DNA of 64,000 nt. It comes from Brachyhypopomus gauderio. Taxonomy: Eukaryota > Chordata > Actinopteri > Gymnotiformes > Hypopomidae. A model generated the notes under the pieces. That model ran no database searches, had not been told where the DNA came from, and worked only from the letters and a program-made list of their open reading frames with translations. The stretch lies in the NCBI RefSeq assembly GCF_052324685.1, contig NW_027506875.1:1-64000 (forward strand), read 5' to 3'. The first letter of the stretch is position 1. Each line of letters opens with the position of its first letter. The translations under genes were made by a program, and so were the position numbers. Below are positions 1 through 64,000 of this stretch, piece by piece.

Positions 1-2104
1 ACACACACACACACACACACTCACCTACACTCACACACACCTACACTCACACACCTACACTCACACACCTACACACACTCACCTACACACACTCACCTAC
101 ACTCACCTACACTCACACACCTACACACACACACCTACACACACTCACCTACACTCACACACCTACACACACTCACCTACACACACTCACCTACACACAC
201 TCACCTACACACACTCACCTACACTCACACACCTACACTCACACACCTACACACACTCACCTACACTCACACACCTACACTCACACACCTACACACACTC
301 ACCTACACTCACACACCTACACACACACACCTACACACACACACCTACACTCACACACCTACACACACCACACACACACACCTACACGCACACCTACACA
401 CACACCTACACACACACACACACCTACACACACACACACACCTACACACTCACCTACACTCACACACACCTACACTCACACACCTACACTCACACACCTA
501 CACACACTCACCTACACACACTCACCTACACTCACACACCTACACACACTCACCTACACTCACACACCTACACACACACACCTACACTCACACACCTACA
601 CACACACACCTACACACACTCACCTACACTCACACACCTACACACACTCACCTACACACACTCACCTACACTCACACACCTACACACACTCACCTACACT
701 CACACACCTACACACACACACCTACACACACTCACCTACACTCACACACCTACACTCACACACCTACACACACACACCTACACTCACACACCTACACTCA
801 CACACCTACACACACACACCTACACACACTCACCTACACTCACCACACACACACCTACACACACACACCTACACTCACACACCTACACTCACACACCTAC
901 ACTCACACACCTACACACACTCACCTACACACACACACCTACACTCACACACCTACACTCACACACCTACACACACTCACCTACACACACACACCTACAC
1001 TCACACACCTACACTCACACACCTACACTCACACACCTACACACACTCACCTACACTCACACACCTACACTCACACACCTACACTCACACACCTACACTC
1101 ACTCACCTACACTCACACACCTACACTCACACACCTACACACACTCACCTACACTCACACACCTACACACACTCACCTACACTCACACACCTACACACAC
1201 TCACCTACACTCACACACCTACACTCACACACCTACACTCACACACCTACACTCACACACCTACACTCACACACCTACACACACTCACCTACACTCACAC
1301 ACCTACACACACTCACCTACACTCACACACCTACACACACTCACCTACACTCACACACCTACACACACACACCTACACTCACACACCTACACACACTCAC
1401 CTACACTCACACACCTACACACACTCACCTACACTCACACACCTACACACACTCACCTACACTCACACACCTACACACACACACCTACACTCACACACCT
1501 ACACTCACTCACCTACACTCACTCACCTACACTCACTCACCTACACTCACACACCTACACACACACACCTACACACACACACCTACACACACACACCTAC
1601 ACACACTCACCTACACTCACACACCTACACTCACACACCTACACTCACACACCTACACACACTCACCTACACTCACACACCTACACTCACACACCTACAC
1701 TCACACACCTACACACACTCACCTACACACACTCACCTACACTCACACACCTACACTCACACACCTACACTCACACACCTACACACACTCACCTACACTC
1801 ACTCACCTACACTCACACACCTACACACACACACCTACACTCACACACCTACACTCACACACCTACACTCACACACCTACACACACTCACCTACACACAC
1901 TCACCTACACTCACACACCTACACACACGCACACACACACTCGCACACACACACTCGCACACACACACCTACACACACACACGCACACCTACACACACAC
2001 CTACACACACACACACACCTACACACACACACACACCTACACACACACCTACACACACACACACCTACACACACACACACACACCTACACACACACACAC
2101 ACAC
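1..2104. repeat. CA/CT minisatellite, about 2.1 kb
   Basis: The stretch is built almost entirely from short units of the form CACCTACACTCACA, with variant lengths of CA runs between CCTACA words. The right end (about 1920-2104) turns into longer CA and CGCA runs. It abuts the start of the window, so its full length is unknown. It lies upstream of the first visible zer1 exon, so it is probably intronic. I see no gene in it; long open frames on either strand are products of the repeat. Confidence 0.95.
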
Positions 2105-2164
2105 AGTTTGCATGTTTGGTCCTCTTGACCATTTTCTTGGTACCACTAGAATGTTCTATTAATT

Positions 2165-2185
2165 TCACTTATTATTATTATGATC

Positions 2186-2219
<34 letters not shown>

Positions 2220-2348
2220 TCACTTCTTATTTCAGTCTGTTTTCTCAAAAACAAATTTTTTTCATTAATTACCTTCTCTCCCTCTCTCTCTCCTTTTCCC
2301 TCTTTCTCTCCCTCTCTCTCCCTTTCCCCCCCTCTCTCTCTCTCCCTC

Positions 2349-2384
<36 letters not shown>

Positions 2385-2430
2385 CCCCCTCTCTCCCCCC
2401 TGTCTCTCTCTCTCTCCCTCCCTCCCTCCA
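2165..2430. repeat. TAT microsatellite followed by a CT-rich tract
   Basis: 2172-2220 is a nearly pure ATT/TAT run. 2278-2430 is a polypyrimidine stretch of CTCTCT and CCCTCC words that runs directly into the AG of the first zer1 exon and so also serves as an unusually long polypyrimidine tract for that acceptor. Confidence 0.85.
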
Positions 2431-2431
2431 G

Positions 2432-5400
2432 GTCCAGAGGAACTGTTGTCTGACTCTGTGTAACTTCAGTATACCGGAGGAGTTAGAGTTCCAGTACCAC
2501 CGTGTCAACATGCTCCTGTTGAAGATCCTGGAACCGGCGCGTCAGGACGAGTCCATCCAGCGCATCGCCGTGCACCTGTGCAACGCCCTCGTCTGCCAGG
2601 TGGACAACCACCACAAAGAGGCCGTGGGCAAGATGGGCTTCGTGAAGGTGCGTCCGGGTCGGGCTCCTCACAGCTTTAACTAGGCACACCCTGTTTTTAC
2701 CTGTGTATGTTGAACCTGTTTAATGTCTTGCTTATGTAAATACTCTCTTCCAAATTGTCATTAAATATCTGTTTTCTTTTTGTGCAAAAGACCATGCTGA
2801 ATTTAATACAGAAGAAACTTCAGGACAGAATGGTGAGTTTTGCCTCCGTGATGCCACATCACAACTAACTTAAAGACACTCATGAGGAGACTGCAGTTCT
2901 AGCAGGAGTCCTGCAGGTGGAGCTGTTCTGTGGGTGGTGCTGTTGGATACTGATAGAGCTGTTGGTTCTGGTGCGCTCCGTGCTGACTGTGTGTCTCCTC
3001 AGTGTGATCAGGTGATGGAGTTCTCGTGGAGCGCTCTGTGGAACATCACGGACGAGACGCCCGACAACTGCCAGATGTTCCTCAACTGTAGTGGCATGGA
3101 CCTGTTCCTGGAGTGCCTGCAGGTGTGTGTGTGTGTGTGTGAGAGAGAGTTCTCTTTAGGACTGTTTAGAAATGTTACACAAACCACATGAGTGAATGAA
3201 AAGGCAGGCCTGTGCCCTCTGTGAGACACTCGGGTGTGAGACACTCGGGTGTGAGACACTCTTGTTCTGCTCGGTGTGTGTCGTCCTCAGGAGTTCCCGG
3301 ACAAACAGGAGCTGCACCGGAACATGCTGGGGCTGCTGGGTAATGTGGCGGAGGTGAAGGCACTGCGACCTCAGCTGCTCACGGGCCAGTTCATCACCGT
3401 CTTCAGGTACCCACTGTGTTTGTACAGGAGCTGTGCTGCTATTATTAACAACACCTAATATCATCAAATCTTCTAACAGTCTAATATAACATTTTATTTT
3501 TAAACATTGTTGTACCTGGTGCCTTAGCTAGTTCCAGATTGTCTTAGAAAGCTTGATAATGAGAAGATGTTGGAAATATTGTAGAACTGTAGAATTGAAG
3601 TGCACAGAGTTGTAGAAGAACCTTCGTCCTTTATCCTGTTTTTCTGTGTGCTTCTACAAAATACAGTATTTTTCAGGGTACCCGCGGGTCCTTAAAAAGT
3701 CTTAAAATGTCTTAAATTTAGTTTTCCATATTGAAGGCCTAAAAATGTCTTAAAATGTCTGGAATTTTATGAGGGGAGGCATTAAATTATTATAAGTGTG
3801 TGTTGTTCAGTTGTTCTGGCGCGATGTGAACTTTGCCGAATCTAGCGCTAGGACCATGCAGAAAATAACCGCTCCAGGGTCCTAGTGCTAGATTCCTAGC
3901 GTTGGAGTATATGGTCTCAACAACGTCAACAATTCTCGTTCGCCACCCCCCCCCCCCCCCCCCGTCAACGATGTGGAACACACCTGCATCCCCAGTAATA
4001 GTATTATTTTTTCTTGTGAGAGGTATTAAAAAGGTCTTAAAAGTCATTGAATTTGAGATTAAAAAATGTGCAGATACCCTGTTTTTGTAATGGCACATAT
4101 GAAACGACTGCAGTCCCAGGCGTGTGAATCAGAAGAGTCTGGGTGTGTTTTCTGAAGTCACTGGTGAGCGTGTTTGTCGGCTCTAACGCCTGCGTCTGCG
4201 TCCTGGTCAGTAATCTGCTGGAGAGCAAGGCGGACGGCATCGAGGTGTCCTACAACGCGTGTGGGGTGCTGTCTCACATCATGTTCGACGGGCCTGATCT
4301 CTGGGCGGTGGAGGAACCCGACAGGGAACAGGTGATGGACAAAATGTGGGAGGCCATCCAGAGCTGGGACGTTAGCTCCCGCCGTAACATCAACTACAGG
4401 TACGCCTGACATTTTACCTGGCGTTCCCATAACAACCTCAACATATTAGCAGGGACTAATGCAGCGTATCAGAACAGGGAAGTGAACCGGGCAGCAGATG
4501 TATCGCTGGTACATCTCAACACTCTTGATGAGTTACTGTCAGGCCAGTTTGGGGGATCCATGTTTGGACCAAAAGATCATCTCAGCAGTGCAGTGAACTC
4601 CAGTCATTGTGGGACTGTAGGATTAGGATTTAGAATGAAGTAGGTTCAGCTATCTCCACCTCTCTCTCCACCCCTCTCTCTCTCCACCCCCCTCTCTCCA
4701 CCTCTCTCTCTCCACCCCTCTCTCTCTCCCTCCACCCCTCTCCCTCCACCCCCCTCTCTCCACCTCTCTCTCTCCACCCCTCTCTCTCTCTCTCCACCCC
4801 TCTCTCTCCACCCCTCTCTCTCCCTCCACCCCCCTCTCTCCACCTCTCTCTCTCCACCCCCTCTCTCTCTCCCTCCACCCCTCTCCCTCCACCCCCCTCT
4901 CTCCACCTCTCTCTCTCCACCCCTCTCTCTCTCCCTCCACCCCTCTCCCTCCACCCCCCTCTCTCCACCTCTCTCTCTCCACCCCTCTCTCTCTCTCTCC
5001 ACCCCTCTCTCTCCACCCCTCTCTCTCTCCCTCCACCCCTCTCTCTCCACCCCTCTCTCTCTCCCTCCACCCCTCTCTCTCCACCCCTCTCTCTCTCCAC
5101 CCCTCTCTCTCTCCACCCCTCTCTCTCTCCACCCCTCTCTCTCTCCACCCCTCTCTCCCTCCGCCCCTCTCTCTCTCCACCCCTCTCTCCCTCCACCCCT
5201 CTCTCTCTCCACCCCTCTCTCTCCACCCCTCTCTCTCTCCACCCCTCTCTCTCTCCACCCCTCTCTCCCTCCGCCCCTCTCTCTCTCCACCCCTCTCTCC
5301 CTCCACCCCTCTCTCTCTCCACCCCTCTCTCTCTCCACCCCTCTCTCTCTCTCCACCCCTCTCTCTCTGTGTCTCTGTGTTTCAGGTCGTTTGAGCCGAT

Positions 5401-5985
5401 CCTGCGTCTCCTTCCTCAGAGTATTTCTCCCGTCAGTCAGCACTGGGCCACCTGGGCCCTTTATAACCTGGTGTCTGTCTACCGTGAGTACACACACACA
5501 CACGTACACACACGTACACACACACACACGTACACACACACACACGTACACACACACACGCACACACACTAGCTGAAGCAGTCACTGGTTCCATATTGAA
5601 CTGACACACACACTGACTGCCGGCTACAGGGTTACTCATGATTTAGATATAAAAGTTGCACTGTAAACTAGTTTAGAGTTTAATTCTCTGACCAGTGACT
5701 TTGCATGTTGCTCCATCTGTCATAACATTTCTTTAAATTAATTAAATTAAATTAATTTATTTAAAATTGAATGCTGTGATTGGATGGGCTTCTCTAATGC
5801 TGTGATTGGATGAGCTTTTCTAATGCCATAGGATTGCAGGGCTTTTGGTAATCTCTTCACTCTTCTGTGTGTAGCGGGCAAGTACTGTCCCTTATTAGTG
5901 AAGGAGGGAGGAATCACCCTCCTGCAGAACGTTCTAGAGCTGGAGTCTTCACACCAAGAGACCAAGGACATGGCACGGTACATGT

Positions 5986-6016
<31 letters not shown>

Positions 6017-6406
6017 GCAGGGCATGAGCTCCACGTGCTCTGTTCTGTTTCACTATAATGTACTAAACAGTTTGGTTATGTCCAGGCAGACACACTCATG
6101 TCCTGGATGGATAATGATATTGATGAGAAATTCTGGATAATAGTAAATGATGGGTAATAATAACTTTGCACCGATAATAAGCACCGCCCACAAAGATCCG
6201 CTCTGGTCCTCCTGGTGAAAACATAATCACAGGTGGATTGTTATGTGAGTGTTGGGCAGGACGTGTTCTGCACTGTGAACATACGGAGCTTCTCACGTCT
6301 GGCCAGCTCTGATCACACCTCTTCCTGCTTCTCTCCTAACTCCTGCAGTAAAGTGATGGAGCAGTGTGAGAATTTTAAGGAGGATCCCATGGACACCAGT
6401 AGGTAA
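2432..6406 (+). CDS. zer1: zer1, C-terminal part (8 exons, 313 codons plus stop)
   Basis: Exons are 2432-2647, 2791-2832, 3003-3122, 3291-3406, 4211-4399, 5386-5483, 5875-5977 and 6349-6406 (TAA). All introns are GT-AG, all phases match, and the total of 942 nt is divisible by three. The product matches the C-terminal armadillo-like half of ZER1 as I remember the family, including RIAVHLCNALVCQ, ALWNITDETPDNC, GLLGNVAEVK, EVSYNACGVLSHIMFDGP, the RSFEPILRLLPQ block and the C-terminal MDTSR. ZER1 is the substrate receptor of a CUL2-RBX1 ubiquitin ligase that recognises N-terminal glycine degrons. A Trp, Asp and Asn with the spacing reported for the glycine-degron pocket of ZYG11B/ZER1 are present (W and D in ALWNITD, N in LLGN). 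The VHL-box and leucine-rich repeats would lie left of the window. The second exon has only 42 nt. ZYG11B is less similar, so zer1 is preferred. Confidence 0.95.
3123..3290. repeat. zer1 intron with a TG run and GTGTGAGACACTCGG repeats
   Basis: A short TG run follows the donor directly. About three copies of a GTGAGACACTCGG-type word occur at 3218-3262. Otherwise it is plain intron. Confidence 0.6.
3674..4081. mobile_element. hAT-type MITE in a zer1 intron
   Basis: The element starts CAGGGTACCCGCGGGTCCTT and ends GTGCAGATACCCTG, so the termini are inverted (CAGGGTA / TACCCTG). Typical internal words such as AAAAAGTCTTAAAATGTCTT repeat near both ends. The flanks (GTATTTTT and TTTTTGTA) give only an imperfect 8-bp duplication. 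The middle contains a poly-C run (3947-3963). It sits in the 804-bp intron between the fourth and fifth visible zer1 exons. The family assignment rests on the termini alone. Confidence 0.7.
4650..5370. repeat. 12-bp-type minisatellite (CTCTCTCCACCC) in a zer1 intron
   Basis: About 700 bp of CTCTCTCCACCC words with length variants (extra CTCT, CTCCCTCCACC, CTCCGCC). Because many units are multiples of three, the minus strand shows several overlapping long open frames of Arg-Glu-Gly-Gly-Trp repeats. These are artefacts. The tract ends just before the acceptor at 5385. Confidence 0.9.
5488..5571. repeat. CA/CACGTA microsatellite after the zer1 donor
   Basis: Nearly pure CA repeat interrupted by CGTA, starting a few bases into the intron. 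A second CA run is at 5988-6017 in the next intron. Confidence 0.85.
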
Positions 6407-6758
6407 ATGCTGTGGACCAGGGGATTCGTGCATCACCCCCAGGTCCACCTTAAACCACGTGGCTGGCTGCCCCATCCCAGGATCGTTGTGTCCGTGTCTC
6501 CTCTCGGCAGTTGTGTTGGAAGCACGGGGGGGCTGGGCACTCTGTCTGGCCTCTCTGACAAACATCTCTCCTCCTGTGAAGAAGCCTCGGCCCTACACTA
6601 CAGGATGTGGAGATCAGCTGCACAGGAGTGTGTGTATGTGTGTGTGTGTGTGTCTGTGTGTGGGTTTTTTTTTGCTGTTTTGTTTGTGTTGCACATAAGT
6701 GAGCAGTATTTGTATTGTTAATTCTTGGTTTTGAGTATTTGTTTTATTTGCCTTAGGT

Positions 6759-6824
<66 letters not shown>

Positions 6825-6912
6825 CGTGTGTGGAGTGTAGCGCTTGTGTCTTTATAAGAACGAAACTTGTATGTTTTTGCCTCTTTCACCTTGGAGCACA
6901 AAGAGAGGACAA

Positions 6913-6951
<39 letters not shown>

Positions 6952-8720
6952 AGAGAAAGCATCTTATATAAGCTTCACTAAATCATATAGCACTAGGTCT
7001 CTGTGTGCTCTGTGACATCACATGCCCTAGACGGACTGAATCGATGATGTCATAATGCATCATGTGCGAAGGGCTTAGCTAGCAGGTGTGATGGTTCTTG
7101 AATGTCCGTTATCACACGAGTTTGCACAAGTGCTGCTGTGTTTGTGTATCACTCACTGAGGACGATTACTGTCGTCAGACTATGGTGGGGAGACTCTTCT
7201 CCAGACAAGCTAAAGGACTCTGCGATCTAAGCCATGATGAGGACAACACGCCATCGTCGCTCACACTCACCCTCCCAAGACTGGGCTAATGTTTGTCTGT
7301 ACATAACTTGGATAAGAGCTCTCATTTTTTTCTTGTTTGTTCTTTATGTATGTTTTTTTATGATGCAGTTATAATACACTCCTATGATAAACTCCCAGTC
7401 CAGCATTGTAACTTAGTCACAGGAAGCTTCATACAGAACCAGGGGTCAGGGGTCGTCACTGGAAATGACTACTCCACTGCTTTTACAGTCTTTTATTTCC
7501 TTTTAAAGTTGAAACCTCGTTAGCATTCGCATCATTTGATTTATGTACTGGGAATCATGGTAAGATGCCAATGTTATTTAACACAAAACGTTTCATGATT
7601 TGAGGCACGGATCTCATGCCTTCGTTGATTTAAGGCCAGGTTTATTCTCTCTTCAAGGTCCAGCCTCAACCCTGTTCTACCCCATGTCATTCAAAGGTTA
7701 TATGATCATTACAAGTCAATAATAGTAACTTCTAAAATATCTGAAATCGGTGCAATGCTTCTAGAATATTCTTGTGTTCCTGAAATGTAATTTCTACTTG
7801 TTTTTCTGTCAGCAGAAAGGGAGATTTCCTTTTAAGTATGTTTGTATCAGTACTGATTCCTACTGTGGGCTGAGGAACGTCACTGTCCTACAGGAGTATT
7901 TATTCTGCCTCAGCTGCTGCACCTGTCCAGGGATTCTGTTTTTCCCCGTTAGTCTTTTCTGATCATTTATTCATTCATCTTGAGCTCTAAAGCTACGATC
8001 TTTGTTTCTTTTCCAGCCAGAGTTTAAGCTCCCTCTTCTCTAGGGTTTGTGCTGGCTGAGGGAGGTTTGAAGCTGAGTTTCTAACTGGTGCCAGGTCAGT
8101 CTACATGGACGCGTTAGTCAGGAGAATACACCAGAGGAGGGCTGTGGCTGCTTCAGCCTTAACCTGCCCAACAGCACAGGCTCCGCCCCACCACCACAGG
8201 CTCCGCCCCCAGCCCTCACACTTCCACCTGCTCACAACACTGAGTGCTAAACCAACCTCTGGGTGTGTGTGCCTACGCTGCCCCTGGGGCTGGGGCAGAG
8301 GGGTGGTTTCATCTACGCTGCCCCTGGGGTTGGGGCAGAGGGGTGGTTTCATCTACGCTGCCCCTGGGGTTGGGGCAGAGGGGTGGTTTCATCTACGCTG
8401 CCCCTGGGGCTGGGGCAGAGGGGTGGTTTCATCTACGCTGCCCCTGGGGTTGGGGCAGAGGGGTGGTTTCATCTACGCTGCCCCTGGGGCTGCGGCAGAG
8501 GGGTGGTTTCATCTACGCTGCCCCTGGGGCTGCGGCAGAGGGGTGGTTTCATCTACGCTGCCCCTGGGGCTGGGGCAGAGGGGTAGTTTCCTCTCGTTCT
8601 GTTTGGGTTTTTTTTATGGCAATTGCAGCTCTTGGTAGAACGTGTGGAATGATTTGTACTGGATTCAGATTCTCATGTTTTTCTCACTGGTAGGATTTGG
8701 GGTGGATAGATAAATAAATA
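6407..8720 (+). other. probable zer1 3' UTR and downstream DNA
   Basis: No credible coding frame follows the zer1 stop. The stretch holds TG microsatellites at 6750-6829 and 6914-6949 and the 40-bp minisatellite at 8273-8592. A good poly(A) signal AATAAA lies at 8713-8718, about 2.3 kb past the stop. I infer, without transcript evidence, that the UTR may extend to there. Confidence 0.5.
8273..8592. repeat. 40-bp minisatellite, 8 copies
   Basis: Eight head-to-tail copies of a 40-bp unit start at 8281, 8321, 8361 and so on; each contains CCCCTGGGG, GGGGCAGAGGGGTGG and TTTCATCTACGCTG. Copies differ at only a few positions (GGGC/GGGT, TGGGGC/TGCGGC). Forty is not a multiple of three, so each plus frame cycles through the same three peptides. 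That explains the overlapping open frames between 8105 and 8693. Confidence 0.95.
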
Positions 8721-9536
8721 CTCAGACAGTACTTTAGTTGCCGGAGTGTGTTTGTGTTGCCAGGGTTTTGAGACATTTTAACATTGAAAGATATTGATAT
8801 GTGTTCAAACTATGAAAATGACATGTTTTATTTCAGTGTTTATCAGTAAAAGGAAGCTCAATTTAGAGATTTTGAGACTTATTAGAATATTAGATTATTA
8901 GAATAACATGATTCTCCAGATTTAACTGTCCAGCTTGAGATTAGACCAATGTGTAATGTGCTATAAATTCTAAAACATTGCTTAAAAATGTAGTTTACAG
9001 CCCTATTGTGGCATCTTGTTTTGAAAGCCTGCTCAGTGTTCTCCTAAACCAAAGTGAGTGTAGTGGTCCTTCTGTACCACTAGAGGGCATGACTGTTTAC
9101 CATGAGACAATGTTGATTCAACACTGTGTGCCTTTGCTGGGCTTTATAATATATTGTACATTAGAATATTTCTGCTGTTCTGTATTGAACAGTTAATTTG
9201 CTCTCAAATGAAAAGTTATGAAGGTTATTTGCTCTGCAAAGAGCAGCTATAAAGGTCACTGGCCTTTCATGCACTGAGCAGGTGTGTTAGCAAAGCTTCC
9301 CAGACCCTGAGTACCTCAGTAAACCGGTGACAGAATATTATTACTGTACTTCTAAGACTTAAGTTGTGTCATTAACACATTTACAAATATAATTAGAAAT
9401 ACAACTGTAGTGTACATTTTCCTTGGTCGACAGTGTAGTGAAGAAAAACCAAACTTGATTACTGGACCAGAGAATCCAGAGCAGAGGACCATCAGGAATG
9501 AGAAGATACCAGGAAGGATGAACCTATAACTCAGAC

Positions 9537-9850
9537 AGATGACCACTATGGTGATGAAGACCATTATGATGATGAAGACCACTATGATGATGATGACCAC
9601 TATTGTGATGATTTACATTTACATTTATGGCATTTGGCAGATGCCCTTATCCAGAGCGACTTACATTTTTATCTCATTTTCATAGAGCAATTGAGGGTTA
9701 AGGGCCTTGCTCAGGGGCACCTCAGTCATGACCTCAGGTCTGAGAATTGAACTCATGATCCTCCGGTCACAAGACCAATTCCCTAACCACCAGGCCACGA
9801 CTGATGATGACCTCTATGATGATGATGGTCACTATGATGAAGACTATGGT
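9537..9850. repeat. GATGAAGACCACTATGGT minisatellite, split by a SINE
   Basis: Units of GATGATGACCACTATG occur at 9537-9608 and 9801-9850, separated by a SINE. In unit B the same tract (29288-29560) is longer and lacks the SINE. Confidence 0.8.
9611..9801 (-). mobile_element. tRNA-derived SINE (V-SINE-like)
   Basis: Read on the minus strand, the element begins with a tRNA-like head (GTGGCCTGGTGGTTAGGGA, then GAGTTCAATTCTC as a B-box-like word). It continues through a conserved body (TGCCCCTGAGCAAGGCCCTT) and ends with AAATGTAAATGTAAAT repeats. This is the layout of the tRNA-headed SINEs common in fish. It is absent from the equivalent place in unit B, so it inserted after the duplication. 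Confidence 0.8.
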
Positions 9851-10124
9851 GATGCTATATAAGGATTCTTTAGCTGGATCGCTGTGGGATGTTTGTGTCA
9901 TAAGTTATTTTATATGTTTCAGAAAATTGAACTCTGCAACATCAGAATACATCAGAAGCAGTGTATACTGCTGTGTTGCCATAGGTAACCCAAACAGGTC
10001 GACTCTACGTGCAGGTATGAGTTGCGTTTACAAATCCAAACTTTCACATATCAAACAAACCCATGAACCCACATTCAGCAGACCACCCAACAGATGATGG
10101 GAAGGTGAATGGAGAGACTGCAGA

Positions 10125-10312
10125 AGAACAGGTCAGAACAGGTCAGAACAGGTCTGAACAGGTCAGAACAGATCAGAACAGGTTTGAACAGATCTGAACA
10201 GATCTGAACAGGTCAGAACAGATCTGAACAGATCTGAACAGGTCAGAACAGGTCTGAACAGGTCAGAACAGGTCTGAACAGGTCTGAGCAGGTCAGAACA
10301 GGTCTGATCAGA
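10125..10312. repeat. 10-bp tandem repeat (GAACAGGTCA / GAACAGATCT)
   Basis: About 18 units of GAACAGGTCA, GAACAGGTCT or GAACAGATCT in a row. The matching tract in unit B is 29820-29997, with one GAACAGGTCA unit fewer at its start. Confidence 0.9.
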
Positions 10313-12186
10313 TGAGCTCTTAGTCACTTGCTGATGTAGAAGGCTTCCACCACAGTTTCACTCTTCTTTTTAGTTTTCTATATATGATTTTAAGTACATT
10401 TAATGAAGGTATATAGTGCCTTTCAAGGAACCCTAGATTACTTTACAATAAACATACAGAATTTGTACTGCCAGTCAGACAACATATTCTCAACCAGAAG
10501 AATCAGACCCCTGGGGGACTGAATCAGGTGCAGAGAGGGGAGAGAGAACACCACCAAGGACAGAACACCACCCACCACTGGACATACAAACACACAATCA
10601 CAGCCACTTACACAAGAACATCTTTGTTAGGGCAGTCAGCACTGGGCCTATAGCCACACAAGGACAACATTATTAGGGCAGACACACAATCATTCTCAAC
10701 TACCAGGACAATTCTCCCAACATCCATGTTAACCTGTTATTAACATGCACATAAGTTATCCTGGGGAACTGGAAGAAAAGCCACGGTAAGGCAAGCTAGG
10801 TTTATTAAAACAGCACCTTTCATACACACTGGCAATACAAAGTGCTTTACATCATAAAAGAAGCTTAAGACCCAAGGTCTATCACCTTAGGAAGGTCATT
10901 GCCCACAAAATACAATACATAAAAATTAAAAACAAGATTTTAAAGGAATAAAAATAGAAATGAAAATCAATTAATTAATTTAAAGAAATCAAATAAAATT
11001 AATTTTTTAATTAAGATAAAAGGATAATTAAAGATGATAAGTAAAACATCAATTAGAAATTGAGAGAAATTAAAATAAGAAAATAAGTGTAAGTAAAAGT
11101 TGCTGCCTCTCCTTACTTAGATCTTACCTTTGGCAGGACTAACTGATTAGTTCCTATACCTACGATTCCTGCCTGGCTCATAGCTCTGCAGCATGTCAGA
11201 TAGATAAGGGGAGACAAGGGGAGATCATGAACCTCCCGCCTTCTACAGGTGAGCTCCAGTGCAGAACCATGATCTATACCTATACCTGGACCTGGACCTG
11301 TACCTGGTCTCCTGTGGGTCGAGGCCCACATGAAAGACCAGGATGTTGCTGGTATACATATGTAGCTATTTTGCTGCCAAACCAGGACATATTCTGTAAA
11401 TATCATACTATTTGCAAACAACCAAAATAAAATTTGCAAAAACAAATAAAAACATGACTTACAAATACAAAATGTGATAGTTGTAAATTCATTTGTGATT
11501 TTCAAACAAATGCAGAGCTGCTTTCTAAAACATCACACTTAACAAGCAAATATAACATCAAAATATTCCCATATACATGTTCCACAACTGTAGTGTGTGG
11601 ATCACGGGACGTTTGGCACACTTGTAGCGGGAGTAACTTTCTGTTGAGATTTTCACAAACACACACGGCCATCGTACAAATATGTACTGATGCTCTGACA
11701 GGGTATGAGCTCATCAATCACAGAACAGCATAATATTCATTTATAATGGCAGTTCACAATGTTCTGGGTTGCTTTATGTGGAATGAACAAAACACAGAGT
11801 GTGGCATACACACAGAACAGACTAATGGAGTTCTAGTGAGGGTAGCAGGAAAATACCTTCATATTCAGCTATAAGTTCAGAACTGTGAGAAGTGAGTATC
11901 TGTCAAACTAAAATGTTAAAAGACGTCATGTCAGATATCTTCCTCTTTCCTGCTGTGAGGGGGAGGGCAGACCCTCTAACACAGAACAGCATGACTGCAA
12001 AGAAGCGTTATTGTTTTTTGTATTTTTGTTTTTTTTAAAGGCAAATTGTAATTGTATTTTTAAACTATTAAGAGCCTGACCATCCAATCCTGCCCCTCGA
12101 TGACAACCCTACACAAAAGGTGAGTTATGATCATCTAAGGAATACATTGGTATCGGGGTGTCCAACGTGAGGCCGTGTTCAAACTT
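10313..12186. other. Unit A downstream flank of the unrecognised gene
   Basis: AT-rich DNA with no recognisable gene. A minus-strand frame at 11113-11505 (130 codons) is conserved in unit B, but the flanks are equally conserved and it matches nothing I know. The tract probably contains the 3' UTR of the minus-strand gene. A small ACCTGG repeat is at 11283-11311. Confidence 0.5.
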
Positions 12187-15100
12187 TCACTGGCCCACTA
12201 ACTCACTTAATCTGTTCTTAATCTCAGCACACCATTGGACCCCACGCTGATGTTTGTACATGTGTGCCACGTTATCTTTTACCAACTTAAATCTCTCCAT
12301 CCTGCTCGGCTTCCTTCTGTTACTTCTGTCCTGATTTATCCACTTTTCCTTGGCAAAATGATCCACATACACTTCCTTCTCATCCATGAGATCTATGATG
12401 TAATTCACCTTGGAAACATTGTCACTAATTTCAATGTTAGTGGCAATGTTTGATTGAGCATAAGAATTTGGATTGAGCATAAGATTGAGCATAAGAAACA
12501 GAACTTCACGTAGTGCTGCACAATATATACCATACACCAGTGCATTGCAATTTACATAGAATTCCTCCTCCTCGAAGTGAACAACCATGTTTGTGCTGAT
12601 TTCACATTCTGTGTTTTCATCAAGACCGTGGTTACCTAATTCATTTATTAATGTGTCACTGTCAACTTGCTTGACACTATATATATGTTGGCTTTTTAAA
12701 AAATGCTTCAGTATTTTCTTATGAAATTTAAGGATGTCATTGTTGAAGACGTGTTCGCCTCGTTTAGATCTTTTAAGTTCTTCCATCAGTGGTTCTGTAA
12801 ACTCAAATTTTGTATCGATGAGTCTGATGATTTCTAGAACGTTACATCTGATCTTTTCCAGAGTTTTCACTTTGTCTATTGGCTTTGTCCATTTGCCTTT
12901 TTTGCTTTTTATTGCATTCTGAATATATTCAGCAATGTACCCCAGCCTGACCTCTGTTGGGAAAAAGCATTAACACAATAAATAAACATAAATAAATAAA
13001 ATAAAACAACACTGCTTACATAACAATGAATAAGAATACAAACAGAACAGATAATCTGAGATGTCTGACACCTGTTATGTCCTGCAGTCCCGCCGATCCC
13101 GTCTGTCCTTCTGAGGCTGCAGATGTCTGTGTTTTCTCAGGAATGGCCAACATCTGTAGACAGACAGAAACTCAGGAACATTTACCAGCCTCCATGTTTC
13201 CAACCAACTTGCCATCATACTGATTCAAATCATGTTCTCACAGAACTAGGTCTACCAGCCCGGAAAACATCAAACTAATGGGAAGAACCCTGGAGACTAC
13301 AGGGAACAAACTACTACACGAGGGCAACTACACGAGGGCAAATACATGAGGGCAACTACACGAGGGCAAATACACGAGGGCAAATACACGAGGGCAACTA
13401 CACGAGGGCAAATACACGAGGGCAAATACACGAGGGCAACTACACGAGGGCAAATACACGAGGGCAAATACACGAGGGCAACTACACGAGGGCAAATACA
13501 CGAGGGCAAATACACGAGGGCAACTACACGAGGGCAAATACACGAGGGCAAATACACGAGGGCAAATACACGAGGGCAAATACAAGAGGGTTAATACATG
13601 AGGGTGAATACATGAGGGTAAGTAAATACATGAGGGTAAGTAAATACATGAGGGTAAATACATGAGGGTAAGTAAATACACGAGGGCAAATACACGAGGG
13701 TAAGTAAGTACATGAGGGTAAGTAAATACATGAGGGTAAGTACATGAGGGTAAGTAAGTACATGAGGGTAAGTAAGTACATGAGGGTTAATACATGAGGG
13801 TAAGTAAATACATGAGGGTTAATACATGAGGGTAAGTAAATACATGAGGGTAAATACACAAGAGTTAATACATGAGAGTAAGTAAATACATGAGGGTTAA
13901 TACATGAGAGTAAGTAAATACATGAGGGTTAATACATGAGGGTAAGTAAATACATGAGGGTAAGTACATGAGGGTAAGTAAATACATGAGGGTAAGTACA
14001 TGAGGGTAAGTACATGAGAGTTTTCCCAGCCTCTGAAAACCCTCACTGATCTTCCTGGTTTTGGTGCATTTGTGTATTTATTGCATTGTTGTCGTGTGTT
14101 CGGTTTCAGTCTTGTTGGTTCAGTTGTTCTGTTTATGTCTGTGTTCTACATTTGGTTATTTTCTGTCTAGCCCATGTTGTTATGCTGTGTGTGATTGATA
14201 TTTAATTCTTAAATAATGATTATGACACCTACCCTCATGGGCTCCTGCAGAGATTCTTGAGGTGGAGCACACAGACTGGTTTTAATGGCCTCCTCTTTCA
14301 GCTTCACCACTGACTGGTTCCCTTCATACACAGCCAAGACCAACTCCACTGCCTCCTTCACTGTCCCAATGACAGGCAGGTCCTCTATAAACCCCACCCA
14401 CACTGATGGGCCGTCAGCTCGGAGTGGCGGGAGTCTGTGGATCAAGAAGAGTTCACAGCAAAATGGCGTACATGGTAAAAACCACCATGTTTAATCATGA
14501 GGCCCCTGAAGATCGCCACAGAGAAAACAATGTTTCTGCTCATGTATTCTAGTAACAAACAGGAGACAGAACCGGGAAAGGCTGGGAAAGTAAACAAATG
14601 TTTATTTCTAATCATGCACCCTGATTTATGTGGATACTTTTACCTCACATCAACATTGCAGTGTTCTCCTGAATCTTGTACATTGTGGGGGTCTATTAAC
14701 CAACTATTCTGTTACCATATAAACCTTCTCTCATTATCCTTAAAGCAACATGTTGAGTGTCTTCTATAGGTGAATAATAAACCCTCAACATCTGTAACAA
14801 TGTCATGAGTCACGAGGAGAGTTTGAACACAACAGCAGTTTACTCACAAGGGGTTTGATGATTAGACACCAATGATCAGACCTCACGCCAATGATCAGAC
14901 CTCATGTCAATGATCAGACCTCATGCCATCTGAGGACCACCCCAAGTTTATCAGCACCATACTTATTATGCTGTTTGAAGAAACTGTTAAATGTAGCATG
15001 TGTCTAATATTACAACTGTGTAAATGAATTGATGAGGCTTCTCTAAATGTAACCAGTTAAATTTGTGTTTAATTTTGTTGAAATTTGACTAAATCCTGAT

Positions 15101-15460
15101 TAATATTAATCAACTTTGTTTTGTTGATTTTCATAATGTATGTGCTACTGCACTGGCTAGTGCTTGATAGTACTTAATAATGTCAAGGACTTGATGGTTG
15201 ATTTGAGAAGGTCCACCTGCAAAGTACCACAGTACTCCACTCTCACACCTGCACTAAAAGCTCCTCACAGGTAGTGGTAGTCTCTGAAAGTGTACTGCAG
15301 TACAGATGAAATCTACATATTTTATATATATTTTATGTATATGACTTTTACCCCATCAAAATTAAATCCTCTGCATTTACCCATTTGTGCAGTGAGAGCA
15401 CATACACGCACACAAACATACACGCACATACACACACACACACACACACATACACATACA

Positions 15461-15499
<39 letters not shown>

Positions 15500-16553
15500 A
15501 CTTTCAGTAATTCAGATGCTCCTCGTTCCTAGTTAAGTACCCAATGAGAATTTAGTAATCCCCTAACACAATATTTATTTATATAACCCAATTTTTTAAT
15601 TATTATAACCCGATAATTTTATTTTATTTATACAGTGAATGAAGTTTATGAATTCTTATAATTAGGAAAAATCTGAATGTATATTAGTGTGTTATTAGTA
15701 TATTGTTAACGGGCCGCCCAATGGAGGATGGGTTCCCTTTTGAGTCTTGGTTCTCCCAAGGTTTCATCCTATTCCCCACCATCATAAGGAGTTTTTCCTG
15801 GCCACTGTCGCCTTTGGCTTGCTCATTAGGGTTCTGGACCCATAGTATTGTTAACCTTGTAAATCCTGTAAAGCGCTTTGTGACAACATGTGTTGTGAAA
15901 AACGCTATACAAAGAAATTTTGATTTGATTAGCCGGAATTTTGAGACATTTTATATTCGTTTATGATGAAGTTTGTACGTATTATCTGAAGGAGAGGGCA
16001 GACTGTCCCGCCGTCTTCTAACTCTAACCGGAAAGTCTAATTTCCGCTAAACGCTCTTAACTGCAGCTCGTGTTACAGCACTGCGCACAACAGAAACGCC
16101 CGTGTTCCGATGGTTTCGGTTTCGGGATTGTTCCCACCGAACCAGAGCTTGACGATGACAACCAGAACCCAAACTTTAAAAATATCTACCGATATCTACC
16201 GTTTCAAATTTAAGTCCCCTTCATCATACAAGCAAATCTGACATCGTACAAGTGATAGTCTATAAACATTTGACACACCAACTAAAATCTCTTCTTTCTA
16301 TCCATGTAGCTAGAGAACCATAAATGTGAATTATACAGTTGTATGTATTTTAATACTCCTTCACTGGCCGCCCCAGCCAAACTTCAGGTGCGCTATTTAT
16401 TCTGTATTGTTTCTCTCAACCACTCGCAACGGAGAAAATAACGGAACGTATTGCACTCAATACCGATCAGACGGGTTAATGTACTTACGTTTCTTCATCG
16501 TGTGATGGTCCAAATGAAGAGGAATATTCTCTCTGGTCAGTTGCACAAGACAT
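12187..16553 (-). CDS. Unrecognised four-exon gene, copy A (371 aa)
   Basis: Exons in transcript order: 16553-16489, 14434-14233, 13153-13072, 12953-12187. Each junction is GT-AG, the phases fit (2, 0, 1) and the frame stays open to the stop at 12187. The protein starts MSCATDQREYSSSFGPSHDE. Exon 2 encodes a short hydrophobic, helix-like segment (WVGFIEDLPVIGTVKEAVEL, then VLAVYEGN). Exon 3 is a 27-residue Ser/Thr/Gln-rich linker. Exon 4 (254 residues) is charged and mostly helical in character, with LGYIAEYIQN, GEHVFNNDIL, INELGNHGLD, VYGIYC, EVYVDHFAKEKW and a C-terminal RLSELVGQ. No signal peptide, classic nucleotide-binding motif or zinc site is visible. I do not recognise the family; the LPVIGTVKEAV helix faintly recalls teleost rapunzel-type proteins, but that is a guess. 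Compared with copy B it has an in-frame expansion near 12455-12500 (LNLMLNPNSYAQ). Confidence 0.75.
13319..14020. repeat. TACACGAGGGCAAA / TACATGAGGGTAAG minisatellite in intron 2 of copy A
   Basis: 14- to 18-bp units: the first half is mostly TACACGAGGGCAAA and TACACGAGGGCAAC, the second half TACATGAGGGTAAGTAAA. The equivalent tract in copy B is interrupted by two hAT elements. Units follow each other directly without unique spacers, so it is not a CRISPR array. The long open frames on both strands come from the repeat. Confidence 0.95.
14480..15700. other. Intron 1 of copy A, segment not shared with copy B
   Basis: After the exon 2 acceptor region the two copies stop matching (A 14480 to about 15340; B 39858 to about 40430). 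It contains three near-copies of AATGATCAGACCTCA at 14871-14925 and a CA microsatellite at 15400-15502. I see no gene. Confidence 0.5.
15709..15930 (+). mobile_element. 5'-truncated L2-type LINE 3' end
   Basis: It contains AAGGTTTCATCCTATTCCCC, GGAGTTTTTCCTGGCCACTG, TTGGCTTGCTCATTAGGG, AAAGCGCTTTGTGACAACA and a terminal GATTTGATT tail. The order matches the 3' end of the L2/Maui LINE at 54237-59030, read in reverse there. No coding part remains. Confidence 0.8.
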
Positions 16554-16639
16554 GTTTTTAGGTAAAGAAACTGCGATGCTGGAGGAGAAACGATGTTCAG
16601 ACCGACCCAACGCTGGTGTGTAAGATGTGTGTGCACAGC

Positions 16640-16647
16640 TTTCGGTT
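16640..16647 (-). promoter_or_regulatory. IRF-type site (AACCGAAA) upstream of copy A
   Basis: On the minus strand the sequence reads AACCGAAAGC, fitting the IRF core AANNGAAA. It lies 87 bp before the start codon and is conserved at the same place in copy B. A second, better interferon-response-like word (GAAACCGAAACC on the minus strand, near 16111-16122) lies in intron 1. Short motifs occur by chance, so this is suggestive only. Confidence 0.3.
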
Positions 16648-16737
16648 CGTCCGGATTATACACAGCTTCCGACTTCACCCGGCGTAATAATCATGTTATT
16701 CTAATAAGTCACAAAATCTCTGAAGTGAGCTTCCTTT

Positions 16738-17854
16738 TGTAGTGTTAGTTACTTCTAACCGAATGATAGACACGGAGAATCATATCTTGGGTGCACGCAT
16801 GAAGCTGGACTTTATTAAAGTGACCACTCGACTCTCTCCCCCACCTAACCACTAGGGGAAGGATATAATAACCTGTGTCCTATAAACAGTGACGTCAGTA
16901 ACGCGTTACTTAGTAACGCGTTACTCTAATCTTACCACTTTTTTCAGTAACGAGTAATATAACGCGCAACTATTTCCAGTCCAGTAATCAGATTAAAGTT
17001 ACTTATCCAAATAACTGTGCGTTACTATTTTTATTTTCCCTAGTAAAAATATATATTTTTGCTTTCTTCTTGGCTCAGTTCTACTTTTGCGTCTGACCGT
17101 AGCGCTCGACTCCGCACGCTGCGCGCGACCCTGTGAGAGCGCGAGCGCGTTTTACAAGTCATTTTTTGCAGTGTCCTCCCGTAACGATATGTGGGAGTAT
17201 AAAGAAACACCCCTCAAAAACAGGGGAAGGAACATTTACCTGAAGAATTTTAATGTTGCACTGTGTTCCACGTTTGAAAAGTGCTGGAATTTTGACTAAC
17301 GTCGCCTACTTTAAAATGCTTGAAATTGTAATGGTATTTCGTTTCACAAGCTGTCTGACTGAACAGGGGTGGGTTTCCCGAAACGTTCGTAGCGCTAAGT
17401 ACTTCTTAACCTCGTACGTTTTATACGCCAGTTCGCTTGTATTACGTTTACAAATAAATTTACAAATAATACCGCGCAGCTACACAAACGTAATGTCAGG
17501 AGAGTCTTGCCCTTTAAGTGACACTGGGGGGCGGAGCCTGCGCGAGCCAGGGTTGCGTTATCAATAAAGTTTCCCTCCTCAGGATTTTTGGATTAAGCAG
17601 TTTCTGCCTCGGTTACCGAACCTGCTTCAATACATTGTTACTGTTAAAAATGCACTTCCAATAAAGTGAGTATTGGAAAATTTTATTTTGCTGCTGAATG
17701 TAACTACTAAAGTAACTTGTAATCTAACGTAGTTACTTTTAAAATCAAGTAATATGTAACGTAACTAAGTTACTTTTAAAAGGAGTAACCAGTAATCGGA
17801 TTACTTTCTCAAGGTAACTTAGCCATCACTGCCTATAAATGCATTATTACTACA
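16738..17854. mobile_element. Short TG...CA insertion (LTR-like) carrying a nested hAT, unit A only
   Basis: Unit B is empty here. The insert begins TGTAGTGTTAG and ends ATTACTACA, flanked by CCTTT on both sides (16733-16737 and 17855-17859). Removing the nested hAT (16887-17831 plus one 8-bp duplication) leaves only about 164 bp. TG...CA ends with a 5-bp TSD fit a solo LTR, but this would be a very short one. It lies about 190 bp upstream of the copy A start codon. Confidence 0.55.
16887..17831. mobile_element. Non-autonomous hAT element (945 bp), TSD CCTATAAA
   Basis: Starts CAGTGACGTCAGTAACGCG and ends TTAGCCATCACTG, flanked by CCTATAAA at 16879-16886 and 17832-17839. It is the same family as 38582-39568 and 40553-41474, here in the opposite orientation. 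No transposase is encoded; the interior carries stretches rich in GTAACTTAGTTAC-type words. Confidence 0.9.
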
Positions 17855-17985
17855 CCTTTTACTGTTAAACGTAGCAATAAGACATTTAAGAAAATATAAT
17901 TCTAACAATGTCATTTTCATAGTGTTATACTGTTTGAACACACATATCAATATGGAGATGTTTCAGTGCTAAAATTACTCTAAAC

Positions 17986-18281
17986 CAGGGGTAATCAATT
18001 AAATCTTTCCGCGGTCCATTTTTGGCAGATAGCTCAGACCTTAGGTCCGGGTCCGCGGTGGCGAACGAAAGTTGTTGAGCGGGGGGGGGGACGTAACACT
18101 CAAATGGGTGGAGAACGTAACACTCGTCTGAAAATAAATTCTTCGGTTTAAAATATAGTCTCCCGTTAAAATTTTTTTGGCATTTGGGTCCGTATCCAGT
18201 TAATCAGGAATGTGATTGAGTCCGGACAGGACGGCGTTCGGGTCCGGATCCGGACCGCGGTCCGCCATTTGGTGATACCTG
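17986..18281. mobile_element. hAT MITE (296 bp), TSD CTCTAAAC
   Basis: Begins CAGGGGTAATCAATTAAATC and ends ATTTGGTGATACCTG, flanked by CTCTAAAC at 17978-17985 and 18282-18289. The middle is rich in GGTCCGGGTCCG words and has a poly-G run. The equivalent site near 42800 is empty. Confidence 0.9.
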
Positions 18282-18294
18282 CTCTAAACCCTAG

Positions 18295-18660
18295 TGTCAC
18301 GGTGAGGAGGCCGGGTCGCCACCAGAGGGCGCGTGCATCCACACACACACCCACACTGCGCACTCCCCCTAGCACTAAGCCACTCCCTAGATCTCAATCA
18401 CCGCACTACTGACACCTGTGCCTTATTATGTGTTCTGCCTTTGTAAGCCCACAGGTCGCGTTGTCCAGTGCTGCACATTCATCTGAGAGAGCGACGCATC
18501 ACTGGACTCGCTATCAGTTCGTTGTGTGTTAAGAAGCATTCTAAGCTGGTGCTAATATTTCTACTAGAGCCCTTTATTGATTGTTTTGGTTGTCAGAGAT
18601 GGATAATAAAGAACACAACGTGCAACCTCCGCCTCCGGCTGCCTCTATCCCCGCGTTACA
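18295..18660 (+). repeat. 5' LTR of the tandem Gypsy element (366 bp)
   Basis: Starts TGTCACGGTG and ends CCGCGTTACA. AATAAA at 18604-18609 fits a poly(A) signal. Frames running through it (the one from 18468, and the upstream part of the gag frame from 18581) are incidental. Confidence 0.9.
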
Positions 18661-21600
18661 GAATGTGCAGCCTGAAGCAGCTGGAGGCGAGGAAGCTTCT
18701 CCATTGGAGATACTCGCGCTGCAAGGTAGAACCCTCGGCAGGCAGCAACAGGAACTGCAGGAACTACGTTCTGTCCTGTCATCTGTTACGAGCTGTCTGC
18801 AGACTCTCTCTGCACAGGCTGGTTCAGAGCAAGCCAGCAGGAGCAGATTTGAGAGAGCTCCCGTATCCTCTCCTGAAGCCTACGGCGGGGACCCGGAGAG
18901 CTGCGAGGGGTTTTTGGTTCAGTGCAGATTGTTTTTCGCTTACCAGCCCGAGTTAAGCGATCAGGCTAAAGTCTCCCCGAGAGACCGCGCTACCCGAGCC
19001 CATGCAGATAGGGGAGACCACCTCCCCTAGGACCACCGTTGGCACCGGGAGGGGTCGTCCCCGGGTGAGTAACTCCCTGACGGGAAATTTGCTGACTTGG
19101 GAGGTGACCGTGTCTCACGGGGATGTCTCTCTTGATCTGTGTGCCCTAGTGGACTCGGGAGCCGCGGGGAACATGATGCGACGGAGTGCGGCGGAGAGCC
19201 TGGGGGTTCCTCTGAAGAAGCTGGAGACGCCGAGGCACGTGCATGCACTGGATGGCCGACCTGTGGGCGGGGGGATTATTCGTTTCCGTACTGCACCTGT
19301 CCTTTTACGTGTTCAGGGTCGCACAGAACGAATCTGTTTCTATGTACTCCCCTGCACAATACATGCTATCCCGTTAGGTTACCCTTGGTTTAAGTTACAC
19401 AACCCGGTAATAAATTGGAACACGGGAAGGTTGCTTAGATGGGTCACGCCCCTCTGTGCAGACCGGTTCTCTCCTAAGGTGGCGGCCCTATCCACTAGCA
19501 TTGAGAGCCCCAACATCCAGGCCTGTCAGGAGATCCTAGGTCCGTATCAGGATCTAGCCGAGGTCTTTAGTGCAGCAAAAGCCACTCAGCTTCCTCCTCA
19601 TCGTCCATGGGATTGCAGTATTACACTCAAGCCGGGCGCTACGCCTCGGTCGTGTCTACCCCCTGTCTCAGGAGGAGGAGAGAGTTATGGGACAGTACAT
19701 CAGCGAGGCTCTCGCGCAAGGTTATATAACCCCTTCCACCTCACCTGCCTCAGCCAGCGTCTTCTTTGTTAAGAAGAGGGATGGTGGCTTGAGGCCATGC
19801 GTAGATTATCGAGGGCTCAATTCCCTTTTAGTGAACTACTTGTACCCTCTGCCTCTAGTGCCATCGGCATTGGAGCAGCTGCGGTCTGCGAGTGTTTTCA
19901 CTAAGCTCGATCTGCGCAGCGCCTATAATCTCATCCGCATCCGTGAAGGGGATGAGTGGAAGACGGCTTTCAGTACCACCACAGGGCACTATGAGTATCG
20001 CGTCCTGCCATACGGTCTGGCGTCAGCCCCATCGTTCTTCCAGGCATTCATCAACGAGGTATTTGAATAGATGCGTTGTCGCTTATATCGATGACATCTT
20101 GATCTATTCGCCATCCCCAGACCAACATGTGTGTGATGTACGGGCTGTCCTGGGCACACTCCTGCGCAATCGTTTGTATTGCAAGCTGGAGAAGTGTGAG
20201 TTCCACCTGTGGGAGGTGAACTTCCTGGGTTACGCCATCAGGCCAGGCGCTGTGCACATGCAAGCCGGTAAGGTGGAGGCGGTAGTCGGTTGGACGCAGC
20301 CACACGGCGCGAGCTCCAGAGGTTCCTGGGCTTCGCAAATTTCTATAGGCGGTTCCTCCGTGCGTATAGCCAAATCGCGAGACCGTTGACAGACCTGTTA
20401 AGAGGGGAAGCTAAGAAACTGCGCTGGACAGCAGAGGCGACAAGAGCATTCACAGACCTGAAACAAGCGTTCGTCGATGCCCCCGTACTGCACCAGCCTG
20501 ACCCGAATAAGCCATTCATAGTTGAGGTAGACGCGTCGAACATCGGTGTAGGGGCTGTTCTGTCTCAACGCCACAAGCGGAACAGCTCGCCTAAACCCGT
20601 CGCGTTTTACTCCAAAAAGCTCACTGCAGGGGAGCGCAACTACGGCATGGGGGACCGCGAGTTGTTGTCTATGCGGCTTGCGTTCAACGAGTGGAGGCAT
20701 TGGCTTGAGGGAGCGAAGCACCCCTTTATCGTGATCACGGATCACAAGAATCTCGAATACCTCAAGAGCACTAAGCGCATGAACGCAAGGCAGGCTAGAT
20801 GGTCACTGTTCTTTTCAAGATTCCGATTTCAGGTGACATACAGACCTGGCGACAAGAACCTGCGGGCAGATGCCTTGTCTCGTTCCTTCCTAGGAGTTGC
20901 GGAGTCCACCAGCGAGGAACCTGTACTGTCCCCGGACTGCTTCGTGGGATCCGTGGAATGGGATATCGACAGGGCAATCGCGGCGGCTAATCCCCATCCT
21001 AGCTGCCCTCCTCATTGAAGGTATGTGGCTCCTGTCCAGCAGTCAGCTCTCATCAGCTGGGCGCACACCTCCGTGGGGACTGGTCATCCCGGATCCACTA
21101 GAACGGCACAACTGCTCGGAGCTAAATACTGGTGGCTGGGATTGCACCGCGATGTGCTCGCACACATAGCCTCCTGCGCGGTATGTGCTCGCAGCAAGGT
21201 GCCACGCACACACCACCTGCAGGCAAACTCCACCCGCTGCCTATTCCGGAGCAACCGTGGACGCATATCGCACTGGATTTCGTCACGGACCTGCCTCCGT
21301 CCGAAGGTAACACCGTCGTCTTGGTCGTCATCGACCGATTCTCAAAAATGGTGCGGTTTCTCCCTCTGCCCGGTCTGCCCACCGCCTGGGAGACAGCGGA
21401 TCTCCTGTTCCAACACATATTCAGACAATTCGGATTGCCTGAGGATATAGTGTCGGACAGGGGGCCGCAGTTCACCTCGCGGGTGTGGCGAGAATTCCTC
21501 TCAAAACTAAACATCACGGTGAGTCTTACCTCGGGATATCACCCACAGGCCAACGGACAAGTGGAGCGCGCTAACCAGGAGCTGGGGAGGTTCCTGAGAG

Positions 21601-22068
21601 CGTACTGCAGCGAACACAAGGACGTATGGTGCGCGCTCCTACCATGGGCGAAATACGCGCAGAATTCCCTCACGCAGGCCAGTACAGGTAAAACGCCTTT
21701 CGAATGCGTTCTTGGTCGCCAGCCTCCCTTATATCCCTGGAACGCCTCTGCCTCAGACCAACCAGCAGTAGAGGAGTGGTGTAAGAGGAGTGAGAGCGTA
21801 TGGGAGGACACACACAGGCGCCTGAGTGAGGCAGTTGAACGCTTCAAGCGCAAAGCGGACCGCAGGAGAAGCGAAGCACCCCCCCTATCGTGTCGGAGAC
21901 AAGGTGTGGGTGTCTACCGAGGACGGGCGCTTGGGCAGGAGAGGCAAGCTAGGAGATCGCTATGCAGGTCCCTACGTCATAGTTAGACGCCTCAACCCCG
22001 TGACCTTCAAGATCAGCTTGCTGGTGGACTGTCGTTTGTCCAGGGTGTTTCACGTCTCTGCCCTGAGT
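18661..22068 (+). pseudogene. Gypsy gag-pol remnant, internal copy 1
   Basis: Readable in order: a Gag N-terminus with a coiled-coil-like Gln/Leu stretch (to about 19000) that runs straight into the protease region, so capsid and nucleocapsid are deleted; an aspartic protease core LVDSGAAG near 19147; reverse transcriptase with [29 protein letters not shown] and the YIDD box near 20085; RNase H (about 20380-20880, [14 protein letters not shown]); and integrase (about 21025-22060, [32 protein letters not shown]). Several frameshifts separate these blocks (near 19640-19690, at the YIDD junction near 20065, near 20290 and near 21200). A 7-C run at 21889-21895 shifts the integrase tail, where copy 2 has 6 C. 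It is not functional. Confidence 0.9.
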
Positions 22069-22418
22069 CCGGGTCGCCACCAAAGGGCGCGTGCATCCAC
22101 ACACACACCCACACTGCGCACTCCCCCTAGCACTAAGCCACTCCCTAGATCTCAATCACCGCACTACTGACACCTGTGCCTTATTATGTGTTCTGCCTTT
22201 GTAAGCCCACAGGTCGCGTTGTCCAGTGCTGCACATTCATCTGAGAGAGCGACGCATCACTGGACTCGCTATCAGTTCGTTGTGTGTTAAGAAGCATTCT
22301 AAGCTGGTGCTAATATTTCTACTAGAGCCCTTTATTGATTGTTTTGGTTGTCAGAGATGGATAATAAAGAACACAACGTGCAACCTCCGCCTCCGGCTGC
22401 CTCTATCCCCGCGTTACA
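22069..22418 (+). repeat. Central LTR, 5'-truncated (350 bp)
   Basis: Identical in extent to 18311-18660 and joined directly to pol at CCGGGTCGCCACCA. One visible change from LTR1 is CCAAAGGG for CCAGAGGG. Confidence 0.9.
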
Positions 22419-25400
22419 GAATGTGCAGCCTGAAGCAGCTGGAGGCGAGGAAGCTTCTCCATTGGAGATACTCGCGCTGCAAGGTAGAACCCTCGGCAGG
22501 CAGCAACAGGAACTGCAGGAACTACGTTCTGTCCTGTCATCTGTTACGAGCTGTCTGCAGACTCTCTCTGCACAGGCTGGTTCAGAGCAAGCCAGCAGGA
22601 GCAGATTTGAGAGAGCTCCCGTATCCTCTCCTGAAGCCTACGGCGGGGACCCGGAGAGCTGCGAGGGGTTTTTGGTTCAGTGCAGATTGTTTTTCGCTTA
22701 CCAGCCCGAGTTAAGCGATCAGGCTAAAGTCTCCCCGAGAGACCGCGCTACCCGAGCCCATGCAGATAGGGGAGACCACCTCCCCTAGGACCACCGTTGG
22801 CACCGGGAGGGGTCGTCCCCGGGTGAGTAACTCCCTGACGGGAAATTTGCTGACTTGGGAGGTGACCGTGTCTCACGGGGATGTCTCTCTTGATCTGTGT
22901 GCCCTAGTGGACTCGGGAGCCGCGGGGAACATGATGCGACGGAGTGCGGCGGAGAGCCTGGGGGTTCCTCTGAAGAAGCTGGAGACGCCGAGGCACGTGC
23001 ATGCACTGGATGGCCGACCTGTGGGCGGGGGGATTATTCGTTTCCGTACTGCACCTGTCCTTTTACGTGTTCAGGGTCGCACAGAACGAATCTGTTTCTA
23101 TGTACTCCCCTGCACAATACATGCTATCCCGTTAGGTTACCCTTGGTTTAAGTTACACAACCCGGTAATAAATTGGAACACGGGAAGGTTGCTTAGATGG
23201 GTCACGCCCCTCTGTGCAGACCGGTTCTCTCCTAAGGTGGCGGCCCTATCCACTAGCATTGAGAGCCCCAACATCCAGGCCTGTCAGGAGATCCTAGGTC
23301 CGTATCAGGATCTAGCCGAGGTCTTTAGTGCAGCAAAAGCCACTCAGCTTCCTCCTCATCGTCCATGGGATTGCAGTATTACACTCAAGCCGGGCGCTAC
23401 GCCTCGGTCGTGTCTACCCCCTGTCTCAGGAGGAGGAGAGAGTTATGGGACAGTACATCAGCGAGGCTCTCGCGCAAGGTTATATAACCCCTTCCACCTC
23501 ACCTGCCTCAGCCAGCGTCTTCTTTGTTAAGAAGAGGGATGGTGGCTTGAGGCCATGCGTAGATTATCGAGGGCTCAATTCCCTTTTAGTGAACTACTTG
23601 TACCCTCTGCCTCTAGTGCCATCGGCATTGGAGCAGCTGCGGTCTGCGAGTGTTTTCACTAAGCTCGATCTGCGCAGCGCCTATAATCTCATCCGCATCC
23701 GTGAAGGGGATGAGTGGAAGACGGCTTTCAGTACCACCACAGGGCACTATGAGTATCGCGTCCTGCCATACGGTCTGGCGTCAGCCCCATCGTTCTTCCA
23801 GGCATTCATCAACGAGGTATTTGAATAGATGCGTTGTCGCTTATATCGATGACATCTTGATCTATTCGCCATCCCCAGACCAACATGTGTGTGATGTACG
23901 GGCTGTCCTGGGCACACTCCTGCGCAATCGTTTGTATTGCAAGCTGGAGAAGTGTGAGTTCCACCTGTGGGAGGTGAACTTCCTGGGTTACGCCATCAGG
24001 CCAGGCGCTGTGCACATGCAAGCCGGTAAGGTGGAGGCGGTAGTCGGTTGGACGCAGCCACACGGCGCGAGCTCCAGAGGTTCCTGGGCTTCGCAAATTT
24101 CTATAGGCGGTTCCTCCGTGCGTATAGCCAAATCGCGAGACCGTTGACAGACCTGTTAAGAGGGGAAGCTAAGAAACTGCGCTGGACAGCAGAGGCGACA
24201 AGAGCATTCACAGACCTGAAACAAGCGTTCGTCGATGCCCCCGTACTGCACCAGCCTGACCCGAATAAGCCATTCATAGTTGAGGTAGACGCGTCGAACA
24301 TCGGTGTAGGGGCTGTTCTGTCTCAACGCCACAAGCGGAACAGCTCGCCTAAACCCGTCGCGTTTTACTCCAAAAAGCTCACTGCAGGGGAGCGCAACTA
24401 CGGCATGGGGGACCGCGAGTTGTTGTCTATGCGGCTTGCGTTCAACGAGTGGAGGCATTGGCTTGAGGGAGCGAAGCACCCCTTTATCGTGATCACGGAT
24501 CACAAGAATCTCGAATACCTCAAGAGCACTAAGCGCATGAACGCAAGGCAGGCTAGATGGTCACTGTTCTTTTCAAGATTCCGATTTCAGGTGACATACA
24601 GACCTGGCGACAAGAACCTGCGGGCAGATGCCTTGTCTCGTTCCTTCCTAGGAGTTGCGGAGTCCACCAGCGAGGAACCTGTACTGTCCCCGGACTGCTT
24701 CGTGGGATCCGTGGAATGGGATATCGACAGGGCAATCGCGGCGGCTAATCCCCATCCTAGCTGCCCTCCTCATTGAAGGTATGTGGCTCCTGTCCAGCAG
24801 TCAGCTCTCATCAGCTGGGCGCACACCTCCGTGGGGACTGGTCATCCCGGATCCACTAGAACGGCACAACTGCTCGGAGCTAAATACTGGTGGCTGGGAT
24901 TGCACCGCGATGTGCTCGCACACATAGCCTCCTGCGCGGTATGTGCTCGCAGCAAGGTGCCACGCACACACCACCTGCAGGCAAACTCCACCCGCTGCCT
25001 ATTCCGGAGCAACCGTGGACGCATATCGCACTGGATTTCGTCACGGACCTGCCTCCGTCCGAAGGTAACACCGTCGTCTTGGTCGTCATCGACCGATTCT
25101 CAAAAATGGTGCGGTTTCTCCCTCTGCCCGGTCTGCCCACCGCCTGGGAGACAGCGGATCTCCTGTTCCAACACATATTCAGACAATTCGGATTGCCTGA
25201 GGATATAGTGTCGGACAGGGGGCCGCAGTTCACCTCGCGGGTGTGGCGAGAATTCCTCTCAAAACTAAACATCACGGTGAGTCTTACCTCGGGATATCAC
25301 CCACAGGCCAACGGACAAGTGGAGCGCGCTAACCAGGAGCTGGGGAGGTTCCTGAGAGCGTACTGCAGCGAACACAAGGACGTATGGTGCGCGCTCCTAC

Positions 25401-25825
25401 CATGGGCGAAATACGCGCAGAATTCCCTCACGCAGGCCAGTACAGGTAAAACGCCTTTCGAATGCGTTCTTGGTCGCCAGCCTCCCTTATATCCCTGGAA
25501 CGCCTCTGCCTCAGACCAACCAGCAGTAGAGGAGTGGTGTAAGAGGAGTGAGAGCGTATGGGAGGACACACACAGGCGCCTGAGTGAGGCAGTTGAACGC
25601 TTCAAGCGCAAAGCGGACCGCAGGAGAAGCGAAGCACCCCCCTATCGTGTCGGAGACAAGGTGTGGGTGTCTACCGAGGACGGGCGCTTGGGCAGGAGAG
25701 GCAAGCTAGGAGATCGCTATGCAGGTCCCTACGTCATAGTTAGACGCCTCAACCCCGTGACCTTCAAGATCAGCTTGCTGGTGGACTGTCGTTTGTCCAG
25801 GGTGTTTCACGTCTCTGCCCTGAGT
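22419..25825 (+). pseudogene. Gypsy gag-pol remnant, internal copy 2
   Basis: Same order of blocks and same lesions as internal copy 1, shifted by 3758 bp: protease core near 22905, reverse transcriptase with YIDD near 23843, RNase H about 24138-24640, integrase about 24783-25825. The only difference I found is a 6-C run (25637-25642) where copy 1 has seven. This leaves the integrase C-terminus open into the LTR (to 25927). The near-identity means a very recent tandem duplication, recent conversion, or an assembly duplication. Confidence 0.9.
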
Positions 25826-26175
25826 CCGGGTCGCCACCAAAGGGCGCGTGCATCCACACACACACCCACACTGCGCACTCCCCCTAGCACTAAGCCACTC
25901 CCTAGATCTCAATCACCGCACTACTGACACCTGTGCCTTATTATGTGTTCTGCCTTTGTAAGCCCACAGGTCGCGTTGTCCAGTGCTGCACATTCATCTG
26001 AGAGAGCGACGCATCACTGGACTCGCTATCAGTTCGTTGTGTGTTAAGAAGCATTCTAAGCTGGTGCTCATATTTCTACTAGAGCCCTTTATTGATTGTT
26101 TTGGTTGTCAGAGATGGATAATAAAGAACACAACGTGCAACCTCCGCCTCCGGCTGCCTCTATTCCCGCGTTACA
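25826..26175 (+). repeat. 3' LTR, 5'-truncated (350 bp)
   Basis: Same extent as LTR2 and ends GCGTTACA before the CCTAG duplication. It differs from LTR1 at three sites I can see: CCAAAGGG, GCTCATATTTC for GCTAATATTTC, and CTCTATTCCCG for CTCTATCCCCG. Confidence 0.9.
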
Positions 26176-27001
26176 CCTAGCCACTCAAACACACTCCGGC
26201 ACACTCTGACAGTACTCTCTGAACAGGTGAACTTAATGTGACATTCTCTAAACTTTTGAAAGCACATATCCAATTGTTCATTGTTTCAGTACTTTTTTTG
26301 CACATTTGCACATGATTTGCACATGATTATTACTTATTAGAATAACATGATCTTCAGATTAACTTCTTGAGCTTGAGATTAAACCAACGTGTAATGTGCT
26401 TTCAATTCTAAAACATTGCTTAAAAATGTAGATTACAGCCCTAATGTGGCATCTTGTTTTGAAAGCCTGCTCAGTGTTCTCCTAAACCAAAGTGAGTGTA
26501 GTGGCCCTTCTGTACCACTAGAGGGCACAACCGTTTACCATGTGTACTGTCCTCTATTCACATAAGGGATGATGTGACTTGACAGTCAGATAAACACCTT
26601 TCTTCAACCACGACTCTGAAGACACTTGTCTATTTGTTCACAGGTTTAATGATTTGAAGCAAACCTTTAATTAACATGATTGTCTGCTTAGCTACACATT
26701 TATCATAAACAACACCTCCATCGCACGCGTTCTCTCTAATTACAGAGACCAGTATATGTACCGTATAGTTCGCATTCTAAGAGATGACGTTTAACAGTCA
26801 TTTATCAATTTAGCTGACACTGTGAACAATACTAATAAACATAAAAATATTAACATGTACTGAAGGAGATTTATGAATAAACATAAAATATATATTGATA
26901 CATACAGAGGATGCCACCAACGAGTAGGATGAAAACAGATCTGAAGCGATGAACTGGAGATGGCTAACTTCTCTACCGTGTGCTAAAGCAAACATGTGCT
27001 G

Positions 27002-28728
27002 TAGTGATGTGTCGGTCGCGAACGAACCGGTTCAAAGAGCCGGCTCTTTTAAGTGAACGACGAGAGCTGGTTCCTATGGTGTGATTTTTGTTTCAATAGT
27101 TCCACAAAAGCAAAAGTAAATCCAAGAGCAGAAAGTATATGTTATGAATGCAAAACAGAAAAAAATATATCAAAAGTATATTTTTTAAATTAATGGCCCG
27201 ATTAACGTAATTTAAAAACCAGGACATTTCCACAGTTTTAAAAAATATCCCGGGACGCCCGGGACAGGACGTGAAATACGGACATGTCCCGGGAAATACG
27301 GACGTTTGGTCACCCTACCTATTTTTCATAAGAGTTTGTTTTACCGCAAAATATGAGAACTTCAAAACGGCGAATTTCGCCGCAAGGTGACAGATTTTCA
27401 TGCCTGCATCCAGTTCACTAAAATTTTTAAAAGCTCGCGCTGGTGAAGTGTGCTAAATATTAACCGCCATGCTTAATCTAGTTATTATGTACATTTGCAA
27501 TATCTACAGACCATTTACCAATTAACTAAAACCTTTGTATAAACTTTAATGGTAAAACTCAGTTTACATGCTACTGTGAAACAGAACCACCGCGTTCCGC
27601 CATGTTTGAAAAAGCTAGGAAGCTGGTGGGGTGGGCGTGGCTTGGTCCCAGAGGCGGTCTCAGAGCTCTGTGTCAGTCCGGAATCAGTGACCAATGGAGA
27701 TTGCAGAGGAACGCCTTCATCTAAGACCCGCCCACACGTGAAATGTGTTCCAAAAGTCAGAAGCAAAAAACGAAGCAGAAGCAAAGAGAGATTCCAGAAG
27801 CAAAAGACCTTACTGGGAAAATCCAAAAAAACAAAAACAATGGAACCAAAAACTTGTCAAAATGCAAACGAAAATAAGTTTCAAATAACCAATTATATTA
27901 AAAAAATATACTTTTGATATATTTTTTTCTGTTTTGCATTCATAACATACTTTCTGCTCTTGGATTTACTTTTGCTTTTGTGGAACTATTGAAACAAAAA
28001 TCACTCCATAGGTTCCCCTCTAACTGTGCGTTCACACCGAAAGCGACGAGAGCGACACGATGACCGTGAGCGACACCCAGCGACGCGACGCGACCGTGAG
28101 CGACACCCAGCGACGCGACGCGACGCGATCGTGACGCGAACTTTATGCAAATGAGCAGTGGCGCGCGGCGGCGACTACCAATCAGAAAGTAGGTTTGCAC
28201 CCTCCTCCGAAACCGCACCTCTGACTTTGGTTCCTACTGATTATTTGTTCCGATTGCAAAATGGAGGAGAGATTGATAGTGGCGGTCTCTGGATGTCCCG
28301 CACTTTACGATGTGTCCCTGTTATTGGTTATGATTTTTTAAATTCCTGTTTGATCTTCGAGTCTGGGATAAAAAGTTAAAAATGTACATAAACATTTTAG
28401 GTTTATATACTATATGTGTTTTATACACACACTGTTTTTTACACGCACTCCTTTATAATCGTGTGTCCTGTCATCAATAGATTAAAATAAATAAATACTG
28501 CGTCCTGCTTTAAAAACCGTGATTTGCATATCTGTCACGTGCTGCATGCCGGCGATGTTGGACATGCCCCCACGCGACGCGATGCTGGCGACTCGGCGAC
28601 AGAGAGTCAAATTACGTTCGCCACCCCCTCAAATAAGGAGCCATTTGGGAGCCGAAAGAGCCGACTCTTTATGAGAAGCTGAGCCAAAAGATCCGGCTCC
28701 CTAAAAAGAGCCGAAATTCCCATCACTA
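27002..28728. mobile_element. hAT element, TSD ATGTGCTG, with further nested DNA
   Basis: Starts TAGTGATGTGTCGG and ends TTCCCATCACTA, flanked by ATGTGCTG at 26994-27001 and 28729-28736. Near the ends are GAGCCGGCTCTTTTAAG and AAAAGAGCCG words. The interior holds a long imperfect inverted repeat (27071-27185 with 27895-28012) and a Harbinger-derived MITE (about 28022-28632). No hAT transposase is visible. Confidence 0.85.
28022..28632 (-). mobile_element. Harbinger-derived MITE
   Basis: The left end CTGTGCGTTCACACCGAAAG matches the right end of the Harbinger element at 45749-52126 (reverse complement at about 52125). The segment 28257-28310 matches the first codons of that element's MADF gene, and 28330-28620 matches its other end (45776-46045). 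So it is an internal deletion derivative that keeps the start of the MADF gene but no transposase. It contains two GCGACACCCAGCGACGCGAC units at 28069-28130. Confidence 0.8.
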
Positions 28729-29287
28729 ATGTGCTGTGGTCAACTTCCTGTATGACCTCAGTTTTAACAGAAAATGGAAACATATTCTAAGACTCGCCAC
28801 AAGATGGTGCTATTCACTAAGACAAAAACATTAACGGTTACATTGAACTTGTAACAGCACACCATGAGACAATGTTTATTCAACACTGTGTGCCTTTGCT
28901 GGGCTTTATAATATATTGTACATTAGAATATTTCTGCTGTTCTGTATTGAACAGTTAGTTTGCTCTCTAATGAAAAGTTATGAAGGTTATTTGCTCTGCA
29001 AAGAGCAACTATAAAGGTCACTGGCCTTTCATGCGCTGAGCAGGTGTGTTAGCAAAGGTTCCCAGACCCTGAGTACCTCAGTAAACCGGTGACAGAATAT
29101 TATTACTGTACTTCTAAGACTTAAGTTGTGTCATTAACACATTTACAAATATAATTAGAAATACAACTGTAGTGTACATTTTCCTTGGTCGACTGTGTAG
29201 GGAAGAAAAACCAAACTTGATTACTGGACCAGACCAGAGGACCATCAGGAATGAGAAGATACCAAGAACGATGAACCTATAACTCAG

Positions 29288-29560
29288 ACAGATGACCACT
29301 ATGGTGAAGACCACTATGGTGATGACCACTATAATAATGATGACCACTATGGTGATGAAGACCATTATGATGATGAAGACCTCTATGGTGATGAAGACCA
29401 CTATGGTAAAGACCACTATGGTGATGAAGACCTCTATGGTAAAGACCACTATGGTGATGAAGACCACTATGGTGATGAAGACCTCTATGGTGAAGACCAC
29501 TATGGTGAAGACCACTATGGTGATGAAGACCACTATAGTGATGAAGACTATGGTGATGCT
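29288..29560. repeat. GATGAAGACCACTATGGT minisatellite, unit B
   Basis: About 15 units of 12 to 18 bp. Longer than the unit A tract and without a SINE. Open frames here (Met-Val-Met-Lys-Thr repeats and their reverse) are repeat artefacts. Confidence 0.9.
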
Positions 29561-29819
29561 ACATAAGGATTCTTTAGCTGGATCGCTGTGGGAAGTATGT
29601 GTCATAAATTATTTTATATGTTTCAGAAAATTGAACTCAGCAACATCAGAAGCAGTGTATACTGCTGTGTTGTCATAGGTAACCCACAACAGGTCGACTC
29701 TACGTGCAGGTATGAGTTGCATTTACAAATCCAAACTTTCACATATCAAACAAACCCATGAACCCACATTCAGCAGACCACCCAACAGATGATGGGAAGG
29801 TGAATGGAGAGACTGCAGA

Positions 29820-29997
29820 AGAACAGGTCAGAACAGGTCTGAACAGGTCAGAACAGATCAGAACAGGTTTGAACAGATCTGAACAGATCTGAACAGGTCA
29901 GAACAGATCTGAACAGATCTGAACAGGTCAGAACAGGTCTGAACAGGTCAGAACAGGTCTGAACAGGTCTGAGCAGGTCAGAACAGGTCTGATCAGA
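29820..29997. repeat. 10-bp tandem repeat (GAACAGGTCT), unit B
   Basis: Same repeat as at 10125-10312, with the same order of variant units except for one missing unit near the start. Confidence 0.9.
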
Positions 29998-31862
29998 TGA
30001 GCTCTTAGTCACTTGCTGATGTAGAAGGCTTCCACCACAGTTTCACTCTTCTTTTTAGTTTTCTATATATGATTTTAAGTACATTTAATGAAGGTATATA
30101 GTGCCTTTCAAGGAACCCTAGATTACTTTACAATAAACATACAGAATTTGTACTGCCAGTCAGACAACATATTCTCAACCAGAAGAATCAGACCCCTGGG
30201 GGACTGAATCAGGTGCAGAGAGGGGAGAGAGAACACCACCAAGGACAGAACACCACCCACCACTGGACATACAAACACACAATCACAGCCACTTACACAA
30301 GAACATCTTTGTTAGGGCAGTCAGCACTGGGCCTATAGCCACACAAGGACAACATTATTAGGGCAGACACACAATCATTCTCAACTACCAGGACAATTCT
30401 CCCAACATCCATGTTAACCTGTTATTAACATGCACATAAGTTATCCTGGGGAACTGGAAGAAAAGCCACGGTAAGGCAAGCTAGGTTTATTAAAACAGCA
30501 CCTTTCATACACACTGGCAATACAAAGTGCTTTACATCATAAAAGAAGCTTAAGACCCAAGGTCTATCACCTTAGGAAGGTCATTGCCCACAAAATACAA
30601 TACATAAAAATTAAAAACAAGATTTTAAAGGAATAAAAATAGAAATGAAAATCAATTAATTAATTTAAAGAAATCAAATAAAATTAATTTTTTAATTAAG
30701 ATAAAAGGATAATTAAAGATGATAAGTAAAACATCAATTAGAAATTGAGAGAAATTAAAATAAGAAAATAAGTGTAAGTAAAAGTTGCTGCCTCTCCTTA
30801 CTTAGATCTTACCTTTGGCAGGACTAACTGATTAGTTCCTATACCTACGATTCCTGCCTGGCTCATAGCTCTGCAGCATGTCAGATAGATAAGGGGAGAC
30901 AAGGGGAGATCATGAACCTCCAGCCTTCTACAGGTGAGCTCCAGTGCAGAACCATGATCTATACCTATACCTGGACCTGGACCTGTACCTGGTCTCCTGT
31001 GGGTCGAGGCCCACATGAAAGACCAGGATGTTGCTGGTATACATATGTAGCTATTTTGCTGCCAAACCAGGACATATTCTGTAAATATCACACTATTTGC
31101 AAACAACCAAAATAAAATTTGCAAAAACAAATAAAAACATGACTTACAAATACAAAATGTGATAGTTGTAAATTCATTTGTGATTTTCAAACAAATGCAG
31201 AGCTGCTTTCTAAAACATCACACTTAACAAGCAAATATAACATCAAAATATTCTCATATACATGTTCCACAACTGTAGTGTGTGGATCACGGGACGTTTG
31301 GCACACTTGTAGCGGGAGTAACTTTCTGTTGAGATTTTCACAAACACACACGGCCATCGTACAAATATGTACTGCTGCTCTGACAGGGTATAAGCTCATC
31401 AATCACAGAACAGCACAATATTCATTTATAATGGCAGTTCACAATGTTCTGGGTTGCTTTATGTGGAATGAACAAAACACAGAGTGTGGCATACACACAG
31501 AACAGACTAATGGAGTTCTAGTGAGGGTAGCAGGAAAATATCTTCATATTCAGCTATAAGTTCAGAACTGTGAGAAGTGAGTATCTGTCAAACTAAAATG
31601 TTAAAAGACGTCATGTCAGATATCTTCCTCTTTCCTGCTGTGAGGGGGGGGGGCAGACCCTCTAACACAGAACAGCATAAGTGCAATGAAGCGTTATTAG
31701 TTTTTGTATTTTTTGGCAAATTGTAATTGTATTTTTAAACTATTAAGAGCCTGACCATCCAGTCCTGCCCCTCGATGACAACCCTACACAACAGGTGAGT
31801 TATGACCATCTAAGGAATACATTGGTATCGGGGTGTCCAACGTGAGGCCCGTGTTCAAACTT

Positions 31863-34800
31863 TCACTGGCCCACTAACTCACTTAATCTGTTCTTAATCT
31901 CAGCACACCACTGGTCCCCAAACTGCTGTTTGTACATGTCTGCCACGTTATCTTTTACCAACTCAAACCTCCTGCTTCGCTCTATTCTGTTACGTTTGTC
32001 CTCTTTTATCCACTTTTCCTTGGCAAAATGATCCACATACACTTCATTGTCATTCATGTGATCTATGATGTCATTCACGTTGGAAACATTGTCACCAATT
32101 TCAATGTTTGGATTGAACATAAGAAACAGATTGTTACGCAGTTCCGCACAATATATACCATACACCACTGCATTGCTATTTACATAGAATTCCTCCTCAT
32201 CGAAGTGAACAATCATGTTTGTGCTGATTTCACATACTGTGTTGTTATCAAGACCGTGGTTACCTAATTCATTTATTAATGTGTCAATGTCGTCTTGATT
32301 GGGATTAAATGCATGTTGCCTTTTATAAAAAAAATCCTTCAGTAATTCTTTATGAAATGTAAGGATGTCATTGTTGAAGACGTGTTCGCCTCGATTAGAT
32401 CTTCTAAGTTCTTCCTTCAGTGGTTGATTAAATGCAAAGTCTGGCTTGATAAGTCTGATGATTTCTTGAACTTTATCGGTGATATTTTCCAGAGTTTTCA
32501 CTTTGTCTATTGGCTTTGTCTGTTTGCCTTTTTGTTGGCCTTTTTTGCTTTTATTTACATTCTGAATATAGTCAGCAATGTACCCCAGCCTGACCTCTGT
32601 TGGGAAAAGCATTAACACAATAAATAAACATAAATAAAATAAAACAACACTGCTTAAATAACAATGAATAAGAATACAATCAGAACAGATAATCTGAGAT
32701 GTCTGACACCTGTTATGTCCTGCAGTCCCGCTGATCCCGTCTGTCCTTCTGAGGCTGCAGATGTCTGTGTTTTCTCAGGAATGGCCAACATCTGTAGACA
32801 GACAGAAACTCAGGAACATTTACCAGCCTCCATGTTTCCAACCAACTTGCATGAGGGTAAGTACATGAGGGTAAGTAAATACATGAGGGTAAGTAAATAC
32901 ATGAGGGTAAGTACATGAGGGTAAGTAAATACATGAGGGTAAATACTAGGGATGCAAATGATTAATCGACTTTCGATTAATTGTCGATTAAGACGTTACT
33001 CGATCAAAATGTATTAATCACGATTAATCATTAGAGAGCGCTCCTGTATTAACTTGAACAGAGCGTAAGAACGAGAGGTGAACACGTGTCGCGAAAGACC
33101 AGAGTGGAAAACAAAATGAAGCGGGCGAAAAGACGTGCGGTGTGGGACCATTTTGAAGCGTGTTCGGGAAACGAGGCAGAAACTGCGTAATCCAGAAAAT
33201 CCCAAGGAGGGAAACTTTATTTTCCACGCAACTCAAACAACAGCACTGTTCTCTCCCCCTCCCCTGGCGCGCGCAGGCGCCTCTCCCCCAGTGTCACTTA
33301 AAGGGCCAAGTGCCTGTCTGTTAGGGAACTCGCTGCGAGGAGTAGTAGTCGCTACAGTTTCAACATTGTTAATTTAGGCAAAGAAGTCAAATGTTCTGTG
33401 TGTAATGCGGTATTGAAGTACAACAGTTCCACTAGCTCACTCAATTATCATTTGAACACCATGCATGCAGCTGTCCTGCATATCACCAGTGCACCTGGTC
33501 AACCTAAAATCACAGCTACACTGGGAAGGCGAGCGTTTTCGAAGCTCGCTACAAAAAAATACGAGTGAGCTAAAAACAAAGCTATCTACTGCTACTACTG
33601 TAGCCCTTACAACAGATTGTTGGACGGCTCTAACAACAGAAAGTTACATTACCGTGACGTGCCACTACACTGACGAGAACTGGCAGCTAAAATCTGCAGT
33701 GCTGATTACGACGAACATGTCGGATAGACACACCGCTGACAGTTTAACTGACAAGCTCAATGATGTTGTGGAAACTTGGGCACTCTCCGGTCGCGTTACA
33801 GCATGTGTTCACTACAAAGTAGGGCTGCACGATTAATCGTATTTTTATCGTTATCGCGATGTGAAGTTTCACGATAAACACATCGAAAGAGCCACGATAA
33901 CTCCTTGAATAACAGCAAACTCTAATTGCGTTATCCTCGTCCAGCAATAGAGGGAGCTATTCGCGCTGCAGACTATGATCACGTGACGTAAGTAGGCAAG
34001 AGGCATAGTGAGGCAGAGTTGCCAGGTTCGCGGTTTTCACGCCAAATTGGGCTTGTTTGAAAATCCAGCCCCGGGTAAAAATTCTGGGGCCGCGGGGTGC
34101 GGTTTTTTGGGCTACTTTTGAGTTGGGCTACTGCGGAAGTTACAAGTCAACACTAAGAATCGATCGCGATATAATACTTAATTTGTCTCCAGTTCACACT
34201 CGCAACACCCCCCCCCCCCCCCCCCCCGCCGACAACTTACACTCGCAGATTTTGTGCGGAAAACTTTTGTAGGACCTGGCAACCCTGGAGTGGGGTGAAC
34301 ACGCTCATCAGACACGCGATTTGGTTTAAGCCTGGTTTACACTTGATGCGGCGCGAGGGTCCGGGAGGCGAAAATAACGTAATCGCGGTGGCTTCGCCCG
34401 TGTGCAATTGCCTCGCGCGCTGTCGATTCACGAGGTCGTGCACCTCTCGAATTTTGTACGTTCTTTTCTCGGCGCAATGAGAACAGTCATGTTTGCAGGG
34501 TTCATACACCTATACAAGGTGGAATTCAAGCACTTGTATGTCACTTTCAAGGTCCATTTCAATAATTCCCAGCACGTTATTGAATTAAATATTTATACAT
34601 ATACTCTAATGATTCGAAATAATTCGCTTTTTTATCACATTATTTAATGTTATTATTTATTTAAAGTTCGCGCGCGCCGCGTCTCGGCGCAATGAGAACA
34701 GTCATGTTTGCAGGGTTCATACACCTATACAAGGTGGAATTCAAGCACTTGTATGTCACTTTCAAGGTCCATTTCAATAATTCCCAGCACGTTATTGAAT

Positions 34801-37800
34801 TAAATATTTATACATATACTCTAATGATTCGAAATAATTCGCTTTTTTATCACATTATTTAATGTTATTATTTATTTAAAGTTCGCGCGCGCTGCGTCTC
34901 GGCGCTATGAGAACAGTCATGTTTGCAGGGTTCATACACCTATACAAGGTGGAATTCAAGCACTTGTATGTCACTTTCAAGGTCCATTTCAATAATTCCC
35001 AGCACGTTATTGAATTAAATATTTATACATATACTCTAAATGATTCGAAATAATTCGCTTTTTTATCACATTATTTAATGGATATTTATTTTCAAAACGC
35101 CCAATCTTAACGTCTTCACGTTCTCTCATGTTTCGTCCTGGAATTACAAGAGGCTCGTATTTGTTAACCTAATACAAGAGAATTGTTCAGTCAGACAGAT
35201 ATTTGTTGTGCAACGAAGTAGTTACAATTTCAAGCCTTTTCAAATACTTTAGCCTAAATTCCAGCACTTTTCAAACCTGAAACACAAAGCAACATTAAAA
35301 TTGGTCAGGTAAAAGTTCATTCCCCTGTATTTGAGGGGTGTTTTTTTTTATACTACTAGGCCTACATATCGTTTCGGACAACACTGCAAAGAATGTGACA
35401 CGGCAAGATTAAACGCTTCCGCCGGAGGTTAACGAGGTGTGCAGAGTCGCTCACTCGTGAAAGTATAAACCTAGATTGAATCTATTGTTGAATAAACCTG
35501 CAAAATATTTGGAATTATTCTGGATTCATTACACAGTAAAAAACAAAACAAATTAACGTGCTGCTGTTCAGAGAGACACTACATTTCTGTATTTTAATCT
35601 TAATTTATCGTGGTTCACATCGATATCGGGATATCCAACAACGTTATCGCACATCGCAATTCTAGTCCATATCGTGCACCCCTACTACAAAGCTAGAAAC
35701 ATTGTCCAAACATGGGCTCAATAATATTCTGTTTGGCTCTCTATTTAATTTCTTCTTTTTTTTAAACATTTTTTTAAATGTCTAATGTTTCAAATTGAAC
35801 TGAGCCGGTCCTTAATTTATTCCTTTTTTAAAATGAAAGAATGTATTTTGTTATACCATAAAAATTTCCTCATGCATAATTACTTGAACAATATATAATA
35901 TAATACAATATAATTATCATAATATAATATATACTTTTTGAACAAAGTGTTTTAACTACACTGCTCAAAAAAATAAAGGGAACACTTAAAAACAACACAA
36001 TGTAACTCCAAGTCATCCACACTTCGTGTTCAGATAGGAAGCAACACTGATTGTGAATCAATTTCAACTGCTCTTGTGCAAATGGAACAGACAACAGGTA
36101 GAAATTAGAGATTTTCAACTGATTTCAAAGATTTTTATTAATTGAGATCTAGGATGTGTTATTTTAGTGTTCCCTTAATTTTTTTGAGCAGTATATTTAG
36201 CTGATATTTTTAAAAGCCCTATTGAAACACAGGTGAATTCAGGTGAAATTCAGGTGAAAAACGCCGCTTATCGATTAATCGAAAGTCGATCGATAAGATC
36301 AGTCAACTAACGATTAATGAATTAATCGATAATTTGCATCCCTAGTAAATACACAAGGGTTAATACATGAGGGTAAGTAAATACATGAGGGTAAGTACAT
36401 GAGGGTAAGTAAATACATGAGGGTAAGTAAATACATGAGGGTTAATCCATGAGGGTAAGTAAATACATGAGGGTAAATACACAAGGGTTAATACATGAGG
36501 GTAAGTAAATACATGAGGGTAAATACATGAGGTTAAATACATATGGGTAAGTAAATACATGAGGGTAAGTACATGAGGGTAAGTAAATACATAAGGGTAA
36601 GTAAATACATGAGGGTAAGTACATGAGGGTAAGTAAATACATGAGGGTAAGTACATGAGGGTAAGTAAATACATGAGGGTAAGTACATGAGGGTAAGTAC
36701 ATGAGGGTAAGTAAATACATGAGGGTAAGTACATGAGGGTAAGTAAATACATGAGGGTAAGTACATGAGGGTAAGTAAATACATGAGGGTAAGTAAGTAC
36801 ATGAGGGTAAATTCATGAGGGTAAGTACATGAGGGTAAGTACTAGGGATGCAAATGATTAATCGACTTTCGATTAATTGTCGATTAAGACGTTACTCGAT
36901 CAAAATGTATTAATCACGATTAATCATTAGAGAGCGCTCCTGTATTAACTTGAACAGAGCGTAAGAACGAGAGGTGAACACGTGTCGCGAAAGACCAGAG
37001 TGGAAAACAAAATGAAGCGGGCGAAAAGACGTGCGGTGTGGGACCATTTTGAAGCGTGTTCGGGAAACGAGGCAGAAACTGCGTAATCCAGAAAATCCCA
37101 AGGAGGGAAACTTTATTTTCCACGCAACTCAAACAATAGCACTGTTCTCTTCCCCTCCCCTGGCGCGCGCAGGCGCCGCTCTCCCAGTGTCACTTAAAGG
37201 GCCAAGTGCCTGTCTGTTAGGGAATTCGCTGCGAGGAGTAGTAGTCGCTACAATTTCAACATTGTTAATTTAGGCAAAGAAGTCAAATGTTCTGTGTGTA
37301 ATGCGGTATAGAAGTACAACAGTTCCACTAGCTCACTCAATTATCATTTGAACACCATGCATGCAGCTGTCCTGCATATCACCAGTGCACCTGGTCAACC
37401 TAAAATCACAGCTACACTGGGAAGGCGAGCGTTTTCGAAGCTCGCTACAAAAAAATACGAGTGAGCTAAAAACAAAGCTATCTACTGCTACTACTGTAGC
37501 CCTTACAACAGATTGTTGGACGGCTCTAACAACAGAAAGTTACATTACTGTGACGTGCCACTACACTGACGAGAACTGGCAGCTAAAATCTGCAGTGCTG
37601 ATTACGACGAACATGTCGGATAGACACACCGCTGACAGTTTAACTGACAAGCTCAATGATGTTGTGGAAACTTGGGCACTCTCCGGTCGCGTTACAGCAT
37701 GTGTTCACTACAAAGCTAGAAACATTGTCCAAACATGGGCTCAATAATATTCTGTTTGGCTCTCTATTTAATTTCTTCTTTTTTTTAAACATTTTTTTTA

Positions 37801-40509
37801 ATGTCTAATGTTTCAAATTGAACTGAGCCAGTCCTTAATTTATTCCTTTTTTAAAATGAAAGAATGTATTTTGTTATACCATAAAAATTTCCTCATGCAT
37901 AATTACTTGAGCAATATATAATATAATACAATATAATTATCATAATATAATATATACTTTTTGAACAAAGTGTTTTAACTACACTGCTCAAAAAAAAGGG
38001 AACACTTAAACAACACAATGTAACTCCAAGTCATCCACACTTCGTGTTCAGATAGGAAGCAACACTGATTGTGAATCAATTTCAACTGCTCTTGTGCAAA
38101 TGGAACAGACAACAGGTAGAAATGAGAGATTTTCAACTGATTTCAAAGATTTTTATTAATTGAGATCTAGGATGTGTTATTTTAGTGTTCCCTTAATTTT
38201 TTTGAGCAGTATATTTAGCTGATATTTTTAAAAGCCCTATTGAAACACTGAAATTCAGGTGAAAAACGCCGCTTATCGATTAATCGAAAGTCGATCGATA
38301 AGATCAGTCAACTAACGATTAATGAATTAATCGATAATTTGCATCCCTAGTAAGTACATGAGGGTAAGTACATGAGGGTAAATACATGAGGGTAAGTACA
38401 TGAGGGTTTTCCCAGCCTCTGAAAACCCTCACTGATCTTCCTGGTTTTGGTGCATTTGTGTATTTATTGCATTGTTGTCGTGTGTTCGGTTTCAGTCTTG
38501 TTGGTTCAGTTGTTCTGTTTATGTCTGTGTTCTGCATTTGGTTATTTTCTGTCTAGCCCATGTTGTTATGTTGTGTGTGATCAGTGATGGCTAAGTTACC
38601 TTGAGAAAGTAATCCGATTACTGATTACTGATTACTCCTTTTAAAAGTAACTTAGTTACGTTACATATTACTTGATTTTAAAAGTAACTACGTTAGATTA
38701 CAAGTTACTTTAGTAGTTACATTCAGCAGCAAAATAAATTTTTCCAATACTCACTTTATTGGAAGTGCATTTTTAACAGTAACAATGTATTGAAGCAGGT
38801 TCGGTAACCGAGGCAGAAACTGCTTAATCCAAAAATCCCGAGGAGGGAAACTTTATTGATAACGCAACCCTGGCGCGAGCAGGCTCCGCCCCCCAGTGTC
38901 ACTTAAAGGGCAAGACTCGCCGTGATGAGTAGGAGTCGCTACAGTATCTCCTGACATTACGTTTGTGTAGCTGCGCGGTATTATTTGTAAATTTATTTGT
39001 AAACGTAATACAAGCGAACTGGGGTGGATTTCCCGAAACGTTCGTAGCGCCAAGTACTTCGTAACCTCGTATGAAGCTACGAACGTTTCGGGAAACCCAC
39101 CCCAGTTCAGTCAGACAGCTATTTGTTGTGAAACGAAATACCATTACAATTTCAAGCATTTTAAAGTAGGCTACGTTAGTCAAAATTCCAGCACTTTTCA
39201 AACGTGAAACACAAAGCAACATTAAAATTGGTCAGGTAAATGTTCCTTTCTCTGTTTTTGAGGGGTGTTTCTTTATACTACCACATATCGTTAAGTGAGG
39301 ACACTGCACAAAATGACTTGTAAAACGTGCTCGCGCTCTCACAGGGTCGCGCGCAGCGTGCGGAGTCGAGCGCTACGGTCAGACGCAAAAGTAGAACTGA
39401 GCCAAGAAGAAAAAATATATATTTTACTAGGGAAAATATAAATAGTAATGCACAGTTATTTGGATAAGTAACTTTAATCTGATTACTGGACTGGAAATAG
39501 TAGCGCGTTATATTACTCGTTACCGAAAAAAGTGGTAAGATTAGAGTAACGCGTTACTGACATCACTGTGTGTGATTGATATTTAATTCTTAAATAATGA
39601 TTATGACACCCACCCTCATGAGCTCCTGCAGGAATTCTTGAGGTGGAGCACACAGACTGGTTTTAATGGCCTCCTCTTTCAGCTTCACCACTGACTGTTT
39701 CCCTTCATACACAGCCAAAACCAACTCCACTGCCTCCTTCACTGTCCCAATGACAGGCAGGTCCTCTATAAACCCCACCCACACTGATGGGCCGTCAGCT
39801 CGGAGTGGCGGGAGTCTGTGGATCAAGAAGAGTTCACAGCAAAATGGCGTACATGGTAAAAACCACATTATGCAAAGTGGAATTAGTTTATTGTAGGAGT
39901 TTTACTAGTCTGAAGTAGCATTTAAACACAAAGTACCCGTTTGCTAATGCTGCTGACGCTGGGTCAAGCACTGATGCAGCCCAGGGGAAGAGTCACCGCC
40001 GCCGAAAACAGGTTAAATGTATTAAATGTTGGCTTACATTTCAAATCTCATGTTTAGCTGAATAAACATGTTATCAACCCCTTTTAATGTACAGTATGTA
40101 GGCTTACAAATTCATGTTTGACTGAATAAACCGTTGAACACGAGTAGCCTACATTTTATTGAGCATGTTTTTTTTTAATAAAAGTAGAACAGCTTTCTCA
40201 AGCAGTCATTGATGCATTTTGGAAACAGGAGATGAGCCCCTGGTCTAATGCGCCCTCTGTATTAAGAAACCCTATCTCAAAAACTGACTTTTAGTCATTA
40301 CTTGGGTAGCACGCATATTCTGAATGAGCTATTTTAATCTAGATTAATCTAGATTCATTTCAAGATTTCAGTGAGATTAATCTAGATAAAAAAATTTATC
40401 TATGCCCACCCCAAATATATATTAGGTATGTGTGTGTGTTCTCACTGCATAAATGGGTAAATGCAGAGGATTTAATTTCGTATTATGGGGTAAAAATCAT
40501 CACAATTGG

Positions 40510-40555
<46 letters not shown>

Positions 40556-41470
40556 TGATGGCTAAGTTACCTTGAGAAAGTAATCCGATTACTGATTACT
40601 CCTTTTAAAAGTAACTTAGTTACGTTACATATTACTTGATTTTAAAAGTAACTACGTTAGATTACAAGTTACTTTAGTAGTTACATTCAGCAGCAAAATA
40701 AATTTTTCCAATACTCACTTTATTGGAAGTGCATTTTTAACAGTAACAATGTATTGAAGCAGGTTCGGTAACCGAGGCAGAAACTGCTTAATCCAAAAAT
40801 CCCGAGGAGGGAAACTTTATTGATAACGCAACCCTGGCGCGCGCAGGCCCCGCCCCCCAGTGTCACTTAAAGGGCAAGACTCGCCGTGAGGAGTAGGAGT
40901 CGCTACAGTATCTCCTGACATTACGTTTGTGTAGCTGCGCGGTATTATTTGTAAATTTTTTTGTAAACGTAATACAAGCGAACTGGGGTGGGTTTCCCGA
41001 AACGTTCGTAGCGCCAAGTACTTTGTAACCTCGTATGAAGCTACGAACGTTTCGGGAAACCCACCCCAGTTCAGTCAGACAGCTTGTGAAACGAAATACC
41101 ATTACAATTTCAAGCATTTTAAAGTAGGCGACGTTAGTCAAAATTCCAGCACTTTTCAAACGTGGAACACAAAGCAACATTAAAATTCATCAGGTAAATG
41201 TTCCTTCCCCTGTTTTTGAGGGGTGTTTCTTTACACTACCACATATCGTTACGGGAGGACACAGCAAAGAATGACATGTAAAACGTGCTCGCGCTCTCAC
41301 AGGGTCGCGCGCAGCGTGCGGAGTCGAGCGCTACGGTCAGACGCAAAAGTAGAACTGAGCCAAGAAGAAAGCAAAACTATATAATTTTACTAGGGAACAT
41401 GTAAATAGTAACGCATAGTTATTTGGATAAGTAACTTTAATCTGATTACTGGACTGGAAATAGTAGCGCG

Positions 41471-41558
<88 letters not shown>

Positions 41559-42061
41559 GCGCGCAGTACAACAGACACGCCCAGTGGTTTCGGTCTCGGG
41601 ATTGTTCCCACCGAACCAGAGCTTAACGATGACAAGTAGAACCAAAACTTTAAAAATATCTACCGGAATTCGGTCCGTATTCTCTCGCCGTTTTCGTTTC
41701 AAATTTAAGTCCCCTTCATCATACGAGCAAATCTGACATCGTACAAGTGATAGTCTATAAACATTTGACACACCAACTAAAATCTCTTCTTTCTATCCAT
41801 ATAGATAGAGAACCATAAATGTGAATTATACAGTTGTATGTATTTTAATACTCCTACACTGGCCGCCCCAGCCAAACTTCAGGTGCTATTTAATCTTCAT
41901 TGTTTCTGTTTCTCTCAACCACTCGCAGCGGAGAAAATAACGGAACGTATTGCACTCAATACCGACCAGACGGGTTAATGTGGAAATACTACTTACGTTT
42001 CTTCATCGTGTGATGGTCCAAATGAAGAGGAATATTCTCTCTGGTCAGTTGCACAAGACAT
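31863..42061 (-). CDS. Unrecognised four-exon gene, copy B (360 aa)
   Basis: Exons in transcript order: 42061-41997, 39815-39614, 32791-32710, 32596-31863. Exon sizes 1-3 (65, 202, 82 nt) equal those of copy A, all junctions are GT-AG with the same phases, and the frame is open to the stop at 31863. Exons 1 and 3 encode the same peptides as copy A; exon 2 differs at three residues by eye (YEGK for YEGN, and two near QEFLQEL). Exon 4 is strongly divergent, roughly three quarters identical by eye, yet keeps LGYIADYIQN, GEHVFNNDIL, INELGNHGLD, YVDHFAKEKW and the C-terminus RLSELVGQ. It has a four-residue insertion in the Lys/Gln-rich start and lacks copy A's repeat expansion. Intron 2 is about 6.8 kb because of inserted hAT elements. 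Two open paralogues with shared gene structure argue for real genes. Confidence 0.75.
32850..32946. repeat. TACATGAGGGTAAGTAAA minisatellite, copy B, part 1
   Basis: Left part of the intron 2 minisatellite, interrupted by the hAT element at 32947. Confidence 0.9.
33465..33836 (+). pseudogene. hAT (ZBED-type) transposase fragment, element 1
   Basis: The frame encodes TTDCWTALTTESYITVTCHY, LKSAVLITTNMSDRHTA and GRVTACVHYK, matching the start of the hAT transposase catalytic region (the DCW and RHTA blocks). It breaks at the nested hAT inserted at 33820 and resumes as KARNIVQTWAQ after 35693. Most of the catalytic core is missing, so it cannot be functional. Confidence 0.8.
33820..35684. mobile_element. 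Second hAT nested in element 1, TSD CTACAAAG
   Basis: Ends TAGGGCTGCACGATTAATCG and ATATCGTGCACCCCTA, flanked by CTACAAAG at 33812-33819 and 35685-35692. The matching site in element 2 (near 37709) is uninterrupted. The interior has no transposase and includes a three-fold 215-bp tandem repeat, a poly-C run (34208-34227) and GC-rich stretches. Confidence 0.93.
34471..35085. repeat. 215-bp tandem repeat, three copies
   Basis: Copies begin at 34471, 34686 and 34901 with GGCGCAATGAGAACAGTCAT and contain GCAGGGTTCATACACCTATA and GGTCCATTTCAATAATTCC. Copy 3 differs at a few bases. A related single copy occurs in reverse orientation near 59700-59880. Confidence 0.93.
35957..36193. mobile_element. 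Tc1/mariner MITE in hAT element 1
   Basis: Ends CACTGCTCAAAAAAAT and ATTTTTTTGAGCAGT, bounded by TA on each side. Same site as 37981-38212 in hAT element 2, so it was in the common ancestor of the two. Confidence 0.85.
36345..36842. repeat. TACATGAGGGTAAGTAAA minisatellite, copy B, part 2
   Basis: About 500 bp of direct repeats between the two hAT elements. Open frames in it are artefacts. Confidence 0.9.
37361..37747 (+). pseudogene. hAT (ZBED-type) transposase fragment, element 2
   Basis: Uninterrupted version of the fragment in element 1: the TTDCWTALTTES block, the SDRHTADSL block, then CVHYKARNIVQTWAQ and a stop. It keeps only the N-terminal part of the hAT core and lacks the C-terminal dimerisation region. 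Confidence 0.8.
37981..38212. mobile_element. Tc1/mariner MITE in hAT element 2
   Basis: Same element and position as 35957-36193, with a shorter A-run at the left end (CACTGCTCAAAAAAAAGGG). Confidence 0.85.
38350..38408. repeat. TACATGAGGGTAAG minisatellite, copy B, part 3
   Basis: Last few units, followed by unique intron sequence shared with unit A (14021 onward). Confidence 0.85.
38582..39568. mobile_element. Non-autonomous hAT element (987 bp), TSD TGTGTGAT
   Basis: Starts CAGTGATGGCTAAGTTACC and ends CGTTACTGACATCACTG, flanked by TGTGTGAT at 38574-38581 and 39569-39576. Unit A shows the empty site (GTGTGTGATTGATATTT near 14187). It lies in intron 2 of copy B. Confidence 0.93.
39858..40430. 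other. Intron 1 of copy B, segment not shared with copy A
   Basis: AT-rich sequence without a recognisable gene or clean element ends. The short tract 40433-40500 is the reverse complement of 15341-15403 in copy A (TGGGTAAATGCAGAGGATTT), so a repeat lies here in opposite orientations in the two copies. Confidence 0.5.
40511..40552. repeat. TA microsatellite
   Basis: Pure TA run directly before a hAT element. A second TA run follows the element (41472-41541, then CA to 41558). Confidence 0.9.
40553..41474. mobile_element. Non-autonomous hAT element, 3' end replaced by TA repeat
   Basis: Same family as 38582-39568, starting CAGTGATGGCTAAG. The match ends at AGTAGCGCGTTATAT, where a TA microsatellite takes over, so the last roughly 90 bp including the 3' terminus are missing. 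It probably inserted into TA repeat DNA that later expanded. Confidence 0.85.
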
Positions 42062-42140
42062 GTTTTTAGGTAAAGAAACTGAGATGCTGGAGGAGAAACG
42101 ACGTTACGTCCGACCAAACGCTGGGACACTAGTGCGCAGC

Positions 42141-42148
42141 TTTCGGTT
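42141..42148 (-). promoter_or_regulatory. IRF-type site (AACCGAAA) upstream of copy B
   Basis: Same word as at 16640-16647 in copy A, 80 bp before the copy B start codon. Conserved context, but a short motif. Confidence 0.3.
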
Positions 42149-42186
42149 CGTCCGGATACTTATACACAGCTTCCGACTTCAGCCGG

Positions 42187-42614
42187 TGTTCTGTCGAGTT
42201 GTGCTTTGCGTCAGTGTGTTAATTTGCGGTTTTGCGCATGCGCAGACCCACAGGCTAGTCATTTGGTTCCACGCCTATGCTCCATTTCTGTCGAGTTTAC
42301 GTTCAGGTGATTAATTCTTATCTTTTTTTTATTATGTTTTTGTTAGCAAACTCGTCCATGGGTCTGTACTGGAAGCATGATTTGATAAGGGAAGCATTAT
42401 TTGATGTATAATATCAGCCTATCGAGATATATAATGCTATAATCGAGATATATATGCTATAATGGATTTAAATCCATGGATTTGTCCATACATACAGTGC
42501 ACGTACTTGATTTTATAATTACAATGCGTCATAATACTGAGTTAGGCTATATTTTATGGGAAACGCACAACTGGAAGCATTTTTGGAAGCAAAGTTGCAC
42601 AACTCGACAGAACA
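42187..42614. mobile_element. MITE in the copy B promoter (TIR TGTTCTGTCGAGTTGTGC)
   Basis: The ends TGTTCTGTCGAGTTGTGC and GCACAACTCGACAGAACA are perfect inverted repeats, flanked by CCGG on both sides (42183-42186 and 42615-42618). Unit A has the uninterrupted sequence (ACCCGGCGTAATAA near 16677). No open frame of note. The superfamily is unclear: a 4-bp CCGG duplication is unusual. It contains a TGCGCATGCGCA palindrome at 42233-42244. Confidence 0.75.
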
Positions 42615-43070
42615 CCGGCGTATAATCAAGTTATTCTAATAATATAATGTTATTCTAATAAGTCACAATATCTCTAAAGTGAGCTTCCTTTTACTTTTAA
42701 ACACTGAAATAAGACATTTAAGAAAATAACATTCTAACAATGTCATTTTCATAGTGTTATACCCATATCAATATGGGGATGTTTCAGTGCTAAAATTACT
42801 CAAAACCCTAGCCACACAAACACACTCCGGCACACTCTGACAGTACTCTCTGAACAGGTGAACTTAATGTGACCTTCTCTAAACTTTTGAAAGCACATAT
42901 CCAATTGTTCATTGTTTCAGTTCTTTTTTGCACATCTGCACATGAATTGCACATGATTATTACTTATTAGAATAACATGATCTTCAGATTAACTGCTTGA
43001 ACTTGACATTAAACCAATGTGTAATGTGCTTTCAATTCTTAAACATTGCTTAAAAATGTAGTTTACAGCC

Positions 43071-43664
43071 TGCCATGGGCTATTGACACGTCTCAACCAC
43101 TTCAGCCCAGCGTGTGCGTTTGATGCAGGAGAAAACAGGAACCACAGACCAATTATTGCAATGCTAGAAAAAGCTTTTATTAAAACAGAGATATATCTCA
43201 GGAGATCTCAGAGACACACTCAAAACCTGTGCATCCGAGAGATCCACCAAGTGTTGGTTCATGCAGTCTTTATTTGCTATTTCTCCACCCCTCAAACCCT
43301 CAGATCTTCTTCTATACCCTACATGGTGTTCTTGTTCAAGCAGACATGACTTTACATTTTCCGTTTGTTTTAACTTATTAGAATATCTGTTCAAAGGGAT
43401 GCTGTCATACACCGGGATGTTGTAATTCTCCTTTATCAGTCTAAAACATCTTCTTCAGGCCTCTCGCTGAGGTCCACCACTTCCTGTTGACCAAATCATC
43501 TTCCCTTTGAACTATTACACAGCATGACTTGCGAGGCCCTTCTTAGGGTTCACAGCTTAAACACATCAAAAGCAGCAGTTATATTTAATTCCTATTATGT
43601 TTACTGGTAAGCTAAATATATTGTTGCTAATGGTATTGCTAAGCAAAAACCCATTATCTCAACA
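43071..43664. mobile_element. Putative solo LTR (594 bp), TSD AGCC
   Basis: Begins TGCCATGGGC and ends TTATCTCAACA, flanked by AGCC on both sides (43067-43070 and 43665-43668). Units A and B show the empty site (TTACAGCCCTA). No coding sequence. Confidence 0.65.
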
Positions 43665-43715
43665 AGCCCTAATGTGGCATCTTGATTTGAAAGCCTGCTC
43701 AGTGTTCTCCTAAAC

Positions 43716-44120
43716 CAGCGTTTCTCAAAGTGTGGGGCGAGCACCACTAGTGGGGCGCATATGGGTATTGCAGGTGGGGCACAAGCAATTGGAAGAAATG
43801 AACCTTTTTAATGCCTGTTCGTTTTGCATAAGCCCCGGATGTTTAAAATGTCTGCGGAACAGTGTGAACCAAGGCTAGATTCGGCCCTTTAATGAATTTG
43901 TACCGGCCCCACCGGTCAACAAATTACGTTCGCCACAACCCCCCCCCGTCAACAAATCACGTTCGCCATCCCTATTGAATTTAGTTCAATAAATTATAGA
44001 ATTTAAAACTTGCATTTTGTATTTTATTACCATTTTGTTTGTGTGATATGGGACAGGTGGGGCGTAGAATTTTCCCTTCTTCTGAGGTGGGGAATGATAG
44101 AAAAAGTTTGAGAACCACTG
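43716..44120. mobile_element. hAT MITE (405 bp), TSD TCCTAAAC
   Basis: Ends CAGCGTTTCTCAAAGTG and TTTGAGAACCACTG, flanked by TCCTAAAC at 43708-43715 and 44121-44128. The termini fit the classic CAGNGNTTCTCAA hAT pattern. Empty in units A and B. Confidence 0.93.
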
Positions 44121-44179
44121 TCCTAAACCAAAGTGAGTGTAGTGGTCCTTCTATACCACTGGAGGGCATGACCGTTTAC

Positions 44180-45109
44180 CAGTGTTGGGAACGTTACTTT
44201 AAAAAAGTAATTAGTTATAGTTACTCACTACTTGTTCAAAAAAGTAACTGAGTTAGTAACTGAATTACTCTATAATAAAAGTAACAAGTTACCAGGGAAA
44301 GTAACTATTTGCGTTACAGTAAAAAAAAAAAAAAGTTATATGCCAATGAATAAGGATTTTTTTGAAAAAGAAGTTTTTACAGTCAGTTGAAATGAGTAGA
44401 TCAGAAAGGTGTTTAACTTTTGATATTTATTGCACATCCACAGACCAGTGCAGGATAAAATCCTTTAAAATCCCAAATCTTTGTAAAAAATAAAAGCAAA
44501 AGTAAACAGTTACACTATATAAAGTGCATTTACATCTATCAAATTAAATTAAATTCTCTCAACCTGAGACAACTGGTTTGTTCACAACAGAAGTAAACTT
44601 AACAATAAAACCTCTATTCTTAATTAAATAAATCAAATACCCAGTCTGGTAGACATTCAGGAACTTCAAGTATTTTCTTAAATAATGTTTATATATATTT
44701 ATACCTTGAAAACGCTCATTTTTCCTCGGCTTGCTCCTGACTCGCCATTTCTGCCTCTTCTCCGTTTGTGTCGTGTCACTGGCGTGCTTCGGCGCGCGTG
44801 TAAAAACACTGGCTCTGATTGGCTACCATAACGCTGCCTTAGCCAATCGCTTACTGACTTGTTAAGTTAAACAGGTGTTACACCGAGAACTGTGACCTAT
44901 TGAGATCTGTTACTCCTCACTAGCCTGGGCAGCGGTCCGCTCGGTTTACTGTTAGTATATCAATATATAGTAACGCACCGCTTTTAATGACCAGTAACGT
45001 TAACGGCGTTGTAACGACAGGAAAAGTAATTAATTATATTATCCCGTTACTGACAAAATGACGCAGTTACCTAACGCCGTTATTTTTAACGGTGTTATTC
45101 GCAACACTG
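44180..45109. mobile_element. Non-autonomous hAT element (930 bp), TSD CCGTTTAC
   Basis: Ends CAGTGTTGGGAACGTTAC and TTATTCGCAACACTG, flanked by CCGTTTAC at 44172-44179 and 45110-45117. Rich in GTAACTGAGTTAGTAACT-type words near the ends. Empty in units A and B. Confidence 0.93.
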
Positions 45110-45236
45110 CCGTTTACTATGAGACAATTCTGTGTGCCTTTGCTGGGCTTTATAATATATTGAACATTAGAATATTTCTGCTTTTCTGTATTGAACAGTT
45201 AATTTGCTCTCTAATGAAAATGTATGAAGGTTATTT

Positions 45237-45748
45237 GGAGTAGGGTCTGGCCGTATATCTCTTGATCGCCAGCTACTGGCGTGGGGCGGTATTACACTGG
45301 AATATAACGGGTGTAGTTACATTCCAGTGTCTACCGTTCGACTTTTAACAAAGGTTACTTGACAGCAGGTCAATTGGACTGACGAATAATTGATAAGGCT
45401 GTAAGGCTGTCTTGTTTTGTACACTGCGTGTGTATGTGTGTGTGTGTGTGTGTGTCTCTGTCTGCATGTTTTTTGTGACTCTTGGTAGTTCGTCTTAAAG
45501 TTCATTTTTGTATCCTGCATGGCCACATTAATGCACTTTATTGTTCATTCTGAATGCTGGCTTTTACTGTTTAATAGGATGTGTTTAACATGTGCTTAAA
45601 TGGTTCCGATCTCTCTACTCCGTTCAGTTTAAAATGTGTAGTATTATTTTTCCTTTTTTTTTTACAAATGATTTATTTTATTCATAAATATATATGAGTG
45701 AAAGCAAGAATGATTTAAACTTGCTATTCCTACACATGGTAATATTAT
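45237..45748. other. Unassigned sequence with a TG microsatellite
   Basis: Between unit C and the Harbinger element. TG run at 45428-45453. A small inverted repeat (TTACACTGGAATATAACGGG / GTGTAGTTACATTCCAGTGT) at 45291-45331 could form a hairpin. No gene seen. Confidence 0.5.
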
Positions 45749-46254
45749 TATAAAATCTCTCTCCGTTGCCGTGTCGCCAGCATCGCGTCGCGTGGGGGCA
45801 TGTCCAACATCACGCTGGCATGCAGCACGTGACAGATATGCAAATCACATTTTTAAAGTAGGACGCAGTATTTATTTATTTTAATCTATTGATGACAGGA
45901 CACACGAGTATAAAGGAGTGCGTGTATAAAACATAGTGTGTGTGTAAAACACATATAGTATATAAACCTAAAATGTTTATGTAATTTTTTTACTTTTTAC
46001 CCCAGACCCGAAGATCAAACAGGAATTTAAAAAATCGTAACCAATAATAGGGTATATGCTAATTTATTGCAGATGTTTTTTAACAAATGAACAGTATTCC
46101 CTCCAAAAATAAACATTTTTGGGAGGGAAACGGTCCTGTATAAATTCTAAACACCCCTGAGATGTGTTATTTCACTATGGAGTTGAGAATGGTTGTGTTG
46201 CTGACTGTGTGCGCTTCACCTTCCCCAGAAACACCATCGCTGCTCTGCATTGAT

Positions 46255-48295
46255 CCATCAGATCATGCAGTCACGTACACAGCATGGGGAGTACCATTAC
46301 CTTGTGCAGGAGATGAGGCTGGGCTACTTTAGACTGGACATTAATTAATTTGACATCCTTCTGTCAAAAGTGGGGTCCAGAACTGCACGAATGGACACCA
46401 ATTAACGCAAGTCTATTTGTCCATCCCAGCTTTTGGCTATTTGCTTAAGGTAAGTGCATTCTACTACAAGAATATATTTTTCCCCTGTATGTAGTCTCAA
46501 TTATTTTCTTATATTTTGTCAACATATATAATTTTGTACAGTGATGTGCAAAAGTAATTTTTAATACCAAAGAAATTACAAAGACAACATGAGAAAACAA
46601 TAATAATAATAAACAGTTTTTAAATGATGATTTTATTTATTCATAACATACTGCAAAAGGTTTTACTTACAAACAGTGAAAGATATGGCACAAAACCTGA
46701 GGATGGATAGAGATGCTTGTAGAGACATTACACCTGGTTCATCACATGCACAGCTCAATCTAAGATGGCCACATTGACCTATGAACCTCACCATGTGACT
46801 AAACTAACAAATCAGAATTAAGTGACAGAGCATTAATGACATTAACAGCGCCACCAGTGGCTGTAAACGGGAATAACCAGAATACAAAATAACAGTCAGA
46901 ACATCAAGTAAAACAAGTATTCACATTAAAACATGCATCTGTAACATTAATCTTTTACAGGTTCCTTGCTACTGGAGACTCTTACCGGACAATAGCTTAC
47001 AGCAGGGGTCTCCAACACGTCGCTCGCGAGCTACCAGTAGCTCGCCACCCCTTTCCGAGTAGCTCGCCAAAGGGCCAATGAATTACATATAAATTTGTAA
47101 ACCTAATTGGTCCCATCGAGAAATCTACTTAAATTCATGTCCAATCAAAATTCACAGTTGTCCCTCCCCTTCTAACACTAAATGATTATTCGCCAATTAT
47201 ACATCAGTTAGTTCACGATCCGACTGGTTGAGAAGTGTTCTAACCCTGCAGATATGTGTGATAACGGCACGGTATTCTCATTCTCTGTATCACTCCGCGG
47301 ACGCGTTGTCAAGTAACGGCATGTAGCTACATATATTCACGATAACACACTCCCTCTCGTGTTCTATTGCTCAATTAGCTGTCAATCAAAAAGTTAGGCT
47401 GCCGTCAATATTGAATAAACCAGGGGTCACTCACGTCACGAGTCGCCACGTCATGTTTTTGCCACTATTATAGATTGTCCGCAGTTACTAGCGGTCTTCC
47501 CGCTTAGCAATTGACACTCGCACACGCAACTTTCGTTCACCAAGCCCCCCCCCCCACTCAACAACTTTTCGGGTAGCCCTCCGCAATAATGGTTACCAAG
47601 CCAGTTTCAAAAAGGTTGGAGACCCCTGGCTTACAGCTACCGTGTTGGTGTCAGTATTGTGGCCAGCATTGTTGCTGAGGTGTCCAGAGCAATCTGGGAC
47701 TCTCTGGTAGATGAGTACATGCTGGTCCCCACCACAGATGATTGGCCAGCAATTGCAGCCGACTTCCTCCATCGCTGGAACTTCCCTAACTACGTGGGAT
47801 CCACATGTGGTGATTCAGGCTCCTGATAACTCTGGATCACTTTTCCACAACTACAAGTGGACCTTTTCTATTGTGCTCCTGGCAGTTGTGGATGCCAAGT
47901 ACTGCTTCCGTGTAGTGGATGTAGGTGGCTACGGGCGAACCAGTGATGGAGGAATTCTGGCCAATTCACCATTTGGTCAGGCTCTGAAAGATGGCAACCT
48001 TGGTCTCCCAGAAGATGCTGTGCTGACCGGTGCTGAGCCCCTTGGACCTCAACCACATGTATTTGTGGGTGATGAAGCCTTTCCTCTGCGGCGGGATCTG
48101 AACCCTTCCCAGGTTCCAACCTCAATAACAAACAAATCATTTTTAATTACAGGTTATCAAGAGCAAGGCTGATTGTTGAGAACACATTTGGTATACTTAC
48201 AGCCCAATGGCGCATGTACCGGCATGTCATTGGCATCAGTCCTGCCAATGCAGACGTGGCCTTCACACTAAAAGCACAAATTACATTTACACAGT
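46255..48295 (+). pseudogene. HARBI1-like transposase remnant
   Basis: An N-terminal piece at about 46265-46450 reads QSRTQHGEYHYLVQEMRLGY, SKVGSR and LAICL with internal stops, then a donor AAGGTAAGT. After an intron, pieces follow at 46965-47002 (FLATGDSYRTIAY), 47637-47805 (VASIVAEVSRAIWDSL) and 47805-48110, which carries the DDE-domain blocks VVDAKYCFRVVDVGGYGRTS and VFVGDEAFPLRRDL. The tail to about 48260 is out of frame (VENTFG and QWRMYR blocks). It is broken by the hAT at 47003-47628, frameshifts near 47790 and 48100, and stop codons. It is not a domesticated gene. Confidence 0.85.
47003..47628. mobile_element. hAT MITE (626 bp), TSD GCTTACAG
   Basis: Ends CAGGGGTCTCCAACACGT and AAAAGGTTGGAGACCCCTG, flanked by GCTTACAG at 46995-47002 and 47629-47636. 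It interrupts the transposase remnant in the codons for TIAYS. Confidence 0.95.
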
Positions 48296-48610
48296 AACAT
48301 AAATTTTCCTTAATGCACTTAATAAAACTACAATGCAATACAAATGTAATACTGTAATATTTTCACTCCCATTACACCCATTTAAAGCACTTAAGGACAT
48401 TAATTATATTTTATATAAGAAAAACTGAACACAATGAAATACATTTAAACTGTTTATTTATTTATTCAACAATAACTTAGTAAGAACAACAATAACTTAG
48501 TAAAAACAACGAACATCCATTAAAACAGGTGAGTTAAACAAACTTTTTTGCAAGGTGCAGGTGACAAGACTGTGAGGGAAATAAGCTTACTGAGAGAGAG
48601 CAAGGGAGTG

Positions 48611-49229
48611 TGATGGAAATGTGATGATTTCCATTTATGTCAGGCTTTCTTAGTATACATTAAACACATTAGATATAGGTGTTAGAGATCTTTTTACATA
48701 TACGTGTGTTAATCATGGCACTGAAGCCATCCTCGTGACTTCAGTAGGCCTCAGATGTGTGTGTGTTCTCTGGCCTCGGCTGAGGCCTAATCTGATGTTC
48801 CTCTGGTGTTCCTAAACTTACCTCGCTGGAAGACACCTAATCATCACTCGGACGGGACCACGGCGACAAAGAGTCTGTCATGCCATCACGTGGATGCTGA
48901 GCATGGAGGGGGCATGCAGGGGGAGAGGCTAAAATGTAGTTGTCAAATCAGTGTTAATTAGGTCATGCATTGTCCAATCACAGTTAGTTAATTACCTCGT
49001 GTTCACCTCGTGGACACCGTGTGTATTGATGATCAAGAGTATAAAAGATGAGAGTTCGCAGTGGGGAATTAGCGCTCTCTGCAACAGACACCTTGTGTGT
49101 GTGTAAATGAGATCTCTGGGTTAATCCATGTTATGTTAAAATAAATCATTGTACTTTATTATCATACCCAACTGCTTCTGACTTTTATTGTGCTCACCAT
49201 TTAAGGGTTTCAGAATTTCTAACACAAAG
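48611..49229 (+). mobile_element. Putative solo LTR with TATA box and poly(A) signal
   Basis: The tract runs from TGATGGAAATGTGATG to AGAATTTCTAACA (TG...CA). It has a TATA-like GTATAAAAGATG near 49040 and an AATAAA at 49141-49146, in the order expected for an LTR read left to right. I could not find a clean duplication (CAAGG on the left, CAAAG on the right), so the limits are approximate. Confidence 0.5.
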
Positions 49230-49289
49230 ATTTTAATACTAATAAAAACTAATACTAATAATTTAATACTAATAAAAAACTAACAAAAA

Positions 49290-51888
<2,599 letters not shown>

Positions 51889-52126
51889 TTTGCAATCGGA
51901 ACAAATAATTAGTAGGAACCAGTCAGAGGTGCGGTTTTGGAGGAGGGTGCACACATGCTTTCTGATTGGTAGTCGCCGCCGCGCATCACTGCTCATTTGC
52001 ATAGAGTTGAGCCGAGCTGAACTTGTTCGCGTCGCTGGGTGTCGCTCACTCTCAATGAAAATGAATGACTTCCGGTCGCTGTGTCGCTCTCGTCGCTTTC
52101 GGTGTGAACGCACAGTTACACTTAAA

Positions 52127-52560
52127 ACACACATCCTCCATTTGAAACACTGTGTGCCGTTTAAACATGCTCTTAAAACAGACATCCTCCATTTGAACAG
52201 TGTGTGCAGCAGTAGTGAACCGTAAACCATTAAACAGCTTTAGCCATGCAATGAACAATAACATGTGTACTAGATAACCTCTTAAGCAAAATAAGGTTCA
52301 CAGCTCCGTGTTCTTCGTTCCTAGCTGGCGTTAGCGTACCACCGCTAGCTAGTTTCGATTCATTCCTTTGATGCCCCTGTGTACTGCAGTTAGTTTTAAA
52401 ATCACACGTGTTCCTGCTGTTCACCTCAATAACATCACTGCCACTGATGACCAATCAGCTGGAGAAGGGGAGAACAAATTTGAATAACTGGGAATATATA
52501 TTTACCTTTTTAAGTAATTAACAGTCAGGGTGATTTACAGTGATGAATGGTGGTTCTGAT
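52127..52560. other. Unassigned sequence between Harbinger and an L2 fragment
   Basis: Two copies of ACATCCTCCATTTGAA-type sequence occur at 52131-52148 and 52181-52199. No gene or clean element ends are seen. Confidence 0.5.
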
Positions 52561-53770
52561 TAAATTACCAGCGCAGTAATTTTGTATTTGCTTGGACTTG
52601 GTCTGTGTCACCAATCAATTCTCTAATTCCACTAGAGTGTAGCAGTAACAATTTTATGAAATTCTTTAATGATAAGATTGATAAAATTAGGGAAAAAATT
52701 TGTAGTGCTATCTCAGAGCCTGTCAACATGCCAATGCACCTTGACAGCTGTCTGGTCAGCTCTGATGCCCTGTTAGAGTCCTTCTCCCCAATTGGTTGTG
52801 AGGAGCTTATTTCACTGGTGAAATCTGCTAAACCCTCCACATGCATACTAGATGCTGTACCAACCCATCTACTTAAAGAATTACTGCATAGCAATGTAGA
52901 ACTGTTGCTTACTATAATTAACTATTCTCTGGGCCTGGGCTACGTTCCCAGTTCATTTAAACTTGCAGTCATCAAGCCGCTAATTAAAAAACCTGGTCTT
53001 AACCCCCGGGAACTGTCCAACTATAGGCCAATTTCTAATCTGTCATTCATATCAAGTAGTTTCTTCACAACTGTCTTTCTTCTTACAGACAGAACATGTC
53101 AGAGTTATTTCAGTCTGGATTTAGAGCTCATCACAGCACTGAAACGGCACTGACTAAAGTACTGAATAATCTCTTAAAATCCTCTGATAAAGGACACATT
53201 TCTTTTCTCATGCTGCTAGACCTCAGTGCTGCTTTTGACACCATTGATCATAATATTCTACTTAATAGGCTGGAGACACTCATTGGCATAAGAGGTCAAG
53301 CACTTTCCTGGTTCAGATCCTACCTGACAGATCATTAACAATTTGTACTAGTAAATAACGAATGCTCAGAGCATTCTAAGGTAAAGTATGGTGTCCCACA
53401 AGGATCTGTACTGGGCCCCATATTATTCTGATTATCTATGCTACCACTGGGCACCATCATTCGTAGGCATGGTATTAGCTTCCATTGCTATGCAGATGAT
53501 ACTCAGTTGTATGTATCTTCTCATCCAGATGATATCACTACAACCCTCAAGATTGAGAACTGCGTCCAGGACATTAAAAACTGGATGGCGTCTAATTTTC
53601 TTCAACTAAATTCTGACAAGACTGAGGTGCTGATTCTTGGGCCTAAAGCTGCTAGAAGCAGTTAGGCTGATATTCCCCTTAACCTAGATGGTTTTTCAGT
53701 AACACCTAAATCTATTGCAAAAAGTTTAGGTGTATTATCATTATTGATTCAGATCTTTCATTTGACGGTG
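52560..53770 (+). pseudogene. L2-type LINE ORF2 fragment, broken
   Basis: The reverse transcriptase portion is readable: [45 protein letters not shown], a frameshift near 53090, [34 protein letters not shown], a stop near 53337, another frame change near 53390-53440, then [17 protein letters not shown] and LNSDKTEVLILGPKA. It ends near 53770, before the C-terminal domain. It lacks the endonuclease and the 3' end. It lies in opposite orientation to the complete LINE to its right and is clearly older. Confidence 0.92.
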
Positions 53771-54236
53771 TAACGGAGCTCTCGTCCGTTCCATGTAGCA
53801 AAACATTATAATGAACCACGAGACAACCTCAGTTTTAAAGACTCTTTTATTGAAACCCACAGGACTGCATTTGGACCTGGTCAGAACACAGGAAGAGAAT
53901 AAACAGTTGTGATTATCTGGCACTATTCAGGGTGGCCAACTGATAGTGTAGAATATTACAACAATTCCATGCATTTTTAACAGTTTATTGTGTGTTTTGA
54001 AGTCGTGCAACTTACCTGTTTGTCCCAGCATGTTCATAGCCTCTTGCAGGTCAAAGGACCTGAGCCCAGGGGTTTGTAGTCTGAGGTTGTTACAGGTGGA
54101 ACGTTCCATCTCGGAAGTTTGAGCCGGGGGAGAGGACCTGCTTTGAGGGTTCTAGTTCTAAAAGGTTATTGCAGCATGAATGTTTTATTATAAAATGTTT
54201 TATATGCATATTAAAATATTGCTTATATAATAAAAT
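53771..54236. other. Unassigned sequence
   Basis: Between the two LINEs. Starts ACGGTGTAACGGAGCTCTCG, contains TTTTATTGAAACCCACAGG and a GTTACAGGTGGAACG stretch. It may be part of another mobile element. No coding frame. Confidence 0.4.
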
Positions 54237-54927
54237 CAATCAATCAATCAATCAAATTTTATTTATATAGCGCTTTTTACAACAGTTGTTGTCACAAAGC
54301 AGCTTTACAAGTGCCGAGTCCTAGCCCCCAGTGAGCAAGCCAAGGGCGACAGTGGCAAGGAAAAACTCCCTAGTTTTTTGCATGAGGAAGAAACCTTGAG
54401 AGGAACCAAGACTCAGGGGGGGAACCCATCCTCCTCTGGCCGACACCGGTCACCATGACAACAACAACAACAATTTAGACAGAAAGAAGAGAAAGAAAAT
54501 GAAAAATATGTAATAATGTCCATCATGATGTATGCATCCGGTTAGGCAGGAGGTGGCTGGCTCAGGATGGATCGCTGGTCTCCTCATCTCATTATTCCTC
54601 AAACAGGCGGGCAGCCATGTGGAGAAATGAAACAGGGAAAATTAGCTCTGTATGAGGACATATACAGGACAGGTAAAATTATAAACATTTCCGGAGTGTG
54701 GCAGCAACTCCGGCATTTAGTTAAATTATTACAGCCTAGCTAAAAAGGCAGAACCAGAAGGTAACATAGGCTTGGGGGTATTCTGAGACAATGGCATCCG
54801 TCCACTGCACTGTCAACAAACTTGAGTGACCACGAGCAGTGACAGGACGACAGCACCAGCGCCCCAGTCTACCATAAAACCCTTTGTCTATGAACCCCTG
54901 GATCTGTACTTTTATCTAAGGGGGATA

Positions 54928-57891
54928 TTAATTATCAAACGCTAAACTAAATAAGTTGGTTTTCAACCTAGACTTAAAGATTGTGACTGTGTCTGAGTCC
55001 CGGACGCATTTAGGAAGATTATTCCAAAGCTGGGGGGCCTTACAAGAAAAGGCTCTTCCCCCTGCTGTTACCTTATTAATTTTTGGAACTAATAAAAGAC
55101 CAGCACCCTGTGATCTTAGTGGGCGTGGGGGTTCGTAATAGGAAATAAGTTCCTGAAGGTACTCAGGAGCAAGCCCGTGCAATGCTTTATAAGTTAATAA
55201 AAGAATTTTAAAGTCAATACGGAATTTAACTGGGAGCCAATGCAGGGCTGATAGGACTGGACTGATATGCTGAAATTTTCTAGTTCTGGTCAGAACCCTG
55301 GCTGCGGCATTTTGAACTATTTGAAGTTTATTTAGATTCCTATTTGAACATCCTGACAGTAGTGCATTGCAGTAGTCTAATCTAGAGCTAACAAAGGCGT
55401 GCACCAATTTTTCTGCATCATCCTGTGATAATGCATTTCTTAATTTAGCAATGTTACGGAGATGTAGAAAAGCTATCCTAGTAGTATTATCTATGTATTT
55501 ATCAAATGATAGGTCAGAGTCGAGTATGACGCCTAGGTTTTTGGCTACTGTGCCAGGTGTAATGGGGTAGCCTGCGAGATTAAGCATTAGATCTGGAATT
55601 TTCTGTTTTGAGGCCTTAGGGCCCAGAAGAAGAACTTCTGTTTTGTCCTCATTAAGTTGGAGGAAGTTTAGAGACATCCAGCATTTAATATCTTTTACAC
55701 AGGCCTCAATTTTTCTTAAACTGAGTTTGTCATCAGGTTTGGCTGATATGTAAAGTTGAGTGTCATCTGCATAGCAGTGAAAATTGACACCATGTTTGTT
55801 TATAACTGTGCCCAATGGTAGCATATATAATGTAAATAATAGTGGTCCTAGAATGGAGCCTTGCGGGATCCCATATTTAACTTTTGTACGTTTGGATGGA
55901 ATATTATTGAGCTCTACAAACTGATAGCGATTTGTTAAGTAAGAATGAAACCATGAAAGGGCTGTGCCAGAGACTCCAACCCAGCGTTCTAACCTTTCTA
56001 GCAAGATCCTATGATCAATTGTGTCGAAAGCTGCACTAAGATCAAGAAGCACTAACAGCGATACATAACCTTGATCTGAAGCAAGGAGGAGGTCATTTGT
56101 TACTTTAACTAATGCTGTTTCAGTACTGTGATGGGGCCTAAAACCAGATTGGAACTTTTCAAATATGTGATGCCTATGCAGATATAGGCATAATTGCTGG
56201 GCAACAGCTTTTTCTATGATCTTAGATATAAATGATGTGTTTGAAATGGGTCTATAATTAGATAGTACAGTAGGATCAAGATTTGGTTTCTTAATCAGAG
56301 GTTTAATAACTGCTAATTTACATGATTTGGGCATGTGACCTATTGTAATGGATGAGTTAACTATAGTTAGAAGAGGTTCAGTTACCGCTGGTAATACCTC
56401 TTTTAATAACTTTGATGGAACCGAGTCTAGTGTGCAGGTAGCACAATTTAAGGAAGAAATTATTTTCTCTAATTCTGATTGTGGGAGTGGATGAAAAGCA
56501 TCAAGTTTTTCTCCCAGTATGCGATTTAAATCGATGTCAACCAAACCAGATGACATACCAGTTGTATTACTAATAAAAGGTTTTATATTTTGTCTGATAT
56601 TCTCTATTTTATTATCAAAAAAATCTATAAATACATTACTAGTGAGGTTTACTGGAATCTGAGGTTCTGCGCCTGCTTGATTTTTTGTAAGTTTGGAAAT
56701 AGCATTAAAAAGAAATCTAGGATTGTTTTTATTTTTCTCTATCAGTGAGGCTAGGTATGCTGAGCGTGCTTTAGCGAGTGCCCGTTTGTAGTCAATGATG
56801 CTATCCTTCCAGGCACAGTAGAATACTTCCAACTTAGTAGATCGCCATTTACGCTCTAATTTACGTGCTATTTGTTTTAAGTTTCTAGTTTGGTCAGTGT
56901 ACCACGGAGCGAGTTTTTTAGATCTAGTCTTTTTATATTTGAGTGGAGCTACTATATCTAGAGCTGATCTGCAGGTATTCTCTATGCAGTTGGTTAGACT
57001 GTCTAACTCTCCTGGATAGGATGGCGAGTGGGCTAGAGCAGTTAAATCAGGGAGGGCTTCAATAAACTGTGTTGATGTTAATGAATTTATCGAGCGCTTC
57101 ATACACTGCCGAGGAGACGGGCGGGTATTTATGTTAAGATGAATCTCAAATTTGACTAAATAGTGATCAGAGATAGCTACGGTTTGCGGGAGTATATTTA
57201 TATTATCTACGTCAATACCCAACGTTAAGATTAAATCTAGGGTATGATTTTGATAGTGTGTGGGTCCTACAACGTTTTGTGTAATGCCAACAGAGTTCAA
57301 TATAGAAGTAAAAGCCCTTGTCAGTGGATCCTCCGCATTATCAAAATGTATGTTAAAGTCTCCTACCATTATTATTTTGTCACTACTAACTGCTAAATTT
57401 GCTGTAAAATCTGTGAAATCTTTTAAGAAATCTGAGTAAGGCCCTGGTGGTCTATATACATTTGTTAGGGAAAATGAACTTTTATTTTCAGATGGACTAG
57501 TTACATTAATAGACAGCATCTCAAATGAATTAAAGATATCCAAGTATTTCTGATGAATTTCTAAACAATCACGATATATTATACATATTCCTCCTCCTCT
57601 GCCTGACAATCTAGGTTTATGTATATAACTATATCCCACAGGAGTGGCTTCGTTTAGAGATAAATAGTCACCAGATTGAATCCACGTTTCAGTTAGACAT
57701 AAAATATCAATTTTCTGGTCAGTTATAAGTTCATTCATAAAAACTGCTTTAGAGTTGAGTGATCGAATATTAATTAATCCAATTTTCAGATCGGTCATAT
57801 AGGTAATAATTGGATGTGAAGTTTGAATATTAGTTAAAAACTTAGGACAGACTATTTTCTTATGATTTAATTTAACCCGGGGCACAGACAC
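54928..57891 (-). CDS. L2/Maui LINE ORF2: endonuclease and reverse transcriptase (987 codons)
   Basis: Open throughout. The N-terminal APE-type endonuclease has [18 protein letters not shown] (catalytic Glu), [10 protein letters not shown] (Asp/Asn) and AISDHYLV (Asp-His). The reverse transcriptase has [62 protein letters not shown] and [10 protein letters not shown] (the YADD catalytic box). The C-terminal part has the [11 protein letters not shown] and [11 protein letters not shown] blocks and LRSQGAGLL. The enzyme nicks the target and copies its own RNA in place. Length is normal for the family and no inactivating change is seen. The first residues are uncertain; the true start may be the later Met at [13 protein letters not shown]. 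Confidence 0.96.
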
Positions 57892-57987
57892 AGTCTCAAT
57901 CCTATGGGATCTTGGTGACGCCTCTAAGCAGCTCGCAGACAGACGGTTTAGCCCGTTAGTCTGCGGCCTGGTCGCGACTCTGGTTAG

Positions 57988-58902
57988 TCAGCAGCTCCTA
58001 GTACTACACTGCCCACTAACTAAAAGACTACGGGCTATGCTGCAAGATAACAGGGCAGCGCCATCCCGGGTGGGGTGGACACCGTCCCTGCCTAAAAGAC
58101 CAGGCTTGCCCTCGAAATCTTTCCAATTATCAATAAAGCCCACTTGATTTTCGGAGCACCACTTGGACATCCAGCGGTTTAGCGACGTGAGCCTGCTGTA
58201 CTGCTCATCACCGCGCCGCATTGGGATGGGGCCAGAGCAGATTACGGCATCGGACATCGTCTGGGCTAATTTAACCACCTCTTTAACATTAGCCTTAGTC
58301 ACCTCTGACTGCCGCAGACGTATATCGTTGGCCCCTACATGTATAACTATCCTAGAGAATCGTTTATGGGCTAACAGTCTAAGGTTGCCACTAATGTCCG
58401 GCGCTCTGGCTCCCGGTAAACAGCTGACTGTAACCGCTGGTGCCCCTACAGGAATAGCGACTTTCACGTGTCGGACTATAGAGTCTCCTATGACCAGAGT
58501 CTCCTCAGCGGGTGTAACACTGAGCGGGGCAAACCTGTTGGACACGTGAACCGGGGAGTGGTGCTCTGGTGGGCTAGCGCTGGCGTTAGCGGTAGCTGCA
58601 GCCCTCGCTCTCCGACTACGCCGCCGAGACGTCACCCATTCGCCCCGCTGTGAGGGCTCTATCGCCGGAGTCGCGGAGGCGCTAGTTCTCCCTGGCGCGT
58701 CCACACCTACTACAGACCCTGTCCCTGTCTCTCTATCCCTCAATAATGAGTGGACGCGGCGCTCTAAACTTTCCACTTTCGCCACAAGAGAAGTAACTAA
58801 CTGGCACCTCTCACAAATACTATCACTATTACTATCAGTGGCGAAAGGGTCTAGACTAAACATGCCACACTCCGAACAAGGAAACAAACCAACACCAGCC
58901 AT
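57988..58902 (-). CDS. L2/Maui LINE ORF1: zinc-binding and SGNH esterase domains (304 aa)
   Basis: I chose the Met at 58902 (MAGVGLFPCSECGMF) over one 14 codons upstream because the conserved Cys cluster starts there. The N-terminus has CSEC ... CERC, a likely zinc-binding or PHD-like motif, followed by a short coiled coil (VAKVESLERRVHSLLRDRE). The C-terminal half is an SGNH-type esterase: VIGDSIVRH (Ser), PGARAPDI (Gly), IHVGANDIR (Asn) and GRDGVHPTRDG (Asp/His). Such ORF1 proteins are known from CR1/L2 elements. The frame is open; ORF2 follows after about 96 bp. Confidence 0.93.
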   Translation of the reverse strand: MAGVGLFPCSECGMFSLDPFATDSNSDSICERCQLVTSLVAKVESLERRVHSLLRDRETGTGSVVGVDAPGRTSASATPAIEPSQRGEWVTSRRRSRRARAAATANASASPPEHHSPVHVSNRFAPLSVTPAEETLVIGDSIVRHVKVAIPVGAPAVTVSCLPGARAPDISGNLRLLAHKRFSRIVIHVGANDIRLRQSEVTKANVKEVVKLAQTMSDAVICSGPIPMRRGDEQYSRLTSLNRWMSKWCSENQVGFIDNWKDFEGKPGLLGRDGVHPTRDGAALLSCSIARSLLVSGQCSTRSC

Positions 58903-59030
58903 GAATAAATCAAAACACTTACCGTGTCTAGCCGATTTATACAAACTTACGCTAGCTGATTTTTAGAAGCAGAAAGTTGATCAGCGGCCGGAATATTCAG
59001 CTGCCCGTCTTGACGGTGGAAGTACTATCT

Positions 59031-60004
59031 GTAAAAAATTATTGTTCGAATGAAAGGTCATGGAAAGGTTTGATTTAAGATAAAATAGAAGGTAATCAGC
59101 CCCGTCGACAGGGGGGGACAACCGGGTCTGTTGTCCCGGGCCCCAGGGCCAGGGGGGCCCATCAAAGAGCTCAGCAATTTATTTTTTATTTAAAGTCTAT
59201 AATTTTAAATATAATCTTGAAATCTTTCATTAATATAAAATTCTGTACTCAAAATAAGCTCAATGGCTAAAATATATATGTTTTTTACCTATCTGCAAAA
59301 ACATACCTATTAAGTGCATACACCCCTGCCTCCCACTGAAAAATGGTTTGATCCAGCACCGACTGTAGCCGGCTGGTACCTGCCCAACAGCGGGAAATGT
59401 GGTGGATAATTAAAGTAAATACAGAAATCTGGAGCGCAGAAAAGAAAGGTAAAACATTTACCTGACGAATTTTAATGTTGCATTGTGTTCCAGGTTTGAA
59501 AAGTGCTGGAATATAGGCTAAAGTACTTGAAATCGCTTGAAATTGTAACTACTTAGTTTCACAACAAATATCTGTCTGACTGAACAGTTCTCTTGTATTA
59601 CGTTAACAAATACGAGCCTCTTGTAATTCCAGGACGAAACACGAGAGAACGTGAAAATGTTAAGATTGGACGTTTTGAAAATAAACCACCATTAAATAAT
59701 GTCATAAAAAGTGAATTATTTTGAATCATTTCGACTATATGTATAAATATTTAACTTGATTAAGTTTAACGTGCTGGGAAATATTGAAATGGACCTTGAA
59801 AGTGATGTACAAGTGCTTTAATTCCACCTTGTATAGGTGTATGAAACCTGCAAACATGACTTTGTTCATTGCGCTGAGGCACGGCGCGCGTGAAGTTACA
59901 AAATTCGAGAGGTGCACGACCTCGCGAATCGACAGCGTGTGAGGCCCTCGCGCACGGGTGGTGCCACTGCGATTACGTAATTTTCGCCGCCCGAACCCTC
60001 ACCT
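59031..60004. other. Mosaic of repeat fragments
   Basis: 59112-59160 is a GC-rich GGGGGGGACAACCGGG/GGGCCCCAGGGCC stretch typical of a DNA-element end. 59455-59990 matches, in reverse complement, the interior of the nested hAT at 33820-35684 (for example TATAGGTGTATGAAACCTGC and CTCTTGTATTACGTTAACAA). No complete termini were found and no gene. Confidence 0.5.
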
Positions 60005-60011
60005 GCGGGCG

Positions 60012-60303
60012 TGCCGGTCAGTGGTGGAAGCCAAGACCAAATGTTTGTTAAAGGCAGAACTCTGATAGAAGAGGGAGAGAGCTGACTGGAAAGGCAGACG
60101 AGTGAGAGCCGGGTTGCTATGTGTGGATGGAGGAGATAAGTTTATGTTAACTTGTTTTTTTTTGTTTTGATTTTTGTGCATTCTTTATTACTGTTTGTGG
60201 AATCCACGGCACTCTACACGGTGGACTAAATAAATATGGTATGGTGGAACTTCCGGTGCTGTTTTTTCAGTTTTTGCAAACGCCGTTCGGCTATCCTACA
60301 ACA
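60012..60303 (+). repeat. 5' LTR region of a Ty3/Gypsy element, with PBS
   Basis: The tract ends CGGCTATCCTACAACA and is followed after two bases by TTGGTGTCAGAAGTGG (60306-60321), which looks like a tRNA primer-binding site. AATAAA (60229-60234) gives a poly(A) signal. The left limit (about 60012) is a guess because upstream repeats merge into it. Confidence 0.55.
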
Positions 60304-60355
60304 TCTTGGTGTCAGAAGTGGTCCAGGCCTCAGCTGAGAAAAGCAGGAAGATAAT

Positions 60356-61070
60356 ATGCCACCCAAGTCCAAGCAAGACAGAGGAGCGGCAGAAACACTG
60401 GAGCTGGAACAAGCAAGGGTGCAGAGCTCTTCAGAAAACCAAGCAACAGATGAAATGCAGGACTCCAGGCAAGGAGAGGCAGTAGCAAGACCAACAACCT
60501 CAACGGAGGGGATGATTGCAGAACTGGCAAGCATGGTAAAAGTGCTGGTTCAGTCCCAGGCGACAAGGGATGAAAGAATGTCACAGGTGGAGGCAAGGCA
60601 GGAGCAGTGGTGGTGAAGTGTCCAGCACCAGTTCCAGCAGCTCCAGGGTCACGTGGAGGGGAGCATCCCAGCGTTTAGTGAGCGAGGAAGCGAGGTGGTC
60701 AGTAGTGGAGCAGTTTCACCTCTGAGAATGCCACAAGTGGGGGACTTCAAAGAGCCAAAACTCCACCCATTGACTGAAGGTGACTATGTGGAACATGTTT
60801 TAACAACGTTTGAAAGAACTGCATGTCACTGGTCAAGAGAGAATTGGGCCATACGTCTGGTACCCCTGCTGACGGGTAAGGCTCGCAGTGCCTATGTGGC
60901 AATGGATATTAATCATACAAGTGACTATAAGAAAGTCAAGGAGGTGATTTTAAAGAAATATGAGATCAGTGCAGAGACTTACAGGCAAAGGTTCCGAGGG
61001 CTATATCTCCGCACGGAAAAGCACCAGGGGAAACCGCTTCAGCCAGTGGAGTCCAGGACCTCCAAGTAAG
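60356..61070 (+). pseudogene. Gypsy Gag with SCAN-like domain, one in-frame stop
   Basis: The frame starts MPPKSKQDRGAAETLELEQA, has a coiled-coil-like stretch (ELASMVKVLVQSQATRDERM), then a TGA at 60614-60616 right after two Trp codons. It continues in the same frame into a SCAN-like capsid domain (about 60750-61010: DYVEHVLTTFERTACHW, NWAIRLVPLLTGKARSAY, KKYEISAETYRQRFR). Vertebrate SCAN domains derive from this type of Gypsy Gag. The stop makes it a pseudogene, unless it is a base error. Confidence 0.85.
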
Positions 61071-62306
61071 ACTTTTGGGGATGGTGGGGTTAATGGTCAT
61101 GCCCGTGGTAAAAGTAATGCATTTAGCAGGCAGCCAGATAAGTCCAGTAAACAGGAGGTGAAATGTTATTACTGTGGAGAAAAGGGGCACACTAAGCCAT
61201 ACTGTCAGGCTAGGAAAGCTAAAAACATTGCTATGTGCTATGTTCCTAGACCACACTTGCCACACTCTGCTCAGGTGATACCAGAGAATGTGGTTCAAGT
61301 CCTGGTTAATGGGCAGGCAGCTCCGGCCCTAGTAGATACAGGAAACACACAAACGTTGGTCTTAGAGAGCCTAGTTCCTGAGGCAGAAGGGAGTGAGCAG
61401 GTACCAGTTAAAGTTTGTTGTGTACATGGGGATGTTAAAGTCTACAACACACTGGAGGTTTTTCCAACAGTCAGTGGTCAAACTTTTCTCTTGCCAGTTG
61501 CACTAGCTTCCAATTTACCGCATCCGGTGGTGTTAGGCCAGGACCTGCCCATTTTGGGTGATTTGATTTCTCAGGTAAAAATGTGTAATGTATTAACACG
61601 AGCTCAGGGTATTAAGGACAGCTGGAGAGAGTTGCCTTCTGCGGATTCTGTGATTGAAAGTGAGCCAGTAAAAGTCCATAAGTCCAGAAGAGAGAGGCGC
61701 AGAGAAAAAGTCAGGGGCACTGAATTGAGTGGTGAGGATGTTTTGTCAGCATCTCCTGTCACTATGGATATGCAGATTCCAGAAGACATAGTTCAGTTGC
61801 AGAAAGCATCAGAGGCTGATGAAGTGAGGCAAGGAAAGCCACAGGTTTTAGCGGATGAGAAGTATGTTGTGAAAAAGGGCATTCTGTACCAAGTAAAGGG
61901 CGGGGTTGAGTCCTTAGCTGTGCCGGTATCTCTCAGACGTACAAAACATTAGCAAGAATTGGCAGCCGGTTTAGTTGGCCATTATTATATACAGATGTGA
62001 GTGAGTTCTGTAAAACCTGTCCAGAGTGCCAGCTTACCTCTGGGAGAGGGATTGCCCATGCTAAGTTGCAAAATCTTCCAGTAATTGATACACCATTTGA
62101 AAGATCAGGGCACCAATTTTCTCTCTGAACTTCTTAAACAGGTCTATCAGTTGCTGGGTATTAAGGGCATTAAGACCACACCATACCACCCTCAAACAGA
62201 CGGTTTAGTGGAGAGATTTAACCGAACTCTAAAGACTATGCTTCATAGGTTCATTTCTCAGTCTGGAAAAGACTGGGACCAGTGGTTGCCATATCTGCTG
62301 TTGTGA
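61056..62306 (+). pseudogene. Gypsy nucleocapsid, protease and integrase pieces; RT deleted
   Basis: After a frameshift near 61056 the frame carries a CCHC knuckle (CYYCGEKGHTKPYC, about 61163-61204), then an aspartic protease core (ALVDTGNTQTLVLES near 61328), then a long linker to 61952. What follows jumps to the zinc-binding part of integrase (DVSEFCKTCPECQLTS near 62000) and then the catalytic block DQGTNFLSELLKQVYQLLGI to YHPQTDGLVERFNRTLKTML (62105-62235). Reverse transcriptase and RNase H are missing, so the element is internally deleted. It stops at 62306, where a Tc1-type remnant starts. Confidence 0.87.
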
Positions 62307-62585
62307 AGACTTACAGAAAACGTTTGACCTCTGTCATTGCCAACAGAGGATATACAACAAAGTATTGAGATGAACTTTTGTTATTGACCAAATACTTATT
62401 TTCCACCATTATTTGCAAATAAATTCTTTAAAAGTCAGACAAAATGATTTTCTCAAATTTTTTTTCACATTTTGTCTCTCATAGTTGAGGTCTACCTATG
62501 ATGTAAATTACCGGCCTCTCTCATCTTTTTAAGTGGGAGAACTTGCACAATTGGTGACTGACTAAATACTTATTTTCCCCACTGT
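62307..62585. mobile_element. Tc1-type transposon end fragment
   Basis: Contains AAATACTTATTTTCCACCAT, GTCAGACAAAATGATTTTCTC and a terminal CTAAATACTTATTTTCCCCA followed by CTGTA. These are words of a Tc1-type element's 3' region. No transposase is left. It truncates the Gypsy integrase. Confidence 0.65.
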
Positions 62586-62672
62586 ACCTTTTATATCTAT
62601 AGATATACACATTTACTAACACAAAACACGCAGCTTCAATGCGGAAGTGCAAGCACAGAACAACAAGACTCA

Positions 62673-63019
62673 GGCTGTGTTTGAAATAGCCTACTACATA
62701 CTGGATACTGCATACTGGACTCAGTACATACTGGATACTGCATACTGGTCCTCGTAGTAGTATGCAGTACAGTTTCCAGTATGCGACAAAAGCAAAGCAT
62801 ACTACGGGGTCACGTGAACGTAGCGTTGCATGTCGGGATGCAGTACACCACGAAGATAGCTCTGTTCGCATACTGGAATATTTTGCGGAAGTAGTAGGTC
62901 ATCCAGGTATGTTTTGCGTACTGGAAAAATTCATTTTGGTCACATACTGCATACGGCATACTGATTTGGGGCTCGATCAGTACGCCAGTAGTATGTAGTA
63001 GGCTATTTCGAACACAGCC
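62673..63019. mobile_element. MITE (347 bp), PIF/Harbinger-like, TSD TCA
   Basis: Ends GGCTGTGTTTGAAATAGCCT and AGGCTATTTCGAACACAGCC are long inverted repeats. TCA flanks both sides (62670-62672 and 63020-63022). The ACTGGATACTGCATAC word repeats inside. The 3-bp target suggests PIF/Harbinger or ISL2EU. Confidence 0.85.
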
Positions 63020-63022
63020 TCA

Positions 63023-63333
63023 CACTGGCATGAAATCTTAGACAAAGACGAGCACAAGACACTGCGCGAACGCACATTAAATAGGTGATTAACACACACC
63101 CTCGTGATCACGAGACAAGGCACCGGTGCGACTACAAACACGCTCACAGACAACCCACACCCACGGAACTACATACATGGACATAACTGCACGCAGACAA
63201 CATAACGGCACCCACAGGGAAGGGTCCGGAGCTGTGACCGTGACAGTGTGTATGGGCTTGTTAAGCTGTGACGCATAATCTTTTCGAAACGTCACGTCCG
63301 GGTCCAAGCACTCGCTGAATTGAGGCCCTTAAC
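63023..63333. other. Upstream region of the THAP gene
   Basis: Shows no open gene. Possible promoter or element terminus for the gene starting at 63334. No clean inverted end is visible. Confidence 0.4.
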
Positions 63334-64000
63334 ATGCCGCAGTGCTGTGTCCCCTGCTGTTTTAACAGATCCGAGTCTAAAACAACGACCCTTTTGTCTT
63401 TCTACCGCTTTCCATGCAATGAGAAAGAGAGAAGAAAATGGGTGCAGTTGATAAGGTAAGTTATATTTCTAAAAAAATCTTAAAAGTGCCTCTGTGGGCG
63501 CGCTAGCTAGCTAGCTAACCCCACAGAGGAAAAAAAAGCCAACTTGCCCCTTTTTGGATTGCTTGATATTCTAGCTATGGGTTTAATACAATGTTTCTTG
63601 CCATATACAGATATTTTAGTGCTTGTTTTGTTTTATTTGTTGTCCAGCTAAAGTAAAGATAGCTCTGGTTAGCTTAGCTAGTGGCGCTTTTTTTCTTCTT
63701 TTACAGACGTGAAAACTTCACCCCAAACTGCAACTCCAGGGTGTGTAGTTGGCACTTTCCCAATGGCAAAGCTGCTGGACCTTCGCGATTCGCTTGGAAC
63801 CAGGGAAAGGCTTTTCATTTTCCTGACCACCCCAGCAATCCCCCTAAGCAGAAGAAGCAGATTGTCCCTTCCAGTGATGATGCAACAGACACAGGACACA
63901 AAGCTGACATGGCAACCCCACAAACCCCTACTACAGCCCAACCAAGTCTTGTCATGCTTGACGTTGAGAATGACATGCTTAGAGAAGAGAACAAAAAATT
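63334..64000 (+). CDS. THAP-domain protein, N-terminal part (cut by window end)
   Basis: Exon 1 is 63334-63455 (ATG in AACATGCCG; donor AG|GTAAG). Exon 2 starts at 63707 after TTTTACAG and is open to the window end; the join is in phase. The protein starts MPQCCVPCCFNRSESKTTTL and has the C2CH zinc module of a THAP domain: Cys near residue 5 and Cys near 9, SFYRFP, KWVQLI, then CSWHF. After a Pro/Ser/Thr-rich linker it enters a likely coiled coil (DVENDMLREENKK). THAP domains bind specific DNA. In fish many such genes belong to DNA transposons (ISL2EU or P-element-like) with a DDE or P-type transposase after the THAP part. Given the mobile-element-rich surroundings, this is likely one; a host thap gene cannot be excluded without the rest. 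Confidence 0.85.

Follow-up and report, generated by a model that had tools for sequence, protein, structure and literature searches.

Two described systems offer a comparison for the gene family reported here. The variable exons of the MHC genes may be likened to the diversification of the last exon (exon 4) in the fish family, if that exon is read as a cassette. The second is the expansion of innate-immune gene families in teleosts. Its TRIM subset, which we take to be finTRIM, has no sequence or domain relation to the present family, in which our Pfam scans found no TRIM-type domain. The likeness lies in the mode of expansion, as PMC2657112 describes the TRIM subset as also multi-copy and diversified through duplication and positive selection. 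Homology to our protein A over most of their own length is found in teleost NCBI models, among them LOC118241593 (Electrophorus), LOC108278447 (Ictalurus), LOC109080831 (Cyprinus) and LOC114773123 (Denticeps), which carry placeholder names only and for which no family definition was found. The literature gave no hit for 12 locus names or for four sequence motifs, and topic searches showed nothing on the family among the papers listed.

Two gene copies and their surroundings

The window, meaning the whole stretch of 64,000 nucleotides of Brachyhypopomus gauderio DNA analysed here, holds two copies of the gene, A and B, with the following features:

16553 to 12187, minus strand: gene A, four exons, 371 aa, open frame
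16489-16553, minus strand: gene A exon 1, 65 nt, start codon at 16553, 0 differences from copy B
14233-14434, minus strand: gene A exon 2, 202 nt, bearing the conserved N-terminal block VWVGFIEDLPVIGTVKEAVELVLAVYEGN
13154..14232, minus strand: gene A intron 2, mostly ACATGAGGGTAAGTAA-type units in a satellite-like array
13072-13153, minus strand: gene A exon 3, 82 nt, linker rich in Ser/Thr/Gln
12187-12953, minus strand: gene A exon 4, 767 nt including the stop, helical C-terminal domain, strongly divergent between copies
12739..12771, minus strand: conserved motif RSKRGEHVFNN, A residues 178-188 within exon 4 (coordinates derived by hand from the exon table)
42061 to 31863, minus strand: gene B, four exons, 360 aa, open frame
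41997-42061, minus strand: gene B exon 1, 65 nt, start codon at 42061
39614-39815, minus strand: gene B exon 2, 202 nt
32710-32791, minus strand: gene B exon 3, 82 nt
31863-32596, minus strand: gene B exon 4, 734 nt including the stop
38582..39568, no strand assigned: hAT-like element within gene B intron 2, flanked on either side by the 8-bp duplication TGTGTGAT
40553..41476, no strand assigned: second hAT-like copy, within gene B intron 1, whose right end has disappeared into a TA microsatellite

All six introns of the two copies are GT-AG and their phases agree. The exon coordinates and translations are in accord with the preliminary description, which had reported a four-exon gene and a paralogue of matching layout, phases and splice sites with open frames of 371 and 360 codons, and a ZER1-like domain in the ORF at 2150-2683 (E 5e-25) bears out the location near zer1 given there. 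The gene is not, however, unrecognised as had been stated, since NCBI already has model proteins for both copies, labelled 'uncharacterized': P0001 (LOC143487799, Brachyhypopomus gauderio) is 100% identical to A over the whole length, and P0003 (LOC143487783, 360 aa) has the same reading as the translation of B. The identical exon layout, which had been offered as support for a gene, is a by-product of segmental duplication. Copies A and B differ at 17 of 1173 bases of the downstream (3') flank and their intron pieces are 94.7-100% identical, meaning that the whole segment was duplicated and that conservation across species has to serve as proof instead. Homologues from outside B. gauderio cover 62-100% of A (E 8.5e-85 to 7.2e-22), and all four indels that separate A from B in exon 4 (4, 1, 14 and 2 aa) keep the frame; judged from the sequences, the A/B gene pair is therefore real, above chance.

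Terminal inverted repeats, together with the 8-bp duplication, place the two elements in introns 1 and 2 of gene B in a class that is presumably hAT. A scan of the window for RNA families returned a LINE 3' element only. Many mobile-element genes occur in the window and exon 2 itself has been relocated between two hAT-like elements, so the gene might be thought a transposon- or virus-derived sequence within a repeat-rich region. This origin is very improbable: four gene copies, A to D (at least two beyond A and B), and one stray exon 2 were found in the 797 Mb genome of B. gauderio, the gene is spliced and has homologues across many teleosts, and the Pfam scans of A and 35 homologues revealed no credible transposon or viral domain. 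In copy number, termini and domain content it does not resemble a gene of a transposable element or an endogenous virus. Of the pattern matches in contigs of viruses (49) and prokaryotes (8), tblastn confirmed none as a relative.

Spread and architecture of the family

Genes A and B belong to an undescribed, conserved, multi-copy teleost gene family, which is larger than the two copies first described, given the further copies in the genome and relatives in many teleosts. The relatives found range from osteoglossomorphs to otophysans, plus a smelt, with 30-48% identity to A outside Brachyhypopomus. In the tree, the four Brachyhypopomus copies cluster together (99/99), as do all six Denticeps copies included (100/100); the list of homologue matches contains 10 Denticeps loci. 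In the second and third protein searches, scoring covered the 7992 and 7997 candidates with the most shared words, and no absence from percomorphs, zebrafish or non-teleosts is implied.

In the protein, exon 2 encodes a short and highly conserved N-terminal block, exon 3 a variable linker and exon 4 a helical domain. The Ser/Thr/Gln-rich composition of the linker is as previously described, and A residues 81-111, in the linker region, have pLDDT values below 50. The N-terminal block had been called a hydrophobic helix-like segment; it is indeed hydrophobic (four fish proteins were examined and have mean hydropathy values of 1.15-1.58 there), but with a best 19-residue mean of 1.16 it is not a classical membrane helix. 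Three distant environmental relatives, P0068-P0070 (ENA, JGI), with 26-30% identity to a Denticeps member, have this block and the RGEHVINN helical domain in common with the fish proteins, whereas the place of the variable linker is taken by additional Gly/Ala-rich hydrophobic stretches (mean hydropathy 1.38-1.66) following the block, which suggests an ancestral membrane-linked role.

The exon-4 domain, confidently modelled as all-helical, holds a strongly conserved R-G-E-H-V-(F/I)-N-N, while much of the remaining exon diversifies between copies. G182, H184, V185, N187, E247, Y249, N253 and D314 (A numbering) are invariant in 35 aligned homologues, and the G, H, V and N of the motif are also invariant in a 48-row set that includes distant relatives. 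Such residues would be expected if the domain were an enzyme or a small-ligand binder whose active site comprised the conserved polar stretch together with the E, N, Y and D residues, the variable surface tuning regulation only. We regard this as quite unlikely, as the searches gave no match to an enzyme family or fold and conserved polar residues may equally be structural. The HEPN RNases, with the motif R-X4-6-H, were considered and rejected on that motif. A does have R178-X5-H184, with H184 invariant, but distant members have K or S in place of the arginine (KSKRGEH in P0069, SSKRGEH in P0071). As to the four-helix HEPN fold, the motif precedes a helix in both predicted models instead of lying inside one, and there is no HEPN entry among the fold matches listed.

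By sequence comparison, no described protein family or solved structure appears to match A above cut-off, in agreement with the preliminary description, which could assign no known family; we looked for a well-characterised family that the whole protein would match with confidence and found none. Against Pfam-A, the best E for protein A was 0.098 (13.3 bits, cut-off 27); 35 homologues scanned singly gave at best 0.0014 (TMV_coat, 5 members), none above cut-off, and eight further members gave DUF2345 in P0075 (E 1.2e-4, 22.3 bits, cut-off 30.7). NCBIfam returned nothing for A; its top score elsewhere was 17.4 bits for P0069, where the cut-off is 146. PADLOC, for which no cut-off is given, reached E 0.0025 among seven proteins. 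A search of PDB sequences at E 10 yielded no match with a single query and two with a profile query, the best being the kinesin KIF19 (E 0.096). Comparison of the exon-4 fold with the PDB gave no convincing match among those listed, and viral structures gave none at E 0.001. SNARE Habc, talin, a cytochrome bo3 subunit and TIPE, considered as fold relatives, scored at background level; for the SNARE Habc three-helix domains (vti1b 2qyw, syntaxin-6 1lvf), Z lies within the helical-bundle background and there is no sequence match, so that on present evidence they are not relatives.

Divergence and selection in exon 4

The preliminary description overlooked that exon 4 is an island of divergence with a signal of diversifying selection. 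A and B differ there at 84 of 719 bases, compared with 0/65 in exon 1, 5/202 in exon 2, 1/82 in exon 3 and 2/113 in intron 3. Divergence is also raised at the end of intron 1 (20/375) and in the upstream flank (13/122), and one 60-base window of the 3' flank has 6 differences. At the nonsynonymous sites of exon 4 the divergence (73/582) exceeds that of nearby noncoding DNA (22/1617, p 1e-25), and at the synonymous sites it does so too (12/135, p 3e-6, odds ratio 7.1). Exon-4 informative sites among the four copies are in conflict (8 AB|CD, 6 AC|BD, 10 AD|BC; clustering p 0.03), which suggests gene conversion. Selection thus does not account for all of the divergence; because synonymous sites are also above noncoding DNA, part of the island reflects age or mosaic history.

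The raised synonymous divergence and the conflicting sites would also suit ordinary recent duplicates under relaxed constraint, whose flanks gene conversion made uniform while exon 4 stayed old, with nothing adaptive; for exon 4 of A and B alone, moreover, the nonsynonymous excess over synonymous changes is not significant (p 0.15). We nevertheless consider relaxation rather unlikely, as it should not push omega above 1, and it fits poorly with the open frames, the in-frame indels and the RGEHV, YVN and YVD stretches kept across teleosts. Codon maximum likelihood on 230 codons of the four paralogues, all from one genome and fitted with a purpose-written script, not PAML, gave an M0 omega of 1.86 (p 0.0065 versus 1). 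M2a was preferred over M1a (p 4.3e-6), its positively selected class, at omega 4.5, taking in about 40% of codons, a result that recombination is able to inflate. With three segments, picked after the site patterns were known and each given its own tree, omega was 1.71 (p 0.019) and M2a p 4.5e-4. Pairwise omega was below 1 in one of the six pairs (A-C, 0.82). A subset of codons has omega above 1, as in positively selected host-defence families, subject to the same caveat of recombination. The copies give no clean contrast between a purifying exon 2 and a diversifying exon 4, since replacements outnumber synonymous changes in exon 2 in five of the six pairs, on small counts.

Possible roles of the family

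A fast-changing last exon amid a nearly fixed remainder is typical of genes engaged in an arms race. Our tentative explanation, to which we give a little under an even chance, is an undescribed, diversifying, probably defence-related teleost family, the defence role being what we infer. The protein would be soluble and intracellular, and its N-terminal block may serve in membrane association or oligomerisation. It would act in innate defence, its exon-4 domain binding a partner that changes fast and is most likely part of a pathogen. The other parts of the gene and the flanks would be kept uniform by gene conversion, while selection would hold exon 4 apart between copies.

Copy turnover, omega above 1 and conserved surroundings are equally expected of a protein that evolves fast in a reproductive or other genetic-conflict role, acting in gamete interaction or in meiotic or maternal conflict. 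The promoters would also suit such a protein: within 700 bp upstream of A, B and C, the copies covered by the scan (exon 1 of copy D was not found in the stretch taken), there is no ISRE with up to one mismatch and no exact GAS or NF-kB site, which also counts against the defence role. Most gamete-recognition proteins would need a secretion signal, however, and reading the members by eye showed none; we judge this explanation unlikely, slightly more so than relaxed constraint.

A broader proposal, which is doubtful as a whole, is that of a new animal protein family with a new helical fold round the conserved RGEHVNN. Its distant members would have a membrane-inserting Gly-rich hairpin; in fish it would be a defence family swapping and mutating exon 4 as a cassette, with gene conversion fixing the remainder.

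Teleost genomes contain many 'uncharacterized' loci, and the A/B family is one of them, with a signature of diversification in a single exon. Should it not act in defence, it would still be a conserved family in need of a name. If it is a defence family, it would bring a new type of protein to the innate immunity of fish, and one that may have relatives outside vertebrates.

Two annotated but unnamed gene copies and their surroundings

The four-exon structure given in the preliminary description was reproduced for both minus-strand genes, A (start codon at 16553, 371 aa) and B (start codon at 42061, 360 aa), with GT-AG boundaries in six of six introns and matching phases.

Exons of genes A and B
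Gene A exon 1: 16489-16553, minus strand, 65 nt
Gene A exon 2: 14233-14434, minus strand, 202 nt
Gene A exon 3: 13072-13153, minus strand, 82 nt
Gene A exon 4: 12187-12953, minus strand, 767 nt with stop
Gene B exon 1: 41997-42061, minus strand
Gene B exon 2: 39614-39815, minus strand
Gene B exon 3: 32710-32791, minus strand
Gene B exon 4: 31863-32596, minus strand

In the protein search A is an exact match to "uncharacterized protein LOC143487799 [Brachyhypopomus gauderio]", and LOC143487783 has the same sequence as B, so that the gene, first described as unrecognised, is already annotated but without a name. Its placement near zer1 holds, as a ZER1-like domain was found in the ORF at 2150-2683.

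Sequence comparison indicates that A and B are parts of one duplicated segment. They differ at 17 of 1173 bases in the 3' flank, 13/122 in the upstream flank, 2/113 in intron 3, 0/59, 2/174 and 1/47 in pieces of intron 2, and 0/51 and 20/375 at the start and end of intron 1. The identical exon layout claimed for the two genes is real, but because introns and flanks were duplicated too it is to be expected and weak as proof of a gene, which comes instead from conservation in other proteins.

A search through all 840 contigs of the assembly (797 Mb) yielded 15 exon-level matches in five places, namely A, B, copies C and D, and, on contig C1, a stray exon 2; A was the sole query, and more divergent copies could add to these four.

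Further copies in the genome
Copy C: 387837-393123, same contig as A and B, protein P0002
Copy D: contig C79, 31025-34358, protein P0004

In intron 2 all four copies share an array of ACATGAGGGTAAGTAA-type units that resembles satellite DNA (13250-14020 and 36344-36842 in the window; loci L009 and L010), and copy A alone among them carries a 14-aa in-frame insertion with repeats of TTATGCTCAAT, at about 12440-12499.

Exon 2 of gene B is sandwiched (38582-41476) by two elements, which we call hAT-like from an 8-bp duplication and terminal inverted repeats.

Elements around exon 2 of gene B
38582-39568: hAT-like element, 8-bp duplication TGTGTGAT
40553 to about 41476: second hAT-like element, on the other side of the exon

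Contig C1 carries this whole arrangement, exon 2 between two elements, as a 3.0-kb copy (locus L011, 2703-5717), with the 8-bp duplication GTTATAGT at the flanks of the copy and 97.8% identity to 38581-41476 over aligned parts. The stray exon agrees with B at 201 of 201 compared bases, including the three replacements of B relative to A, and its splice sites are intact. Given that the whole unit was copied, with a target-site duplication of 8 bp and an exon identical to that of B, exon 2 of B was carried over to contig C1 within a composite transposon, splice sites included.

Other mobile elements occur in the window. Retroelement coding pieces for aspartyl protease, RNase H and integrase form two tandem copies (18447-21986 and 22205-25927, ORF spacing 3758 bases), which we take to be Gypsy-like. 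On the minus strand are a retroelement at 54928-58962 (a 324-aa GDSL lipase-domain frame directly followed by a 1019-aa endonuclease and reverse transcriptase frame), a Tc1/Sleeping Beauty-type transposase with an open 348-aa frame (50357-51403), and a UnaL2 LINE 3' element (9624-9677).

A fish family and its conserved core

With A as query, and A itself counted, 37 proteins were found at E 1 or better; a 35-row profile gave 41 at E 10 or better (weakest 1.2e-72), and a profile of three divergent members gave 54 at E 1 or better, including 10 Denticeps loci. Named relatives come from gymnotiforms, catfishes, cyprinids, loaches, Denticeps, herrings, anchovies, a smelt, mormyrids and Arapaima. 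The full-length frames of relatives P0007, P0016, P0027 and P0041 (326, 320, 339 and 324 aa), recovered with A or with the 35-row profile, lie on contigs of 1340, 1240, 2027 and 1062 bases, respectively, which look like spliced transcripts, since in the window that frame extends over 4.4-10 kb.

The four Brachyhypopomus copies cluster (99/99) in a 36-row tree, beside Electrophorus (100/99), and the six included Denticeps copies cluster as well (100/100); gene copies therefore seem to arise repeatedly inside lineages. P0021, labelled Pangasianodon gigas, shares 78% identity with the cyprinid relative P0015, the other aligned catfish proteins 53-66%; contamination or mislabelling is possible. 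P0056 (Alosa sapidissima) is a full-length member whose NCBI name, "cyclin-dependent kinase 2-interacting protein isoform X1", looks misassigned.

Exon 1 and the beginning of exon 2 are variable among species. Exon 2 also carries the most conserved block, with P42, V43, I44, G45, E49, V51, V54, L55, A56 and G60 invariant in 35 homologues, and exon 3 encodes a low-confidence linker in the predicted model (residues 81-111, pLDDT <50). Exon 4 is predicted to encode a helical domain, residues 181 to 370 of A having ten-residue pLDDT means of 67-97 and the distant relative P0069, from residue 121 onward, 74-98 (mostly >90). Its landmark is RSKRGEHVFNN (residues 178-188 of A), in which G182, H184, V185 and N187 are invariant in the 35 homologues and again in a 48-row alignment with distant members; E247, Y249 and N253, then V313, D314, A317 and W321, follow in the 35-homologue alignment.

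The distant P0068-P0070 retain the N-terminal block, P-V-(V/I)-G-T, and have Gly-/Ala-rich hydrophobic stretches (mean hydropathy 1.38-1.66) in place of the fish linker. P0071-P0075 all end at one shared point past the motif, and two of them come from contigs 1.87 Mb and 0.31 Mb long; the common break point and long contigs suggest an intron, which would imply a eukaryotic source. Viral and prokaryote contigs yielded no confirmed relative.

Divergence and signs of selection in exon 4

In exon 4, A and B disagree at 84 of the 719 bases compared. Counted in windows of 60 columns, divergence rises at the stop-codon side (12200 on) and returns to background by 12965, just beyond the exon 4 acceptor; two 3'-flank windows are likewise raised (11961-12020, 6/60; 12081-12140, 3/60). 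By the Nei-Gojobori method exon 4 holds 73 nonsynonymous changes over 582 sites and 12 synonymous over 135 (dN 0.137, dS 0.095), and exons 1-3 hold three of each. Both classes exceed nearby noncoding DNA (22/1617; nonsynonymous p 1e-25, synonymous p 3e-6) and all noncoding pieces (55/2114; p 3e-19 and 5e-4); within A-B exon 4 alone the two do not differ significantly (p 0.15).

For the six pairs of the four copies, exon-4 omega was 1.45, 0.82, 1.72, 1.17, 1.68 and 1.35, and intron 3 showed 2-6 differences per 109 bases. In exon 2, replacements lead in five of the six pairs (1-6 nonsynonymous, 0-2 synonymous changes), counts too small for the mode of selection to be inferred. Codon maximum likelihood (our own script) on 230 gap-free exon-4 codons of the four copies gave an omega of 1.86 (p 0.0065 against 1) and favoured M2a over M1a (p 4.3e-6), the positively selected class covering about 40% of codons, with an omega of 4.5; none of the 21 codons with posterior >0.9 falls inside RSKRGEHVFNN, EEEFYVN or YVDHFAKEKW. 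The 24 informative exon-4 sites split 8, 6 and 10 over the three possible trees and are mildly clustered by tree type (p 0.03), as gene conversion would leave them. Giving three segments, with boundaries picked after the site patterns were seen, their own tree and branch lengths yielded an omega of 1.71 (p 0.019) and M2a at p 4.5e-4. We read this as two processes together: compared with the homogenised sequence round it, exon 4 is older or has been exchanged, and the changes in it lean towards replacements. Relaxed duplicates stand as a rival to selection of this kind.

Possible function

Searches by locus names and motif strings found no paper containing them, and searches by topic and species showed nothing on this family among the papers listed, most subscription journals lying outside their coverage. 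No interferon-type motifs occur in 700 bp of upstream sequence for A, B or C, which we count against a role in defence; a reproductive conflict protein and an enzymatic exon-4 domain stand as rivals. The conserved hydrophobic block might serve in membrane association or oligomerisation. A host-defence family nevertheless fits best, because copies turn over, the core stays fixed as the remainder diversifies, and the surroundings are homogenised; the diversification would then reflect defence.
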